Origin: Gammaproteobacteria bacterium
GTDB taxonomy: Bacteria; Pseudomonadota; Gammaproteobacteria; Steroidobacterales; Woeseiaceae
Length of the DNA stretch: 64,000 bases
Assembly: GCA_029884455.1 (NCBI GenBank)
Contig: JAOUHU010000010.1
Span: forward strand, 16,344 to 80,343
Reading direction: 5' to 3'
Shown here: positions 1 to 64,000 of the stretch, in pieces
How positions within the stretch are numbered: position 1 is the first letter of the stretch
Layout: each line of letters starts with the position of its first letter
Notes under the pieces: model-generated
Database searches by the model: none
What the model was told of the DNA's origin: nothing
Seen by the model: only the letters and a program-made list of their open reading frames with translations
Program-made: the position numbers and the translations under genes

Positions 1-44
1 ACGCGCCCAACCAGCGTGCGTTTTGTCTTGTTCTCTTCACTCAT
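1..44 (-). CDS. rpsQ: 30S ribosomal protein S17, N-terminal fragment (runs off window)
   Basis: Minus-strand ATG at 42-44 gives MSEENKTKRTLVGR..., immediately downstream of rpmC in S10-operon order. Confidence 0.75.
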   Translation of the reverse strand, partial: MSEENKTKRTLVGR

Positions 45-46
45 TG

Positions 47-250
47 TCATTTACCTGCTGCGCGTTGCAGCTCGTTCAGAACTGTCTTGACGCGCGCGAT
101 ATCCTTGCGTACGCGGCGATGCTGTGTGTGCTTCGGCAACTCACCGGTTGCCTGTTGCATGCGCAGGTTGAATTGCTCGCGGCGCAACGACACTAATTCT
201 GCGTTGAGCTCCTCTACTGATTTCTTGCGGAGTTCCTGAACTTCCATCAC
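47..250 (-). CDS. rpmC: 50S ribosomal protein L29
   Basis: 67 aa, [27 protein letters not shown]; operon context. Confidence 0.97.
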
Positions 251-660
251 ATCACCTGCCGGGACACAAAAGAGGTTGTAAACGGAATCTTTGCAGCCGC
301 AAGACGAAACGCCTCACGCGCGATGTCTTCGGTCACACCTTCCATTTCATATAAAACACGGCCCGGTTGAATCTGACATACCCAGTATTCAACGTTGCCT
401 TTGCCCTTACCCTGGCGCACTTCAAGCGGCTTCTTGGTAATTGGCTTATCCGGGAAAACCCGAATCCAGATCTTGCCGCCACGCTTGATATAGCGAGTCA
501 TCGCACGCCGAGCCGCTTCAATCTGCCGCGCCGTCATGCGGCCACGTGAGGTGGCCTTCAGTCCATAGGTGCCGAACGCAACTGTGCTGCCACGCTCCGC
601 CAGACCGCGATTGCGCCCCTTGTGCTGTTTTCGAAACTTCGTTCGTTTAGGCTGTAACAT
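247..660 (-). CDS. rplP: 50S ribosomal protein L16
   Basis: [21 protein letters not shown]...; ATGA overlap with rpmC. Confidence 0.98.
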
Positions 661-688
661 CTCTTATTCTCTAATCTGCACGACGTAA

Positions 689-1381
689 CTAGGAACGCGC
701 GCCTGCGGCGGCGTCTGCGGTCTCCGCCGCAATCACTTCAGGTTTATCAAATACTTCGCCCTTGAATATCCAGACCTTCACGCCAATGACGCCGTACGTT
801 GTGTTTGCTTCCGAAAAACCGTAATCAATATCTGCACGTAACGTGTGCAGAGGCACACGACCTTCGCGATACCATTCCGACCGGGCAATTTCAGCACCAT
901 TCAGCCGGCCACCAATCTTCACCTTGATTCCTTCTGCGCCTACTCGCATCGTATTGGTAACCGCACGCTTCATGGCACGGCGAAACATGACACGCCGCTC
1001 CAGTTGCTGCGCTATGCCTTCAGCAACGAGCTGCGCATCCAGTTCCGGTTTACGGACTTCATTGATGTTGATACGCACATCGGCAATGGTCATGCCGGTA
1101 AGCTTCGCCAATTCCGCGCGCAGGCTTTCGATGTCCTCACCCTTCTTGCCGATCACAATGCCGGGTCGCGCAGTATGAATCGTTACATTAACCTTCTTCG
1201 CCGGCCGCTCGATCGTGATATGGCTTACGGAAGCCTCCTTGAGCTTCTTTTTGATGCGCTGCCGCAAGATGTAGTCAGCATTGATATAGCTGGCAAAAGT
1301 CTTGCCGTCTGCATACCACTTGGACGTCCAGTCTTTTACGATGCCTAAGCGAATTCCCGTTGGATGTACTTTCTGACCCAT
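689..1381 (-). CDS. rpsC: 30S ribosomal protein S3
   Basis: [18 protein letters not shown]..., KH domain. Confidence 0.98.
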
Positions 1382-1386
1382 ACTGT

Positions 1387-1719
1387 TTACTCGTCTGCCA
1401 CGCGAATAGTTATGTGGCTGTTACGCTTGATAATGCGTGCGCCGCGACCCTTGGCCCGTGCGCGAAACCGCTTGAACGTCGGTGCTTCGTTAACTTCGAT
1501 CGTCGCAATCTTCAGTTCATCAATGTCTGCGCCATGATTGTGCTCGGCATTGGCGACTGCTGACTCCAGGACCTTCTTCACGATGCGTGCACTTTTCTTC
1601 GGTGTGAAAGCCAATGTGCGCAATGCATCGTCCACCGACTTGCCGCGAATGGCATCAGCCATCAGTCGGCATTTCTGCGGTGAAATACGTGCATAACGAA
1701 GTGTTGCTGCAACTTGCAT
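1387..1719 (-). CDS. rplV: 50S ribosomal protein L22
   Basis: 110 aa, [20 protein letters not shown]... Confidence 0.98.
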
Positions 1720-1738
1720 TAGTGATTACTCCTCCGGC

Positions 1739-2011
1739 CTACTTCGTCTTCCGGTCACCAGAGTGACCACGGAACGTTCTTGTGGCAGCAAACTCGCCAA
1801 GCTTGTGACCAACCATGTTCTCGGATACCAACACCGGCACATGCTGCCGACCGTTATGCACAGCGATTGTCAGTCCGACCATGTCGGGCAGAATCATTGA
1901 GCGCCGTGACCAGGTCTTGATCGGGCGACGATCATTCTTGGCGGCGGCTTCCGCGACCTTTTTTGACAGGTGCGTATCGACGAACGGGCCTTTTCTCACA
2001 CTACGTGGCAT
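1739..2011 (-). CDS. rpsS: 30S ribosomal protein S19
   Basis: [19 protein letters not shown]... Confidence 0.98.
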
Positions 2012-2026
2012 TGCTATATCCCTTAA

Positions 2027-2854
2027 CTAGCGCTTTTTACGACGACGCACGATCATGCCGTCCGTCCGCTTATTGGCGCGCGTCTTCGCGCCCTTCGTTT
2101 TCTTGCCCCATGGACTCACTGGATGGCGGCCAGCAGATGTGCGGCCTTCGCCACCACCATGCGGATGATCAATCGGGTTCATGGCAACACCACGAACCGT
2201 CGGTCGCACGCCCCGCCAGCGCATCGCTCCAGCCTTGCCGATCTTGCGCAAATTGTGCTCGCCATGACCAACTTCGCCGATCGTGGCACGACAGTCGATG
2301 TGTATCTTGCGCACTTCGCCGGAGCGCAAGCGCACCGATGCATAGGCCCCTTCCCGAGCTGCGAGCTGCGCTGAAGTGCCGGCTGATCGAGCCAACTGGC
2401 CGCCCTTACCGACCTTCATCTCAATATTGTGAATGACGGTACCAACAGGGATGGCACGCAATGGCAGGGCATTACCCGGCTTGATCGCGGCATCGTCACC
2501 GCTCAGGACTACCTGGTCGGCAACCATGCCTTTAGGCGCAAGGATGTAACGGCGCTCGCCGTCCGCGTAGCGAAGCAGGGCGATATGTGCACTGCGATTC
2601 GGATCGTATTCAAGCCGCTCGACAACCGCTGCAATGCCATCCTTATCGCGCTTGAAATCAATCATGCGGTAGTGCTGCTTGTGGCCACCGCCCTGGTGAC
2701 GCACCGTAATGCGACCATAGTGATTGCGCCCGCCGGTTGAGTTCTTTTTCTCAATTAACGCGGCATGTGGCTTACCCTTGTGCAAGTCCGGCGTTTTGAC
2801 GGAAACGACAAAACGGCGCCCGGGTGAAGTCGGTTTGTTTATATGCAGTGACAT
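2027..2854 (-). CDS. rplB: 50S ribosomal protein L2
   Basis: 275 aa; [29 protein letters not shown]. Confidence 0.98.
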
Positions 2855-2865
2855 TAGTCTTGACC

Positions 2866-3174
2866 TTATTCCGTACCCAGCATCGTCTCTACCTGGCTAC
2901 CGTCTGCCAGAGTGACATATGCCTTCTTCCAGTCGTTACGACGACCGCGTGTCTGCCCAAAGCGTTTGGTCTTGCCATCAATGTTGGCAACGGTCACGCC
3001 AGAGACCTTTACCTCGAACAACAGCTCGACGGCCTGCTTAATCTCTTTCTTTGTCGCGTCAGTGCGAACTTTCAAAACAACCTGGTTCACTTCGGCTACG
3101 CGATGACTTTTTTCTGACACGTGCGGACCGCGGATTACGGTCAACAGCCTTTCCTGGTGGCCGGCATTGCTCAT
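2866..3174 (-). CDS. rplW: 50S ribosomal protein L23
   Basis: [20 protein letters not shown]...; operon context. Confidence 0.97.
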
Positions 3175-3773
3175 GACAAACGCTCCTCGATCAGCTTCAG
3201 TGCTGGCAATGTAACCAGCACCTTCTCGAAACGGATCAGTACGACCGGATCGATGGACGCGGCGTCGCAGATACCAACGTGCGGCAAATTACGTGCCGCC
3301 AAAAATACGTTTTCATCAAACGCCTCATTCAGAATCAGCACGTTGTCCAGGTTCAGTTCTTTCAATCGGCTGGCCAGCAATTTGGTCTTCGGTGCCTCAA
3401 GCTGCAAATCCTTGACCACGATCAGCCGTTCCTGGCGCACCAGTTCAGACAGCATCGAGCGCATCGCCGCGCGATACATTTTCTTATTGACCTTCTGTTC
3501 ATAGCTGCGTGGCCTCGCCGCGAAAGTCCGACCGCCGCCGACCCAGATCGGGCTGCGGCTGGTACCCGCGCGGGCACGGCCTGTGCCTTTCTGTGCCCAC
3601 GGCTTTGAGGCACCACCACTAACGTCCGAACGCCGCTTCTGTGCTTTGGTGCCGGCGCGAGCGCCGGCCAAATACGCCGTGACAACCTGGTGCACGAGTG
3701 GCTCATTAAATTCTGCGCCGAAAGCGGTATCCAGCACATCCACCGAGCCGCTGCCTTGCATCTTCAGTTTCAT
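3171..3773 (-). CDS. rplD: 50S ribosomal protein L4
   Basis: 200 aa; [25 protein letters not shown]. Confidence 0.98.
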
Positions 3774-4435
3774 TACGACGCCCTCTTATTGCGGCCTTTC
3801 ACAGCCGGGCGAACGATGACGCTGGCACCGGCATGTCCTGGTACCGCGCCTTTTACCAACAACAGGTTTCGTTCCGCATCGACACGAACAACAATCAGGC
3901 TCTGTGCAGTGCGGCGCACATTCCCCAGGTGACCCGACATCTTCTTGCCCTTGAAAACGCGGCCTGGCGTCTGATTCTGGCCAATAGAGCCGGGAACGCG
4001 GTGCGACCTTGAGTTTCCATGGGTCGCGTCCTGGGTACGAAAGTGATGCCGTTTTACAGTACCGGCAAATCCCTTGCCGATCGTGGTGCCAACAACATCA
4101 ACTTTCTGGCCAACCTCGAAGGCGGAAACATTGATTTCGGTACCAGTCGCGACATCAGCGGCTTCTTTTTCGTCCAGCCGAAATTCGGTGCTCAGGTCGC
4201 CGGCTTCAACATTCGCTTTTGCAAAATGGCCAGCTTGCGCCCTGGAAACGTGCGACGGCTTACGCTTGCCGGCGGTTACCTGCACTGCGCAATAGCCGTC
4301 GCTCTCAACCGTCTTTACCTGGGAGATGCGGTTCGGCTGCGCCTCGATCACAGTCACGGGCACAGAAATCCCGTCTGCCGTGAACACGCGTGTCATGCCG
4401 CACTTGCGGCCAACAAGACCCATTGTCATCTTCAA
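3773..4435 (-). CDS. rplC: 50S ribosomal protein L3
   Basis: [17 protein letters not shown]...; [16 protein letters not shown]. Confidence 0.98.
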
Positions 4436-4780
4436 AACCTCTAACTGACTACGATTGGTCAGTCGCTAATCCAAAAATCTCTGTCACCGCGCGGATTTCG
4501 ATTGATCCGAACTGTTGTGCCTGCCTGTCGGCGGCCGCCATGCAGGCGACGCCCAAACTCCAGACATGCGAAAGGGCCAGCCATCGCCGAGAACATCATG
4601 TTCTCAAAAGCTCTGGGGCTGACCCTGGTTCCGAATCGATACATCATGATCGCTTCGGCGATCCGGGATTTGCAGTGTCACCTTCGGTTGCCTGGTGACT
4701 GAATATTCAGGCGTCACTATGACTACAGTGGCGCCTGATCCAGAATTGGCCGACTCCCGGCCCGGCCAAATCCAGCGAGC
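4436..4780 (-). promoter_or_regulatory. Putative structured r-protein mRNA leader upstream of rplC
   Basis: ~340 nt non-coding gap with several hairpins, e.g. gagaaca-tca-tgttctc (4589-4605), gatcgc-ttcg-gcgatc (4648-4663), actgac...gtcagt near 4445-4463. Confidence 0.4.
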
Positions 4781-4785
4781 CCGCA

Positions 4786-4813
4786 ATTATAGCCGCAAAA
4801 CCGCTTCGCACAA
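4786..4813 (-). promoter_or_regulatory. Candidate sigma70 promoter driving rplC onward
   Basis: Minus strand: TTGTGC - 16 nt - TATAAT (perfect -10) inside the ~463-nt gap between rpsJ and rplC. Confidence 0.5.
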
Positions 4814-4898
4814 GGCTTTTTGCCCTCGCGCCAGGCCTTTTTTTTCTGATTGCGGTCCTGGGCTCTCGACTATGCCCTAACTATCTGTTTTTAAACGC

Positions 4899-5213
4899 TT
4901 AATTCAGCTTGATCTGAACATCGACGCCAGCCGGCAATTCGAGCTTCATGAGCGCGTCAACCGTCTTGTCCGTCGGGTCAACAATGTCCATGAGGCGCTT
5001 GTGCGTGCGGATCTCGTACTGGTCACGTGCATCCTTGTTGACGTGCGGCGAGATCAGGATCGTGAAACGCTCTTTTTTCATCGGCAAGGGAATCGGGCCC
5101 TTGACGGTCGCACCGGTCCGCTTTGCCGTGTCCACGATCTCGCGCGCCGAGTTGTCGATCAGCCGATGATCAAACGCTTTCAGTCGAATACGTATGTTTT
5201 GATTGGTTGCCAT
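4899..5213 (-). CDS. rpsJ: 30S ribosomal protein S10
   Basis: [20 protein letters not shown]... Confidence 0.98.
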
Positions 5214-5229
5214 GTTATTTCCCTGTATC

Positions 5230-5266
5230 GGGGTCAGAGCCCTTTTTCAAAAAGGGCTCTGACCCC
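5230..5266. repeat. REP-like palindrome (GGGGTCAGAGCCC family)
   Basis: Perfect 18-bp inverted repeat ggggtcagagcccttttt-c-aaaaagggctctgacccc; same arm recurs at 20600-20666. Confidence 0.75.
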
Positions 5267-5274
5267 TGTTGTGT

Positions 5275-6465
5275 TTACTTGAGGATCTTCGAGACCACAC
5301 CGGCGCCGACGGTACGACCGCCTTCGCGAATCGCGAAGCGCAAGCCTTCTTCCATCGCAATCGGGTTGATCAATTCGACCACCATCTGCACGTTGTCGCC
5401 CGGCATCACCATCTCCGTGCCCTCCGGCAGCTCCACCGCTCCCGTTACGTCCGTCGTGCGGAAGTAAAACTGCGGCCGATAACCCTTGAAGAACGGCGTA
5501 TGACGTCCACCCTCATCCTTGGTCAGAATGTATACCTCCGCCTCGAACCGCGTATGCGGCGTGATCGAGCCCGGCTTCGCCAGTACCTGGCCGCGCTCCA
5601 CCTCTTCGCGCTTTGTGCCGCGCAGCAATACGCCCACGTTGTCGCCCGCCTCACCACGGTCCAGCAACTTGCGGAACATCTCGACGCCCGTGCAGGTCGT
5701 CTTCGTCGTGTCCCGAATGCCCACGATCTCGATTTCGTCGCCCACGTTAATCACGCCGCGCTCAATGCGCCCCGTCACCACCGTGCCGCGTCCCGAGATA
5801 GAGAACACATCCTCCACCGGCATCAGAAAATCACCGTCAATCGCCCGCTCCGGCATCGGTATGTAGCTGTCCATCGCCTCCACCAGCTTCACCACGCTCG
5901 GCACGCCTATCTCCGAGGTATCCCCGTCGAACGCCTTCAGCGCCGAGCCCGTGATTATCGGCGTGTCATCGCCCGGGAAGTCATACACCGACAGCAGATC
6001 GCGTACTTCCATCTCCACCAGCTCCAGCAGCTCCGCGTCATCCACCTGGTCCGCCTTGTTCATGTACACCACGATGTACGGTACACCCACCTGGCGTGCC
6101 AGCAGTATGTGCTCCCGCGTCTGTGGCATCGGACCGTCCGCCGCACTCACCACCAGGATCGCTCCGTCCATCTGCGCCGCACCCGTGATCATGTTCTTCA
6201 CATAGTCCGCGTGCCCCGGGCAGTCAACGTGTGCATAGTGACGATTCGCACTCTGGTACTCCACGTGCGCCGTCGCAATCGTGATACCGCGCGCCCGTTC
6301 CTCCGGCGCCTTGTCAATCTGGTCGTACGCAGAAACCTCACCACCGTGTATCTCTGCCATGCACTTCGTCAGCGCCGCCGTCAGCGTCGTCTTGCCGTGG
6401 TCCACGTGTCCAATCGTGCCTACGTTGATGTGCGGTTTCGTTCTTTCAAATTTTACTTTTGACAT
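5275..6465 (-). CDS. tuf: Elongation factor Tu (copy 1)
   Basis: 396 aa; [14 protein letters not shown]; between rpsJ and fusA. Confidence 0.99.
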
Positions 6466-6469
6466 TTTT

Positions 6470-8563
6470 TCAGCTCGCTTTCTTCATTACGGTGTCGGCC
6501 ACGTTCTGCGGCACTTCGGAATACCTTGAAAACTCCATTGAATAAACCGCACGTCCCTGACTCATCGAGCGCAGGTCTGTGGAATAACCGAACATTTCGG
6601 CTAACGGCACTTCGGCGCGGATGATCTTACCCGAAGGCGACTCATCCATGCCTTGAGGAAGACCGCGACGACGATTCAGGTCGCCCATTACATCTCCCAT
6701 ATAGTCATTCGGCGTAACTACCTCAACTTTCATGATGGGCTCCAGCAGCACCGGGTGCGCCTTCTGTGCGCCCTCCCTGAAGCCCATACTGCCTGCAATC
6801 TTGAACGCCATTTCGCTCGAATCCACATCATGATAGGAACCGTCGAATAACGTTACTTTGCAGTCCACAACAGGGAAGCCAGCGATCACGCCATTTTGCA
6901 TTTGCTCCTGGATGCCCTTGTCAACGGCACCGATGTACTCTCGTGGTACAACACCGCCAACGATGCCATTCACGAATTCATAGCCGGAGCCCGGTTCGCG
7001 CGGCTCGATTCGCAGGAACACGTGCCCGTACTGACCGCGACCACCAGACTGGCGAATGAACTTGCCTTCTTGTTCTACGGTCTTACGAATCGTTTCGCGG
7101 TATGCGACTTGTGGCTTGCCAACATTCGCGGAAACGCTGAACTCACGACGCATGCGATCGACAATGATGTCGAGGTGCAGCTCGCCCATGCCTGAAATGA
7201 TAGTCTGATTGGACTCCTCATCCGTATGCACGCGGAATGACGGATCCTCCTTCGCCAGCTTTTGCAGCGCCACGCCCATCTTGTCCTGGTCAGCTTTGGT
7301 CTTTGGCTCGACCGCCACCGAGATTACGGGCTCCGGGAATTCCATGCGCTCCAGAGTTATTTGCCGCTTCAGGTCGCAGAGAGTGTCGCCGGTGGTCGCA
7401 TCCTTGAGGCCAACCGCTGCAGCGATGTCGCCAGCGCGAACCTCCTTGATCTCTTTGCGGTCGTTCGCGTGCATTTGCAGGATTCGACCAATCCGCTCTT
7501 TCTTGCCCTTAATCGGGTTCATGATCGTATCGCCCGAATTCAGCACGCCCGAGTAAACACGGAAAAACGTCAGGTTGCCGACGAAAGGGTCGGTGGCAAT
7601 CTTGAATGCGAGGGCAGCAAACGGCTCGCCGTCATCCGCATGCCGCTCGCTGTCCTTACCATTGTCATCGATACCCACAATCGCGGGCACATCGACGGGT
7701 GACGGCATGTAATAAATTACCGCATCAAGCATCGCCTGCACGCCCTTGTTCTTAAAGGCCGAACCGCACATCGTAACTACGATCTCCCCACGCAGCGTCC
7801 GTTCGCGCAGTCCGCGGTGAATTTCGTCCGCGGACAGCTCGCCGCTCTCGAGGAATTTGTTCAGCAGGGCTTCGTCACCTTCAGCCGCAGCTTCAATCAT
7901 TTTGCCTCGCCAAAGCGCGACTTCGCTCTGCATCTCCGCCGGAATTTCACGGGCCTCATAGGTCATGCCCATGTTTGTCTCGTGCCAGTAAACGGCGCGC
8001 AGACCGACCAGGTCGACCACACCGACAAACTTTTCTTCCGCGCCGATTGGCAATTGGATCGGTACCGGATTCGCCGCCAGTCGCTCTCTGACCTGTTTGA
8101 CCACACGCAGAAAATTGGCGCCGGCACGATCCATTTTGTTGACAAAGATCAGCCGCGGCACCTTGTATTTATTGCCTTGCCGCCAGACCGTTTCGGTCTG
8201 CGGCTCAACGCCGCCAACAGAACAGAGCACTGTTACTGCACCATCAAGTACACGCAGACTACGTTCAACTTCGATTGTGAAGTCGACATGCCCTGGCGTG
8301 TCAATGATATTGATGCGGTGCTGCTCGAACTGCTTGTCCATGCCCTGCCAGAAACAGGTTGTAGCAGCGGAAGTAATCGTGATGCCGCGCTCTTGCTCTT
8401 GCTCCATCCAGTCCATAATGGCCGCACCATCATGAACTTCGCCTATCTTGTGCGAAACACCGGTATAGAAAAGAATGCGCTCTGTGGTCGTGGTCTTACC
8501 AGCATCGATATGAGCCATAATGCCGATATTCCGGTAACGCTCGATGGGTGTTGTGCGGGCCAC
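6470..8563 (-). CDS. fusA: Elongation factor G
   Basis: 697 aa; [19 protein letters not shown]. Confidence 0.99.
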
Positions 8564-8609
8564 GCGCTGATCTCAAATTATCCTGAAATACTCGGTACTA
8601 GGACCGGCA

Positions 8610-9089
8610 CTACCAACGGTAGTGCGAGAACGCTTTATTCGCTTCGGCCATGCGATGTGTATCTTCTTTCTTTTTGACCGCAGTGCCACGATTTTCGGCG
8701 GCATCAAGCAACTCGTGCGCGAGGCGATGCGCCATGGATTTTTCGCTTCGATTACGCGCCGCGTCGATTACCCATCGCATAGCAAGCGATTGACGCCGCG
8801 CCGGACGAACCTCGACCGGTACCTGGTAGGTGGCACCACCTACGCGTCGCGCCTTGACCTCCACCATCGGTTTGACGTTGTCCAGTGCAGACTCCAGCAA
8901 CTCGAGAGCCTTGTCATCAGCATGCGTTTCTTTTTCAGAAATGCGTTCAATAGCGCCGTAAATGATGCGCTCGGCAACAGATTTCTTGCCGTCTACCATG
9001 ATCATGTTCATGAACTTGGCAAGCAGCAGGCTGCTGAACCTTGGGTCGGGCAGAATATTGCGTTTCGGGGCCTGGGATCTTCTGGACAT
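8610..9089 (-). CDS. rpsG: 30S ribosomal protein S7
   Basis: [20 protein letters not shown]... Confidence 0.98.
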
Positions 9090-9101
9090 TTTTGGTCTCT
9101 A

Positions 9102-9476
9102 TTAGGATTTCGGACGCTTGGCGCCGTACTTGGAACGGCCCTGTCTGCGTGCCGTTACGCCAGCACAATCGAGCGTGCCGCGAATTGTGTGATAACGAAC
9201 ACCTGGCAGATCCTTGACACGACCACCACGAATCAGGACGACGGAGTGCTCCTGCAGGTTGTGGCCTTCACCACCAATATACGAGGTCACCTCAAAGCCA
9301 TTGGTCAGGCGTACACGCGCGACCTTTCGCATCGCCGAATTCGGTTTTTTCGGCGTGGTTGTATAGACACGCGTACAGACGCCGCGTTTTTGCGGGCTGG
9401 ACTCAAGCGCCGGAACTGTACTTTTGGCCCGCTTTGTGGCGCGCGGACTGCGTACTAACTGATTGACTGTGGCCAT
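9102..9476 (-). CDS. rpsL: 30S ribosomal protein S12
   Basis: MATVNQLVR...[19 protein letters not shown]. Confidence 0.99.
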
Positions 9477-9570
9477 GGGCCCTCATCTCATTAAGGTTAT
9501 GCAAAAAAAGTCACGCCTTACAAGCAGGCGCACCCGACTGCCGAATCCATCGTGATTCAGAGCGCGGGAT

Positions 9571-9599
9571 CTAAAATCAAGGCCCGCGTGTGGCGGGCC
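9571..9599 (-). terminator. Candidate intrinsic terminator downstream of rpoC
   Basis: Minus strand ggcccgc-cacac-gcgggcc followed by ttgatttt. Confidence 0.55.
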
Positions 9600-9725
9600 C
9601 CGGGGTCAAGGGCGGGCATTGTAGTGACGCGTGCAAGTCGCTGTCAACTGCGTGCCGGCCGTGCGCACCGTGGTTCTGCGCAGTTCGCAGATCATCACTA
9701 TAAGTGCTTGTTTTTTAAGCCCTTC

Positions 9726-13996
<4,271 letters not shown>

Positions 13997-13997
<1 letters not shown>

Positions 13998-16900
13998 TAG
14001 TCTGTCTCCAGCTCAATGTTGATGCCCAAAGATCGAATCTCTTTGACCAGGACATTGAACGATTCCGGCATTCCGGCGTCCATTTCGTGTTCGCCGTCGA
14101 CGATGTTCTTGTACATCTTGGTACGTCCCTGCACGTCGTCCGACTTAACGGTCAACATTTCCTGCAGGGTATAGGCGGCGCCGTAGGCTTCCAGCGCCCA
14201 GACTTCCATCTCACCGAAGCGCTGACCACCGAACTGCGCCTTACCGCCGAGTGGCTGCTGCGTAACCAGGCTGTACGGACCAGTCGAACGCGCATGCATC
14301 TTGTCGTCAACGAGGTGATTTAGCTTGAGCATGTACATGTAGCCTACGGTCACATCCCGATCGAACTGCTCACCAGTTCGTCCATCGGTCAAACGCGACT
14401 GGCCTGATTCATCAAGCTCAGCCAATACCAGCAGAGCCTTGATTTCAGCTTCATCAGCACCGTCAAAAACGGGCGTTGCTATCGGTACACCGCCGGTCAG
14501 ATTCTTTGCCAACTCGAGAATTTCGGCATCCGAAAATGACTTCAGGTCTTCAGTGCCGCCGCCGGTCTTGTTGTACAGCGCTTCCAGGAACTGGCGAATC
14601 TTGATGATCGATTCCTGTGCCTTCAACATCTTGTCGATCTTCTTACCGAGACCCTTCGCTGCCCAGCCCAGGTGAGTTTCCAGCACCTGGCCGACGTTCA
14701 TGCGCGACGGTACGCCCAGCGGATTGAGCACGATATCGACCGGATTGCCATCTTCGAGATACGGCATGTCTTCGAGTGGCACGATCGTCGAGATCACGCC
14801 CTTGTTACCGTGCCGGCCTGCCATCTTGTCGCCGGGCTGGATGCGGCGCTTCACAGCAAGATAGACTTTGGCCATTTTCAGAACACCCGGCGCCAGATCG
14901 TCGCCCGCAGTGATCTTCATCTTCTTCGCTTCGAAGCGACGATCGAATTCTTCGCGCTGCGCGTTCAGGCGCTCAAACGCATTTTGCAAAGCCTCGTTCG
15001 CGTCGTCGTTCTTAAGCCTGATCTCAAACCATTTCTCTCGCGGCAGTTCTGCAAGGTACGTACTCGTGATCTTCGATCCTGAGCTGAGCTTGTTCGGCCC
15101 ACCCTGTGCGATCTTGTTGACCAGCATGCGCTCGACGCGCTGGTAGATATCTTCTTCGAGAATTCGCAGCGTGTCATCGAGGTCCTTGCGTACACTCTCG
15201 AGCTCGGCCTTTTCGATCGAAAGGGCACGCAGATCCTTCTCGACACCGTCACGCGTGAATACGCGTACGTCGATAACCGTTCCATCCATGCCGGGCGGCA
15301 CGCGCAGCGAGGTATCCTTCACATCAGATGCTTTTTCGCCAAAAATTGCGCGCAACAGCTTCTCTTCCGGAGTCAGCTGCGTTTCGCCTTTCGGCGTGAC
15401 CTTGCCTACCAGGATGTCGCCAGCCTTAACTTCGGCACCAATGAAGGCTATACCCGACTCATCAAGTTTGGCCAAAGCGGCATCACCGACGTTTGGAATG
15501 TCGGAGGTGATGTCTTCCGGGCCGAGTTTCGTGTCACGCGCGACACACTGCAGTTCTTCGATGTGTATGGTAGTGAAGCGATCTTCTTTGACCACTCGTT
15601 CCGAAATCAGGATCGAGTCCTCAAAGTTGTAGCCATTCCATGGCATGAATGCGACCAGCAGGTTCTGGCCGAGCGCGAGTTCGCCCATGTCCGTCGACGG
15701 GCCATCCGCCAAAACGTCACCGGTAGAAATCGTATCGCCGCCTTTAACCAGCGGGCGTTGATTGATACAGGTATTCTGGTTGGAGCGCGTGTACTTGGTC
15801 AGGTTGTAGATATCCACGCCGGCCTCAGCAGCGCTGGTCTCTTCGTCGTTGACGCGCACAACAATGCGTGACGCATCGACTGAATCAACGATGCCACCGC
15901 GACGCGCGACCACCGTTACGCCGGAATCGATGGCAACTGCACGCTCCATACCGGTACCAACCAGCGGTGCTTCGGCGCGCAGTGTCGGCACGGCCTGTCG
16001 TTGCATGTTGGATCCCATCAAAGCGCGGTTCGCATCATCGTGCTCGAGGAACGGGATCAGCGATGCAGCCACGGAAACGATCTGTCGCGGCGAGACGTCC
16101 ATGTAGTTAATCGCGTCGGGTGCCGATAGCGTGAACTCATTTTTGTGACGCACCGCAACCAGGTCATCGGTGAACTTGCCGCTTTTGTCGAGCTCGGCGT
16201 TCGCCTGCGCAATTACATACTGGCTTTCCTCAATTGCAGACAGGTATTCGATCTGCGCTGTCGCCTTGCCGCCGGTTACCTTTCGGTACGGCGTTTCAAG
16301 GAAGCCGTATTCATTGGTGCGCGCGTAGACAGCCAGGGAATTGATCAGGCCGATATTCGGACCTTCCGGAGTTTCAATCGGGCAGACCCTACCGTAATGT
16401 GTCGGGTGTACGTCGCGAACTTCGAAACCCGCTCGCTCACGCGTCAATCCACCTGGCCCGAGCGCCGATACGCGGCGCTTGTGGGTAACTTCCGACAGTG
16501 GATTGTTCTGGTCCATGAACTGCGATAACTGACTCGAACCGAAGAACTCCTTGACGGCTGCAGCGACCGGCTTCGCATTAATCATTTCCTGTGGCATTAA
16601 CGCGTCGGCTTCAGCCTGCGTCAGGCGCTCCTTGACGGCACGTTCAACGCGCACCAGGCCAACACGGAATGCGTTCTCTGCCATCTCGCCGACACTACGC
16701 ACACGACGGTTGCCAAGATGATCAATATCATCGACTGTGCCAAAACCGTTGCGAATATCGATGAGAGTCTTGAGCACAGCAAGAATGTCATCCTTGTTCA
16801 GGACGCCAGCACCGTCCGACGAATCGCGACCAACTCGACGATTGAACTTCATCCGGCCAACAGCAGACAGGTCGTAACGATCTGAATTGAAGAACAGGTT

Positions 16901-18076
16901 CTGGAACAGGTTCTCGGCAGCTTCTTTGGTCGGCGGCTCGCCGGGGCGCATCATGCGATAGATCTCGACCAACGCCTCAAGTCGGGTGGTCGACGGATCG
17001 ATGTTCAGGGTATTTGATATGAACGCGCCGCGATCCAGGTCATTTACGTAAAGTGTACGAATGTGCTCGACACCTTTACTCACCAACTCATTGACCAGAT
17101 CCGTCGTGAGCTCCGCATTTGCCGCAGCCAGTAGCTCGCCGGTGTCCGTGTCAACGATATCGTGCGCGAGAATTTCGCCATCAAGGTACTCAGCGGGCAC
17201 GACCAGGGAGTCGACCTTCGACTGCGCAATTTCGCGCACATGCTTCGCCGTAATTCGTCGACCTTCTTCGACAATTACTTTTCGCCCGATCCTGATGTCG
17301 AAAGTCGCTGTATCGCCACGCAGACGCTCGGCAACCAGACCCATCGTAATTTCGTCTTTGGACAGGTAAAAGTCATTCTTCTCAAAAAACAGGTCGAGCA
17401 TCTCTTCGTTACTCATGTCGAGCGCACGGAGGATGATCGTTACCGGCAATTTCCGCCGCCGGTCGATGCGCGCAAACAACGCATCCTTTGGATCAAATTC
17501 GAAGTCCAGCCATGAACCACGGTACGGAATAATGCGTGCTGAGAACAGCAGCTTGCCCGAGCTGTGTGTTTTTCCTTTGTCGTGATCGAAAAACACGCCC
17601 GGTGAACGATGCAGCTGAGAAACGATTACGCGCTCGGTACCGTTGATGACAAAGGTACCGTGATCGGTCATAAGCGGCATTTCGCCGAGGTAGACTTCCT
17701 GTTCGCGAATGTCCTTTACCGGCTTTGGAGTGCCGCTCGCATCTTTATCATAAATGACAAGCCGCACCAGCACGCGAATCGGTGCGGCATACGTCAGGCC
17801 ACGCATCTGGCATTCCTTGACGTCGAATACGGGATCGCCGAGGCGGTAGCTCACATATTCGAGAGCCGCGTTTCCCGAGTAGCTCACAATCGGGAAGACA
17901 GACCGGAATGCGGCATGCAGACCGCGGTCGTCACGCTCTTCGATAGACTTGTCCGTTTGCAGGAACTTCTTATAAGAGTCGACCTGGATCGAGAGCAAGT
18001 AGGGCACGTCGAGAATCGTCGGCCGTTTGCCAAAGTTCTTACGGATGCGTTTTTTCTCAGTGAATGAATAGGCCAT
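13997..18076 (-). CDS. rpoB: DNA-directed RNA polymerase subunit beta
   Basis: 1359 aa; [27 protein letters not shown]. Confidence 0.99.
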
Positions 18077-18200
18077 TCGAGAATACCTTCGTTAATTACA
18101 GATGCGCGCAAGCGGCCAATCGCAATGCGACTGGCCGCTTGCCCGACTTGTGACCCGCCGGGTCGTTAGCAAAAAATACTGCGGGAACATTCAGAGCTGA

Positions 18201-18581
18201 CTACTTCAGCTCTACCGTGCCGCCAGCTTCTTCAAGCTGCTTCTTGATATTTTCTGCCTCGCCCTTCGCAACGCCTTCCTTGATTACGGATGGCACGCCT
18301 TCGACAGCGTCTTTCGCCTCTTTCAGGCCCAACCCGGTAATCGTGCGGACCGCTTTGATGACGCCAACTTTTGCTTCACCGAAGCCGGTCAGAACGACAT
18401 TGAATTCGTCCTTTTCTTCAGCCACCGCGGCCTCGCCACCAGCTGCCGGCCCGGCAACCATAGCGACAGGTGCTGCTGCTGATACGCCCCACTCTTGCTC
18501 GAGCATCTTGACGAGATCAACAACTTCCATGATTGGCTTTGCGCTCAACTCTTTGAGCAGATCTTGGTTTGACATTGCCAT
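18201..18581 (-). CDS. rplL: 50S ribosomal protein L7/L12
   Basis: 126 aa; [22 protein letters not shown]-type C-terminus. Confidence 0.98.
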
Positions 18582-18636
18582 TTCAAATTTCCTTTAAAGT
18601 TTCTTTCCTGAGTCAGGTAGTTAAATTGTTTCGGTC

Positions 18637-19161
18637 CTAGGCTGCCTTCTGGCCGGCGCGCGCGTTCAAAGTACGCGCGAGCATTGCCGAGGGCTCCGCC
18701 AGAGTGCGAACCAGCTTGGACATCGGTGCCGACAACACGCCAAGCAACATTGCGCGAGCCTGATCCAGCGTTGGCAGTTCTGCCAGCTTGGCCAAATCAG
18801 TGCCCGGCAGCAGTTGCCCACCGGCCGCCAGCGATACCGCCTGCAGAGCTTCGTGCTCCTTGGCGAAATCTTTGATGATCCTGGCAGCTGCACCTGGATC
18901 GTCTTTTGCGAACGCAAGCAGGATTGGCCCCTTGAGTGTGGCTTGCATACACTCAAATTCGGTACCCTCGATAGCACGGCGAGCCAGCGTGTTCTTGACC
19001 ACACGCATGTATACGCCGGCACCGCGCGCCCTGCTGCGCAGTTCCGTCATCTCGGACACCGACAAACCTCTGTAAACAGCCGCAACGGCCGTTACAGAAT
19101 CTGCCGCAACCGCATTCACCTCTTTGACAAGAGCCTTCTTGTCTTCGAGTCTTAGTGCCAT
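18637..19161 (-). CDS. rplJ: 50S ribosomal protein L10
   Basis: MALRLEDKKALVKEVNAVAADS... Confidence 0.98.
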   Translation of the reverse strand: MALRLEDKKALVKEVNAVAADSVTAVAAVYRGLSVSEMTELRSRARGAGVYMRVVKNTLARRAIEGTEFECMQATLKGPILLAFAKDDPGAAARIIKDFAKEHEALQAVSLAAGGQLLPGTDLAKLAELPTLDQARAMLLGVLSAPMSKLVRTLAEPSAMLARTLNARAGQKAA

Positions 19162-19408
19162 GAATATCTCCTGGCCTAACGGTTACACCACAGGTGAAAA
19201 ATTTCTTCACCCACCTCTTTGGAGACATCCGTCTCCTGTCGAATGGTCACCGTCGCCAGATAATCTGACTAAGGATTCACCATCTGCGTAGGCGTTTATT
19301 AAGATCAGTCACCTGACTGATCGCCTACGGTCTTCGACGATCGCCGCATCCTTGCGGCTAACCGCAATGACGCCAGAAACTAGGCTGGCGCCACCGCGGA
19401 ATTCTTGA
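19162..19408 (-). promoter_or_regulatory. Putative L10 leader (rplJL autoregulatory mRNA leader)
   Basis: ~247-nt structured gap between rplA and rplJ, including the hairpin gtaggcg...cgcctac; position matches the known L10 leader. Confidence 0.5.
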
Positions 19409-20104
19409 CTAGACGTCTATCGACGCCCGATCAACCGACACGCCCGGCCCCATGGTGCTGGATATGGTCAGTTTCTTTACGTACGAGCCCTTCGCGGAGG
19501 CCGGTTTCGACTTGCGCAGGTCATTCAGCAGCGCATCGAGATTTTCCTTCAATGCAGTAACTGCAAAATCAGCGCGACCAATCGGGCAATGAATGATGCC
19601 TGCCTTGTCGGTGCGATAACGCACCTGGCCGGCCTTGGCATTCTTGACTGCGCCTTCGACGTCGGCCGTCACCGTACCGACCTTAGGGTTCGGCATCAGG
19701 CCACGCGGACCCAATACCTGTCCCAGCTGGCCAACGATCCGCATCGCATCAGGCGTTGCGATTACAACATCGAAATTCAGTTCGCCGCCTTTGATTTTCT
19801 CCGCCAGATCCTCGAAACCGACAAGGTCTGCGCCAGCAGCCTTGGCCTTTGCGGCATTTTCACCTTGTGCAAAAACCGCAACTCGTACGGACTTGCCGGT
19901 GCCGTTCGGCAACACGGTCGAACCGCGGACAACCTGTTCGGATTTGCGCGGATCCACACCGAGGTTCACGGCAACGTCAATGCTTTCCGGAAACTTGGCC
20001 GTAGCCAGCTCCCTGACCAGCTGCAACGCCTCCTCTACGAGGTACGTTTTCGTGGCGTCGAACTTGTCACGAGCGGCCTTCTTACGTTTGCTCTCAGCCA
20101 TCAC
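19409..20104 (-). CDS. rplA: 50S ribosomal protein L1
   Basis: 231 aa; [15 protein letters not shown]. Confidence 0.98.
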
Positions 20105-20535
20105 TTCACTCCTGCCACGTCGATGCCCATGCTGCGCGCCGTACCCGCGATTGTTCGCACGGCTGCGTCCATATCAGCTGCAGTCAGGTCGGGCATTTTG
20201 GTCGTGGCAATCTGTTCCAGCTGTGCACGACTTACGGAACCGACCTTGGCAGTGTTCGGCGTGCCGGATCCTTTCGGGATACCTGCCGTCTTGCGCAGCA
20301 GAACCGCCGCTGGCGGCGTCTTCGTGATAAAGGTGAAACTACGGTCGCTATACACCGTTATGATCACCGGCGTCGGCAGGCCCGGCTCGAGACCCTGGGT
20401 CGCAGCATTGAACGCCTTGCAGAACTCCATGATATTGACACCGTGCTGGCCCAGCGCCGGACCTACGGGCGGCGACGGATTTGCCTGGCCCGCGGCTACC
20501 TGGAGCTTTATGTAGCCCGTTACTTTCTTTGCCAT
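20101..20535 (-). CDS. rplK: 50S ribosomal protein L11
   Basis: [40 protein letters not shown]. Confidence 0.99.
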
Positions 20536-20599
20536 TCTCTTTCTCCCGAGTGCAAGCGCTATGGCTCACCCATAGCTCCTCGTATTGATCTTCATTGCC

Positions 20600-20666
20600 G
20601 GGGTCAGAGCCCTTTTTTTCCCAGATTCGGTTTCAACCGCATCTGGGAAAAAAGGGCTCTGACCCC
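20600..20666. repeat. REP-like compound palindrome (GGGGTCAGAGCCC family)
   Basis: ggggtcagagccc-T7-cccagat ... atctggg-A6-gggctctgacccc, with inner cggtt-tc-aaccg hairpin. Confidence 0.75.
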
Positions 20667-20671
20667 AATAA

Positions 20672-21205
20672 CTAACTCTTTTCAACCTGGCCGAAATCCA
20701 ACTCGACCGGCGTTGATCTTCCCAAAATCTGTACAGCAACCTGCAAGCGACTTTTGTCGTAGTTGACATTCTCGACAACGCCGCTGAAATCATTGAATGG
20801 GCCATCGATAACGCGCACCACTTCGCCCGGCTCAAACAGGACTTTCGGCCGCGGTTTGTCGACGCCCTCTTTAACCCGCTGCAGAATGTGGTCGGCCTCC
20901 TTGTCTGTAATCGGCGCCGGCCGGTCACTCGACCCGCCAATGAAACCGAGTACTTTTGGTACTTCCTTGACCAGGTGCCAGGTCTCATCGTCCATTTCCA
21001 TCTGCACCAGCACGTAGCCGGGAAAAAATTTGCGTTCGCTGCGACGCTTCTGCCCTTCCTTCATCTCGACAACTTCTTCGGTTGGCACAAGAATTTCGCC
21101 AAATTTTTCCTGCAAACCCATGCGCTCGATTCGCTCTTCAAGCGAAGATTTCACCTTGTGCTCAAAGTTCGAGTAGGCGTGAACGATGTACCAGCGTAGA
21201 GACAC
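20672..21205 (-). CDS. nusG: Transcription termination/antitermination protein NusG
   Basis: [26 protein letters not shown] motif [19 protein letters not shown]. Confidence 0.98.
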
Positions 21206-21239
21206 TGAAAAATCCTTTGTTTACGTGTAGCCGCTTCGC

Positions 21240-21614
21240 CTAGCCGACCAGACGCCTGGTCAACCAGAGCAGCCCCGAATCCAGCGCCCAGAAAAACAAC
21301 ATCATGACCAGCGTGAAAACGAACACGGCGATAGCGGTTTGTGTTGTTTCCTGCTTCGTTGGCCAGACGACCTTGCGCCATTCAACGCGCGCACCTTGAA
21401 TAAACTGCCAGAGCATTTGGCCCTGGGTACTGGTCATCGCAACAGCGATACCAATTCCCGCACCAGCCAGAACCATAAGGACACGCAGCGGCAGGGAAAC
21501 CTGGAACGCATAGAAATAATATGCGTAAAGACCGCCAATAATCGCCGCAGCTGCCAACAGCAACTTGACGATATCCAGCGCTCCGCTCTGAGGTGCTTCT
21601 GTCTGTGAACTCAT
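21240..21614 (-). CDS. secE: Preprotein translocase subunit SecE
   Basis: 124 aa with 3 TM segments; VEWRKVVWPTKQETTQT. Confidence 0.97.
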   Translation of the reverse strand: MSSQTEAPQSGALDIVKLLLAAAAIIGGLYAYYFYAFQVSLPLRVLMVLAGAGIGIAVAMTSTQGQMLWQFIQGARVEWRKVVWPTKQETTQTAIAVFVFTLVMMLFFWALDSGLLWLTRRLVG

Positions 21615-21664
21615 TTCAAACCATCGGGCCCTGCGGCCCTCCAGCTAAACCCGTAATCATCAAT

Positions 21665-21740
21665 TGGCAGGCCAGGAGGGAATCGAACCCCCAACCTGCG
21701 GTTTTGGAGACCGCCGCTCTGCCAATTGAGCTACTGGCCT
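21665..21740 (-). tRNA. tRNA-Trp (CCA)
   Basis: AGGCCAGTAGCTCAATTGGCAGAGCGGCGGTCTCCAAAACCGC...CTGGCCTGCCA; complete cloverleaf. Confidence 0.96.
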
Positions 21741-21833
21741 GTCGCGTCCTACCTTTCAAGTGAGATCGCGATGGCCAGGTACGCGACACGCTGTGCGTAC
21801 CTGATTCTCGCGATCCACCAATCCGAAATCTTG

Positions 21834-23024
21834 TTACTTGAGGATCTTCGAGACCACACCGGCGCCGACGGTACGACCGCCTTCGCGAATCGCGAAGCGC
21901 AAGCCTTCTTCCATCGCAATCGGGTTGATCAATTCGACCACCATCTGCACGTTGTCGCCCGGCATCACCATCTCCGTGCCCTCCGGCAGCTCCACCGCTC
22001 CCGTTACGTCCGTCGTGCGGAAGTAAAACTGCGGCCGATAACCCTTGAAGAACGGCGTATGACGTCCACCCTCATCCTTGGTCAGAATGTATACCTCCGC
22101 CTCGAACCGCGTATGCGGCGTGATCGAGCCCGGCTTCGCCAGTACCTGGCCGCGCTCCACCTCTTCGCGCTTTGTGCCGCGCAGCAATACGCCCACGTTG
22201 TCGCCCGCCTCACCACGGTCCAGCAACTTGCGGAACATCTCGACGCCCGTGCAGGTCGTCTTCGTCGTGTCCCGAATGCCCACGATCTCGATTTCGTCGC
22301 CCACGTTAATCACGCCGCGCTCAATGCGCCCCGTCACCACCGTGCCGCGTCCCGAGATAGAGAACACATCCTCCACCGGCATCAGAAAATCACCGTCAAT
22401 CGCCCGCTCCGGCATCGGTATGTAGCTGTCCATCGCCTCCACCAGCTTCACCACGCTCGGCACGCCTATCTCCGAGGTATCCCCGTCGAACGCCTTCAGC
22501 GCCGAGCCCGTGATTATCGGCGTGTCATCGCCCGGGAAGTCATACACCGACAGCAGATCGCGTACTTCCATCTCCACCAGCTCCAGCAGCTCCGCGTCAT
22601 CCACCTGGTCCGCCTTGTTCATGTACACCACGATGTACGGTACACCCACCTGGCGTGCCAGCAGTATGTGCTCCCGCGTCTGTGGCATCGGACCGTCCGC
22701 CGCACTCACCACCAGGATCGCTCCGTCCATCTGCGCCGCACCCGTGATCATGTTCTTCACATAGTCCGCGTGCCCCGGGCAGTCAACGTGTGCATAGTGA
22801 CGATTCGCACTCTGGTACTCCACGTGCGCCGTCGCAATCGTGATACCGCGCGCCCGTTCCTCCGGCGCCTTGTCAATCTGGTCGTACGCAGAAACCTCAC
22901 CACCGTGTATCTCTGCCATGCACTTCGTCAGCGCCGCCGTCAGCGTCGTCTTGCCGTGGTCCACGTGTCCAATCGTGCCTACGTTGATGTGCGGTTTCGT
23001 TCTTTCAAATTTTACTTTTGACAT
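21834..23024 (-). CDS. tuf: Elongation factor Tu (copy 2)
   Basis: 396-aa translation identical to copy 1; nucleotide lines appear identical. Confidence 0.99.
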
Positions 23025-23077
23025 GAGCTTCTATTCCTGCGTATCTCAAGTTTGTACAAAAAAATCCAACCACTGCC

Positions 23078-23152
<75 letters not shown>

Positions 23153-23182
23153 TTCGTTCCGGCAGACCCTCTACCTTCTGAG

Positions 23183-23256
<74 letters not shown>

Positions 23257-23478
23257 CTTTAGCCCTTCAATCGCCTTTTCTGAGGCGTGCAAAAATCCCG
23301 ACAGTCCCAAGTCACCAAACTGTCTGGATTCCATTAAATCTCTATGTGTCTTCCCCGCCGTGTTGCTGACCTCACGGTCAATCGTCCGGCTCCGATTGTG
23401 TCTCGCGGCGCTCTCTCAACGAGGATGCACAAGACTGCTATACTCGCTTCGGCCTGCTCTCCGCCGAACTCTATAGTT

Positions 23479-23564
23479 TGGTGGAGGGGGTAGGATTCGA
23501 ACCTACGTAGGCATAAGCCAGCAGATTTACAGTCTGCCCTCGTTGGCCGCTTGAGTACCCCTCC
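23479..23564 (-). tRNA. tRNA-Tyr (GTA)
   Basis: GGAGGGGTACTCAAGCGGCCAACGAGGGCAGACTGTAAATCTGC...CCCCTCCACCA; long variable arm. Confidence 0.96.
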
Positions 23565-23581
23565 GCGGACACAAGCCGGGC

Positions 23582-23610
23582 ATTGTCTAATCCTGCTGTC
23601 CGGGTGTCAA
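23582..23610 (-). promoter_or_regulatory. Candidate sigma70 promoter for the tRNA-Tyr/Gly/Thr-tuf unit
   Basis: Minus strand TTGACA - 17 nt - GACAAT followed by GC-rich discriminator GCCCGGC. Confidence 0.65.
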
Positions 23611-23629
23611 CAGCCAAGCCGCTGATTTT

Positions 23630-24136
23630 TTAGTTTTTGCAGCACCAATGCCAGGGCTCGTAGCTGATTCCCCAGGCGTTTTCCCGCGGGTAGCTCATCG
23701 CGAAGCCGAAGTCGTCCGCCCGGCGCTGCAACCAGCCAAACGCAGCGGTGGTTTCGAAGTCTTCGGTCAGCGGCCTGCATCCCGGCGTCGCAATGTCAAT
23801 CGCCCGCCCGGTGTGATGCTCGCTGAAACCGGGTGCGGCATTGACCTTCAGGATGTCGTCAATCAGCTGGCCGGCACTTATTTTGTTGCGAATCAGGGCA
23901 GCCTGGTATTCGACGCTGCGAAACCCGGAAACCATGAGCAAAACAATGTTTTCCACGGCTGCCGCGGTGACCATCGCATTCCATCGCGCCGCAGCCAATG
24001 GCGTCAATCGCTGCATCCGCCCGACCAGGTTTGGCCCGACGTCGACCAGCTCCGCAGCTTCGTCAAATAAAGGCTGGCCGGTCGCCTGACCGTAGTCGGG
24101 CTGGATGCCGAGTTCCTGGTGAAGTTCGCGTAGCAT
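23630..24136 (-). CDS. M15 family D-Ala-D-Ala carboxypeptidase/VanY-like peptidase
   Basis: SEHHTGRAIDIATPG ... WGISYEPWHWC. Confidence 0.85.
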   Translation of the reverse strand: MLRELHQELGIQPDYGQATGQPLFDEAAELVDVGPNLVGRMQRLTPLAAARWNAMVTAAAVENIVLLMVSGFRSVEYQAALIRNKISAGQLIDDILKVNAAPGFSEHHTGRAIDIATPGCRPLTEDFETTAAFGWLQRRADDFGFAMSYPRENAWGISYEPWHWCCKN

Positions 24137-24175
24137 AAGGGCCGGAATTGTCCCACATCCACTAGCGCGACGACC

Positions 24176-24907
24176 ATGAGCAAAGACACGATTTACGCAA
24201 GCGGCGCGGACGACAATAAGCCGTTCACATTCAACCAGTCTGTGGCTGACGTGTTTCCAGACATGCTGCGCCGGTCGATTCCGGGCTACGCCGCATCCAT
24301 TGAGGCGATTGGTTCGCTGGCGGCCCGCTATGCCATGGCCGGATCCGTCTGCTACGACCTGGGCTGCTCGCTGGGCGCCGCAACGCTCGCCATGCGCTCG
24401 GCAATAAAGGCGCCAGGCTGCAGGATTATTGCCGTCGACAACGCGCCGGCCATGGTCAGTCGTTGCAAGCAGGTACTTGCGGCTGACGAAAATTCGGCAG
24501 CCACGCCGGTTGATGTTTGCCAGGCAGACATCCGCGACGTCGGCATCGCCAACGCATCCATGGTTGTCATGAATTACACCCTGCAGTTTCTCGACGTCGC
24601 GGCGCGAGACACGATGGTTGCCAAAATTTACGCCGGCATGCTAGCCGGCGGGCTGTTTCTGCTATCGGAAAAGGTTATCGATGAGGACCCGCATATGGAG
24701 GAACTGCTGGTCGAGCTGCATCATGAGCACAAGCGGCGCAATGATTACAGTCAGCTGGAAATAAGCCGCAAGCGGGCAGCGCTCGAAAATGTGCTGATTC
24801 CCGAAACCGTATCGGTACATCAAGAACGCCTCGCCCGGGCAGGGTTTGCACACAGTGGCGTCTGGCTGCGGTATTTCAATTTCGTTTCGATCGTCGCAAT
24901 CAAGTAG
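24176..24907 (+). CDS. cmoA: Carboxy-S-adenosyl-L-methionine synthase
   Basis: KPFTFNQSVADVFPDMLRRSIPGY; SAM-binding YDLGCSLGAATLAM; next to cmoB. Confidence 0.93.
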   Translation: MSKDTIYASGADDNKPFTFNQSVADVFPDMLRRSIPGYAASIEAIGSLAARYAMAGSVCYDLGCSLGAATLAMRSAIKAPGCRIIAVDNAPAMVSRCKQVLAADENSAATPVDVCQADIRDVGIANASMVVMNYTLQFLDVAARDTMVAKIYAGMLAGGLFLLSEKVIDEDPHMEELLVELHHEHKRRNDYSQLEISRKRAALENVLIPETVSVHQERLARAGFAHSGVWLRYFNFVSIVAIK

Positions 24908-24909
24908 CA

Positions 24910-25824
24910 ATGATTGATTTTGACGCCCTGTGGAGACACCTGGACGCAGCCAGGTTGGGGCACTGGCGGGCGACGACCGAACAACTGATCCGCAGCCGGC
25001 TTAGCGACTCGGCGCACGGCGATTTCGCCGCCTGGCGCAAGGCCATCGAAGACCTGCAGTCCTGCGATGCAGGGAAAATTGATGAAATCCGCCGGGGATT
25101 GCTGCGCCTGGCTCCGTGGCGCAAGGGACCGTTCGAATTGGCGGGCATTCGCATCAACAGTGAGTGGCGCAGCGATCTCAAATGGGCGCGGCTGGCAAAT
25201 GCCATTGCACCGCTCACTGACCGCCTGGTGTTGGACGTGGGCTGCGGTAACGGATATTACGCGCTGCAAATGCGGGCAGCCGGAGCCCGCACGGTTATTG
25301 GCGTGGACCCGACGCTGCTGTACGTCATGCAGTTCCTGGCAATCGGTATTTTTCTGCCGGCGACCAATGTATTCGTGCTCCCGCTGCGCAGCGAGGAACT
25401 GCCGCAGGATGAGCGCCGTTTCGACACCTGTTTTTCGATGGGCGTGCTGTATCACCAGCGTTCGCCGCTGCAACACTTGCGGCAGCTTCGCGGCATGTTG
25501 CGGCCGGCTGGCCAGCTGGTGCTGGAGACGATTATCTTGCCGGGTGACGGGGCCGCGGTTTTTTCGCCGCCGGGCCGTTACGCCCGCATGCGCAACGTAT
25601 GGCTCTTGCCGACCGTTACGGAACTCACATTGTGGCTGCAGCAGAGCGGCTACTCGGGCATCCAGTTGATCGATGTGTCCGTTACCACGGTCGAGGAACA
25701 GCGCACTACCGAGTGGATGCCGTTCGAATCTTTATGCGAAGCCCTCGACCCTGCAGACCCGGGAAAAACCGTGGAGGGGTGGCCGGCGCCACACCGCGCC
25801 ATTCTCCTTGCCAACGCAAGCTAG
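24910..25824 (+). CDS. cmoB: tRNA U34 carboxymethyltransferase
   Basis: LRKGPFELAGIRINSEWRSDLKWARL-type motif; LDVGCGNGYY; follows cmoA. Confidence 0.94.
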   Translation: MIDFDALWRHLDAARLGHWRATTEQLIRSRLSDSAHGDFAAWRKAIEDLQSCDAGKIDEIRRGLLRLAPWRKGPFELAGIRINSEWRSDLKWARLANAIAPLTDRLVLDVGCGNGYYALQMRAAGARTVIGVDPTLLYVMQFLAIGIFLPATNVFVLPLRSEELPQDERRFDTCFSMGVLYHQRSPLQHLRQLRGMLRPAGQLVLETIILPGDGAAVFSPPGRYARMRNVWLLPTVTELTLWLQQSGYSGIQLIDVSVTTVEEQRTTEWMPFESLCEALDPADPGKTVEGWPAPHRAILLANAS

Positions 25825-25864
25825 CTTCTTTAAATTCAGTCGTAACTGAAAAACGGGAAATGTC

Positions 25865-26389
25865 ATGCAGCTATCGCCGGCCGTCGAGAAATACGTCCTG
25901 CACTGGGGCGAAATGGGGACCCGCTGGGGTACCAATCGCACCGTTGCACAGATTCAGGCCCTGCTGTACCTGTCGCCGCAGCCGTTGCGCGCCGACCAGA
26001 TTGTCGATGCCTTGTCGGTCGCCCGTTCCAACGTCAGTACCAGCATTCGTGAACTGCAAAGCTATGGCCTTGTGCGCATGACCCACGTGCTGGGCGATCG
26101 GCGTGACTATTTCGAGTCACTGCACGATGTCTGGGAGCTGTTTCGCGTCATCATAGAACAGCGCAAGCAGCGCGAACTCAACCCGACGCTTTCCATGCTG
26201 CGCACCACCGCGAGAGAAGTTCTCGACGAAGAAGATACTGACCCGATTACCAAGCAACGTATTCAGAACATGCTGCAATTCGTTACGACGACGAACGAAT
26301 GGTATGAGCAGATCCGGGAAATTCCGACACCGACGCTGACCAAGCTGATGCAGCTCGGCAGCAAGATCACAGGGCTGGTAAAGCGCTAG
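25865..26389 (+). CDS. GbsR/MarR-family winged-helix transcriptional regulator
   Basis: GWTNRTVAQIQALLYLS-like HTH; ARSNVSTSIRELQSYGLVR. Confidence 0.8.
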   Translation: MQLSPAVEKYVLHWGEMGTRWGTNRTVAQIQALLYLSPQPLRADQIVDALSVARSNVSTSIRELQSYGLVRMTHVLGDRRDYFESLHDVWELFRVIIEQRKQRELNPTLSMLRTTAREVLDEEDTDPITKQRIQNMLQFVTTTNEWYEQIREIPTPTLTKLMQLGSKITGLVKR

Positions 26390-26395
26390 CAGGGG

Positions 26396-27190
26396 CTATT
26401 GCGGGGCGCAGCCTGCGGCGAGACTAGTGGTCGATTCGCGTTGCTGGCGAAAAAACCAGACGGATTCCCGTAGTGCGGCAGCAGCCGGTCCACCATGAAC
26501 CGCGCCGCCAGGTCGACGAAAATAACCGCCGGGCAGATAGATTTCCGTGTACGGCTCGCCGGCGACGCATTCGCTGTCCTGAAACTGGCCCGAAACGAGA
26601 TAACCTTCGAGCATGGTGGAAGCGGATTGCCAGGGTATTGCCGCATCGCTCTCATAGCGCACCAGCCAGGTCCGTTCGCCGCTGCCCGGATCCAGGCGCA
26701 GGTCCTTCTCGAATATTCCAATCGAGTCCGTTGCCTGCCAGTTGACCAGTCCGCTGTCGAGGATAATCGCCGATCTGATTTTCGCAGCCGCGTCCGGGTC
26801 AGCGAGAAAATAGAGGATCCTGGCGCCGCTTTCCGTTTCCAGTTTGAAGCCGAGCGAGCCCGGCGGGATGTAGGCATAGCCACCTTCGGCCAATGTGAAG
26901 TCGGCTATTTTCAGTTCGCCGGCTATGACGAAAATTTCCAGGGACTTGCCTGGAGCACCACCGGTCGTTCCCGACCACGCGGCGGGCAGATCGATACGGT
27001 TGCTCGAGCTTCGGGTGCGCATGTCGATTGCGTATTCTTTCGCCCGTACTCCCGGCAGCGCGGCAAGGAAGATATCCGGAAGATCATCGGAAATGACAAA
27101 CGCGGGATAAGCAGGAGCCGCGGGCCCTGACGCGCAGCCGACTGCGAGTGTCATCATTATCAGGCCGATCGGCACAAACAACTTGCTCAT
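26396..27190 (-). CDS. Cupin-domain lipoprotein of unknown function
   Basis: Lipobox GLIMMTLAVGCASG; cupin-like APGKSLEIFVIAGELKIADFTLAEGGYAYIPPG. Confidence 0.65.
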   Translation of the reverse strand: MSKLFVPIGLIMMTLAVGCASGPAAPAYPAFVISDDLPDIFLAALPGVRAKEYAIDMRTRSSSNRIDLPAAWSGTTGGAPGKSLEIFVIAGELKIADFTLAEGGYAYIPPGSLGFKLETESGARILYFLADPDAAAKIRSAIILDSGLVNWQATDSIGIFEKDLRLDPGSGERTWLVRYESDAAIPWQSASTMLEGYLVSGQFQDSECVAGEPYTEIYLPGGYFRRPGGAVHGGPAAAALRESVWFFRQQRESTTSLAAGCAPQ

Positions 27191-27228
27191 GAGTCACCTG
27201 CGAATTTGCTGGCATCGTCAAGAAAAAA

Positions 27229-27250
27229 GCCGCCCAGAAATCTGGGCGGC
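27229..27250 (-). terminator. Intrinsic terminator facing leftward in a divergent intergenic region
   Basis: Minus strand GCCGCCCAGA-TT-TCTGGGCGGC followed by TTTTTTCT. Confidence 0.75.
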
Positions 27251-27625
27251 ATAACAAGCAAAGATGTATCCGGCTGACGACCAACTGCGTGTGAATGGAG
27301 CAAAGGTCCCTATTGCGTCGCTGTTCTGCAGTTCTGTTGCCAGGCTGGCGGTTCGCTGCTCGGACTGCCGTATCCGGTCACGCAGGTAACCGGGTATCAA
27401 GAGCTACGTGTTGAGAGGAATCACGTGATGCCTGCTGTCCAATCATGCGTCTCGCATGGCGCCCCGCCCGCCTTGCCATCTACATCTCATCTCCGTGCGT
27501 ACCGAATTGGTACGGACGCAGATGCTACTACATCTTGTGCTGGAAGGCGAATAGTCCACAACATGTGGTTGCAACCGGACGAAGGCGGTACGATCCTTCC
27601 GATCATTGGTTGGCCGGGAACTGAA

Positions 27626-28288
27626 ATGACCGACAGTTACTCAATTGGCTCAAAGAACAAGGTCCGGCAGCTGCGCGAAAAAGCGCGCTATGACAAAGAG
27701 CTTGTGCACGCCGTGCTCGATGCCGGCCTCGTTGCCGCGGTTGGCTTTGTCCAGGATGGTGCGCCCGTCGTCGTGCCGATGATCTACGGCCGCGAGGGCG
27801 ACACGATCTACCTGCATGGCGCACGCAAGGCTCGCGTTGTCCGGCTACTGGAACAGACTGACCAGGTTTGCGTCAATGTCACACTGCTCGATGGCCTCGT
27901 ATTCGCTCGTTCTGCGTTCAACTCGTCGATGAACTACCGCTCCGCAACCGTCTTCGGAACGCCATCGCTGGTCGAAACCACGGCCGGGAAACTGCACGCG
28001 ATGCGTGTCATCAGCGACCACACCATGCCAGGTCGCTGGGCGGAATTGCGCGACCCGCTGCCCAAGGAAGTAAAAATGACCGGCGTCATTGCAATCACAA
28101 TTGCATCAGCTTCGGCCAAGATCGCACAGGGCATGCCGGCCGACGAAGAGGAAGACTATGCGATCCCGGTCTGGGCAGGCGTCCTGCCTGTGGAATCGCG
28201 GCGGACAACTCTGCAGTCCGACCAACGATTGCTCGGTGGCGTGGAACCGAGCGCTGCCGTCAGGGCCTTGCAGGATAAATTACTGTAG
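27626..28288 (+). CDS. Pyridoxamine 5'-phosphate oxidase-family (split-barrel flavin) protein
   Basis: ORF 27425-28288; likely start MTDSYSIG at 27626; DAGLVAAVGFVQDGAPVVVPMIYGREGDTIYLHGA. Confidence 0.8.
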   Translation: MTDSYSIGSKNKVRQLREKARYDKELVHAVLDAGLVAAVGFVQDGAPVVVPMIYGREGDTIYLHGARKARVVRLLEQTDQVCVNVTLLDGLVFARSAFNSSMNYRSATVFGTPSLVETTAGKLHAMRVISDHTMPGRWAELRDPLPKEVKMTGVIAITIASASAKIAQGMPADEEEDYAIPVWAGVLPVESRRTTLQSDQRLLGGVEPSAAVRALQDKLL

Positions 28289-28765
28289 CAGGCCGCAATT
28301 TTCCGCTTCGAGTCGTAACAACGCCTGCTTGGTTCCGAGCCCGCCCCCGAAACCCGTCAGCGAGCCGTTGCTGCCGATGACGCGGTGGCAGGGAACGATA
28401 ATCGGTATCGGATTGCGGCCATTCGCGGCGCCAACCGCGCGCACCGCCCTGGGCCGGCCAATGCGATTTGCGATCTCGCCATACGAGCTTGTCTCACCAT
28501 ATGGGATGCGCTGTAGCTCTTGCAGCACGCGCAACTGGAACTCGGTGCCTTTGAGCTTCAGCGGCAGATCGAAAGTTTTGCGTTTGCCGGAAAAGTATTC
28601 CATGAGTTGCTTGCGCGCAGCCACGAACGGCGCTTCGTTGCGCGTCCATCCCGGTTCCGGCTCGTAACGCAGCTTGCCTTCCGGAAACCCGACGAGACTC
28701 AACCCTTCATCATCGCCGCCAAGTAACAGCTCACCGATCGGCGTCACCAAATAGCAGTAGTACAT
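28280..28765 (-). CDS. ogt: Methylated-DNA--protein-cysteine methyltransferase
   Basis: PCHRVIGSNGSLTGFGGGL active-site motif. Confidence 0.93.
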   Translation of the reverse strand: MYYCYLVTPIGELLLGGDDEGLSLVGFPEGKLRYEPEPGWTRNEAPFVAARKQLMEYFSGKRKTFDLPLKLKGTEFQLRVLQELQRIPYGETSSYGEIANRIGRPRAVRAVGAANGRNPIPIIVPCHRVIGSNGSLTGFGGGLGTKQALLRLEAENCGLLQ

Positions 28766-28768
28766 GAT

Positions 28769-30265
28769 TCAACCTCCGGAATTCGACAACGAACTCCATA
28801 ACAACAACGCGGCATAGGCACGCCAGGGCCGCCAGGCCTCGGCGCGCTCGCACAAGATTTTGCTTCCCGCTGTACCCCGCAAACCGACCGCCTGCAACAG
28901 GCCAAGGTCCGAGGCCGGAAATGCATCCGGGTTTTTGCACACCCGCATCGCAACATACTGCGCGGTCCAATCGCCAATTCCCTTGATGGCGGTTAACTCG
29001 CGACATAAATCGTCCGGCGTCCGCGCAGCGTCAAACGTCAGGCTGCCATTGCACACTGCCTTAGCGACACGCCGGATCGTGTCGGCGCGGCTCGTGACCA
29101 GCCCAAGCTCGTTGAACCGTGCGCGGCACAGTTTTTGTGGCGCAGGGAAAAGTCGATCGAGCCTGAGCTCGCCATCTAGCGTGGCGGGCACGGCGACGCT
29201 TTCACCGTAACGCTCGGCGAGACGCCCGGCCAGTGTCGTTGCCGCTTTGACCGACACCTGCTGGCCGAGAATGGCGCGCACCGTGAGTTCGAATCCGTCC
29301 CAGGCCCCGGGTACACGGATACCGGGTTGCTGCTGCAGCAAATCTTTGAGCAGCGTGTCCTTCGCCAACAGCTTGCGGATTTCACTCACCGGGGCGTCCA
29401 GGTCAAATATCTCGCGCACGCGTTGCACGAGCGGCAACAGGCTTTGCGTAGCCACGCCATGTACTCGCAGGCACAAACTGTTCGTGCCCCGGTCCGGGCC
29501 ACACTCGATAACACCCGGCTGGCCGTCGATGCGGATAGTCCGAAAATACCGGTCTGCCTGTACCTGTTCTACGCCAGGGGTCGCTCGACCGGCGAGAAAC
29601 GCAATAATGCCGTCCCAGTCGTATGGGCTTCGCCAGGGCAAGCGCACGCTCAAAACACCCGACAGTGCCAAATTGTTGTCGCGTCGTTTACGAAGCTCGC
29701 GTGGCGCGCGGCCGTACGTGTTTTGAAAGGCGTCGTTGAATCGGCGCAGGCTGCCGTAACCGGCTGCTGCGTAAATCCGGTTCATCGGCAGGTCCGTTTC
29801 ATCGATCAGGCGTTTTGCGAAATGCAGCCGCTGTGTGTGCGCAACAGCCTGTGGCGACGCACCGAGGTGTTTCCTGAATAAGCGCCGCAGATGCCGACTC
29901 GTCACTCCGAGCCGCATTGCGAGTTCCTCGATGCCGCCGTCGTCGAGTGCGCCTTCAGCGATCAGCCGCAGACCACGACGAACTGTGGTTGACGATCCGC
30001 TCCACGCGGGCGTCCCCGGCGCGCACTCCGGACGGCAGCGCAGGCAAGGGCGGAAGCCGGCCTCTCCGGCAGCGGCCGCACTCGGATAGTACGTGACATT
30101 GTCTTTTTTCGGCATCGTTGCCGGGCAGATCGGCCGGCAGTAGATTCCGGTCGTTTTTACGCCAACGAAAAAGCGGCCATCAAAGCGCGCATCGCGCGAC
30201 AGCCGTGCCCGTTCGAATATTTCGTGCTGTTGCATGCCGCCAGTATACGCCCGCGAACAGCGCAA
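28769..30265 (-). CDS. Ada N-domain / AraC HTH / AlkA DNA-3-methyladenine glycosylase fusion
   Basis: Ada-type Cys cluster GIYCRPICPA...CLRCRPE; AraC HTH; HhH-GPD segment GIGDWTAQYVAMR. Confidence 0.9.
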   Translation of the reverse strand: MRCSRAYTGGMQQHEIFERARLSRDARFDGRFFVGVKTTGIYCRPICPATMPKKDNVTYYPSAAAAGEAGFRPCLRCRPECAPGTPAWSGSSTTVRRGLRLIAEGALDDGGIEELAMRLGVTSRHLRRLFRKHLGASPQAVAHTQRLHFAKRLIDETDLPMNRIYAAAGYGSLRRFNDAFQNTYGRAPRELRKRRDNNLALSGVLSVRLPWRSPYDWDGIIAFLAGRATPGVEQVQADRYFRTIRIDGQPGVIECGPDRGTNSLCLRVHGVATQSLLPLVQRVREIFDLDAPVSEIRKLLAKDTLLKDLLQQQPGIRVPGAWDGFELTVRAILGQQVSVKAATTLAGRLAERYGESVAVPATLDGELRLDRLFPAPQKLCRARFNELGLVTSRADTIRRVAKAVCNGSLTFDAARTPDDLCRELTAIKGIGDWTAQYVAMRVCKNPDAFPASDLGLLQAVGLRGTAGSKILCERAEAWRPWRAYAALLLWSSLSNSGG

Positions 30266-30295
30266 ACTAGCCGGAATCGGACCTGTATACCCGCA

Positions 30296-31786
30296 CTATT
30301 GGTTGAGGCCACCAACGCACATGTACTTGATTTCCAGGTAATCATCGAGGCCGTACTTCGACCCTTCGCGACCCTGGCCTGACTCTTTCATGCCGCCGAA
30401 AGGCGCCATCTCGTTCGAGATAATGCCTTCGTTGATGCCAACGATGCCGTATTCGAGACCTTCGGCGACGCGCCAGACGCGACCGATGTCTCGCGAATAA
30501 AAGTAACAGGCGAGACCGAATTCCGTGTCGTTCGCCATCGCAATGGCTTCAGCCTCGGTCTTGAACTTGAACAGCGGTGCAATCGGCCCGAAAATTTCTT
30601 CCTTAAATACCTTCATGTCTTTGCCGACATTCGTCAGTACAGTCGGCTGCACATAACAGGCACCAAGATCCGAGCCGCCGCCACCGACCGCAACTTTCGC
30701 TCCCTTGGCGACCGCGTCCTCGACGAACGTCAGTACATCGTTGGCCGCGCCTTCATTGATCAAGGGTCCCATGTTAACGCCGCTGTCGGTGCCGACGCCG
30801 AGCTTGAGGCTCGCCATGGCACTCACCAGCCTCGCCGCAAACTCATCATAAATGCCTTCCTGTACCAGGATACGGTTCGCACAAACGCAAGTCTGACCGG
30901 CGTTACGAAACTTGCAGATCATCGCGCCTTTCACCGCCGCGTCCAGGTCGGCGTCGTCAAACACTATAAACGGCGCATTGCCGCCAAGTTCCATGGAGGT
31001 GCGCTTGACCGTGGCCGCACACTGCTCGATCAGTAATTTGCCGACCGCGGTGGAGCCCGTGAACGTGAGCTTGCGGACGATCGGGTTGGCGGTGAGTTCG
31101 GCGCCGATTTCGCGGGTGATGCCAGCCACGATATTGATTACGCCGGCAGGTACACCGGCGCGCTCCGCGAGCTCGACAATGGCGAGGGCCGACAGCGGCG
31201 TTTCGTTTGCCGGTTTGCAAACCACGGTGCAGCCCGCGGCTAGTGCCGGCGCGATTTTCCGCGTCAACATCGCATTCGGAAAATTCCATGGTGTAATGCA
31301 GGCCACCACGCCAACCGGTTGCTTGATCACGATGACGCGCTTGTCGTTGCTCGGGCCAGCCAGCGTGTCGCCATAGATGCGCTTGCCTTCTTCGGCGAAC
31401 CATTCGATATAACTGGCGCCATAGGCAATCTCGCCCTTGGCCTCTGCAAGCGGTTTGCCCTGTTCGGCCGTCAGGATCTGCGCGAGGTCATCCTGCGCTT
31501 CCATCATCAGCGTGTACCAGCGGCGCAATATCGCTGCCCGTTCCTTCGGCACTTTATTGCGCCAGGCCGGCAACGCGCTGTGCGCCGCTTCGATCGCGCG
31601 ACGCGTCTCCACGGTGCCGCATTTTGCAATCCTGGCTATCGTGTCGCCATTTGCCGGATTGGTGACTGCGAGGGTCGCGCCACTGTCAGCATCGATCCAC
31701 ACGCCGTTCACGTAGGCCTGTGTTTTCAATAATTTTTTATCCGAAATCTGCATTGCAGGAATTGCTCCGGTGACGAACGGGGGCAA
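30296..31786 (-). CDS. gabD: NAD(P)-dependent succinate-semialdehyde dehydrogenase
   Basis: TPWNFPNAMLTRKIAPALAAGCTVV; MELGGNAPFIVFDDADLD; GQTCVCANR. Confidence 0.88.
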   Translation of the reverse strand: MPPFVTGAIPAMQISDKKLLKTQAYVNGVWIDADSGATLAVTNPANGDTIARIAKCGTVETRRAIEAAHSALPAWRNKVPKERAAILRRWYTLMMEAQDDLAQILTAEQGKPLAEAKGEIAYGASYIEWFAEEGKRIYGDTLAGPSNDKRVIVIKQPVGVVACITPWNFPNAMLTRKIAPALAAGCTVVCKPANETPLSALAIVELAERAGVPAGVINIVAGITREIGAELTANPIVRKLTFTGSTAVGKLLIEQCAATVKRTSMELGGNAPFIVFDDADLDAAVKGAMICKFRNAGQTCVCANRILVQEGIYDEFAARLVSAMASLKLGVGTDSGVNMGPLINEGAANDVLTFVEDAVAKGAKVAVGGGGSDLGACYVQPTVLTNVGKDMKVFKEEIFGPIAPLFKFKTEAEAIAMANDTEFGLACYFYSRDIGRVWRVAEGLEYGIVGINEGIISNEMAPFGGMKESGQGREGSKYGLDDYLEIKYMCVGGLNQ

Positions 31787-31870
31787 CGATTATGGATTCC
31801 GCCGCCCAAGGGCGCAATGTCTGTGCCCCTGGGCGTCAGAATGTGGCGCGTCACGACCTCGAGGACAGCG

Positions 31871-32632
31871 TCAGGCTGCCTCGGTCTTGCCTCGCCCGAG
31901 CCAGCCTGCCACTTCATCCGCACCACCAATATGATGGCCGTTTACAAAGACTTGTGGGTAGCTGGTGCGGTCTGCGACTGCACGCAGAGTGCGATCCGTA
32001 TAGTCGCGATTCAATACCAGCTCTTCGAACTCGATACCGGCATCGGTCAGCATTCCCTTGGCGCGCGCGCAGAACACGCAACCTGGCCGGGAGAAAACCG
32101 TGACATCGAGCGGCCGCGACGCATGCGGATCGAGGTGTGCCAGCATTGTATCCGCATCGGATACCGAGAACGGGTCGCCGGGCTGCTCCTTTTCAATGAA
32201 CATCTTTTCGATAACGCCATCGCGCACCAGCATCGAATAGCGCCAGGAGCGCTTGCCAAAACCAAGCTCGTTCTTGTCCACCAACAGGCCCATGCCGGCG
32301 GTAAATTCGCCGTTGCCATCCGGCAGGAAGGTAACGCGATCGGCGCCCTGCGCAGATTTCCATTCGTTCATGACGAAGGCGTCATTGACAGACACACAGA
32401 TAATCTCATCGATGCCGCGAGCCGCAAACAAAGGTTGCAGCTGGTTGTAGCGCGGCACGTGTGACGACGAGCAAGTCGGCGTAAATGCGCCCGGCAGCGA
32501 GAACACGATTACGGATTTGCCCGCGAATATGTCATCGCTGGAGCGATTTACCCAGCTATGGTCCTCGCGGGTGCGGAAAATGACGTTCGGGACGCGTTGT
32601 CCCTCGATTGACTTGATCATTGCTTTCTCCAT
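31871..32632 (-). CDS. Peroxiredoxin-5/glutaredoxin fusion protein
   Basis: Prx5 site [14 protein letters not shown] and C-terminal Grx [12 protein letters not shown]. Confidence 0.92.
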
Positions 32633-32646
32633 TCAGGTTAATAGTT

Positions 32647-33114
32647 TCAGGCCAGCATGCTGCGCAGCATCCAGGCGTTCTTTTCATGTATTTGCATGCG
32701 TTGCGTCAGCAAGTCGGCGCTTGGTTCATCGTTGGCCGCGTCGGCCTCCGCGAATACCTCGCGCGCAGTTCGCGCGACCGCTTCCTGACCGAGCACGAGC
32801 TGGCGGATCATTTCGGCAGCGTCTTCGTCGCCGCTAGCCTCGCGGACCGATGCCAGTTCCGCGAACGCCGTGTACGAGCCTGGTGCCCGCACGCCCAAGG
32901 CGCGGATTCGCTCGGCGATTTCGTCAACCGCAGCTGCAAGTTCCACGTACTGCGTCTCGAACATCTGATGCAGCGCGGAAAAGTGTGGCCCGGAGACGTT
33001 CCAGTGATAATTATGCGTTTTGAGATACAGCGTGTAGCTGTCCGCCAGCAGTTTTGACAGTCCCGCGGCAATCTTCCCGCGCTGTACTTCGTCGATACCA
33101 ATATTGATTTGCAT
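32647..33114 (-). CDS. dps: Dps-family DNA-binding ferritin
   Basis: KTHNYHWNVSGPHFSALHQMFETQY; 155 aa. Confidence 0.92.
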   Translation of the reverse strand: MQINIGIDEVQRGKIAAGLSKLLADSYTLYLKTHNYHWNVSGPHFSALHQMFETQYVELAAAVDEIAERIRALGVRAPGSYTAFAELASVREASGDEDAAEMIRQLVLGQEAVARTAREVFAEADAANDEPSADLLTQRMQIHEKNAWMLRSMLA

Positions 33115-33208
33115 TGCTTCAGCTCCCGATTCAGTGAGGCCATACTAGGCTTGGCAATCTCATTGGTAAAATGGTTTAATTAGTACGCAACAATCGATAA
33201 AATCGAAT

Positions 33209-34099
33209 ATGAATTATCCCAGCACAAAACAACTGCAATACTTTGTCGCACTGACCGACGCCGGCCATTTCGGCCGCGCGGCGGAGGCCTGTTTTGTTTC
33301 ACAGTCGGCCTTCAGTAATGCGATCCAGGCACTGGAAAACACCCTCGGTGTACAGCTGGTTGACCGCACCAACCGGCGTGTCACGATTACCGCCGTGGGC
33401 CAGGAAGTGAACACGCTGGGAAGGCTGGTGCTGCGTGACCTCACGGATCTGGTCGAGACTGCCGCTGGCGGGCGCGCGCCGCTCGAATCAGACCTCAGGC
33501 TTGGCGTGATTCCGACGATCGCGCCCTTTTTGCTGCCGCGGGTGCTGCCGAAGCTGCGCCGCGCGTATCCGAAACTGCGGCTATTCCTGACAGAGGACCA
33601 GACTGGTCGCCTTTACGATCGCCTGATGGACGGCGAACTGGACCTGTTGTTGCTCGCCCTGCCCTGGGAGATGCGCGGCGCCGAACAGAAGACCTTGTTC
33701 AAGGATGAGTTCCTGCTCGCCTGCCGCGCAGGGACAAAACGCGTCGATCCGAACGACTATCGCTTCAACCGCCTCGATGCCGACAGCATCCTGTTGCTCG
33801 AGGATGGACATTGCCTGCGCGACCACGCACTGGCTGCGTGCAAGGTACAGAACCTGCAGAAAGTGCAGCGCTTTGCAGCCAGCAGCCTGTTGACACTCGT
33901 GGAGATGGTGGATGCCGATCTCGGCATCACGTTTCTGCCGGAGATGTCACTGCAATCGGCACTGTTGAAAAACACGAAAGTGCGACTGTACCCGCTGCGC
34001 GACAGCAGTTATCGCAGTATCGGTCTCGCCTGGCGGCGCGGCTCGAACCGGGCGAAAGAATTCGGTTTGCTTGGGGAGTTCCTGACCGAAAACCGCTGA
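33209..34099 (+). CDS. oxyR: Peroxide-sensing LysR regulator OxyR
   Basis: LysR HTH; redox pair in EDGHCLRDHALAAC (9-residue spacing as in OxyR C199/C208); divergent from dps/prx. Confidence 0.9.
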   Translation: MNYPSTKQLQYFVALTDAGHFGRAAEACFVSQSAFSNAIQALENTLGVQLVDRTNRRVTITAVGQEVNTLGRLVLRDLTDLVETAAGGRAPLESDLRLGVIPTIAPFLLPRVLPKLRRAYPKLRLFLTEDQTGRLYDRLMDGELDLLLLALPWEMRGAEQKTLFKDEFLLACRAGTKRVDPNDYRFNRLDADSILLLEDGHCLRDHALAACKVQNLQKVQRFAASSLLTLVEMVDADLGITFLPEMSLQSALLKNTKVRLYPLRDSSYRSIGLAWRRGSNRAKEFGLLGEFLTENR

Positions 34100-34130
34100 C
34101 GGCGAGGCATCCCCACCGCCGCCGCCCGGG

Positions 34131-37100
34131 CTACATGGTGCCGGTCAGGCTGAGGAACACGCCGTGATGATCGTAGCTCAGGTCGGTAAGGTCGTCGGAA
34201 AAGTCGGTGAAGTTATAGCCAAGACCGACTTTGAGGTGGTCGCCAATATACCGCGACAAAGTGGCCAGCGCGCCGCTGCGACGCTCATCCAGGTCGGCCA
34301 TTTGCAACATGCGCGCTTCGAGCAGCACTTCCCAGTTTTTGCGGAAGCGGTAGTCGCCGCGCAGCACAAACAGGCTCGCGTTGTTGTCGAAGAATTCCAG
34401 GTTCTCGCGATCCAGGCTCGTCTGGCTCAGGCGATAGGCATATTTGCCGCCCAGCGTCACGGATGATGTGAGATCGTAAGTCACATCCACCGCTGCGATG
34501 TGGCTCTTCTGGATGAAAGTCGTGGCAAGGCTTTGCAGGCCGATCTGCTCGGTCGTCGGCACGTTGTAGAAGTAGGTGTACTTCACCAGCGTGTTCAGGC
34601 GGTCGTTGCTGACCGGGCGATAGGCGTAGCCGAGAACCGCTTCCGTGTAACCGCCATCATAGAAAGTGCCCAGCGAGCTCGTGCTTTCTGAATAATTCAG
34701 CTTGCCGAGCAGGCGCGCCGCCGGATTGATCTGGTATTTGAAGTTGCTGCGGAACAGCCAGGTTTCGCGCTCGTTACTGCTGAGGTCGAGTTGTTCTGCC
34801 TCGTCGTTGCGATACTCGATGCCGCTCGCGAATTGCAGCGAGCCGGTGTTGTAGCCGACCTGCACGCCGCCGGCCAGGCGGTCAGTATTGGCGCCCGTCT
34901 GCGTATCCTGCAACGTGCCAATGTCCGAGGTGAATCCGAATCTCCATTTGACATTCGGCACGAAGTTAACGCCGGTGGCGTGCGTGAGTCCTGTCATCGA
35001 TTCGCTCTGCTGGAAGCGCTCTTCAAGGTAGACGCTGGTGCTGTCAGCGAGGCGCGTCTTGACGCCGGTGACGAGATTGCCCTGGCTGCCGCGAATGATG
35101 CGCATCGCGTTGTCGGTGCGTTCGTTTTCCAGCGCGTAGTTGAGATACAGGCTGGTGCGTTCGGAATGCAGGTAATTGGTGCCGAGTTTGCCACCCTTGC
35201 CGAGGTCGCCGTCGGATACCTCTGCATCGATACGCAGCTTGTCCGACATGCGATAAGAGCCGCCGATACCAACACGTCCGTTTTCCTCACGATCGCCGGT
35301 CACGGAAAGTGTGTCCTGCACAAACAGGTGGGTATTCCAGGTCGACCTGGAGTCATAACCGACCTGCAGTACCGCGTCGCTGCGTTCTCCCTGCTCCTGG
35401 GTCAGCGGCACGATGATGGAATTGTCGAGGCGTTCGTCCTTGCGGTAGCCGGCCTTGAGATCCCAGTTTTCGGTGAAGCGATAGCCCAGGTTGTATTCCT
35501 GGGCCTGGGTGTCGACGCCCTGCTCCTGAGTGCGGTTGTCAAACTTGGCGCCCAGTGAGAAGCGACTGCCAAACGGCAGGGTCAAGGCACCGCCATAGTT
35601 CCGGGTGTCGGTCAACGCCAATTGACCCGGTGCCGAAAAGCCCGCGTCCGCTTCCTGCACGTAAACACTCAGCTTGCCGTCAGTGAAATCGACGAAATCG
35701 CCAAGATCAACGCTGATGTCGGCACGGTGCGAAGCCGCTTCGGCATCCACGAACGACGCCGGATCATAGGAGTCGAACTCGAAGCCGCCGTCGACAGAGG
35801 TCGTCGCCAGAGACACCAGCCCTTCGCTTTGTGCCTGCTGCAGCTTGACCCAGGAACCGGCGCTCCAGCGCAGCGTAACATCGGCCGCGTTCAGGCTGCT
35901 GTCGGTATCATCCTGTTCGTTGAGGTTCGTGGTCACGCCAACCTTCACGTAGTCGCCCAACCAGTAATGCAGCTGGCCACCGGTCGCGAGCGCCTCGATG
36001 TCGCCAAAACCGGGCGTATATTCGTAGCGCACCACGAGGTAGGCTTCATCGCCCGACACGGACCCGCTGCGCACCAGCAGGCCATCGTCGGAGGTTGCGG
36101 CAAGCGGCTGGGCCAGCAGGATACGTCCCTGCAGGTAGTCGATGTCGTAATCCATCGCCGGCGTCAGGTTGACGACACCGGTCACAATGCCCGAGGCCTT
36201 GTCGCGCAGTTCGATGCGCACACTCTCGGAGCCGGCCAGGATGTCCTGCTGTTGCAGGAAATAGAGCGAGCCGCCGGTGCCGCGGAATTCCTCGCGGTTG
36301 CCTATGGTGCCGGGCTCGGCGGCAAAGGCATTGGCCACCAGGCGCCGGTCGCCAAACGTGGTGGCGCCTTCCGACTGGTAATGCAGGTTGGCGCCGTACA
36401 GGCCACGATCGACCTGCGCGAGCTCATTCTGCATGTAGGCAATCTTGAAGTTGCCCCACTGGCCATAGTCATCGCCCTTGCCAAGCCGCACGAACAGCTT
36501 GCCCATGGTCGGCGCCATTTCCGCAACCGTGCCGTCATCACCAAAGGTCGGGTAGTAATAGTCGGGATCGATGCGACGGAAAAACGCTTGCGGCGACTTG
36601 TCCATGAAATTACTGAACAGCGAGTCCAGCGACCCTTCTCGCGTATCCGCGCTCGCAGTCAGCTTCCAGTGGTCACCGAACTTGCCGTTGACAAAAAATG
36701 CGAGGCGGCCGTCGGTGTTCGAATCGTAGTCGTAGTCGGAGTTTTCACCCTGCAGCAGTTCGATCGGGCCATTGCTCGAGCCCTGCGACAGCGTCAGGTC
36801 CGCCATGCCGACATAAAACCAGTCTTTGGGCTTGAACTCGAAGTCGCGCAAGTACAGCTCGCCGCCGCCATCCTCGTCCAGCACCGCGACTTCCACGGTA
36901 TGCGCACCTTCGGGCAGGATTTCTTCGGAGACAAAGTTGCCGCTGATATCGACGGGAATCGGCCGTCCGGCGACCCAGACCTGCTGCGCCTCGGAAATAC
37001 CGCTGCCGCGCACACTGACCGTGCCGCTCGACAGGCCGATATTGTGCATGCGCAGGCGATTCTCGCCGTACGCTGAATGCACTTGCGGCTCTGCCGGCGG

Positions 37101-39278
37101 TTCTGCCGCTAGCGGCTCTGTCGGCAGCGGCTCTGTCGGTAACGGTATTTCCTTGCCGTCCTCATTCACGACCCATAGCGGCAACGGCTCCGTTTCGTCG
37201 AAGCTGCCGTCTGTGCCATAGGCACGCAACACATACGCAAGCTCGTACAGCGGACCATCGACAACCGCCGGTGGCGGTTGCCAGGTCGCGATCGCGTCCG
37301 CCTCGACAGCCACGACGGCGAGCGGCTGCGCCTCGATCGAGCGTCCTTTTTCGAATACGCGCACTTCAGCCCGCTCGATGAAATGCGCGTAGTTGGTATA
37401 CATGCGGAAACTGACCGGGGATGCCTTCTTGCCGATGAAGAATTCGCCCTGGCCGAATATCGGTCCGGACTCGACATGCGGCGACAGCTCTATAAAGGAT
37501 GGCTCCGCCGCGACACTGAGCCTGGGCGCCGAGCGAAGATTGTCGAAACCAAACTGGATATCGACCTTTTCCAACGCGACGTCGGTGCAGCGCTGGATAT
37601 CGGATGAGCTACGCTTCGGATCATCGATCGGCTTGCCGTCCACGGTGATGCGCATCAGGTTCAGGCCAAGCGGATTGGCCGCCGTTATCTCGCGCGTAAT
37701 GCGCGTGATATCGACACCTTCGTAATCATCGAGGATGGCGAGTTCGTCGTACACCACCTGTACTGCAACATGCGAGGTTTCACCCTGCACGAAACCGACA
37801 TTGATGACGTCTGCGGAATGCACATAGCCATGGCCCTCGAATTCGGCCTGGTTCTCGTCGAGCTGCATTTCGTCGACCAGCAACTGCATCGCTCGCCGCG
37901 CCCGGGATGCCGACAGACCAATGTCGTCTCCATAGACTGTCGCGGTGCGGCGCTCCAGGCGCTCATTGCGCGTGTAGCCAATAAATCGCAACCGCGGATT
38001 CGTCTTGTCAGCGACATCCGCCAGCCCGCGGGCCAGTGTCGCCGCATATCCGGCCGGGATGACCGGCTGCCCGTCCGTGAATTCGATGTTTGAAATTTGC
38101 CCCCAGGGAGGATCATAGACACGCGTCACGATCTCCGCGCCGGCATCTTCCGGGCACAGCTGCGGTTCGTCCGGCAGGTCGGCCAGCGGGTCGTCGTACC
38201 AGAACTCGACTTCGACGCGCCGATTGAGCGCACGCCCGTTGGGCGTCGCACTTGATCCCAGTGGCCGTGTCGCGCCCCGGCCGTCGCTGTCAATCATCTC
38301 GGTCGAAATGTTGAGTTCGTCCTGTACCGCCAGCGCGACGCGACGCGCGCGTGCTTTCGACAGCCCGATGTGATCGCCGTAGATGCGCTCGGTGCGTCCG
38401 AGCAGTGGCGCATCGTCGGTATAGCCGACAAACTTGATCATCACGTTCTGCTTGTCGGCCAGGTTCTGCAGTCCCTGGCGCACGCGCTCGACGAAAACCT
38501 CGTCGACATCGATCGTGTCCTCATCGTAATGCAGCGGTGCGACGAGGTTTTGCAGCCGCGCCCGTTTCGCGTGGCCGTCCACGTAGCGCAGCTTGCAGAC
38601 GGTTTCCATGCGGCAAACCTTGACGCGCTGGATTTCGTGCGGCACGAGGAATTCCTCAAGCGCAACCTTCTCCCGCGGTTCGTCGTACCAGACTTCTACT
38701 TCGACGCGCCGGTTCAGGGCGCGCCCTGCCGCCGTCGCATTGCTCGCCACCGGCCGGGTTTCGCCAAACCATTCGTAGGACACCGCCTCGGGCGGCAAGG
38801 CCAGCACGGTCTGGAAATATTCCGCGACCTCGCCGGCGCGTTCGCGCGACAAGCCGGCGTTATCGCCATAGATTTCTACCAGTCGCGGCGACAACGGCTG
38901 ATTGTCCGCGTGTCCGATCAGGTGCAGGCGTACGTTCAGCCGGTCCTGCATGCGCTCCAGGATGGCACCCAGCGACTCAACCGTCGATGCCGGAATGTCG
39001 GCAACCCCGGACTCAAAGCGTATCGGTGCCACCAGGTTCGCGAGCTTGATTGTTTCCAGCGCATCGTTGACCGTCTCGCGCAGTTCGAGCGTATCGCCTT
39101 GCTCCGCGGCAATGCGGTCGGGATCCTGTACCCACTGGGTGACACCGACGTCAACATCGAGCTGTCGTTCAACGACCTCGCCGAGCGCTTCTTCGGTGAC
39201 ATCCGCAGCGAGTACCGGCGCGGTCGCCAACGAGACCAGCCAGGTCAGCCAATAGCAGGACAAGCGTTTCATGTTCAT
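34131..39278 (-). CDS. Giant outer-membrane protein: three tandem OmpA-like domains, proline-rich linker, C-terminal beta-barrel-like region
   Basis: 1715 aa, signal peptide; three repeats with YGDxxGLSxxRA; two carry GRALNRRVEVE-WYD; alternating strands at C-terminus ending LSLTGTM. Confidence 0.75.
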   Translation of the reverse strand: MNMKRLSCYWLTWLVSLATAPVLAADVTEEALGEVVERQLDVDVGVTQWVQDPDRIAAEQGDTLELRETVNDALETIKLANLVAPIRFESGVADIPASTVESLGAILERMQDRLNVRLHLIGHADNQPLSPRLVEIYGDNAGLSRERAGEVAEYFQTVLALPPEAVSYEWFGETRPVASNATAAGRALNRRVEVEVWYDEPREKVALEEFLVPHEIQRVKVCRMETVCKLRYVDGHAKRARLQNLVAPLHYDEDTIDVDEVFVERVRQGLQNLADKQNVMIKFVGYTDDAPLLGRTERIYGDHIGLSKARARRVALAVQDELNISTEMIDSDGRGATRPLGSSATPNGRALNRRVEVEFWYDDPLADLPDEPQLCPEDAGAEIVTRVYDPPWGQISNIEFTDGQPVIPAGYAATLARGLADVADKTNPRLRFIGYTRNERLERRTATVYGDDIGLSASRARRAMQLLVDEMQLDENQAEFEGHGYVHSADVINVGFVQGETSHVAVQVVYDELAILDDYEGVDITRITREITAANPLGLNLMRITVDGKPIDDPKRSSSDIQRCTDVALEKVDIQFGFDNLRSAPRLSVAAEPSFIELSPHVESGPIFGQGEFFIGKKASPVSFRMYTNYAHFIERAEVRVFEKGRSIEAQPLAVVAVEADAIATWQPPPAVVDGPLYELAYVLRAYGTDGSFDETEPLPLWVVNEDGKEIPLPTEPLPTEPLAAEPPAEPQVHSAYGENRLRMHNIGLSSGTVSVRGSGISEAQQVWVAGRPIPVDISGNFVSEEILPEGAHTVEVAVLDEDGGGELYLRDFEFKPKDWFYVGMADLTLSQGSSNGPIELLQGENSDYDYDSNTDGRLAFFVNGKFGDHWKLTASADTREGSLDSLFSNFMDKSPQAFFRRIDPDYYYPTFGDDGTVAEMAPTMGKLFVRLGKGDDYGQWGNFKIAYMQNELAQVDRGLYGANLHYQSEGATTFGDRRLVANAFAAEPGTIGNREEFRGTGGSLYFLQQQDILAGSESVRIELRDKASGIVTGVVNLTPAMDYDIDYLQGRILLAQPLAATSDDGLLVRSGSVSGDEAYLVVRYEYTPGFGDIEALATGGQLHYWLGDYVKVGVTTNLNEQDDTDSSLNAADVTLRWSAGSWVKLQQAQSEGLVSLATTSVDGGFEFDSYDPASFVDAEAASHRADISVDLGDFVDFTDGKLSVYVQEADAGFSAPGQLALTDTRNYGGALTLPFGSRFSLGAKFDNRTQEQGVDTQAQEYNLGYRFTENWDLKAGYRKDERLDNSIIVPLTQEQGERSDAVLQVGYDSRSTWNTHLFVQDTLSVTGDREENGRVGIGGSYRMSDKLRIDAEVSDGDLGKGGKLGTNYLHSERTSLYLNYALENERTDNAMRIIRGSQGNLVTGVKTRLADSTSVYLEERFQQSESMTGLTHATGVNFVPNVKWRFGFTSDIGTLQDTQTGANTDRLAGGVQVGYNTGSLQFASGIEYRNDEAEQLDLSSNERETWLFRSNFKYQINPAARLLGKLNYSESTSSLGTFYDGGYTEAVLGYAYRPVSNDRLNTLVKYTYFYNVPTTEQIGLQSLATTFIQKSHIAAVDVTYDLTSSVTLGGKYAYRLSQTSLDRENLEFFDNNASLFVLRGDYRFRKNWEVLLEARMLQMADLDERRSGALATLSRYIGDHLKVGLGYNFTDFSDDLTDLSYDHHGVFLSLTGTM

Positions 39279-42200
39279 TCGCTGGCCCTCCGGATCTTCT
39301 CCGGCGGTGCCCCGAGACGCCAGAAAACTTCAGGCTCGATGAGCAGCTCATAGCAGCAGTTCTGCGCTTCCCAGGCCGTCGCGATTTGTTCTTGCAGCGC
39401 GTTGATGCGTTGCGTGACCAGCGACTCCTGCTCGACGTCCGCCACATAGGACAGCCGCAGGATTGCGGGTGCCTTGCGTAATTCGTGCAGCAGCAAGTCG
39501 ATTCGGCCCTGCCACTGGTGCCGCATCTCGGTCGTGCCGGGCTCGAACACGGCGTCGGCGATATCCAGCCCGACGACGCGATAGATCGAGGCGCCGAAGT
39601 TGATGCGCAGCGCCTTGCCGCGGGTCGCGCGCTGCACCTGCACCGGCCGCGTCGAGCTGCGGAAGCCGCTCGGCAAGGTGCGGTCATCGAGCTTCAGCAC
39701 GAAATTGCTGCCGCGGCTCTCGTTCGGCGTTATTGCGCAGGTGATGTGATAGCGGCCGTGCGCATCGGTGCTCGCAGCAAGGCCGCGCGCGGTAATTACG
39801 CGCACACCGGCGAGCCCGTCTTCGTCGCCATCCTGGTAACCGTTGCGGTTGCTGTCGTTGAAAACCTTGCCCGTGACATCGGTGCAGTCGAAGGTCGGGT
39901 CGGGCACGATGCGCACGGTGGCCTCGGCCTCCTCGGACAGCGCCGTGCCCGTAAGCGAACTCATCGCCTGCGCACGGTTGACGAATTCACCCTCGGTTAC
40001 GCCTGCGCCGACGGCCAGCAGCAGCTTGATCGTGTGCCGCCCGTCGACGAGCAGGGTCAGGTTCGACCAGACCAGTTCGCGACCCGCAACCACGGGTTCG
40101 CTCGCCACCCCGTCGAAACGTGCCGAGCCTTCGACGTAGTGGAAACCGGCCGGGTAGCGGTCGACCACGGTAATGTCACTGAGGTTGGCGCCGAAAGAAT
40201 TGCTGATCCGGATTTCGTAGGGCACCAGCTGGCCGCGGGTAACGTTCAGCATCGGCGTGGTCTTGCTGACAGCCACCGCACCACCGAGCCGCGGATCGAG
40301 CGGAATATGGTTGTTGAAAAGCTGGCTGGAACCCGGCACCTGGATATCGTTCAGCCGCAGAAACAGGTGATAGGCCGTGCCCGCACTTTGCGCCGGTACC
40401 GACGTCGGCGGCGCGAATTCGGAAGCTTGCGCCTCGCAATAATTCGGCGTTGCGAGCACTGCATCGTTGCTCGATCCGGGACAGGCCGGTACATCGAACG
40501 GCTGCGTCGTGGCATCCGAGGTCGGCGGTATGAACGCCGAGACGCCGGGCTCGTAGCTCGCATCCGGCGCCTGCACACGCAGCAGGTAGGTCGGGCCAGG
40601 CGCACAGTTCGCGTCCGAGAAATTGAGGTCGAACTTGTAATAGCCGTTGCCGACCGTGACTTGGTCCTGCTGGTTGGGATCATCGAAGCAGCTGCCGGGT
40701 ACCGGCAGGCCATTGCGAACGTCGACCATGGTTACGACGGCACCGGCGATCGGGCCGCGCGTAATGGAGTCGTAAATAACACCGTTCGGATCGACCGGCA
40801 TGTTCAGTGCCAGCAGGTTGCTGCCTTCCTGCACATCGATCTCGTCGATACGTTGCAGGCCGTCGGTAAAATCAGAGTCGGTGACACCCAGTAGCGCAGT
40901 CCGGCTGCCGGCGCCAGGCGCGCTGAAGCGCAGCGAGTAGAGATCCGTGGTGCCATAACTCGGAACCACATTGCTGAACCGGTAGTAACCGTCGACGTCC
41001 GTCAGCATTGCGCGCACCAGCAGATTGTTCTGCAACAGCTCGACGGTCCAGCCCTCAAGCGGCCGTTCCAGCCCGCCTGGCACGTCGTCGTGATCGGCGT
41101 CATGCCAGACGTAACCACTGAGCATGCCGGCATTGGGCATCGCACCGACGTCGATGGAAACGCTCGCCTCGGCAAGCTGCTGCGGGTCGTTCCAGTACAC
41201 ACGTCCGGTGTTGGTGATGGTCGTACCTTCGAGCAGGTTCGGATTGATCACTGCCTGGAAGCGCAGCACCACCGTTTCACCCGGGTTCAGCGCACCGTAC
41301 TGGTTGAAGTAATCGGCCGTGATCGTGGTGGTCGCGGCATCGTAGGTCACGCCGGCGCCCAGGCCATTCAGCGTCGCCGACAGGTCGACATAGGCAAGGT
41401 AGCCCGGATTGACCTCGTCGAGATTGTCGGTCATCGCGACGTAGTAGGCCGGCACGGCCGCGATGTTGGTGGCGGTAACCGTGTATTCGAGTGTCGCACC
41501 CGGAAGTGCCGCGCCACCGCCGACAACCGCAACCGCCTTGACGATGGACAGGGCCTGCGCATCGCCAACGACCACGACGGTCGGTTCGGGACCGGTCGCC
41601 GGATTGCCATCGCCATCGGTCAGCAGATTCGGCCGTTCAACAGAATAGACGGTCGCCTGGTTGATAATAAGAGTGCCGGTAGGCACCGCCGCGTTGACCT
41701 GCATGTCGAACTGCACCAGCGCCGACTGGCCCGGATTCAGCACGCCTGCACCATCGGCCGGCAGTGGCGGCGTGAGGTCGGCCGAGCTGACGGGAATACC
41801 CGCGATCAGCGGGAACACGCCGGCGTCCGGCTGGCCGACCGGCAGGCCATTGAGCGTCACCGAGTCGGCCACGTAGGTGAGGTCATTCGGCACGACGTCG
41901 ACCAGTTCCACCGCGGTCGCGGCTACATTGCCGTTGTTGTAAATCGTGATCGAATAGCGCAACACGTCGCCGGGATCGACAATGCCAGGCGTGCCGAGAT
42001 CGACCTGCAGCGCGGCCGACTTCGGCGCAAACAGCAGCGGATAGTTGCCGACCACGTCGCGCGTCGGATCGTCGGCCAGTGGCGTACGCGGGTCGTCTGA
42101 CGGCACATCGGCAATGCCGTAGTCAACCGCGCTGACAAAAGCCTGGTTCGAAATAATCGTGCCGTCGGGCACGTCCGGATACACGATGACATCGAAAACA

Positions 42201-45200
42201 ATCGTCGCGACGTTATCAGCCACGCCGGCGTTCAAAACTCCCGGCGTTGTGTCCTGCGGTGCGTTCACCAGGATGCCGTTGCCGAGCGGCAGGCTGCCGC
42301 CCGCAGCATCGGGCACGGCGATGCCATTAAGCGTCGTGCTGCCGGCAACGTAGCTGGTGTTGCCGGGCACCTGGTCGACAATCTCCACCCCGGTCGCGTG
42401 GTCGGTACCGATATTCTGTACCGTGATCGTGTAGCGCAGCGTCTCGCCGGCGAGCAGCACGTTTGGATCACCGTCGATATAGGACGATGTCTTTTGTACG
42501 CGGAAGGCGGGTGCCGAGGTGATCCGAACCTGGGTCGGATCCTCGTCGCCCGCAATGTTCGGGTCCGCGGCGCCGTTAACATTCGGGTCGTCGCTGACGG
42601 CCACCGGGTTGCCGTTGTACAGCAGGCTCGACTGGTTATAAACGTAACTGTCGTTGCTGATCACGGGCACCAGCACAATTTCAAACTCGACCAGCACGCT
42701 GTCGCCAAGCGGACCGAGGCTCAGATTGCGCACATCGAGCAGGCCGCTACCGGCTGCACCACCGTTCGGGTCCGTGTTGCCGGCATCCGCCCCGGCCGGC
42801 AGCGTAACGACACTCAGCGTCCCGGCCTGGAACATCGGCAATGTGTTGAGCCGATCGAGTTCATCCACCAGGCTGAAATTGGCGACTGAGCTGGCACTCG
42901 CGTTTTCGACGCGCAAACTGTAGCGCAGCGTGTCGCCCGGGCTCGCAACGCTTGCCGGATTGTCGCCACTGCTGACGTTGGCGACGGTCTTTTCGAAAAT
43001 CAGGATGGGCGTAAATTCAACCACCGTGAGCGCGTCCTCGTGGTCCAGCACGCCGACCGTGCCGTTGGTCACGGCGCGCGTGTAGGTGCGTGCATAACTC
43101 GCGTTGGCGCCCGAAAAAATATCGAGACTGAACCACTCGGTCGCGCCGGCGACATTTGTCAGCACCGCATCCGCCTGTGTATCCGCATCCAGCAGCGTGT
43201 CGTAACTAACGATCAGGCGCTGGTCGGGAGCGATGGCCGCGGCTGCTGTCAGCGCCTGCAAGGTAAATGTACAGGCCGGGTCGCCGAGCCAGCTGACCAC
43301 AAAATCGGTACCCTCGGACAACGGCGGCGCAACTGGGGTCACACCATCGGCCGCGAATAATTGTGCCGTGAAGTTCACCGGCGCCGCATCACAGGTGCCG
43401 CCGTCAGCCTGGTTCGGCAGTCGGTCGGTAATCGTCAGGCCGTGTGCTGCGGACGCACCGATGTTGTGCACGTTCAATGTGAATGTTTCCGCGACACCGA
43501 TGCGCATGTTGACCGGGCCGCCTTTTTCGAGTGTCAGCTCGGGCTCGACCACGGTCATCGGCGCACTGCTGCCGGGCAGGCCGGGTCTCTCGGTCACCGT
43601 GTCGTTGTCGGACAGGTTGTAGCTGTAGGCAGCGCTATTAATGAAAGTCAGGCCAGCAAGGTTGTTGCTGGTATCGGCAAGTCGCAACGTGATTTCGATG
43701 ACTGCCTGCTCGCCGGCCGGGATATCGATGCCATTGACCGGGTCTTCGATCACGAGGTTGTCTGGCGTCCCCGTGTTCACAGGCGTCCAATTACCGGCAG
43801 CCGAGATTTTTGTCACGCTGACGAATTCGAGATCGGCTGCCGAAGCACTGAGATCGTCGAGCAAGCGTACATCGTAGAGCGGTGAGCTGTGCGGCACGGA
43901 AGGCACAGTGACCAGGTAGCTGAATTCTTCGCCAATGGTCGCGGTGGCCTGCGTCGTCGCCTTGATGAGCGCAGTCGGTGGCGGGCCCTCGATGATGATG
44001 CGCGTCGGATCCTCATCGCCGGCGATATTCGGGTCCGCCTGGCCGTTGACGTAGGGATCGTCGCTGTCCGCTATCTTGATACCGCTGACGAGATCGGCCT
44101 GGTTGGTCACCAGGGTGCCATTCGGCAGGGTCGAGTTCAGCGTCACATCGAACTGCACCAGCACTTCGCTCGCCACCGGCAGGCTCAAGTTGCCGATGTC
44201 AAGCACGCCGGCACTGTTGGTACCGCCGTTCGGGTTGGTGCCGGACGTGTCGGCGCCAGGCGGGATCGTTGCGGCGACCAGCGTAAGGGATCCCGGTACA
44301 AACACCGGCACCGGATTCATTGCACCCAGGTCGTCGCGGAAACTGAAATTGGCGAGCGCACCATCCGTTGTCTGCAGGCGCAACGTATAACGCAGCGTAT
44401 CGCCCGGGCCAGCAGTAGTCGTCGGATTGACGCCGGTACTCAGGTTTGCGACGGTCTTTTCGAAGAAGTAGCCGCGCAGTTCGACGACGGTCGTGTGTGC
44501 GTCCTCATGGTCCGCTACGCCAGGTGTGCCGTTGGTCAGCACACGATTGAAAACAACCCGGTCCGTATTGCTGCTGTCGCCGTTAAACCATTGGCTTGCG
44601 CCGACGACGTTGGTGAGCGCGGTGCCGTCCTGGCTGTCCGCATCGAGTCTGGTCCGGTAGTTAATAACCAGGCGTTCATTGGCACCGATCGCCGCCTGCG
44701 CCGTAAGCATGGTCAGCGACAGGCGGCAGGTCGGAGCGCCGGCAAAACTGAAGGTGTAGTCGCTGCCTGCCGCGAGCGGGCCTTTGCCGGGGACCGGCGT
44801 CGTACCGTCCGCTGCAAACACCTGCGCGTCGAGGATTTCCGGGGTCGTATCGCACATGCCCCCTGTGGCGCCATTCGGCAGTTGGTCAAGCAGTGTCACA
44901 TCCCAGGCATCGGTCAGACCGGTGTTGTGAACGTTAATACCGAAGTTGCCCCACTCGCCGAGGTTGAGTGTCCGGCCGATCGTTGCCGGGCCAATCTTGG
45001 TCACTATGAGTTCCGGTGTAGCAATCGTCAGTGGCTCGGAAATACCCCACTCACCTGGCAACGGCTCGTAAAATATTCCTTCGATAAGGCGGCCGAAATC
45101 CCACTTCGCAATATTGATGAACTGGGTGCCGGGCGCGTTCGTCGGCGTGTCCTGCAGAACCACATCCAGCTCGATGATGAACTGTTCGCCGGCCGGGATA

Positions 45201-45898
45201 ATCGGAAAATTGTCGAAAGTCAGAACGCCGCCGACATTCGAAAAGGTGTGCGGTATCGGCGCGCCACTCGTTTCCCAATACGCGCGATAGCCAAGAAAAG
45301 TCAGGTCTACACCCGTTGCATTCAGATCGTCGACGATCGTAATGCCGTGCAGATTATTCACAGAGCCCTGCGTATTGATTACAGTCGTCGTTGCCGGATC
45401 AAACAACACCGGGCTGGTCAGCGACCAGGTAAACGGCACGCCGATCGCAGCGGTGGTCTGGCCGGGCGGATTTTGCTTGTCAATCTTTTCAACCGGAATC
45501 AGCAGGTTCTGGCAATTTGCCTGGATCGTCGATGACGAACCGTTCGTGAACCAGATCTTGTGTTCGAGCACGGCGTTACAGGACATCTGCCCGGTGTGCA
45601 CGACGTTATCGAAAATGATCAGCCAGCGTTCATTGGTTTGCCCGGGCCTCGTGAAAAACGAGAAGTTCGTGGTCAACGGATTGCTGGCCGGAAAATTGCG
45701 CACCGTGCAATTGGTATCGATGTTTATGTTCGACGGCGGATTGGGTGTGACGAAGCCATCGAGCGTAGCGTTTGGAAACGTCGAGCAGTCGGTGGCCTGA
45801 GCGTTCGCCGTGGCCGCCGCGAACAGCAATGTGATCGCAGCCAGCAGGCGCACGCATGTGGTACCCAAGCGGAGATTTCTATTGCTGATAAGACCCAT
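39275..45898 (-). CDS. Giant secreted DUF11-repeat / SdrD-B-like domain protein
   Basis: 2207 aa, signal peptide; repeated GDTLRYTL...NxGxxxAxxVxLxDxLP modules; SGYVWHDADHDDVPGGLERPLEGWTVELLQN; ATGA overlap with 34131-39278. Confidence 0.8.
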   Translation of the reverse strand: MGLISNRNLRLGTTCVRLLAAITLLFAAATANAQATDCSTFPNATLDGFVTPNPPSNINIDTNCTVRNFPASNPLTTNFSFFTRPGQTNERWLIIFDNVVHTGQMSCNAVLEHKIWFTNGSSSTIQANCQNLLIPVEKIDKQNPPGQTTAAIGVPFTWSLTSPVLFDPATTTVINTQGSVNNLHGITIVDDLNATGVDLTFLGYRAYWETSGAPIPHTFSNVGGVLTFDNFPIIPAGEQFIIELDVVLQDTPTNAPGTQFINIAKWDFGRLIEGIFYEPLPGEWGISEPLTIATPELIVTKIGPATIGRTLNLGEWGNFGINVHNTGLTDAWDVTLLDQLPNGATGGMCDTTPEILDAQVFAADGTTPVPGKGPLAAGSDYTFSFAGAPTCRLSLTMLTAQAAIGANERLVINYRTRLDADSQDGTALTNVVGASQWFNGDSSNTDRVVFNRVLTNGTPGVADHEDAHTTVVELRGYFFEKTVANLSTGVNPTTTAGPGDTLRYTLRLQTTDGALANFSFRDDLGAMNPVPVFVPGSLTLVAATIPPGADTSGTNPNGGTNSAGVLDIGNLSLPVASEVLVQFDVTLNSTLPNGTLVTNQADLVSGIKIADSDDPYVNGQADPNIAGDEDPTRIIIEGPPPTALIKATTQATATIGEEFSYLVTVPSVPHSSPLYDVRLLDDLSASAADLEFVSVTKISAAGNWTPVNTGTPDNLVIEDPVNGIDIPAGEQAVIEITLRLADTSNNLAGLTFINSAAYSYNLSDNDTVTERPGLPGSSAPMTVVEPELTLEKGGPVNMRIGVAETFTLNVHNIGASAAHGLTITDRLPNQADGGTCDAAPVNFTAQLFAADGVTPVAPPLSEGTDFVVSWLGDPACTFTLQALTAAAAIAPDQRLIVSYDTLLDADTQADAVLTNVAGATEWFSLDIFSGANASYARTYTRAVTNGTVGVLDHEDALTVVEFTPILIFEKTVANVSSGDNPASVASPGDTLRYSLRVENASASSVANFSLVDELDRLNTLPMFQAGTLSVVTLPAGADAGNTDPNGGAAGSGLLDVRNLSLGPLGDSVLVEFEIVLVPVISNDSYVYNQSSLLYNGNPVAVSDDPNVNGAADPNIAGDEDPTQVRITSAPAFRVQKTSSYIDGDPNVLLAGETLRYTITVQNIGTDHATGVEIVDQVPGNTSYVAGSTTLNGIAVPDAAGGSLPLGNGILVNAPQDTTPGVLNAGVADNVATIVFDVIVYPDVPDGTIISNQAFVSAVDYGIADVPSDDPRTPLADDPTRDVVGNYPLLFAPKSAALQVDLGTPGIVDPGDVLRYSITIYNNGNVAATAVELVDVVPNDLTYVADSVTLNGLPVGQPDAGVFPLIAGIPVSSADLTPPLPADGAGVLNPGQSALVQFDMQVNAAVPTGTLIINQATVYSVERPNLLTDGDGNPATGPEPTVVVVGDAQALSIVKAVAVVGGGAALPGATLEYTVTATNIAAVPAYYVAMTDNLDEVNPGYLAYVDLSATLNGLGAGVTYDAATTTITADYFNQYGALNPGETVVLRFQAVINPNLLEGTTITNTGRVYWNDPQQLAEASVSIDVGAMPNAGMLSGYVWHDADHDDVPGGLERPLEGWTVELLQNNLLVRAMLTDVDGYYRFSNVVPSYGTTDLYSLRFSAPGAGSRTALLGVTDSDFTDGLQRIDEIDVQEGSNLLALNMPVDPNGVIYDSITRGPIAGAVVTMVDVRNGLPVPGSCFDDPNQQDQVTVGNGYYKFDLNFSDANCAPGPTYLLRVQAPDASYEPGVSAFIPPTSDATTQPFDVPACPGSSNDAVLATPNYCEAQASEFAPPTSVPAQSAGTAYHLFLRLNDIQVPGSSQLFNNHIPLDPRLGGAVAVSKTTPMLNVTRGQLVPYEIRISNSFGANLSDITVVDRYPAGFHYVEGSARFDGVASEPVVAGRELVWSNLTLLVDGRHTIKLLLAVGAGVTEGEFVNRAQAMSSLTGTALSEEAEATVRIVPDPTFDCTDVTGKVFNDSNRNGYQDGDEDGLAGVRVITARGLAASTDAHGRYHITCAITPNESRGSNFVLKLDDRTLPSGFRSSTRPVQVQRATRGKALRINFGASIYRVVGLDIADAVFEPGTTEMRHQWQGRIDLLLHELRKAPAILRLSYVADVEQESLVTQRINALQEQIATAWEAQNCCYELLIEPEVFWRLGAPPEKIRRASE

Positions 45899-45945
45899 GC
45901 TCAGTCGCTACTTTCCCTGTGCACCAGGCTCGCGGTTGCATGCGG

Positions 45946-45964
45946 GTCAAAGTCGCACTTTGAC
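45946..45964 (-). promoter_or_regulatory. Hairpin between riboswitch aptamer and start codon (possible expression platform)
   Basis: GTCAAAGT-GCG-ACTTTGAC perfect 8-bp stem on the minus strand; no U-tract. Confidence 0.55.
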
Positions 45965-45969
45965 TCGAG

Positions 45970-46050
45970 CGGTCCCGCTGCCATAAGGCGCCCATCCTTT
46001 TAGGCCGGTGACTTTGCGTCACTGTCTTTCGACAGCTTTGCCTTTGTCAG
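45970..46050 (-). ncRNA. Cyclic di-GMP-I (GEMM) riboswitch aptamer
   Basis: Minus strand GACAAAGGCAAAGCTGTCGAAAGACAGTGACGCAAAGTCACCGGCCTAAAAGGATGGGCGCCTTATGGCAGCGGGACCGC: GAAA tetraloop, ACGCAAAG core, CCTAA receptor, GGcAGCgGG signature. Confidence 0.92.
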
Positions 46051-46269
46051 AATCCAGACAGAACTATCGCTCATCAGCCGTGAGACGTGGGGGACCTGCA
46101 TCACAATTTGTGCGGTCGTTACCCATGCCCCAAACGCTTGGGCAAGACCCCGCCGTTATTGGAACAGGCGCCCGCAGCCGGCGGTGAAACCACCGCCCGG
46201 CAGGCCCTTATGTCAATAAAAATCCGGCCGACGCGGACAGCGTCTGCCTTATGTAACAACGGCTTTGAA

Positions 46270-47673
46270 TCAGGCCGCAGGCAGGAAATCGATCGGATAA
46301 ATAATCGTCACGGCCACGATGTTTTCTTTCGCGCCGAAGTCGAAACTGCGCACGCGATCGACTACCTGGTCCGCGAGCATCGGCGCATCCATGCTGGATG
46401 CATAGAGCTTGCAGAGCGACACGCTGCCATCGGGTTCTATGGTCAACTGCAGCACGAGTTGTCCGCGCAAGGTCGGATCGTTGCGCAGCTCACGGTTATA
46501 CAGCCGATACAAGGCGGCCTTGTAGCGGTCGAACACAATCTGGATTTCCTCGTCTGTGCGCCCAGCCGACGCACCGCTACTCAGCGGCCGATCGGGGCCA
46601 TCGCCGCCGCCAATGTTGCTGGCCACGCGTGAAACGGCAACGCCATCCATGCCACCACCCCCGCCGCCAAAGTCGCGGCTGAAGTCGGCGAGATTGATGC
46701 CGCCACTGCTGCCCGGCGCCGAAGTCGTGACCATCATGCGTTCCGGCCTGCCGGTGGCGTTTTCGCCGGCATTGCTGAGACGCGCCTGGGAACCGAGCTG
46801 TGCCGACGGACGCAGTTCGGCGCGGCTTGCGAAACTGTCGCGAAAGGCGAGCAGACCCTTGGTCTTAACCTGTTCACGCGTATCCGGCTGCTCGGCCTCA
46901 GCCAGCACCGGTTGTTCATCCTGCACCGGAGACGGCTGCGGCTCGGCTTCGGCGACCAGTTCCGGTTCAGGCTCGGGAAGCTCGTCGGGTATTTCCGGCT
47001 CCGGTTGAGTCACGGGAGGCGGTGGTGGTGGCAGGCGCTCCTCGCGCACCAGCCTGGCAACGCGCTCCGGCAACTGGGCATCTTCGGGCCGGTTCATGAT
47101 TGGCACCGCAATAACACTCAGCAGGAAAGCAAATGCCAGCGACGCCGCCAGCGAACTGAGCAGGGACCGATTCAGGCGGCGATCTTCTTCAGCGCCGCGC
47201 GTCCAGGGCATTATCTGCGCGTGGTACGGAATTTCCGGTTCGTCGCGCTCAGGCACCCATTCGCTATTACGATTTTCCTGCTGTTCGATAATGTCCTGCA
47301 GATCGTAATGCAGGTAGTCGAGTTGACTGTTCTGCGCGCCAATTTTTTCAATAATTGACTCGCGCCTGGCTTCGACGCGCTCGATTTCGCGGCCGTATTG
47401 GTCGAACTGATCACGCGCATACTCGATGCGTTCGGCCTGCACCACGCTGCTGCCGTCCTCTTTCCAGAACAGCGCCGCAGCTCCGAGCCGTTCCAGTTCT
47501 TCGAGAGAGGAACAAATTGACGCCAGCAATTCGTAGCGCGGGTGCAGCGCTGCCAGTTGCTCGAGCTCAGCATCGACAGTTCGAAGCTCGCGCTCGAGAG
47601 TATCCAGCGTCCGTTCCGACTGCTCGACTTTCTCTCTTAACGACTGTTCGTGTGCCGATGAATCAGAGCTCAC
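46270..47673 (-). CDS. AgmX/PglI C-terminal (TonB-like) energy transducer with long N-terminal coiled coil
   Basis: 467 aa: coiled coil, single TM SLLSSLAASLAFAFLLSVIAVPI, Pro-rich PPPPPPVTQPEPE, C-terminal LRGQLVLQLTIEPDGSVSLCKLYASS. Confidence 0.8.
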   Translation of the reverse strand: MSSDSSAHEQSLREKVEQSERTLDTLERELRTVDAELEQLAALHPRYELLASICSSLEELERLGAAALFWKEDGSSVVQAERIEYARDQFDQYGREIERVEARRESIIEKIGAQNSQLDYLHYDLQDIIEQQENRNSEWVPERDEPEIPYHAQIMPWTRGAEEDRRLNRSLLSSLAASLAFAFLLSVIAVPIMNRPEDAQLPERVARLVREERLPPPPPPVTQPEPEIPDELPEPEPELVAEAEPQPSPVQDEQPVLAEAEQPDTREQVKTKGLLAFRDSFASRAELRPSAQLGSQARLSNAGENATGRPERMMVTTSAPGSSGGINLADFSRDFGGGGGGMDGVAVSRVASNIGGGDGPDRPLSSGASAGRTDEEIQIVFDRYKAALYRLYNRELRNDPTLRGQLVLQLTIEPDGSVSLCKLYASSMDAPMLADQVVDRVRSFDFGAKENIVAVTIIYPIDFLPAA

Positions 47674-47697
47674 AATTTCACCTTCATCCTTGGGGTG

Positions 47698-48201
47698 TTA
47701 GCGCGCTGCAACCTGTGCCGGTATCTGGATAACGGCGAGCGAGACATTCTCGTAGCCCTCGCCCGTACAGGCCGACATGATTTTCCGGACAACAACAAAT
47801 GGCACTGACTTGTCTGCGAGGATTGTCACCTCCTGGCTTTCCGCAACCGCCATTGTGTTCGGCCCGATTACACTTTCCTTCAAATCAGCGAGCCGTGATG
47901 CAAGCGAATCCATTGTGTTCTGCTTGTCTTCCAATATGTCGGCAACGCGTGCTACAACCTTGCCTTGTACCATGACGTCCTCCGGGCTAACCGAAATGAT
48001 CACGGTTTCGCGCGGTTTCGATTCTTCCCGGGACTCAGGTAGTGACACATCCTTCGGCGCATCCAGCAATTCCACTGATCCGGTATTCACTAGCAGGAAA
48101 AAAACGAGAATCGTGAACACGTCCATCAGCGACGTCAGATTCATTTTTGAAATCTTCAGCCGGTTGCGGGACATACGTTTGATGCGGCGTGTATTTCTCA
48201 T
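47698..48201 (-). CDS. ExbD/TolR-family protein (Asp retained)
   Basis: TM motif MNLTSLMDVFTILVFFLLV. Confidence 0.85.
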   Translation of the reverse strand: MRNTRRIKRMSRNRLKISKMNLTSLMDVFTILVFFLLVNTGSVELLDAPKDVSLPESREESKPRETVIISVSPEDVMVQGKVVARVADILEDKQNTMDSLASRLADLKESVIGPNTMAVAESQEVTILADKSVPFVVVRKIMSACTGEGYENVSLAVIQIPAQVAAR

Positions 48202-48704
48202 GGCGCATCTCCGACGGAAATTTCGGAAAACAGTGCGACCAGTTCGAAGCTCGGCTCACCGTCCAACGGCATTTCGACCGGCCTTTCGACAGCCCGGACA
48301 ATATCCATGACCTGAATCAGGTAATCGTAGGGTATGCGTGCCTCCATTAGCACGGACGCAGCATCCTGCTGCGGATAGGTCTGCTTCAGCTCCACCATGT
48401 AGTCGGACAAGGTCTGTAAATCGTATTCCTCGTCTTTGTTTGGAATCGCGGCGATAACCGACTCGCCGTTTGTAATCTCGATCCGGTTTTCGCGCACGAT
48501 GACTTCCGGTGTAAAACCCTGTTCGCCGTTGGACGGTCCACCGGCCGAACTGGGCAGGTTTAATTCAACAATAGTGAGGCGCGAAAATACGGCTGTAATG
48601 AGCAGGAACGGCACTAGCACCACCATGAGATTGAGGAAGGTGGTGACATCAATTTCGTGCGCGCCGCTCTTGGTGCGCCGCTTGTAATGGTGACGCCGGG
48701 CCAT
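48198..48704 (-). CDS. ExbD/TolR-family protein (Asp replaced by Asn)
   Basis: TM motif EIDVTTFLNLMVVLVPFLLITAVF; ATGA overlap with 47698-48201. Confidence 0.8.
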   Translation of the reverse strand: MARRHHYKRRTKSGAHEIDVTTFLNLMVVLVPFLLITAVFSRLTIVELNLPSSAGGPSNGEQGFTPEVIVRENRIEITNGESVIAAIPNKDEEYDLQTLSDYMVELKQTYPQQDAASVLMEARIPYDYLIQVMDIVRAVERPVEMPLDGEPSFELVALFSEISVGDAP

Positions 48705-48709
48705 TGCGA

Positions 48710-49366
48710 TCAGGCCTCAGCCGCTGACATTCTCTTGGCGCGCCTCGAAAACACGTTCAGGGCTTTGACCGAGGCCATCTCGAGACTGTCAACGATATCG
48801 CCGGTCTTGCTGGTCAGAATCGCGTGCACAATCAAGAGCGGTATTGCGACCATGAGGCCAAACGCCGTAGTGTTCATAGCGACGGAAATACTGGCGGACA
48901 GCAGGTCTGCTTTTTCCGCCGGGTTGGCGTTCGCCACTGCTGTAAACGCCTGGATCAGGCCCATGATCGTACCGAGCAGGCCGAGCAAGGTCGCGATGCT
49001 GGAGGCAAGCGCCACGTAGCCAGTACGCTTTTCCAGGCGCGGTACGATTTCCATCATGCTTTCTTCCATCGCAATTTCGATATCTTCGCGGCGGCGTACG
49101 GCACCCTGCAGCGACAAGCCCATGTTAAGCACTTGTGAAATTGTTGAGTCGTCTTTACTGGTCATCTCGCGTGCAGTGTCGAACTCTCCGTTTGCGAGCA
49201 GTGGCTGCACTTTGTCCCAGATCAGGCGATTCTTGTTGGTCACAAGCGTCAACGTTATGTAGCGCTCTGCCGCAATCGCGACGCCTACTGCGAACACCAG
49301 CAGGATCGGATACATGAACAGGCCACCAGATCCGAAGAAAGCGACAACCGAGTAGAAAAGGTCCAT
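48710..49366 (-). CDS. MotA/TolQ/ExbB proton-channel protein
   Basis: LGLLGTIMGLIQAFTAV...AISVAMNTTAFGLMVAIPLLIVHAIL-type motifs. Confidence 0.92.
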   Translation of the reverse strand: MDLFYSVVAFFGSGGLFMYPILLVFAVGVAIAAERYITLTLVTNKNRLIWDKVQPLLANGEFDTAREMTSKDDSTISQVLNMGLSLQGAVRRREDIEIAMEESMMEIVPRLEKRTGYVALASSIATLLGLLGTIMGLIQAFTAVANANPAEKADLLSASISVAMNTTAFGLMVAIPLLIVHAILTSKTGDIVDSLEMASVKALNVFSRRAKRMSAAEA

Positions 49367-49507
49367 TGGTCTATCCTCAATTTGACAAAATGTCGGGGCT
49401 ATTTCCGCGACGTAGCCAAGAATAGACGCCCATCCCGGGCTTGGATGTGATGCAGTCCACGTTCGGCCATTATGTCCGAGAAAATTGGCCTGCCATCGCG
49501 ACGCGAC

Positions 49508-49810
49508 TCACTCGCCGGAGCGGATTTCGTAATAGTTCAGCTCGCGCAGGAAGACTTCCTTGTCGACCGGTTGCGCACGATCATCGAGCGACTCCGTGAG
49601 GCTGATATCATCGCCGAGTTCCGATGACTTCCACGGTACGATGACCAGTGATTTGGGCGCTTCCTCATTACCGAGAATCGACATGCCGGAAAGCGTCTTT
49701 GGCGAATTGATGCCATCGCCGTCGGCCACCTGTTCCTGAGCAGCAGGTTCCTCGGCCTGCACGCCGCAGCCAAGCAGCAACAGCGCCAGCCCGCCAATCA
49801 GTCTGTTCAT
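49508..49810 (-). CDS. Small exported protein of motor operon
   Basis: Likely start MNRLIGGLALLLLGCGVQAEE (lipobox-like LLGC); ORF extends to 49858. Confidence 0.6.
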   Translation of the reverse strand: MNRLIGGLALLLLGCGVQAEEPAAQEQVADGDGINSPKTLSGMSILGNEEAPKSLVIVPWKSSELGDDISLTESLDDRAQPVDKEVFLRELNYYEIRSGE

Positions 49811-50460
49811 CGCTGCTCCTCCCGCTGATTCAGGCGGTACTGCAGGTCCTTGATCCACATTGACGCCTCGTCATCGCTCGGCACGGTCGTCATGTAAGCC
49901 TGGTAGTTCTGTAAAGCGCAATCGAGGTCCGCAAGATACAGATCGCAGAGCACGGCCAGGTTGCGCCGCGCATAGTGATAACCCGGGTACACGGCGAGTG
50001 CCGCTTCGTAATTGCTCCTGGCTTCTCTGAAACGGCCGGTCTTGCGCAGCACAATGCCGAGCTCATTGTTGGCGATCGGGTGACTGGGATTATTCTCCAG
50101 CGCCAGCCGCAGGTTGCGTTCTGCCTGCACGAGATCGCCTGCGCGGTGGTAAGCAATGCCGAGGTCGATGCGTGGCGCACTGAGCTCTGGTGTTGCGTCG
50201 GCAACCGCTTGCAACAGGCGAATTCCCTCCTGCTGGTTGCCACGCTCGAGCTCGCTCACTGCCTGCTCGTAGTCGAGCCGGGTGTCATCGCCAACCCTGG
50301 CGTCCTCGGTAATCGTGAATCCGATTTGCTCCTGGATTTCAATATGCGCGACAGCCGGTTTCGACCGGGGAACGCTGGACGCACAAGCCGCAATGAAAAA
50401 TGCGCCGACGGACAGCGTTGCCAGGTTGCGCCAGTGAATAATTGCCAGCCTTGTCATCAT
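49807..50460 (-). CDS. TPR lipoprotein
   Basis: SVGAFFIAACASS lipobox; TPRs AYHRAGDLVQAERNLRLALENNPSHPIANNELG. Confidence 0.8.
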   Translation of the reverse strand: MMTRLAIIHWRNLATLSVGAFFIAACASSVPRSKPAVAHIEIQEQIGFTITEDARVGDDTRLDYEQAVSELERGNQQEGIRLLQAVADATPELSAPRIDLGIAYHRAGDLVQAERNLRLALENNPSHPIANNELGIVLRKTGRFREARSNYEAALAVYPGYHYARRNLAVLCDLYLADLDCALQNYQAYMTTVPSDDEASMWIKDLQYRLNQREEQR

Positions 50461-50475
50461 GTCTGCCTCCGCCGC

Positions 50476-53400
50476 CTACTCGACACCGCGTGGCGGTGTC
50501 GTGGAAAGCTGCGCCGTTGCCTCAGGTAAGACTTCCGGCGGTGCGATCGGCATGCGATAGGCGTAACTGTCAATCGACCCCAGGTAGCCGCCGCTGATTT
50601 CATTTTTCGCGTAGCGACCCGGCATGACCAGCGCCAGCTTGTCGAGACTTTTCTGAATCCAGGGATTGAACAAACCACCCGCCAGCAGCTCGAAATTCTT
50701 TTCGTGCACGGCGATGCCTTGTTCTTCGAAGGGATACGCCTCTTCCTCGAGCACCAGGTCGTAGTCGACTTTCTCCGCCGCGCTCAGACCGTCCGGGCGT
50801 TCTGAATTGAGCAGTGCTGTGCTGAAATTAAAATAAACCTCGGCAATGTAATAGGTTGCTGCCGCGGTCACCTCCGCAACCTGGTAATTGACCAGCTCCT
50901 CGAGGTGCGCCATCGCCACATCCATGCGCCGCTGCTTCTCTGCGAGGCTCTGCTCGAACGGCTGCGTGAGCGCCAATCTCGCGAATTCCTGGTACTGCAA
51001 CTCGGCCAGCACCAGCGCTGCCTTGGCGGCCAGATAACGGCTGCGATCGGTACGCTCGGCACCAGCGTCACGATCGACAGACACAATGCCGGCCAGCGCT
51101 TCGTGGTAGCGCTCGTAATCCGATTGTTGCTTGAAAATCTCGGCGAGCCGGGAGCGCGTTTCGAGTGCAACGTCAATGGGTTTTGGATATTCGCTGACGT
51201 ATTGTTCGTAGACGCGAATCGCATCGGCAACCGCTTCCGCCTCGTCATAAAGATCGCCCGCAATCAGTAATGCACTGCGCGCGATCTCGGCATCCGTGGC
51301 TTCCGCAGCGATGCGTTCGTGCTCAGCGGCTGCGCGTTTCGTCTGGCCATCTTCACGATAGACATTCGCGAGCTGCTTGGTCGCCTCGGTCGCCAGTTCG
51401 TGCTCCGGGTGCGAGCTTCTGAATTCTTCCAGCACGTTCGAAGCAAAGGTCCAGTCCTTGAGCCTGATCAACGCCGCGGCGGCGTCGTATTCCGCTGCCG
51501 TACGGATGTTCGAGGTTGGCGCGACTTCCTTGATGCGCAGGAAGTGCTGCGCGGCAAGGCCATAGTCTTCGAGCAGATTTGCCTGCTCACCCTGCTTGTA
51601 GATCGCTGCGGCGAGCCCGTCGACCACGGCAGCACGCTTGTCGTCATCTGCCGGAGTCAGCGACAGGACGTTCGCGTAGGCCTGCTCGGCATCGGTAAAC
51701 TCGTTCAGATCCATCGACGAGTTGGCGACCACGGCCCAGGCCGAGCGCTTGAGCTCCCTGTCGGCGGACGGGTAACGCGCGATGAGTTTTCTCGCCGCAT
51801 CGATCGCCAAAGGCAGATCCTTCATCTCGTAGAGATCGTCTGCCGCGTGACCGAGCACAGTGGCTGCCTGTTCATGCTCCGGGAAGGTATCGGCAAATCG
51901 CAGCGAGCTGTCCACCGTCAGCCGTTTGACATCACGCTGCAACGCACCACTGGCAACCTTGAGATGTTCGCGATGCGAGTAAATGGCCGCATAGCCGGCG
52001 GCGGCTGCCTGTGCATGCGCCGCGTAATTGTAGGCGGTACGCTCATATTCGACCGCCGCTTCACCGAAATTCTCGTTTTCGAGCAGCAGGTCGGCGAGCT
52101 GGTAATTGATCTGCGGCGTTGCACTATCGGCCGGAAACGACCCCAGGTATTGCCGGTACCAGCGTTGTGCCTCGCTGAAATTAGCTGGCCGTTCATCGAC
52201 CAGGGACGCTTCCTGGTACAGGGCATGGTAATGGCCGGCCAGGTCCGTCAGGTTGACCTTCAGGAAGCCAACCACCTCAGGCGATTCAGCCGCATCGAAG
52301 TGGTTCCAGTACTCGGCATCGAGCGCATAGGTAGCCGCAAATTGTTTTTTCGCCTCGACCACGAGTAACGGGAACCCGGCTTCGGCGTATATCTCGACGA
52401 CCCGCATGCCGAAGTGCGGTGATACCTTGTGCAGGGGATTCAACGCGACAAACGATTTGTAAACCGATGCCGCATCTTCATAGCGCAGCTTGCTGAAGTA
52501 GAACTCGCCGAGATTGCCGTAGATTTTGTCCGCGTAGCTGCGCCGCCCATAACGCGCAAAATAGTCGTCGACCACCTCCGGTCCGCCGAGATTGGAGAAA
52601 CTCAGACTGATAACGCGGAACGTATCGGCGAGCCGGTGTTCGTCATCCTCCTGCTCAACTTCGTCAAAGTCATAGCCGATTGACAGCCGGTAATCGAGCA
52701 TCGCAATGAATTGGCGCAGGCCCTCCTCGTAGAGTTCCTGCTTGTACAGCGACCAGCCCAGTTTGTAGAGCGCAAGCTCATGATAGCTCGAGGTCGGCCC
52801 CAACCTGATAACCGCAGCATAGGCATCTTCGGCGTTGAGGTATTGCCGGCGTACAAAATAGTACTCGCCGCGCCGGAAATGGACTTCATCCAGATGTTTC
52901 GAATACGGACTCGTACTGATCAGGCGGTCCATGACCTGCATGGCCTGATCCGGCTCGCCTATCTCGTCATAGGCGCGCGATAACTGGTAAAGCACCTGGT
53001 CGTTACGCTCGTAATTTGGATAGCTCTCAAGAATCTGCCAGTACATCTTGATCGCTTCACGCGGCCCCGCCGGTGCCGTAACGACTTCGCCGCCCGGCAA
53101 CGGTGCCGCAAAGTCGTCCGCATTGGACAGCAGGCGCTCGCGCGCAGTGGCGCGGGCCTCGAATTCCTGTTCCGATTCCGTCGACCCGGGTTGCTGCGTA
53201 TTGCTCTTCTCCGCGAGTATGCGCCCACCCGTCGTTGCCGCTTCCGGGGCAGCCATTTCGACAATCGCACCGTTGCCAATCACACCGTAGGCCTGCTCGA
53301 GCTGCAGGTCCGCCAGTCGTCGCATGGCCTCGGGCGTCATGCCGCTCTCACTGGTCTCGTCAAGATACCGGCGGTAACTTTCTGCGGCGCGTTCAAGACT

Positions 53401-53535
53401 GTCCGCAACGTAAATTTCATCAATATCGGCCGGCACCGCATCAAGCTCGGCAAGCGTGCCCGAGCGATCACCGCCGCTGGCGCAGCCGAACAATCCGGCA
53501 CTGCAAAGCAACAATCCGATGCAATTGCGCCTCAT
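50476..53535 (-). CDS. Large TPR outer-envelope lipoprotein
   Basis: 1019 aa; lipobox LLLCSAGLFGCASG; many TPR-like helices. Confidence 0.8.
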   Translation of the reverse strand: MRRNCIGLLLCSAGLFGCASGGDRSGTLAELDAVPADIDEIYVADSLERAAESYRRYLDETSESGMTPEAMRRLADLQLEQAYGVIGNGAIVEMAAPEAATTGGRILAEKSNTQQPGSTESEQEFEARATARERLLSNADDFAAPLPGGEVVTAPAGPREAIKMYWQILESYPNYERNDQVLYQLSRAYDEIGEPDQAMQVMDRLISTSPYSKHLDEVHFRRGEYYFVRRQYLNAEDAYAAVIRLGPTSSYHELALYKLGWSLYKQELYEEGLRQFIAMLDYRLSIGYDFDEVEQEDDEHRLADTFRVISLSFSNLGGPEVVDDYFARYGRRSYADKIYGNLGEFYFSKLRYEDAASVYKSFVALNPLHKVSPHFGMRVVEIYAEAGFPLLVVEAKKQFAATYALDAEYWNHFDAAESPEVVGFLKVNLTDLAGHYHALYQEASLVDERPANFSEAQRWYRQYLGSFPADSATPQINYQLADLLLENENFGEAAVEYERTAYNYAAHAQAAAAGYAAIYSHREHLKVASGALQRDVKRLTVDSSLRFADTFPEHEQAATVLGHAADDLYEMKDLPLAIDAARKLIARYPSADRELKRSAWAVVANSSMDLNEFTDAEQAYANVLSLTPADDDKRAAVVDGLAAAIYKQGEQANLLEDYGLAAQHFLRIKEVAPTSNIRTAAEYDAAAALIRLKDWTFASNVLEEFRSSHPEHELATEATKQLANVYREDGQTKRAAAEHERIAAEATDAEIARSALLIAGDLYDEAEAVADAIRVYEQYVSEYPKPIDVALETRSRLAEIFKQQSDYERYHEALAGIVSVDRDAGAERTDRSRYLAAKAALVLAELQYQEFARLALTQPFEQSLAEKQRRMDVAMAHLEELVNYQVAEVTAAATYYIAEVYFNFSTALLNSERPDGLSAAEKVDYDLVLEEEAYPFEEQGIAVHEKNFELLAGGLFNPWIQKSLDKLALVMPGRYAKNEISGGYLGSIDSYAYRMPIAPPEVLPEATAQLSTTPPRGVE

Positions 53536-55415
53536 GGCTCAAGACTCCTTGCCTGCGCCTGCGTCGCACGGTCATAACTGTCAGCCAGCGCGAAGCGCGC
53601 CTTGTCACCATAGCGCTCCAGCCGCGACCGCCGTGCCACCAGTTCCTCAACAGCAACGAGCTCCAGCAGGTGTCCCTGGCGTGCCATCAAGATCTGTATC
53701 ACCTGCGTTGCCTCGGCAACCTTGCTGCGCAGTACCCGGATTGGCATTTCGTAACCGTTATAACTGTGCTCGGCCGCCTGGCGCGTGCGCACATACTCGT
53801 CGTATTTCTGTTGCGCCACTGCCATGGCTGCATCTAGTTCACGGAGATTCTGATCGAAGCGCGTCAGGCGCTCGTGGTATTCGGTCTGCAGCGTCCAGAA
53901 CAGCAGACCCTTGAGGCGGGCGACGCGTTGCAAAGTGGACGGCGCAGCGCCCGAAGGCGAAGCCTGCAACTGTTCTTCAATAAGCTCGAGGCGCGCAAGG
54001 ATCTGTTGCTCCTCGCGAGTCGCAAGGAATTCGGGCCGCGGCGTGGTCAACAGGTCATCACGCTTTTTCACCAGCATCTTGTGCTGCTCAACACGCAGCC
54101 GCATGCGCGAGTCGAATTCACGGAACTCGCTGTCTACCTCTGGCAATAGCGGCTCGTAATGATCGTGGCGAATCGCAACCATTTCGTCATAGGCATCGAA
54201 ATCGGTTTGCCAGCTTTTCAGCTTGCGCTGCAGGTCCGCGAGATCGAGGTAATTCTGCAGGCCCGCCTGGAAATCGTGCGAAGCGAGCAATTCCATCAGG
54301 TAGTAGGTTTCGGGCGCGTTTTCCAGCGAGCGCAGCCGAATGACCCAGTTTTTGTCCTGGCGGATCTCTTCGCGAATCAACGCCTCGAGAAACGCGCCGT
54401 CGCGAATGCTGTCGATCGACAGGTTGAGCTTGTCGATCTCGACCCCGTAGGCGTCCAGTGCATGCCCGTAGGAGATCGCCGCACGACCGTGGACATTGAG
54501 TTCGCCGTAGGCATACGGCAGTGCCAGCAGTGCCTCCTGTGTGCCGCTATCTGTAACTTCACGCCCGGCGAGGATGCTCCACGGAACGACCGCCCGTTCG
54601 GCTCGCCCAAGTGACATGTTTGCCCAGCCCGAGCTAAGCAGCGCCTGGTTGGAAAACGGTCCGTCAAGGCGCACGCGGTTCAGGTATGGTATCGCCGCAT
54701 CCAATTTGCCTTCTTCGAGCAACAGGGTGCCGAGCACCAGGTTGGACTTGTCGACGATCGCCAGGTCGGCCGGGTCTGCGCTTGTAATGCGTCCGGCCTT
54801 GTCGAGCTGCTCGATGGCCTGTTGTTGCCGGCCATCCTGCAAGTAGGCGATACCGAGGTTGTAACTGGCGAACGCACCAAAACCATCGGATTTCTCGAGC
54901 TTGCCCAGCACTTGCGCAGCATCAGCGGGCCGGCCCTGCGCGAGATAAATGTTGGCCCGCAAAAACTCGATGTCGTCGCGGATCGACGCCGGCACTTCGC
55001 CGTCGATGCGATCGAGAGCGCGCAACGCATCGTCGGCCTGGCTCTTCTGAAAGTGAATCCGCGCCAGGCGGTATGCGGCGTCGTTGCGCACCACTTCATC
55101 GACGGCGCCCTCGAGGACAGCCGTGATGGCCCTGCCCGCGCGGTGGTGCATGCGGTAACGAAGCTCGAAGTCGCCGAGCGAGAATTCTGCATCGTTGATG
55201 TAGGCGTACAGCGTGTCGAGCTGCGGCTCGTCAATGTTGCCATGCTGCCTGACTTCGCTGTCGAGCCGTTGCAATGCTTCGAAGTATTGCCCCTGGTGCG
55301 CGTAATACAGCGCCTCGCCGAAGTAGAGGTCCTTCAGCTCAGCGGCAAAACCAGGGCTTGTTGCCAGACCAGCAAGCAGCAGGAGCCCGGTTCCGGAGAA
55401 CGGTGCTCGACCCAT
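53532..55415 (-). CDS. Exported TPR/coiled-coil protein
   Basis: 627 aa; signal peptide; LGIAYLQDGRQQQAIEQLDKA; ATGA overlap with 50476-53535. Confidence 0.78.
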   Translation of the reverse strand: MGRAPFSGTGLLLLAGLATSPGFAAELKDLYFGEALYYAHQGQYFEALQRLDSEVRQHGNIDEPQLDTLYAYINDAEFSLGDFELRYRMHHRAGRAITAVLEGAVDEVVRNDAAYRLARIHFQKSQADDALRALDRIDGEVPASIRDDIEFLRANIYLAQGRPADAAQVLGKLEKSDGFGAFASYNLGIAYLQDGRQQQAIEQLDKAGRITSADPADLAIVDKSNLVLGTLLLEEGKLDAAIPYLNRVRLDGPFSNQALLSSGWANMSLGRAERAVVPWSILAGREVTDSGTQEALLALPYAYGELNVHGRAAISYGHALDAYGVEIDKLNLSIDSIRDGAFLEALIREEIRQDKNWVIRLRSLENAPETYYLMELLASHDFQAGLQNYLDLADLQRKLKSWQTDFDAYDEMVAIRHDHYEPLLPEVDSEFREFDSRMRLRVEQHKMLVKKRDDLLTTPRPEFLATREEQQILARLELIEEQLQASPSGAAPSTLQRVARLKGLLFWTLQTEYHERLTRFDQNLRELDAAMAVAQQKYDEYVRTRQAAEHSYNGYEMPIRVLRSKVAEATQVIQILMARQGHLLELVAVEELVARRSRLERYGDKARFALADSYDRATQAQARSLEP

Positions 55416-55418
55416 AGA

Positions 55419-55949
55419 TTACCAATCCCCAACCTGGATAACGTCTTTACCAAGTCCCGGTGCCGCGAGGGCAATTCCGAGTGTCTTGGGAGTGGCGCCT
55501 TTCGAGAACGAATAGCTGCCGGACTCGCTGAAATCCTTGCCATTGGCAAGCTTGCCCAGCATCGTGACCCGAAGTTCATGCGCACCGGTGGTGATATTGC
55601 CGGTGTAAGCGCGCTGCACACCGCCTTTGTGCAAGGCCTCAAGTTCCTGAAAGCTGTATATATGATGTGTCGCGAGCTGGCCGTTGATTTCAATCTTCAC
55701 GGCATCGAGTCGAAAATCCTCGTCGTCGGCAACGGAAATAAACACCGCGACTTGCGTATTCGACGGGAACAGCAGGCGCTCCTCGAGATTCCCGAGTTCG
55801 GCAGCGATATCAAGCACGTCCGACTTTATTTCCTGCACCTGGCCATCCAGGCTCTTCATGTCGTTGCCGGATAATTGCTCGGCACCGATCGTTACCGAAA
55901 CTCCACAGACGATCAGCAGGGATACTAGAATTTGGCTGCAATAACGCAT
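55419..55949 (-). CDS. Exported conserved hypothetical protein of motor operon
   Basis: 176 aa; signal peptide, short coiled coil then beta-rich domain AVKIEINGQLATHHIYSF; same strand, 3 nt from next gene. Confidence 0.65.
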   Translation of the reverse strand: MRYCSQILVSLLIVCGVSVTIGAEQLSGNDMKSLDGQVQEIKSDVLDIAAELGNLEERLLFPSNTQVAVFISVADDEDFRLDAVKIEINGQLATHHIYSFQELEALHKGGVQRAYTGNITTGAHELRVTMLGKLANGKDFSESGSYSFSKGATPKTLGIALAAPGLGKDVIQVGDW

Positions 55950-56104
55950 CTTGAGGTCCCTCTCATTTCACATATTCCATAGGCGGTGGTCGTTAGCGCG
56001 CACCGCCACAACGACATCTACGACGAGCACAAGTGTTGGTCAAAATCACTGCTTAATCTGTGAACTGCGCCGCAGTTCCACGCCGATGACGGGTTCTAGT
56101 ATTT

Positions 56105-56755
56105 GTGGCTCTTATGCTGACCTGGATTCTTTCAACTCTGCGTGATTTTGGCGCAGCAGTGCACGATGCCTATACCCTGCCGGGCCGGGTTGCGTTATCA
56201 CTGCTGGTCACGCATGCGCCCGGAATTGCAGCCTGGCTGAATATTGACGGCGGCGAAACTCCGGTGCTGATGACGTTTTTGCTGTCCCTAGTCTATTGGT
56301 TCCTCGTCATCGTTCTGCTGGTATATGTCGTACGGCTGTGCCGCGATATCACCCGGTATGTCAATTCCCTGCTGCGGACCGGCCTCTACCACGCGTCGCA
56401 TTTGCTTGCCGCTATCAAGACTAGGACGGTTCTCAGCTTGCGCGGCCTGTTCCCGCGACGGCGACGGCTGCGGGCAAAGGACGACGCACCTCCGATGATC
56501 GAGTTCGACAAACTGGATATGGCGGTGCTGCGCTCGGTGTCGGCGAAAGGGCCCGGCTTTGCGCTGGCGGCTCCGGACCTTGCCGACCGATTCAAACTAC
56601 GGCCTTCGCAGGTACAGCGCAGTCTCGATAAACTCAGCTACAGCAAGATGCTGGTCAGCGTCATTGGCAACACCGACGGTTATGAAAATTACCGGCTCAC
56701 GGATTACGGTCATGCCTATGTTGCAATGTTGCTGCGGCAGTCATCGCGCGCCTGA
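56105..56755 (+). CDS. Membrane protein with C-terminal winged-helix-like domain
   Basis: Two hydrophobic segments then basic linker and LAAPDLADRFKLRPSQVQRSLDKLSYSKMLVS...YRLTDYGHAYV (wHTH pattern). Confidence 0.6.
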   Translation: MALMLTWILSTLRDFGAAVHDAYTLPGRVALSLLVTHAPGIAAWLNIDGGETPVLMTFLLSLVYWFLVIVLLVYVVRLCRDITRYVNSLLRTGLYHASHLLAAIKTRTVLSLRGLFPRRRRLRAKDDAPPMIEFDKLDMAVLRSVSAKGPGFALAAPDLADRFKLRPSQVQRSLDKLSYSKMLVSVIGNTDGYENYRLTDYGHAYVAMLLRQSSRA

Positions 56756-57899
56756 GGCGCACGGCAGCAAAGAGCAGAGTCGCCAGTGCGGCATAACAGA
56801 TGGTGCTGAACTGCAGGACAAAGTAGTTGTCGGTGAGAACCACGATGCGACTCGTCACCCAGGGGCTGACCGCAGTACCCAGAGTCGCGCCCAGCAACAG
56901 CGTCGACACGAGTCGCGGTGTCGGCTGCCTGACCATTTGTGTTGCGTAGGACAGCACGACCTTTAGCAAGCTCAGGTTCGCGAAGCCCCAGAGAAACGCG
57001 AACACTTGCAACATTGACAGCTCGCCCGAAATCCACAGCGGGATCGAAAACAGGCAGGTCAGAACGGCGGATGCCAGCACAAGTTTTCGAACGCCCAGAT
57101 GCAGTACCAACCAGGCGACAAACAGTTGTGCGACGAACAGGCCGATCCAGAACAGCGTTACGAGCCGGCCCGCTTGCTCGACAGTCGCGCCCAGCCTGGT
57201 CTCGGCATAATTGGGCAGCCACCAAAGCATCGAGTACTGGCCGAGTGTGTACAGGAACAGGGCGGCAACACACAGCCAGTACGATAGCGGCCAGCGTTCG
57301 CGGGGTGCGGCGACTGCCCGGCCGGTCTGACTGTCAGGAAAACTCGAAATCAGGGTCAGTACCACGATGATGGCGGCAATGACTGCCACGAACTGGTAGA
57401 TACCGGCCCAGTGCAGGCCGGCCGCCACCAGCGCCGTTGCAATTGCGGCACAAAGGAAGCCCGCCGTGCTAAAACACGCATCCGTGATCACGAGCATCGA
57501 GGCACGTCGCTCCGCCACGTAAATTCGCGAAATGATGAGTGCGGCGGACGCGAGTCCCAGTCCGCTGCAAACACCAACGACGCCGAGCGACATGCCTATT
57601 GTCGTCAGGCTGCCGGCAAAATTCAGTAGTAGCAGGCTGGCGACAATCAGCAGGTATGCGCCGCCCAGAACAGTACGTACCTGAAAGAAGGTGAAAATGA
57701 CCAATGCCAGCGCTGCACCGGCCAGGTTACCGAAAGTCAGCCAGCCGAACTGAGCCGTGACATCGGTGATGGACTGACCGAACAGTGCTGACATCGGGCC
57801 GGAGATGATGCCGATCGGTGCGAGCATGCCCGACATTACGAAGTAGGCCAGGAAGCTGGCCAGCGTAATGCGCTTTTTGTTGTCTAGGAAACCGGCCAT
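56697..57899 (-). CDS. MFS transporter, TsgA-like
   Basis: 400 aa, multiple TM segments; MSALFGQSITDVTAQFGWLTFGNLAGA. Confidence 0.75.
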   Translation of the reverse strand: MAGFLDNKKRITLASFLAYFVMSGMLAPIGIISGPMSALFGQSITDVTAQFGWLTFGNLAGAALALVIFTFFQVRTVLGGAYLLIVASLLLLNFAGSLTTIGMSLGVVGVCSGLGLASAALIISRIYVAERRASMLVITDACFSTAGFLCAAIATALVAAGLHWAGIYQFVAVIAAIIVVLTLISSFPDSQTGRAVAAPRERWPLSYWLCVAALFLYTLGQYSMLWWLPNYAETRLGATVEQAGRLVTLFWIGLFVAQLFVAWLVLHLGVRKLVLASAVLTCLFSIPLWISGELSMLQVFAFLWGFANLSLLKVVLSYATQMVRQPTPRLVSTLLLGATLGTAVSPWVTSRIVVLTDNYFVLQFSTICYAALATLLFAAVRLRRAMTAAATLQHRHDRNP

Positions 57900-59266
57900 G
57901 CACCCGCCGTTTCCACACCGAGTTGTTGTCGAATCACTGCCGATCGTGCGCTTGCTCGTTGCAGTACATCAGCAACATCGACGCCAGGCATCGTGCCGGC
58001 GTCGACCACTTTCCTGCCGCCGACAAAAACAGTATGCACATTGCTGTTGTTGGTGCAGAAAACGAGATTGGAAACAACATCATGTATCGGCAGAGTATGC
58101 GTCCGGTTCATGTCGACGAGGACAATATCCGCGAGTTTTCCGGGCTCGATGGAACCCAGTTCATGTTCGCGATGGATTGCACGAGCACCGCCAAGGGTAG
58201 CCATCTCGAGCGCGGTCTCCGCCGTCATGGCCGATGCGCTTTTTCGCACCGCGTTCTGCAACAGGCAGGCGGTTTTCATTTCCGCAAACATGTCGTAAGA
58301 GTTGTTGTTCAAGGCGCCGTCAGTACCGAGCGCCACATTGACTCCGGCAGCGAGCAGATCAGGCAACGGCAATATGCCAGTTGCCATCTTCATGTTGGCC
58401 ACCGGGCTGTGAACGAGGTGGGTGCCCGTGCTGGCCAGAATCCCGATCTCGTGCGGTGTCACCTGGCAGCCGTTGATTAACAGGACGTTCTTGCCGAGCG
58501 CATGGTGGTCGCGGGACCACTCGGCCGGGCGCATGCCGAATTCGTTCACAATGTACTCTGCGTCTTCGGGCTCGGAACAAAAGTGATACACGATACCGAC
58601 GCCCATGCGTGCCGATTCAATCGCGACCTCACGGTAGAAAAGAGGGTGAACGGTATCGCCTGCTGCGCGCGGCACCATCAGCCCGAACCACATGCTGACG
58701 AGACCGTGCTGGGATGCGTGCCATTGCTGCATCACTTTCACGGCCGCGCCAACCGCTTGCTGCGCTTTGCCGGACGTGTCGCTGCCCTCGGCCGGGACGA
58801 TAAATCGCCCGAGCACCGCACGTATCCCCAGTTGGCCAATGACCGCCGTAAGCGACTCGTAGTCGTCACGCGGGTCGACGTTCGGGCTGACAAAGCATGT
58901 CGTGCCACCACGCAACATTTCGATCATTGCCAGGGTGTTGGCCAACACACCGTCCGCAGGGTCCCTCTTGACGAGCCAGGGCTCGACCACGTCATCCAGA
59001 AACGGAATCCAGTGCATCTTGTCGCCGAGGCCACGCAGCAATGACTGGTCTGCATGGCAATGCGCATCGATCAGGCCGGGAATTGCAACCATGCCATGGC
59101 CGTCCAGCCTGTCGGCATGCGCATATTTCGTCGTCAGTTCCGCGCTCTTGCCGACAGCGGCGATAATCTTCCGGTCGATGACAATCGCAGCGTCTGTCAG
59201 AATCCGACGCTGTTTATCCATGGTCACAACCGTGAGTTGATCGATCAGCAACATTGCGGTGATCAT
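57884..59266 (-). CDS. Amidohydrolase, TRZ/ATZ/SsnA-like
   Basis: GLIDAHCHADQSLLRGL; GVNVALGTDGALNNNSYDMFAEMK. Confidence 0.85.
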   Translation of the reverse strand: MITAMLLIDQLTVVTMDKQRRILTDAAIVIDRKIIAAVGKSAELTTKYAHADRLDGHGMVAIPGLIDAHCHADQSLLRGLGDKMHWIPFLDDVVEPWLVKRDPADGVLANTLAMIEMLRGGTTCFVSPNVDPRDDYESLTAVIGQLGIRAVLGRFIVPAEGSDTSGKAQQAVGAAVKVMQQWHASQHGLVSMWFGLMVPRAAGDTVHPLFYREVAIESARMGVGIVYHFCSEPEDAEYIVNEFGMRPAEWSRDHHALGKNVLLINGCQVTPHEIGILASTGTHLVHSPVANMKMATGILPLPDLLAAGVNVALGTDGALNNNSYDMFAEMKTACLLQNAVRKSASAMTAETALEMATLGGARAIHREHELGSIEPGKLADIVLVDMNRTHTLPIHDVVSNLVFCTNNSNVHTVFVGGRKVVDAGTMPGVDVADVLQRASARSAVIRQQLGVETAGAWPVS

Positions 59267-59339
59267 ACATTAAGGCGCTGACATTCTTGACCTCGCTATT
59301 TGCCACAGGCATAAGTAGTGCCTGACGCGAGGGCGCCCA

Positions 59340-60692
59340 TTGCGAACATGGATCAGGAATGCACTGGCTATCTGGACAGGCGACGACTCGCTGGCCGCAG
59401 ATAGCATTGTTATCGCGGGCAGCAAGATCGAGGCAGTGCTCGCGCCGGGCGTCGTTCCAGCGGGTCCCGTCGATACCGAATTTGATGCCAGTGGCCTGGT
59501 CATTACTCCCGGCCTGGTCAACTGCCACCACCATTTCTACCAGACACTGACGCGTGCTTTTCCGGCTGCGCTCGATAAAGAGTTGTTTGCCTGGCTTGTG
59601 TCACTGTATCCAGTGTGGGCCGGGCTTCAGGCAGATGATATTGCCGCGTCAACGGAACTCGCTCTCGCAGAACTGATGCTCTCCGGCTGTACAACGACGA
59701 CCGACCATCACTACCTGTTCACCGACGCGATTGCCGACGCCATCGACCTGCAGGTAGCAGTCGCAAAACAACTGGGTGTACGGGTAATTCTGACCCGCGG
59801 CTCGATGAGCGTCGGCAAGTCGGACGGCGGCCTGCCACCGGATCACGTCGTACAGGACGCCGCTACAATTCTCGAGGACAGCGAACGGCTGATTCTCAAA
59901 CATCACGAAGCCGGCGAAGGCGCGCTGACACAGATTGCACTGGCACCGTGTTCACCGTTTTCCGTTTCACCGCAGCTGATGCGCGATACGGCGGCGCTCG
60001 CGCGCAAGCATAATGTCTTGTTGCATACACACCTCGGCGAAACCGAAGACGAAAATGCCTACTGCGAGAAGTATTTCGGTCAGCGACCCGTCGATTTCCT
60101 CGCGGACTTGGGATGGCTGGCTGACGATGTCTGGCTGGCGCACGGCATCCATTTCACCGACGACGAAGTTACGCGCCTTGGCGCGGCAGGCGTTGGCATT
60201 TCGCATTGCCCGCACTCGAACATGCTTTTGGCGTCGGGCGTTTGTCGTACCCGCGAACTCGAAGCAGCCGGCGTATCGATCGGCCTCGGTGTGGACGGCT
60301 CGGCATCCAACGACAGCAGTAACCTGATGCAGGAGCTGAGGCAGGCATTCCTGCTACAGCGAATGCACTATGGCGCTGACAAGATCAGCCATCACGATGC
60401 ACTGCGCTGGGCAACACGGGGCGGAGCAAAAGTGTTGCACCGCCCGGACCTTGGCTTGATTGCGCCAGGCCAATGCGCCGATCTCGCGATGTTCGATCTC
60501 GACGAATTGCGATTTTCGGGCAGCGGCGACCCGGTGGCGGCGCTGATACTGTGCGGCGCACACCGTGTCCGGCATTTGCTGATCGATGGCGAATGGCGTG
60601 TTCGCAATGGCGAAATTCCGGGCCTGGACCTGGCGGAACTGCAGTTCAGGCACCGCAAGGCCGCCGCCAGGCTTGCGGCCGCACAGGGATAA
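59340..60692 (+). CDS. 8-oxoguanine deaminase-like amidohydrolase
   Basis: PGLVNCHHHFYQTLTRAFP; LAELMLSGCTTTTDHHYLF; LGVDGSASNDSSNLMQELRQAFLLQR. Confidence 0.85.
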   Translation: MRTWIRNALAIWTGDDSLAADSIVIAGSKIEAVLAPGVVPAGPVDTEFDASGLVITPGLVNCHHHFYQTLTRAFPAALDKELFAWLVSLYPVWAGLQADDIAASTELALAELMLSGCTTTTDHHYLFTDAIADAIDLQVAVAKQLGVRVILTRGSMSVGKSDGGLPPDHVVQDAATILEDSERLILKHHEAGEGALTQIALAPCSPFSVSPQLMRDTAALARKHNVLLHTHLGETEDENAYCEKYFGQRPVDFLADLGWLADDVWLAHGIHFTDDEVTRLGAAGVGISHCPHSNMLLASGVCRTRELEAAGVSIGLGVDGSASNDSSNLMQELRQAFLLQRMHYGADKISHHDALRWATRGGAKVLHRPDLGLIAPGQCADLAMFDLDELRFSGSGDPVAALILCGAHRVRHLLIDGEWRVRNGEIPGLDLAELQFRHRKAAARLAAAQG

Positions 60693-60695
60693 AGA

Positions 60696-61676
60696 GTGAG
60701 TGAATGCATGAGGAAAGTCATTTTTGATACGGACATCGGTATCGACGACGCGATGGCGCTGTTATTTCTGCATTACGCCAGAAATGTCGAGCTGCGGGCG
60801 ATCGTCACGGGTTTTGGTAACGCCAGTATTGACGATACGACACGGAATGCGCTCTATGTCAGCGAGCGGTTCAATATCGCAGCACCGGTTTATCGTGGCG
60901 CCGCGGAGTCCACGGGCACCTCCCTGTTCGACAGCTACCCCGACTTTGTACACGGCAAGAACGGTCTGGGCGACGTCGATATACCGCATATCAGCGCAAC
61001 ACAAGAGTCAGCTGGCGGGGCGCAGGCGATCGTCGATATCGCGACGGCAAATCCGGGTGACATAACGATTGTGGCGGTTGGACGCCTGAGTAACGTCGCC
61101 AATGCACTCAAGCTGTGTCCTGAACTGCCACAATTGCTGCGTGAACTCGTCGTGATGGGCGGTGCATTCGGTTTCAACGGGCATCGCGGCAATGTTTCGC
61201 CGGTCGCCGAAGCAAATATTGCGGGCGACCCGGAGGCAGCCGATTTTGTTTTCCGCAGCGGCATCCCGACAACGATCGTTGGCCTGGATGTCACCGCCCA
61301 AACCACGATGGACGATGATTTCTTCGAACTGCTCAAAAACAAGGCCGGCGATGCCGGGCAGTTCATCTTCGACATCAGCCGTCACTACCTCGATTTTCAT
61401 GAACAGCACACCGGTCGCCACGCCTGTGCGGTGCACGATTCCAGTGCGGTTGCGTATCTGCTTGCACCCGAGCTGTTCACAACCCGTGACGCCGGGGTCC
61501 GGGTTGTGAGTACCGGCCCGGCAATAGGGCAGACGATCTGGAGCGACCCGGAGGTCAGCTATCAGACGGGTGCCTGGAGCGAGTTGCCGCGCTGCAGGAT
61601 TTGCACTGATGTCGATAGCGCTGGTGTGCTGGACCTCTACCGAAAAACGCTACTGTCCGCGGTAGATAATTCTTAG
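60696..61676 (+). CDS. Inosine/uridine-preferring nucleoside hydrolase
   Basis: VIFDTDIGIDDAMAL motif; likely start at 60708. Confidence 0.93.
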   Translation: MSECMRKVIFDTDIGIDDAMALLFLHYARNVELRAIVTGFGNASIDDTTRNALYVSERFNIAAPVYRGAAESTGTSLFDSYPDFVHGKNGLGDVDIPHISATQESAGGAQAIVDIATANPGDITIVAVGRLSNVANALKLCPELPQLLRELVVMGGAFGFNGHRGNVSPVAEANIAGDPEAADFVFRSGIPTTIVGLDVTAQTTMDDDFFELLKNKAGDAGQFIFDISRHYLDFHEQHTGRHACAVHDSSAVAYLLAPELFTTRDAGVRVVSTGPAIGQTIWSDPEVSYQTGAWSELPRCRICTDVDSAGVLDLYRKTLLSAVDNS

Positions 61677-62501
61677 TCGCTCGTCGAGATATTCGCCGGC
61701 TGTGTAGCGCTCCGACAGCACGGCTCCGAGTCGCGCGGTCAGGAAAAACGGCATGGAGATGCGCGACACGTTTTCGATGTCTGCACCCGGGTTGACGACG
61801 CGATGTGTCGTAGAGGGGTAATAGCCAGCGGTAGCCTCTTGCAGCATGTCACCGCTGTTGACGATGATCGTCCCGGGATCACAGGACACCGCATGCCAGT
61901 TACCGGCATTGTCCTGGACCTCGAGGCCCGGCTGGTTTGCAGCCGGCAGGATCGTCAATAGATTGATGTCCTCGTGGGGCGCCGCGCGCATCGTTGCCGG
62001 TGCTTCGCTGCCGTCCATCGGCGGGTAATGCAGTATGCGCAGAACGCTGCAGTCGAAATCGAGCATGGTCGGCAAGGGTTCGGAAAGCAAGGCGGTGGTA
62101 TCGGCAGGTGTGTGCCGTTGCAACCACTCGCACAACGACGATCCGAGGTTGAACGTCAAGCGGCGATACTCGAGCGTGGTGGCCGAGCACGCAGGCGGTA
62201 TCGGGAAATCGGCGATCACGTGAAAAAATTCCTTCAGGTCCGGCGCCGTGTGACCGACGGCGGTTTCGGCAAAATCGAGCGGGAAGTAGCCCGCACGATC
62301 GCCAGCATCGTAATCACGGTCGACGACAAACTGGTAACGGCCGCGATCAGAAAAAAATGCGCGCCACTCTTCGCGCATGCGATCGAGCATGGCTGCGGAT
62401 ACAGGGTGATTGCGTAGTACCGCGAAGCCGGTCTCGTGCAACGACTGCGCGAATTGCCTGCCGGCATCGTCGTCGCGACAATCAACTGAGGTTACGTTCA
62501 T
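61650..62501 (-). CDS. 2OG-Fe(II) oxygenase, isopenicillin N synthase-like
   Basis: APHEDINLLTILPAANQPGLEVQDNAGNWHAV...TTHRVVNP. Confidence 0.88.
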   Translation of the reverse strand: MNVTSVDCRDDDAGRQFAQSLHETGFAVLRNHPVSAAMLDRMREEWRAFFSDRGRYQFVVDRDYDAGDRAGYFPLDFAETAVGHTAPDLKEFFHVIADFPIPPACSATTLEYRRLTFNLGSSLCEWLQRHTPADTTALLSEPLPTMLDFDCSVLRILHYPPMDGSEAPATMRAAPHEDINLLTILPAANQPGLEVQDNAGNWHAVSCDPGTIIVNSGDMLQEATAGYYPSTTHRVVNPGADIENVSRISMPFFLTARLGAVLSERYTAGEYLDERLRIIYRGQ

Positions 62502-62546
62502 GATCGCTATGGTAATCCACAGCCGCCGACTTGGTAATCACAAGTC

Positions 62547-62591
62547 AAAAATTGGTGCCGGCACCAGGAGTCGAACCCGGGACCTACTGAT
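62547..62591. repeat. 45-bp direct repeat, left copy (tRNA-Thr 3'-end-derived, att-like)
   Basis: aaaaattggtgccggcaccaggagtcgaacccgggacctactgat identical to 63928-63972; minus strand carries T-arm, acceptor and CCA. Confidence 0.85.
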
Positions 62592-62728
62592 ACAAATCCC
62601 TTCGGCGATCGAGAGTCCATACGCTCTCCAGCACCGGTTCCTTAGAATTCTTTCGAGATATGGCCCCGTAGCCCTGCGGTATGCGGGTGCATTCTTAGAA
62701 GAATATTGGTGGATTTACTCCGTATTTA

Positions 62729-63862
62729 TTGGATGAGAATGGGTGGACAAATGGGTGGCGCCGTGGCATCCTCGAACGGATGGAATTGGAGGTCGAAATG
62801 GATGGCGCGATTCGGACAGAAACATTAACGATCACCCCGGCAATTCTGAAAAAGATCGCCGAGATCGACGAATTCAAAGGTGCCTGGACAGCGCTCGGGC
62901 GAATTTCGCCGGACCGTCTCGATGCGTTGCGCCGCATCGCGACCATTGAAAGCATCGGCTCTTCGACACGCATCGAGGGCGCCAGCCTCAGTGACAAGGA
63001 AGTCGAGGCGCTGCTTACAGGCCTCGACATCAAGACATTCGCATCTCGCGATGAAGAGGAAGTCGCTGGCTACGCCGAGACGATGGAAACGGTTTTTGCG
63101 AACTGGCAAGCGATCACACTAACCGAAAACCACATCAAACAATTGCACCGCGACCTGCTGCAATACTCGTCCAAAGACGCGCGTCATCGCGGAGCGTACA
63201 AGACGCACAACAACCATGTCGAGGCCTTCGGGCCGGATGGCAAGAGCATCGGCATCGTCTTCGAAACGGCGACTCCGTTTGATACGCCGCGACTGATGAC
63301 TGAACTCGTCGAGTGGACGCAAACGAACCTGGAGAACAGTGAACTGCACGAGCTGATCGTTATCGCGGTCTTCGTTGTCGTCTTTCTTGCGATCCATCCG
63401 TTCCAGGATGGTAATGGACGGCTTTCACGCATCCTGACCACCCTCCTGCTGCTGCGAGCAGGGTACGAATACGTGCCCTACAGTTCTCTGGAAAGTGTGA
63501 TTGAACAGAGCAAGGATGCGTACTACCTCAGCCTGCGTCAGACGCAAGGGACGATTCATACGGAATCGCCTGACTGGCAGCCGTGGCTGAATTTCTTCCT
63601 GGGTTCGCTACAACAGCAGAAGGCGCGGCTGGAGAAAAAGATCGAGCGCGAACGCCTGGTCCTGGGCGACCTGCCCGTACTATCGGTCCAGATACTCGAG
63701 TTGTGTCGCGAGCGCGGACGCGTGACCGTGGCCGACGCCACGAAAGTCACGGGCGCGAATCGAAACACGATCAAGGATCATCTGAAAGCGCTGACGAAGG
63801 CAAAACATCTCGAACGGCACGGTGCCGGACGCGGTTCCTGGTACAGCATTGCCACCGGTTGA
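62729..63862 (+). CDS. Fic-family protein with N-terminal inhibitory motif and C-terminal wHTH
   Basis: HPFQDGNGRLSRIL Fic motif; SSTRIEG matches (S/T)xxxE(G/N) inhibitory helix; C-terminal TKVTGANRNTIKDHLKALTKAKHLERHG. Confidence 0.93.
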   Translation: MDENGWTNGWRRGILERMELEVEMDGAIRTETLTITPAILKKIAEIDEFKGAWTALGRISPDRLDALRRIATIESIGSSTRIEGASLSDKEVEALLTGLDIKTFASRDEEEVAGYAETMETVFANWQAITLTENHIKQLHRDLLQYSSKDARHRGAYKTHNNHVEAFGPDGKSIGIVFETATPFDTPRLMTELVEWTQTNLENSELHELIVIAVFVVVFLAIHPFQDGNGRLSRILTTLLLLRAGYEYVPYSSLESVIEQSKDAYYLSLRQTQGTIHTESPDWQPWLNFFLGSLQQQKARLEKKIERERLVLGDLPVLSVQILELCRERGRVTVADATKVTGANRNTIKDHLKALTKAKHLERHGAGRGSWYSIATG

Positions 63863-63927
63863 TTCGGGCCACGCTTTTCTCAGGAACTGGGGTCAGCGCT
63901 TGTTCTCTCCGACCTCGAAATTCTTAG

Positions 63928-63972
63928 AAAAATTGGTGCCGGCACCAGGAGTCGAACCCGGGACCTACTGAT
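63928..63972. repeat. 45-bp direct repeat, right copy (tRNA-Thr 3'-end-derived, att-like)
   Basis: Identical to 62547-62591. Confidence 0.85.
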
Positions 63973-64000
63973 TACAAATCAATTCTGCAGTCAAGTGATT
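63934..64000 (-). tRNA. tRNA-Thr(UGU) 3' half; may be intact beyond window or a remnant
   Basis: ATTGA-TTTGTAA-TCAGT anticodon arm, CCGGG-TTCGACT-CCTGG T arm, TGCCGGCACCA; visible D-arm region does not look canonical. Confidence 0.5.

Follow-up and report, generated by a model that had tools for sequence, protein, structure and literature searches.

Which cellular system would be controlled by a c-di-GMP-I riboswitch that stands in front of a giant surface-protein gene, and in what manner? We examined this in a 64,000-nucleotide stretch of Woeseiaceae DNA (hereafter the window) and in related loci from other genomes. The initial annotation had proposed a GEMM-I aptamer on the minus strand at 45970-46050, about 70 nt upstream of the start (45898) of a gene encoding a 2207-aa DUF11 protein. 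A cmscan search with RF01051, the check suggested there, returned a full-length match (model positions 1-87 of 87, E 2.4e-12) above the gathering threshold and within 5 nt of the proposed position (Table 1), and the measured distance from the aptamer 3' end to the ATG at 45898 was 66 nt. The GAAA tetraloop hairpin, the GACGCAAAG core and the GGCCUAAAAGG receptor were all present as quoted in that annotation. Our own covariance model R1, which included the window copy in its training set, gave the aptamer 82.6 bits. Within an alignment of 33 aptamers from the window genome and its relatives, two-sided changes were observed in 15 of the 22 pairs of the P2/P3 helices, and 94% of the paired cells were able to pair, compared with 31-46% in controls with a slid partner strand. 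These compensatory changes across relatives indicate selection on the aptamer.

Table 1. Features of the window, listed from 5' to 3' on the minus strand.
Feature	Position	Strand	Basis or remark
176-aa conserved secreted protein, first core-cluster gene	55419..55949	-	no family; conserved in cluster
GltC-like TPR protein	53532..55415	-	NF033756 29 bits, below cut-off; other TPR models similar
GltD-like large TPR lipoprotein	50476..53535	-	profile matches collinear Myxococcota GltD ORF, 5e-29
GltE-like TPR lipoprotein	49807..50460	-	TPR; NF033758 GltE 36 bits, below cut-off
100-aa secreted protein between gltE-like and exbB-like genes	49508..49810	-	tblastn matches in 22/89 scanned loci
CRP-like operator before exbB-like gene	49444..49463	-	best PWM match in window, 24.6 bits
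-10-like TATTCT of motor unit	49419..49424	-	box-to-hexamer 45 nt in 10/10 loci
ExbB/TolQ-like motor (AglR-like)	48710..49366	-	PF01618
ExbD/TolR-like stator 1 (AglQ/AglS-like)	48198..48704	-	PF02472
ExbD/TolR-like stator 2 (AglQ/AglS-like)	47698..48201	-	PF02472
GltG/PglI-like TonB-type force transducer	46270..47673	-	NF033768 AgmX/PglI C-terminal domain 55.3 bits, cut-off 40
Terminator-like hairpin and T-run after gltG-like gene	46222..46238	-	consensus match only; 0.5 expected by chance
CRP/Vfr-like operator ATTGTGATGCAGGTCCCCCA, weak right half	46088..46107	-	upstream of aptamer; PWM rank 2 in window
-10-like hexamer GATAGT	46063..46068	-	start inferred few nt downstream, at aptamer 5' edge
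c-di-GMP-I (GEMM-I) riboswitch aptamer	45965..46052	-	RF01051 72.7 bits, gathering 35
Possible switch: aptamer 3' GCGGG (45974-45978) versus CCCGC (45942-45946)	45942..45978	-	encloses hairpin GTCAAAGT/ACTTTGAC
2207-aa secreted DUF11/SdrD_B-repeat giant	39275..45898	-	PF01345 132 bits, PF17210, TIGR01451, TIGR04226
1715-aa protein, N-terminal OmpA-type peptidoglycan-binding domains, large C-terminal beta-barrel (predicted, fold-class level)	34131..39278	-	PF00691, two passing stretches

The expected ligand of the window aptamer is c-di-GMP. The base preceding the 'GC' of P2 (by our own mapping, Vc2 position 20) is a G, already taken to favour c-di-GMP over cGAMP, and the same base was observed in all 20 intact DUF11-linked RF01051-type aptamers inspected. 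An A20G change makes a cGAMP switch respond to c-di-GMP instead (PMC6456294), so that a G here points to c-di-GMP, with the position-20 base acting as a selectivity factor and not as a hard filter (PMC9262584). Some GEMM-Ib members, those of Geobacter, do sense cGAMP (PMC6456294), but none of the intact DUF11-linked aptamers carries the A, and together with the A20G result this makes it highly improbable that the window copy senses 3',3'-cGAMP instead. One c-di-GMP-I aptamer with an A at the selectivity position was observed at another locus (L008, contig G015:C21, 1501-1587 on the minus strand) and is a possible cGAMP-type switch.

A total of four c-di-GMP-I aptamers were found in the window genome (3.33 Mb in 151 contigs, 88.9% complete), and 35 of 40 relatives' genomes carried the class. 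The best-scoring aptamer of the window genome (L001, contig C139, 9505-9590, 84.9 bits) precedes a 310-aa M23-type peptidase-like protein just upstream of a secA-like ORF, both assigned by eye. As one of four in its genome, and with the class common among relatives, the window RNA is an ordinary class member: like others of RF01051 it is full length and above threshold, lies 5' of a surface-protein gene and has G at the selectivity position. By itself it is unsurprising; its genomic setting is less ordinary.

Downstream of the aptamer, the two ORFs 39275-45898 and 34131-39278 share an ATGA, confirming the 4-nt overlap reported for them. Riboswitch control of both genes, which had been suggested from this overlap, is supported insofar as the aptamer lies in the 5' leader of the two-gene, 11.8-kb unit. 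The AlphaFold model of the C-terminal region of the 1715-aa protein was rich in long strands at low confidence (pLDDT 64). Its Foldseek matches were outer-membrane barrels, with PDB matches at TM near 0.2, and because of these two values the structure matches speak to the fold class only; we assign this region, with low confidence, as a predicted outer-membrane beta-barrel at the level of fold class. Homologues of the 1715-aa protein were observed in 27 of the 40 relatives (the weakest sharing no more than a part of the barrel) and in 80 kept loci, with Acidobacteria, Desulfuromonadales, Gallionellales, Alcanivorax, Microbulbifer and Myxococcota among the titles. The nearest titled sequence relatives were mostly MAGs of Woeseiaceae and other Gammaproteobacteria.

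The genes upstream of the riboswitch appear to match a stand-alone Agl/Glt core complex. This complex (gltC, gltD, gltE, gltG, aglR, aglQ and aglS) was described as the ancestral portion of the Myxococcus gliding apparatus; Luciano et al. 2011 (PMC3169522) found it in Gammaproteobacteria and Geobacter as a cluster with one extra gene and without known function. The window likewise combines gltC/D/E/G-like and aglR/Q/S-like genes, together with additional conserved ones, in a single cluster, but differs from the published complex in that a riboswitch-led DUF11 and OmpA-barrel module follows. The motor set comprises one TolQ and two TolR homologues beside the gltG-like gene. Profiles of the GltG-like and GltE-like proteins matched, respectively, Myxococcota GltG (1e-12) and a collinear ORF near GltG in Myxococcota (E about 1e-18). 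The full-length GltG model NF033760 gave 31 bits for a cut-off of 650, a cut-off below which true Myxococcota homologues also fall. Because the TPR similarity is partly generic and the GltC score lies below its cut-off, we name these genes only Agl/Glt-like. Both the 100-aa and the 176-aa proteins are candidates for the additional core gene described by Luciano et al.; the 22 loci with the 100-aa protein span several phyla, and tblastn gave no match to it in the two gltG loci of Myxococcota that were scanned.

In Woeseiaceae and Acidobacteria, core genes stand directly beside the DUF11/barrel pair. Desulfuromonadales have the DUF11 gene first, followed by the barrel gene and then the core, and in Microbulbifer and Alcanivorax (one locus each) the core is found immediately past the DUF11 gene. 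An independent surface system that neighbours a gliding-type core by chance is unlikely given this adjacency across the lineages named, in two different gene orders, and given the promoter design that both units have in common in Woeseiaceae, although a second core cluster in the window genome (contig C130, L193, 886-9963) lacks both the pair and an aptamer, as such independence would allow. We read the pair as a surface module that, as judged from gene neighbourhoods, is linked to an Agl/Glt-type core in many lineages. The term 'surface or adhesion system' given to the pair in the initial annotation fits the module as regards a surface location, adhesion being a possibility, and is too narrow with respect to this link.

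A conserved CRP-like promoter, absent from the initial annotation, is predicted just 5' of the aptamer. Woeseiaceae loci show a GATAGT/CATAGT hexamer 5' of the aptamer and a CRP/Vfr-like TGTGATGCAGTTCACC further upstream, with ATAGT occupying the -10 place in nearly all of these loci but in just 0.5% of 40-nt windows of background sequence. The distance from box start to -10 end was 45 nt in 21 of 23 DUF11 promoters and 46 nt in 2, and this spacing stays fixed while the distance from hexamer to aptamer varies. The same box and spacing were observed in three loci that have no aptamer and lay outside the PWM/motif set (L073, L077 and L160). The window site has two mismatches to a TGTGA-N6-TCACA-like CRP consensus, and since the bare consensus with two mismatches was commoner in shuffles than in the window, we used only comparative evidence for the box, with a PWM built from 19 sites of other (sister) loci. 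No -35/-10 pair was found in a sigma-70 consensus scan, as expected for an activator-dependent promoter. This geometry would put the centre of the box at about -41.5, the placement known from class II CRP promoters, and transcription would begin at the aptamer 5' edge. Such a promoter would speak against a transcription start downstream of the aptamer, a case that the initial annotation had raised against its own reading.

A similar arrangement precedes the motor genes, where a CRP-like box and a TANTCT hexamer were observed 95-103 nt before the exbB-like gene in 10 of 10 loci examined. Together with the terminator-like hairpin after the gltG-like gene, the twin promoters make the motor and the surface module look like two units, with the riboswitch on the second (surface) unit only. 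A CRP/Vfr orthologue encoded in the genome scores 265 bits against E. coli CRP and 210 against the Clp-type structure 3iwz, and the genome has 19 GGDEF matches. In combination with the CRP-like promoter and the aptamer, these suggest two-messenger control of the surface module.

To follow the aptamer across relatives we used 31 resolved loci, defined as those having a long DUF11 ORF with at least 300 nt in front of it. An aptamer was observed directly before the DUF11 gene in 16 of these and a decayed one in two (L076, L143), and in the remaining 13 no aptamer was found at this place. Additional copies turned up in the genomes of relatives, a part of them being identical records. Aptamers were carried by Woeseiaceae-type loci, by two loci of Acidobacteria (L107, L110) and by a single Desulfuromonadales MAG (L095). 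In the latter, tandem aptamers (878-956 and 1106-1184) precede the homologous DUF11 gene despite a different gene order, and belong to c-di-GMP-I-UAU (RF03168), which resembles the window case in its position and differs in being a sister aptamer subclass. Each of these two aptamers is followed by a terminator-like hairpin with a U-run, and control in L095 is therefore probably transcriptional. No other Rfam riboswitch was found in the loci without a good aptamer (L073, L076, L077, L090, L106 and L143). The DUF11/barrel pair also occurs in Microbulbifer, Alcanivorax, Gallionellales and Myxococcota with no aptamer found, and as many relatives share this state the aptamer seems inessential to the system. 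One further locus (L156, G018:C175) contains a second CRP box and aptamer just after the barrel gene (positions 7203-7291 and 19231-19319), resembling a tandem duplication of the riboswitch-DUF11 unit. The decayed aptamers, seen in three relatives, and the retention of the CRP-like promoter without an aptamer in L073 and L077 would fit a decaying relic with all regulation by CRP. The window copy, however, is full length with its binding-site bases kept, and the compensatory changes described above show selection among the relatives' aptamers, so that we hold the relic reading to be improbable and retain a functional riboswitch as the preferred one.

How the riboswitch would act on expression was examined in the leader. 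No intrinsic terminator was found after the aptamer in the window, and the candidate considered for this role, the hairpin GTCAAAGT/ACTTTGAC, was rejected as it has no U-run; translational control is probable for this reason. The 3' part of the aptamer (GCGGG) could pair, around a strong hairpin, with a CCCGC located 18 nt downstream; for the window this duplex has an energy of -11.1 kcal/mol, with z -2.2 and p 0.05. Similar pairing is possible in many loci, weakly beyond chance (combined z -2.45 over 19 loci for aptamer-to-leader pairing), and we regard this switching helix as suggestive only. Folding with the aptamer free versus enforced gave no consistent change in start-codon accessibility across loci. 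We lean slightly towards an OFF switch acting on translation. Many known c-di-GMP-I targets are adhesins, and an ON switch, in which c-di-GMP raises DUF11/OmpA-barrel production so that an adhesin is made on attachment, would agree with this and with the window leader fold, where the start region was slightly more open with the aptamer enforced (0.55 vs 0.38). In most other loci, however, the start region was equally or less open with the aptamer enforced, and in several loci, the window among them, the aptamer GCGGG can pair with an element that precedes the start; neither argument is a strong one. Activation by c-di-GMP is a possibility to which we give somewhat less than even weight, and repression at translation is the reading that we slightly prefer.

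The combination of both messengers has a precedent in gbpA of V. cholerae, which has both cAMP-CRP control and the Vc1 c-di-GMP-I leader (PMC4545359). The window resembles gbpA in the succession of a CRP-driven promoter, a c-di-GMP-I leader and a surface-attachment gene, but the protein is unrelated and the window CRP box is a prediction only; inhibition of gbpA by c-di-GMP was independent of Vc1 (PMC4545359). We found no paper joining a riboswitch to DUF11 proteins (with or without the OmpA-barrel partner) or to the Glt core in a search that was thin on subscription journals, which makes this weak evidence of novelty. The RNA class is known; what is informative is its position before a surface module linked to an Agl/Glt-like core.

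We propose a model in which a CRP/Vfr-type activator would drive transcription from the class-II-like promoter, starting at the aptamer 5' edge, with the twin promoter driving the motor genes exbB-exbD-exbD-gltG. The c-di-GMP-I riboswitch in the 5' leader of the separately transcribed two-gene unit would control production of the surface module, and c-di-GMP would decide, most likely at translation, whether this module is made. We consider the model as a whole, a CRP-type promoter and a c-di-GMP riboswitch controlling the surface module of an Agl/Glt-type core, to be probable. More tentatively, and with more doubt than confidence, the proton-driven core machine may present, export or move the giant DUF11 protein with the OmpA-anchored barrel, and Woeseiaceae, a group abundant in marine sediments, may use c-di-GMP (through the riboswitch) and cAMP-CRP (through the twin promoters) jointly to time the surface module, so that a cell could keep its motor prepared while supplying or holding back the surface component.

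The position of the riboswitch would tie c-di-GMP to the surface module of a homologue of the Myxococcus gliding motor that is spread over several phyla. It would also give an initial hint at how this widely distributed envelope machinery, described as lacking a known function outside Myxobacteria (PMC3169522), is regulated. The DUF11 and OmpA-barrel pair would be its probable outer portion, and the two messengers would form a testable circuit.

Follow-up and report, generated by a model that had tools for sequence, protein, structure and literature searches.

An Agl/Glt-type motor operon linked to a giant adhesin-like protein and its predicted outer-membrane anchor in a Woeseiaceae-type bacterium

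Introduction

A gammaproteobacterial core complex of the Agl/Glt type (gltC, gltD, gltE, gltG and aglRQS) was published in 2011 as standing alone and of unknown function (Luciano 2011, PMC3169522; Wartel 2013, PMC3858216), and no later functional study of it was found in the literature searched. What such a motor might act on is the question raised by a nine-gene operon in the window, by which we mean the whole stretch of 64,000 nucleotides analysed here. The window belongs to a Woeseiaceae-type MAG of a seafloor bacterium. An earlier note on this DNA had read the operon as an Agl/Glt-type machine beside a riboswitch-controlled pair of giant genes, and had suggested that the two might be one system. 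Missing from it were the published core complex, a giant-less paralogue in the same genome and the restriction of the riboswitch to one clade.

Results

The ORF table of the window placed all nine motor genes at 46270-55949 on the minus strand, each where the earlier note had put it; the list below adds a divergent neighbour on the plus strand:

55419..55949, minus strand: ExpB (a label coined in this analysis), exported protein of 176 aa, first gene of the motor operon
53532..55415, minus strand: gene in the GltC position, exported TPR and coiled-coil protein of 627 aa, weak NCBIfam GltC match
50476..53535, minus strand: gene in the GltD position, TPR lipoprotein of 1019 aa, lipobox LFGC read in the sequence
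49807..50460, minus strand: gene in the GltE position, TPR lipoprotein of 217 aa, GltE model match below cut-off
49508..49810, minus strand: small exported protein that may be a lipoprotein, conserved in its place between gltE and exbB
48710..49366, minus strand: AglR-like ExbB/TolQ proton channel subunit (PF01618, 1e-26)
48198..48704, minus strand: ExbD/TolR subunit 1 (ExbD domain, 1e-13), with a natural Asn (N25) replacing the proton-carrying Asp
47698..48201, minus strand: ExbD/TolR subunit 2 (ExbD domain, 1.7e-16), retaining the Asp (D27)
46270..47673, minus strand: GltG-like TonB-type transducer with an AgmX/PglI C-terminal domain
56105..56755, plus strand: divergent gene adjoining type-B motor operons in many relatives, candidate regulator

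Neighbourhood comparison showed the nine genes in identical order in dozens of genomes, in both types of locus distinguished below (A and B), and the arrangement is therefore far beyond chance. They are tightly packed, as had been claimed, but not largely overlapping: 4-nt overlaps are clear at 48198/48201 and 53532/53535, and also between the two giant genes, and overlapping junctions are a minority within the motor operon. Domain searches agreed with the TPR, TolQ/ExbB and ExbD assignments, finding TPR repeats in 49807-50460, 50476-53535 and 53532-55415. The AgmX/PglI assignment was likewise borne out: the C-terminal domain of the 46270-47673 protein scored 55.3 bits against NF033768 (NCBI cut-off 40), and this domain was matched by 16 of 16 homologues from the type A, type B and Marinobacter groups. 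The N-terminus of the same protein, about 160 aa, is specific to type B and is a cytosolic coiled coil. Sequence searches with GltG and GltC against solved structures returned chance or generic TPR matches only. ExpB, described earlier as exported and beta-rich, is predicted to fold into a signal helix followed by a coiled-coil helix and a beta-sandwich; it is conserved in Marinobacter loci as well as in those of types A and B, and a PDB fold search with it gave no match below 1e-3. The small ORF, listed as 49508-49858, probably starts at 49810; its product is an exported protein and, with a weak lipobox, a possible lipoprotein. The divergent gene encodes hydrophobic segments followed by a winged-helix-like C-terminus.

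The gene set matches the published core complex (PMC3169522), with gltC, D, E, G and aglR, Q and S in one locus plus two small genes, and its order is that of homologous loci in Marinobacter, where identity is 27-29% for GltD (alignments spanning about 80% of the protein) and, in one locus, 56% for ExbB. Gene set and order uphold the Agl/Glt-type reading. GltC, GltD and GltE are named from their positions and from homology to loci of other Gammaproteobacteria, not from a comparison with the M. xanthus proteins themselves. None of the NCBIfam Myxococcus Glt equivalogs reached its cut-off (GltC 29 bits against 450, GltE 36 against 225, GltG 31 against 650, GltJ 32 against 450), and these models match mainly through shared TPR and tail domains, GltJ mainly via the tail domain. 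No GltA/B/F/H/I/J/K-like genes are evident in the gene table of the locus, and a search of the genome (assembly 89% complete) for the CglB adhesin gave a best match of 17 bits against a cut-off of 200. All tonB, exbB and exbD equivalog scores fell below cut-off as well; homology to plain TonB siderophore systems only is excluded.

Downstream of gltG follow three further features:

45965..46052, minus strand: c-di-GMP-I riboswitch aptamer (RF01051), covariance score 72.7 bits, gathering 35
39275..45898, minus strand: giant exoprotein of 2207 aa with DUF11 repeats, an isopeptide-forming fimbrial domain and SdrD_B domains
34131..39278, minus strand: giant anchor of 1715 aa with N-terminal OmpA peptidoglycan-binding domains and a predicted very large outer-membrane beta-barrel

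The aptamer lies between gltG and the giants, ahead of the latter, in agreement with the riboswitch-controlled pair described before. The giant exoprotein has a conserved C-terminus and a variable N-terminus, and from its domain type is probably a sticky surface adhesin.

One reading of this arrangement is TonB-like uptake, in which the giant would capture a substrate (for example a polysaccharide), the barrel import it and the motor supply the power. A TonB-type transducer with ExbB and ExbD is indeed present, and a Fibrobacter ExbB/ExbD/ExbD/TonB cluster beside TPR genes, upregulated on cellulose, has been interpreted as an uptake system (PMC6851124). However, domain searches found neither a plug domain nor a TonB-dependent-receptor match in the giant anchor, the equivalog cut-offs above were unmet, and peptidoglycan-binding OmpA domains with DUF11 stalks suit anchoring better. 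Plain TonB uptake was rejected as the main reading on the equivalog cut-offs and the barrel domains, and we regard it as improbable.

The motor might instead supply the energy for exporting the giant, or for assembling it at the surface, by way of the very large barrel, making the locus a secretion system and not a mover of a displayed adhesin. The size of the barrel, the 4-nt overlap of the giant and barrel genes and the appearance of SprA among weak Foldseek matches to outer-membrane barrels would fit, as would the situation in Bacteroidota, where a GldLM-type motor powers type 9 secretion as well as gliding through a shared energisation mechanism (PMC12635249). Yet the TM-scores to SprA are low (0.11-0.22), and DUF11-OmpA-barrel proteins fused as one ORF are found elsewhere with no motor nearby, so that display need not require one. 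We consider secretion rather unlikely, if still worth bearing in mind. Barrel relatives with 27-43% identity, several of them fused to DUF11, also occur without a type-B motor; the barrel-adhesin unit can therefore work alone, and an exclusive link of the giants to the motor could be upheld only in a narrower form.

How firmly, then, are motor and giants tied? The source genome carries a second copy of the core complex outside the window (type A), a more widespread paralogue of the window copy that comes without giants; duplicated copies within one genome have been recorded before (PMC3169522, PMC3858216). The window copy (type B) belongs to a monophyletic family, and a giant exoprotein ORF follows gltG on the same strand in every one of the 36 distinct type-B loci whose sequence extends far enough (29/29 distinct loci with 2 kb downstream, and a further seven genomes from other families, of which two are single contigs). 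The longest exoprotein among these loci has 5,022 aa; wherever the next gene can be read, it encodes a protein of about 1,715 aa with OmpA domains and a predicted very large outer-membrane barrel. Among 60 relatives, 22 have both motor and giants, two and two have one without the other and 34 have neither; the corresponding counts in 321 Gammaproteobacteria are 10, 1, 1 and 309 (p = 4.8e-12 and 4.3e-17, respectively). Distances between type-B GltD proteins correlate with those between OmpA giants (r = 0.90; with type A controlled for, partial r = 0.89; p = 0.0005 by permutation), and type B and the giants cross families jointly, whereas type A does not. Motor and giants thus co-evolve, after control for type A.

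These data bear on two further explanations. That the genes are chance or co-regulated neighbours without shared function might be argued from the paralogous type A motor that exists without giants, but in the class-wide sample 10 of the 11 genomes with type B also have giants, and the distance correlation survives control for relatedness; we give this explanation hardly any credence. Alternatively, the core complex could act on an envelope or exopolymer cargo, as Agl-Nfs moves spore-coat polymer in Myxococcus (PMC3858216), with the giants a matrix protein made alongside. Strict adjacency and co-transfer of motor and giants speak against such a polymer cargo, which seems to us very improbable.

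Within the Woeseiaceae-like clade, 33 of 43 loci have a c-di-GMP-I riboswitch ahead of the giant pair. One relative (G046) has a further one 76 nt before the motor operon, so that motor and giants each carry one, and another (G018) has a tandem second giant pair with its own riboswitch. The riboswitch is absent from the deeper branches; it is confined to one clade, and the motor-giant link is older. As a defining mark of the system it was dropped. In the Woeseiaceae-like lineage c-di-GMP is likely to be the control signal of the machine. That motor and giants form one system, as had been suggested, is supported by their adjacency and co-orientation wherever contigs allow, their co-occurrence and co-evolution and the double riboswitch in G046; neighbourhood analysis, named beforehand as a possible source of refutation, found the two together.

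Discussion

We judge it reasonably probable that the locus encodes a single proton-powered, c-di-GMP-tuned trans-envelope machine for moving or presenting a giant adhesin at the cell surface, where motion and contact with the cargo are what we infer. Besides the co-inheritance data, the fused DUF11-OmpA-barrel ORFs, the AgmX/PglI domain of the transducer and the Myxococcus precedent favour this reading; barrel relatives that lack a type-B motor and the absence of the riboswitch from the deeper branches weigh against it. Its inner-membrane motor would be a ring of ExbB with two different ExbDs, subunits that are evident in the sequence. Because ExbD2 alone keeps the proton-carrying Asp, the axle is probably heteromeric, with a single subunit that can be protonated. 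By analogy with its family, the motor would drive GltG as a TonB-like rod, which may contact GltC/D/E and ExpB cyclically through the cell wall, both in the periplasm and on the outer-membrane side; co-inheritance suggests the giant OmpA-barrel protein as the target of these contacts. The OmpA domains of the anchor would grip peptidoglycan, with the very large barrel in the outer membrane and the DUF11/SdrD-like exoprotein borne at the surface, and motor strokes could move, extend, tension or release the adhesin, so that the cell attaches to sediment particles or moves across them. In the Woeseiaceae-like clade, where the aptamer is present, c-di-GMP may set the amount of giant adhesin and anchor, with either sign possible. 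More tentatively, and with more doubt than confidence, type-B core complexes might be a separate kind of proteobacterial machine, for adhesion or motility, that spreads by horizontal transfer. In it a proton motor with an asymmetric pair of ExbDs, Asp in one and Asn in the other, would drive an OmpA-barrel-anchored giant adhesin along or through the outer membrane, with c-di-GMP control at the RNA level in one clade.

The core complex has been without a known cargo since 2011, and its type-B family now has a likely one in the adhesin-like giant. The tie to this protein, to an outer-membrane anchor and in part to a c-di-GMP switch makes the function directly testable. Woeseiaceae are abundant sediment bacteria, and a powered adhesin could therefore bear on how they hold to particles or move on them.

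Unlike the core complex as published, type B goes together with the giant exoprotein and the OmpA-barrel anchor, and in one clade with c-di-GMP-I riboswitches as well; the type-B GltG has an additional cytosolic coiled-coil domain. With the Agl-Glt gliding machine of M. xanthus it shares a motor with two ExbD-type subunits, a TonB-like GltG and the TPR proteins GltC/D/E. In Myxococcus GltG is a contact partner of AglR, and cargo at the cell surface is carried by the Agl motor (PMC3169522, PMC3858216); both AglQ and AglS are described with a conserved Asp (PMC9389320), whereas ExbD1 here has Asn. GldLM, type 9 secretion and SprB gliding of Bacteroidota (PMC12635249, PMC9389320) appear alike in outline only, with a proton-driven ring motor, an outer-membrane barrel and a giant surface adhesin. 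A TonB-like transducer and TPR proteins would here stand in place of the GldM-type shaft and GldK track. The type I secretion system with the SiiAB proton channel has a giant adhesin as its partner, parallel to the motor-giant pairing described here. SiiAB is likewise a motor of the MotAB/ExbBD type (PMC12204202), serving type I secretion, whereas the motor described here belongs to a core complex that includes TPR proteins and is accompanied by an OmpA-barrel anchor. If our broader proposal is true, the type-B machine would be a proteobacterial counterpart to the SprB gliding of Bacteroidota.

Results

The earlier note had described a nine-ORF minus-strand operon at 46270-55949; all nine genes are present in the gene table of the window, and domain searches agree with the motor composition proposed for it (TPR proteins, ExbB, two ExbDs and an AgmX/PglI-type TonB-like protein).

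Features of the motor-giant region (window coordinates)
Within 46270-55949, minus: exported protein, 176 aa
Within 46270-55949, minus: TPR/coiled-coil protein, 627 aa
Within 46270-55949, minus: TPR lipoprotein (GltD), 1019 aa
Within 46270-55949, minus: TPR lipoprotein, 217 aa
Within 46270-55949, minus: small exported protein
Within 46270-55949, minus: ExbB and two ExbDs, by domain search
Within 46270-55949, minus: TonB-like protein (GltG), 467 aa; AgmX/PglI C-terminal domain, 55 bits (cut-off 40)
45965-46052: c-di-GMP-I riboswitch, lying after the TonB-like gene and before the giant pair, 72.7 bits (gathering 35)
39275-45898, minus: giant exoprotein; DUF11, SdrD_B and isopeptide-forming fimbrial domains
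34131-39278, minus: giant anchor; OmpA domains

The operon belongs to the core-complex family. Its gene set is that of the gammaproteobacterial core complex, in which gltC, D, E and G and aglR, Q and S form a single-locus cluster with one additional gene that Myxococcales are without (Luciano et al., 2011, PMC3169522), and its gene order is that of Marinobacter core-complex loci. Public sequences related to the 1019-aa protein, where named, come mainly from MAGs of Woeseiaceae and unclassified Gammaproteobacteria. The operon's proteins did not reach Myxococcus-specific equivalog cut-offs, and CglB had no match above cut-off in the window's genome (3.3 Mb assembly, 89% complete).

Core complexes are duplicated in some genomes, Marinobacter among those named (PMC3169522), and exactly two loci of the window's genome exceed the AgmX/PglI cut-off: the window operon (type B) and a paralogous copy elsewhere (type A, G000:C130). 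Type A GltD is 43% identical to that of the window, and this copy was found in most relatives examined; type B was found in 24 of 60, by our own tally of matches at or above about 58% identity, contig-edge fragments included. In the GltD tree all type-B rows (49/49) lie on the same side of one branch (support 100), and type-B GltG carries about 160 additional cytosolic, coiled-coil-like residues that type A and Marinobacter GltG are without. No giants were seen at type A loci. The type A core complex (L021, G000:C130:99000-118999; L022-L040 in relatives) is adjoined in most relatives by genes for a TlpA-like thioredoxin and an ApbE flavin transferase, and in some by DUF3570 and SH3/outer-membrane-barrel genes, possibly a different outer-membrane client on the same chassis. 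Type-B complexes (GltD identity about 51-56%) also occur in MAGs labelled Deltaproteobacteria, Eisenbacteria and Myxococcota (L109, L123, L131, L133), which may reflect transfer or mis-binning.

The possibility raised earlier that motor and giants are one system was supported by neighbourhood analysis. Type B and the OmpA giant (counted at about 58% identity or above) occur together in 22 of the 60 relatives; two have type B alone, two the giant alone and 34 neither (Fisher p = 4.8e-12). In G035, which belongs to the two genomes with the motor alone, the contig end holds the start of a giant. An even draw of 321 Gammaproteobacteria gave type B (near full-length GltD, at least 45% identity) in 11, the anchor barrel (at least 44%) in 11 and both in 10 (p = 4e-17). 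These p-values overstate independence because the genomes share ancestry; the thresholds were picked after the data were seen, and the gap they exploit is narrow, since identity is as high as 43% for type A GltD and five genomes lacking type B have a 40-43% barrel. Adjacency is the stronger evidence. A same-strand giant ORF starts less than 1 kb after gltG at all 29 distinct loci with at least 2 kb downstream, and a giant also follows gltG in seven genomes from other families (G077 and G368, both single-contig assemblies; G195, 5022 aa; G358, 4370 aa; G159, G375 and G144), giving 36/36 overall. At the sole seemingly deviant locus (G021) the contig ends 1.4 kb on with an opposing ORF, and the giants lie on another contig. 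Giant pairs are duplicated in tandem in G018 and G034 (L064:12897-14363 and L076).

Motor and giants also appear to transfer jointly between families. In 17 genomes carrying all three of type A, type B and the giant, the protein distances of type-B GltD correlate with those of the anchor at r 0.90 (0.89 once type A distances are controlled for; permutation p 0.0005). Families are set apart by type A distance (0.32 within genus, 0.73 to other families); the corresponding values are 0.45 and 0.50 for type B and 0.39 and 0.42 for the anchor, hardly any separation, which is why motor and giants seem to move together.

The N-terminus of the exoprotein is variable between loci: its first 300 residues align in 51-81% of them and the remainder in about 100%, a pattern expected for an adhesin whose stalk and anchor end are conserved. 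In the anchor, two or more OmpA domains are accompanied by a C-terminal region whose predicted structure is a long antiparallel beta-structure of more than 30 strands (pLDDT 74, pTM 0.66). Foldseek matched this model to outer-membrane barrels at low TM-scores, which supports a very large outer-membrane barrel, though not the predicted strand number. Elsewhere, a single polypeptide comprises the C-terminal part of the exoprotein together with the OmpA-barrel, an argument that the two work jointly; no core complex was found within the stretches read around these fusions. The window's genome holds an additional giant of about 1,950 aa resembling the OmpA and barrel parts (G000:C135, L170); in the 20 kb read there, it has no core complex beside it.

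Of the 43 distinct type-B loci with at least 450 bp downstream, 33 have a riboswitch between gltG and the giant; the search model was built from these riboswitches, and some of the ten matchless loci have very little sequence. The riboswitch is absent from deeper branches and is therefore probably a later addition. G046 has two more, one 76 nt ahead of the first gene of the motor operon and the other further upstream; in G018 the second giant pair carries its own. None was found at the first seven type A loci scanned; some type A operons (G037, G050, G052, G039) have one about 0.7 kb or 7 kb ahead of the first core gene.

c-di-GMP-I riboswitches upstream of type A operons (locus coordinates)
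L035:5792-5877
L039:5653-5737
L187:3268-3350
L188:6015-6099
L189:4388-4471

G059 and G046 also have, at further loci, pairs of c-di-GMP-I riboswitches about 150 nt apart (L190:5315-5646, L191:5526-5852), one pair preceding an ORF for a 731-aa lipoprotein-like product.

A divergent gene at 56105-56755, whose product has hydrophobic segments and ends in a winged-helix-like part, is a candidate regulator; it is conserved next to the type-B operon at 18 fetched loci, some genomes being counted twice. Elsewhere on the contig, two EF-Tu genes (5275-6465 and 21834-23024, same strand) flank EF-G/rpoC/rpoB in an ordinary arrangement, the motor-giant cluster lying further along.

Discussion

The core complex itself is already known. 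Its function in Gammaproteobacteria was given as unknown in 2011 (PMC3169522), and it has since been described as a standalone basal transport machine, with specialisation suggested to follow cargo (Wartel et al., 2013, PMC3858216). In the open-access literature searched we found no report of a member that has a giant adhesin, an anchor and a riboswitch dedicated to it. In machines of this family, the TonB-like transducer is driven by the motor and makes contact with partners in the outer membrane (PMC5349195). Building on the gene set, adjacency, co-inheritance, domains and aptamer, which are directly established, we suggest that the window motor would likewise drive its transducer, that the partner contacted would be the OmpA giant, and that the work done may be moving, extending or presenting the exoprotein. 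The main rival is that the motor powers export of the exoprotein.

The motor differs from that of Myxococcus xanthus, in which AglQ and AglS are both described with Asp (PMC9389320) and AglQ D28N abolishes proton conductance (PMC3858216). In the loci compared (type A, type B and Marinobacter group), ExbD2 (47698-48201 minus in the window) has Asp at the helix position that carries the proton (88/88), but ExbD1 (48198-48704 minus) naturally has Asn there (88/89), from which a heteromeric axle with a single active Asp is plausible.

An independent hint comes from Fibrobacter succinogenes, which Luciano et al. listed among core-complex carriers (PMC3169522). Its TPR-TPR/ExbB/ExbD/ExbD/TonB cluster (FSU_2397-2403), which we infer to be the core complex, is upregulated on cellulose, and the TPR protein and a neighbouring OmpA protein are reported in complex with a fibro-slime protein (PMC6851124).
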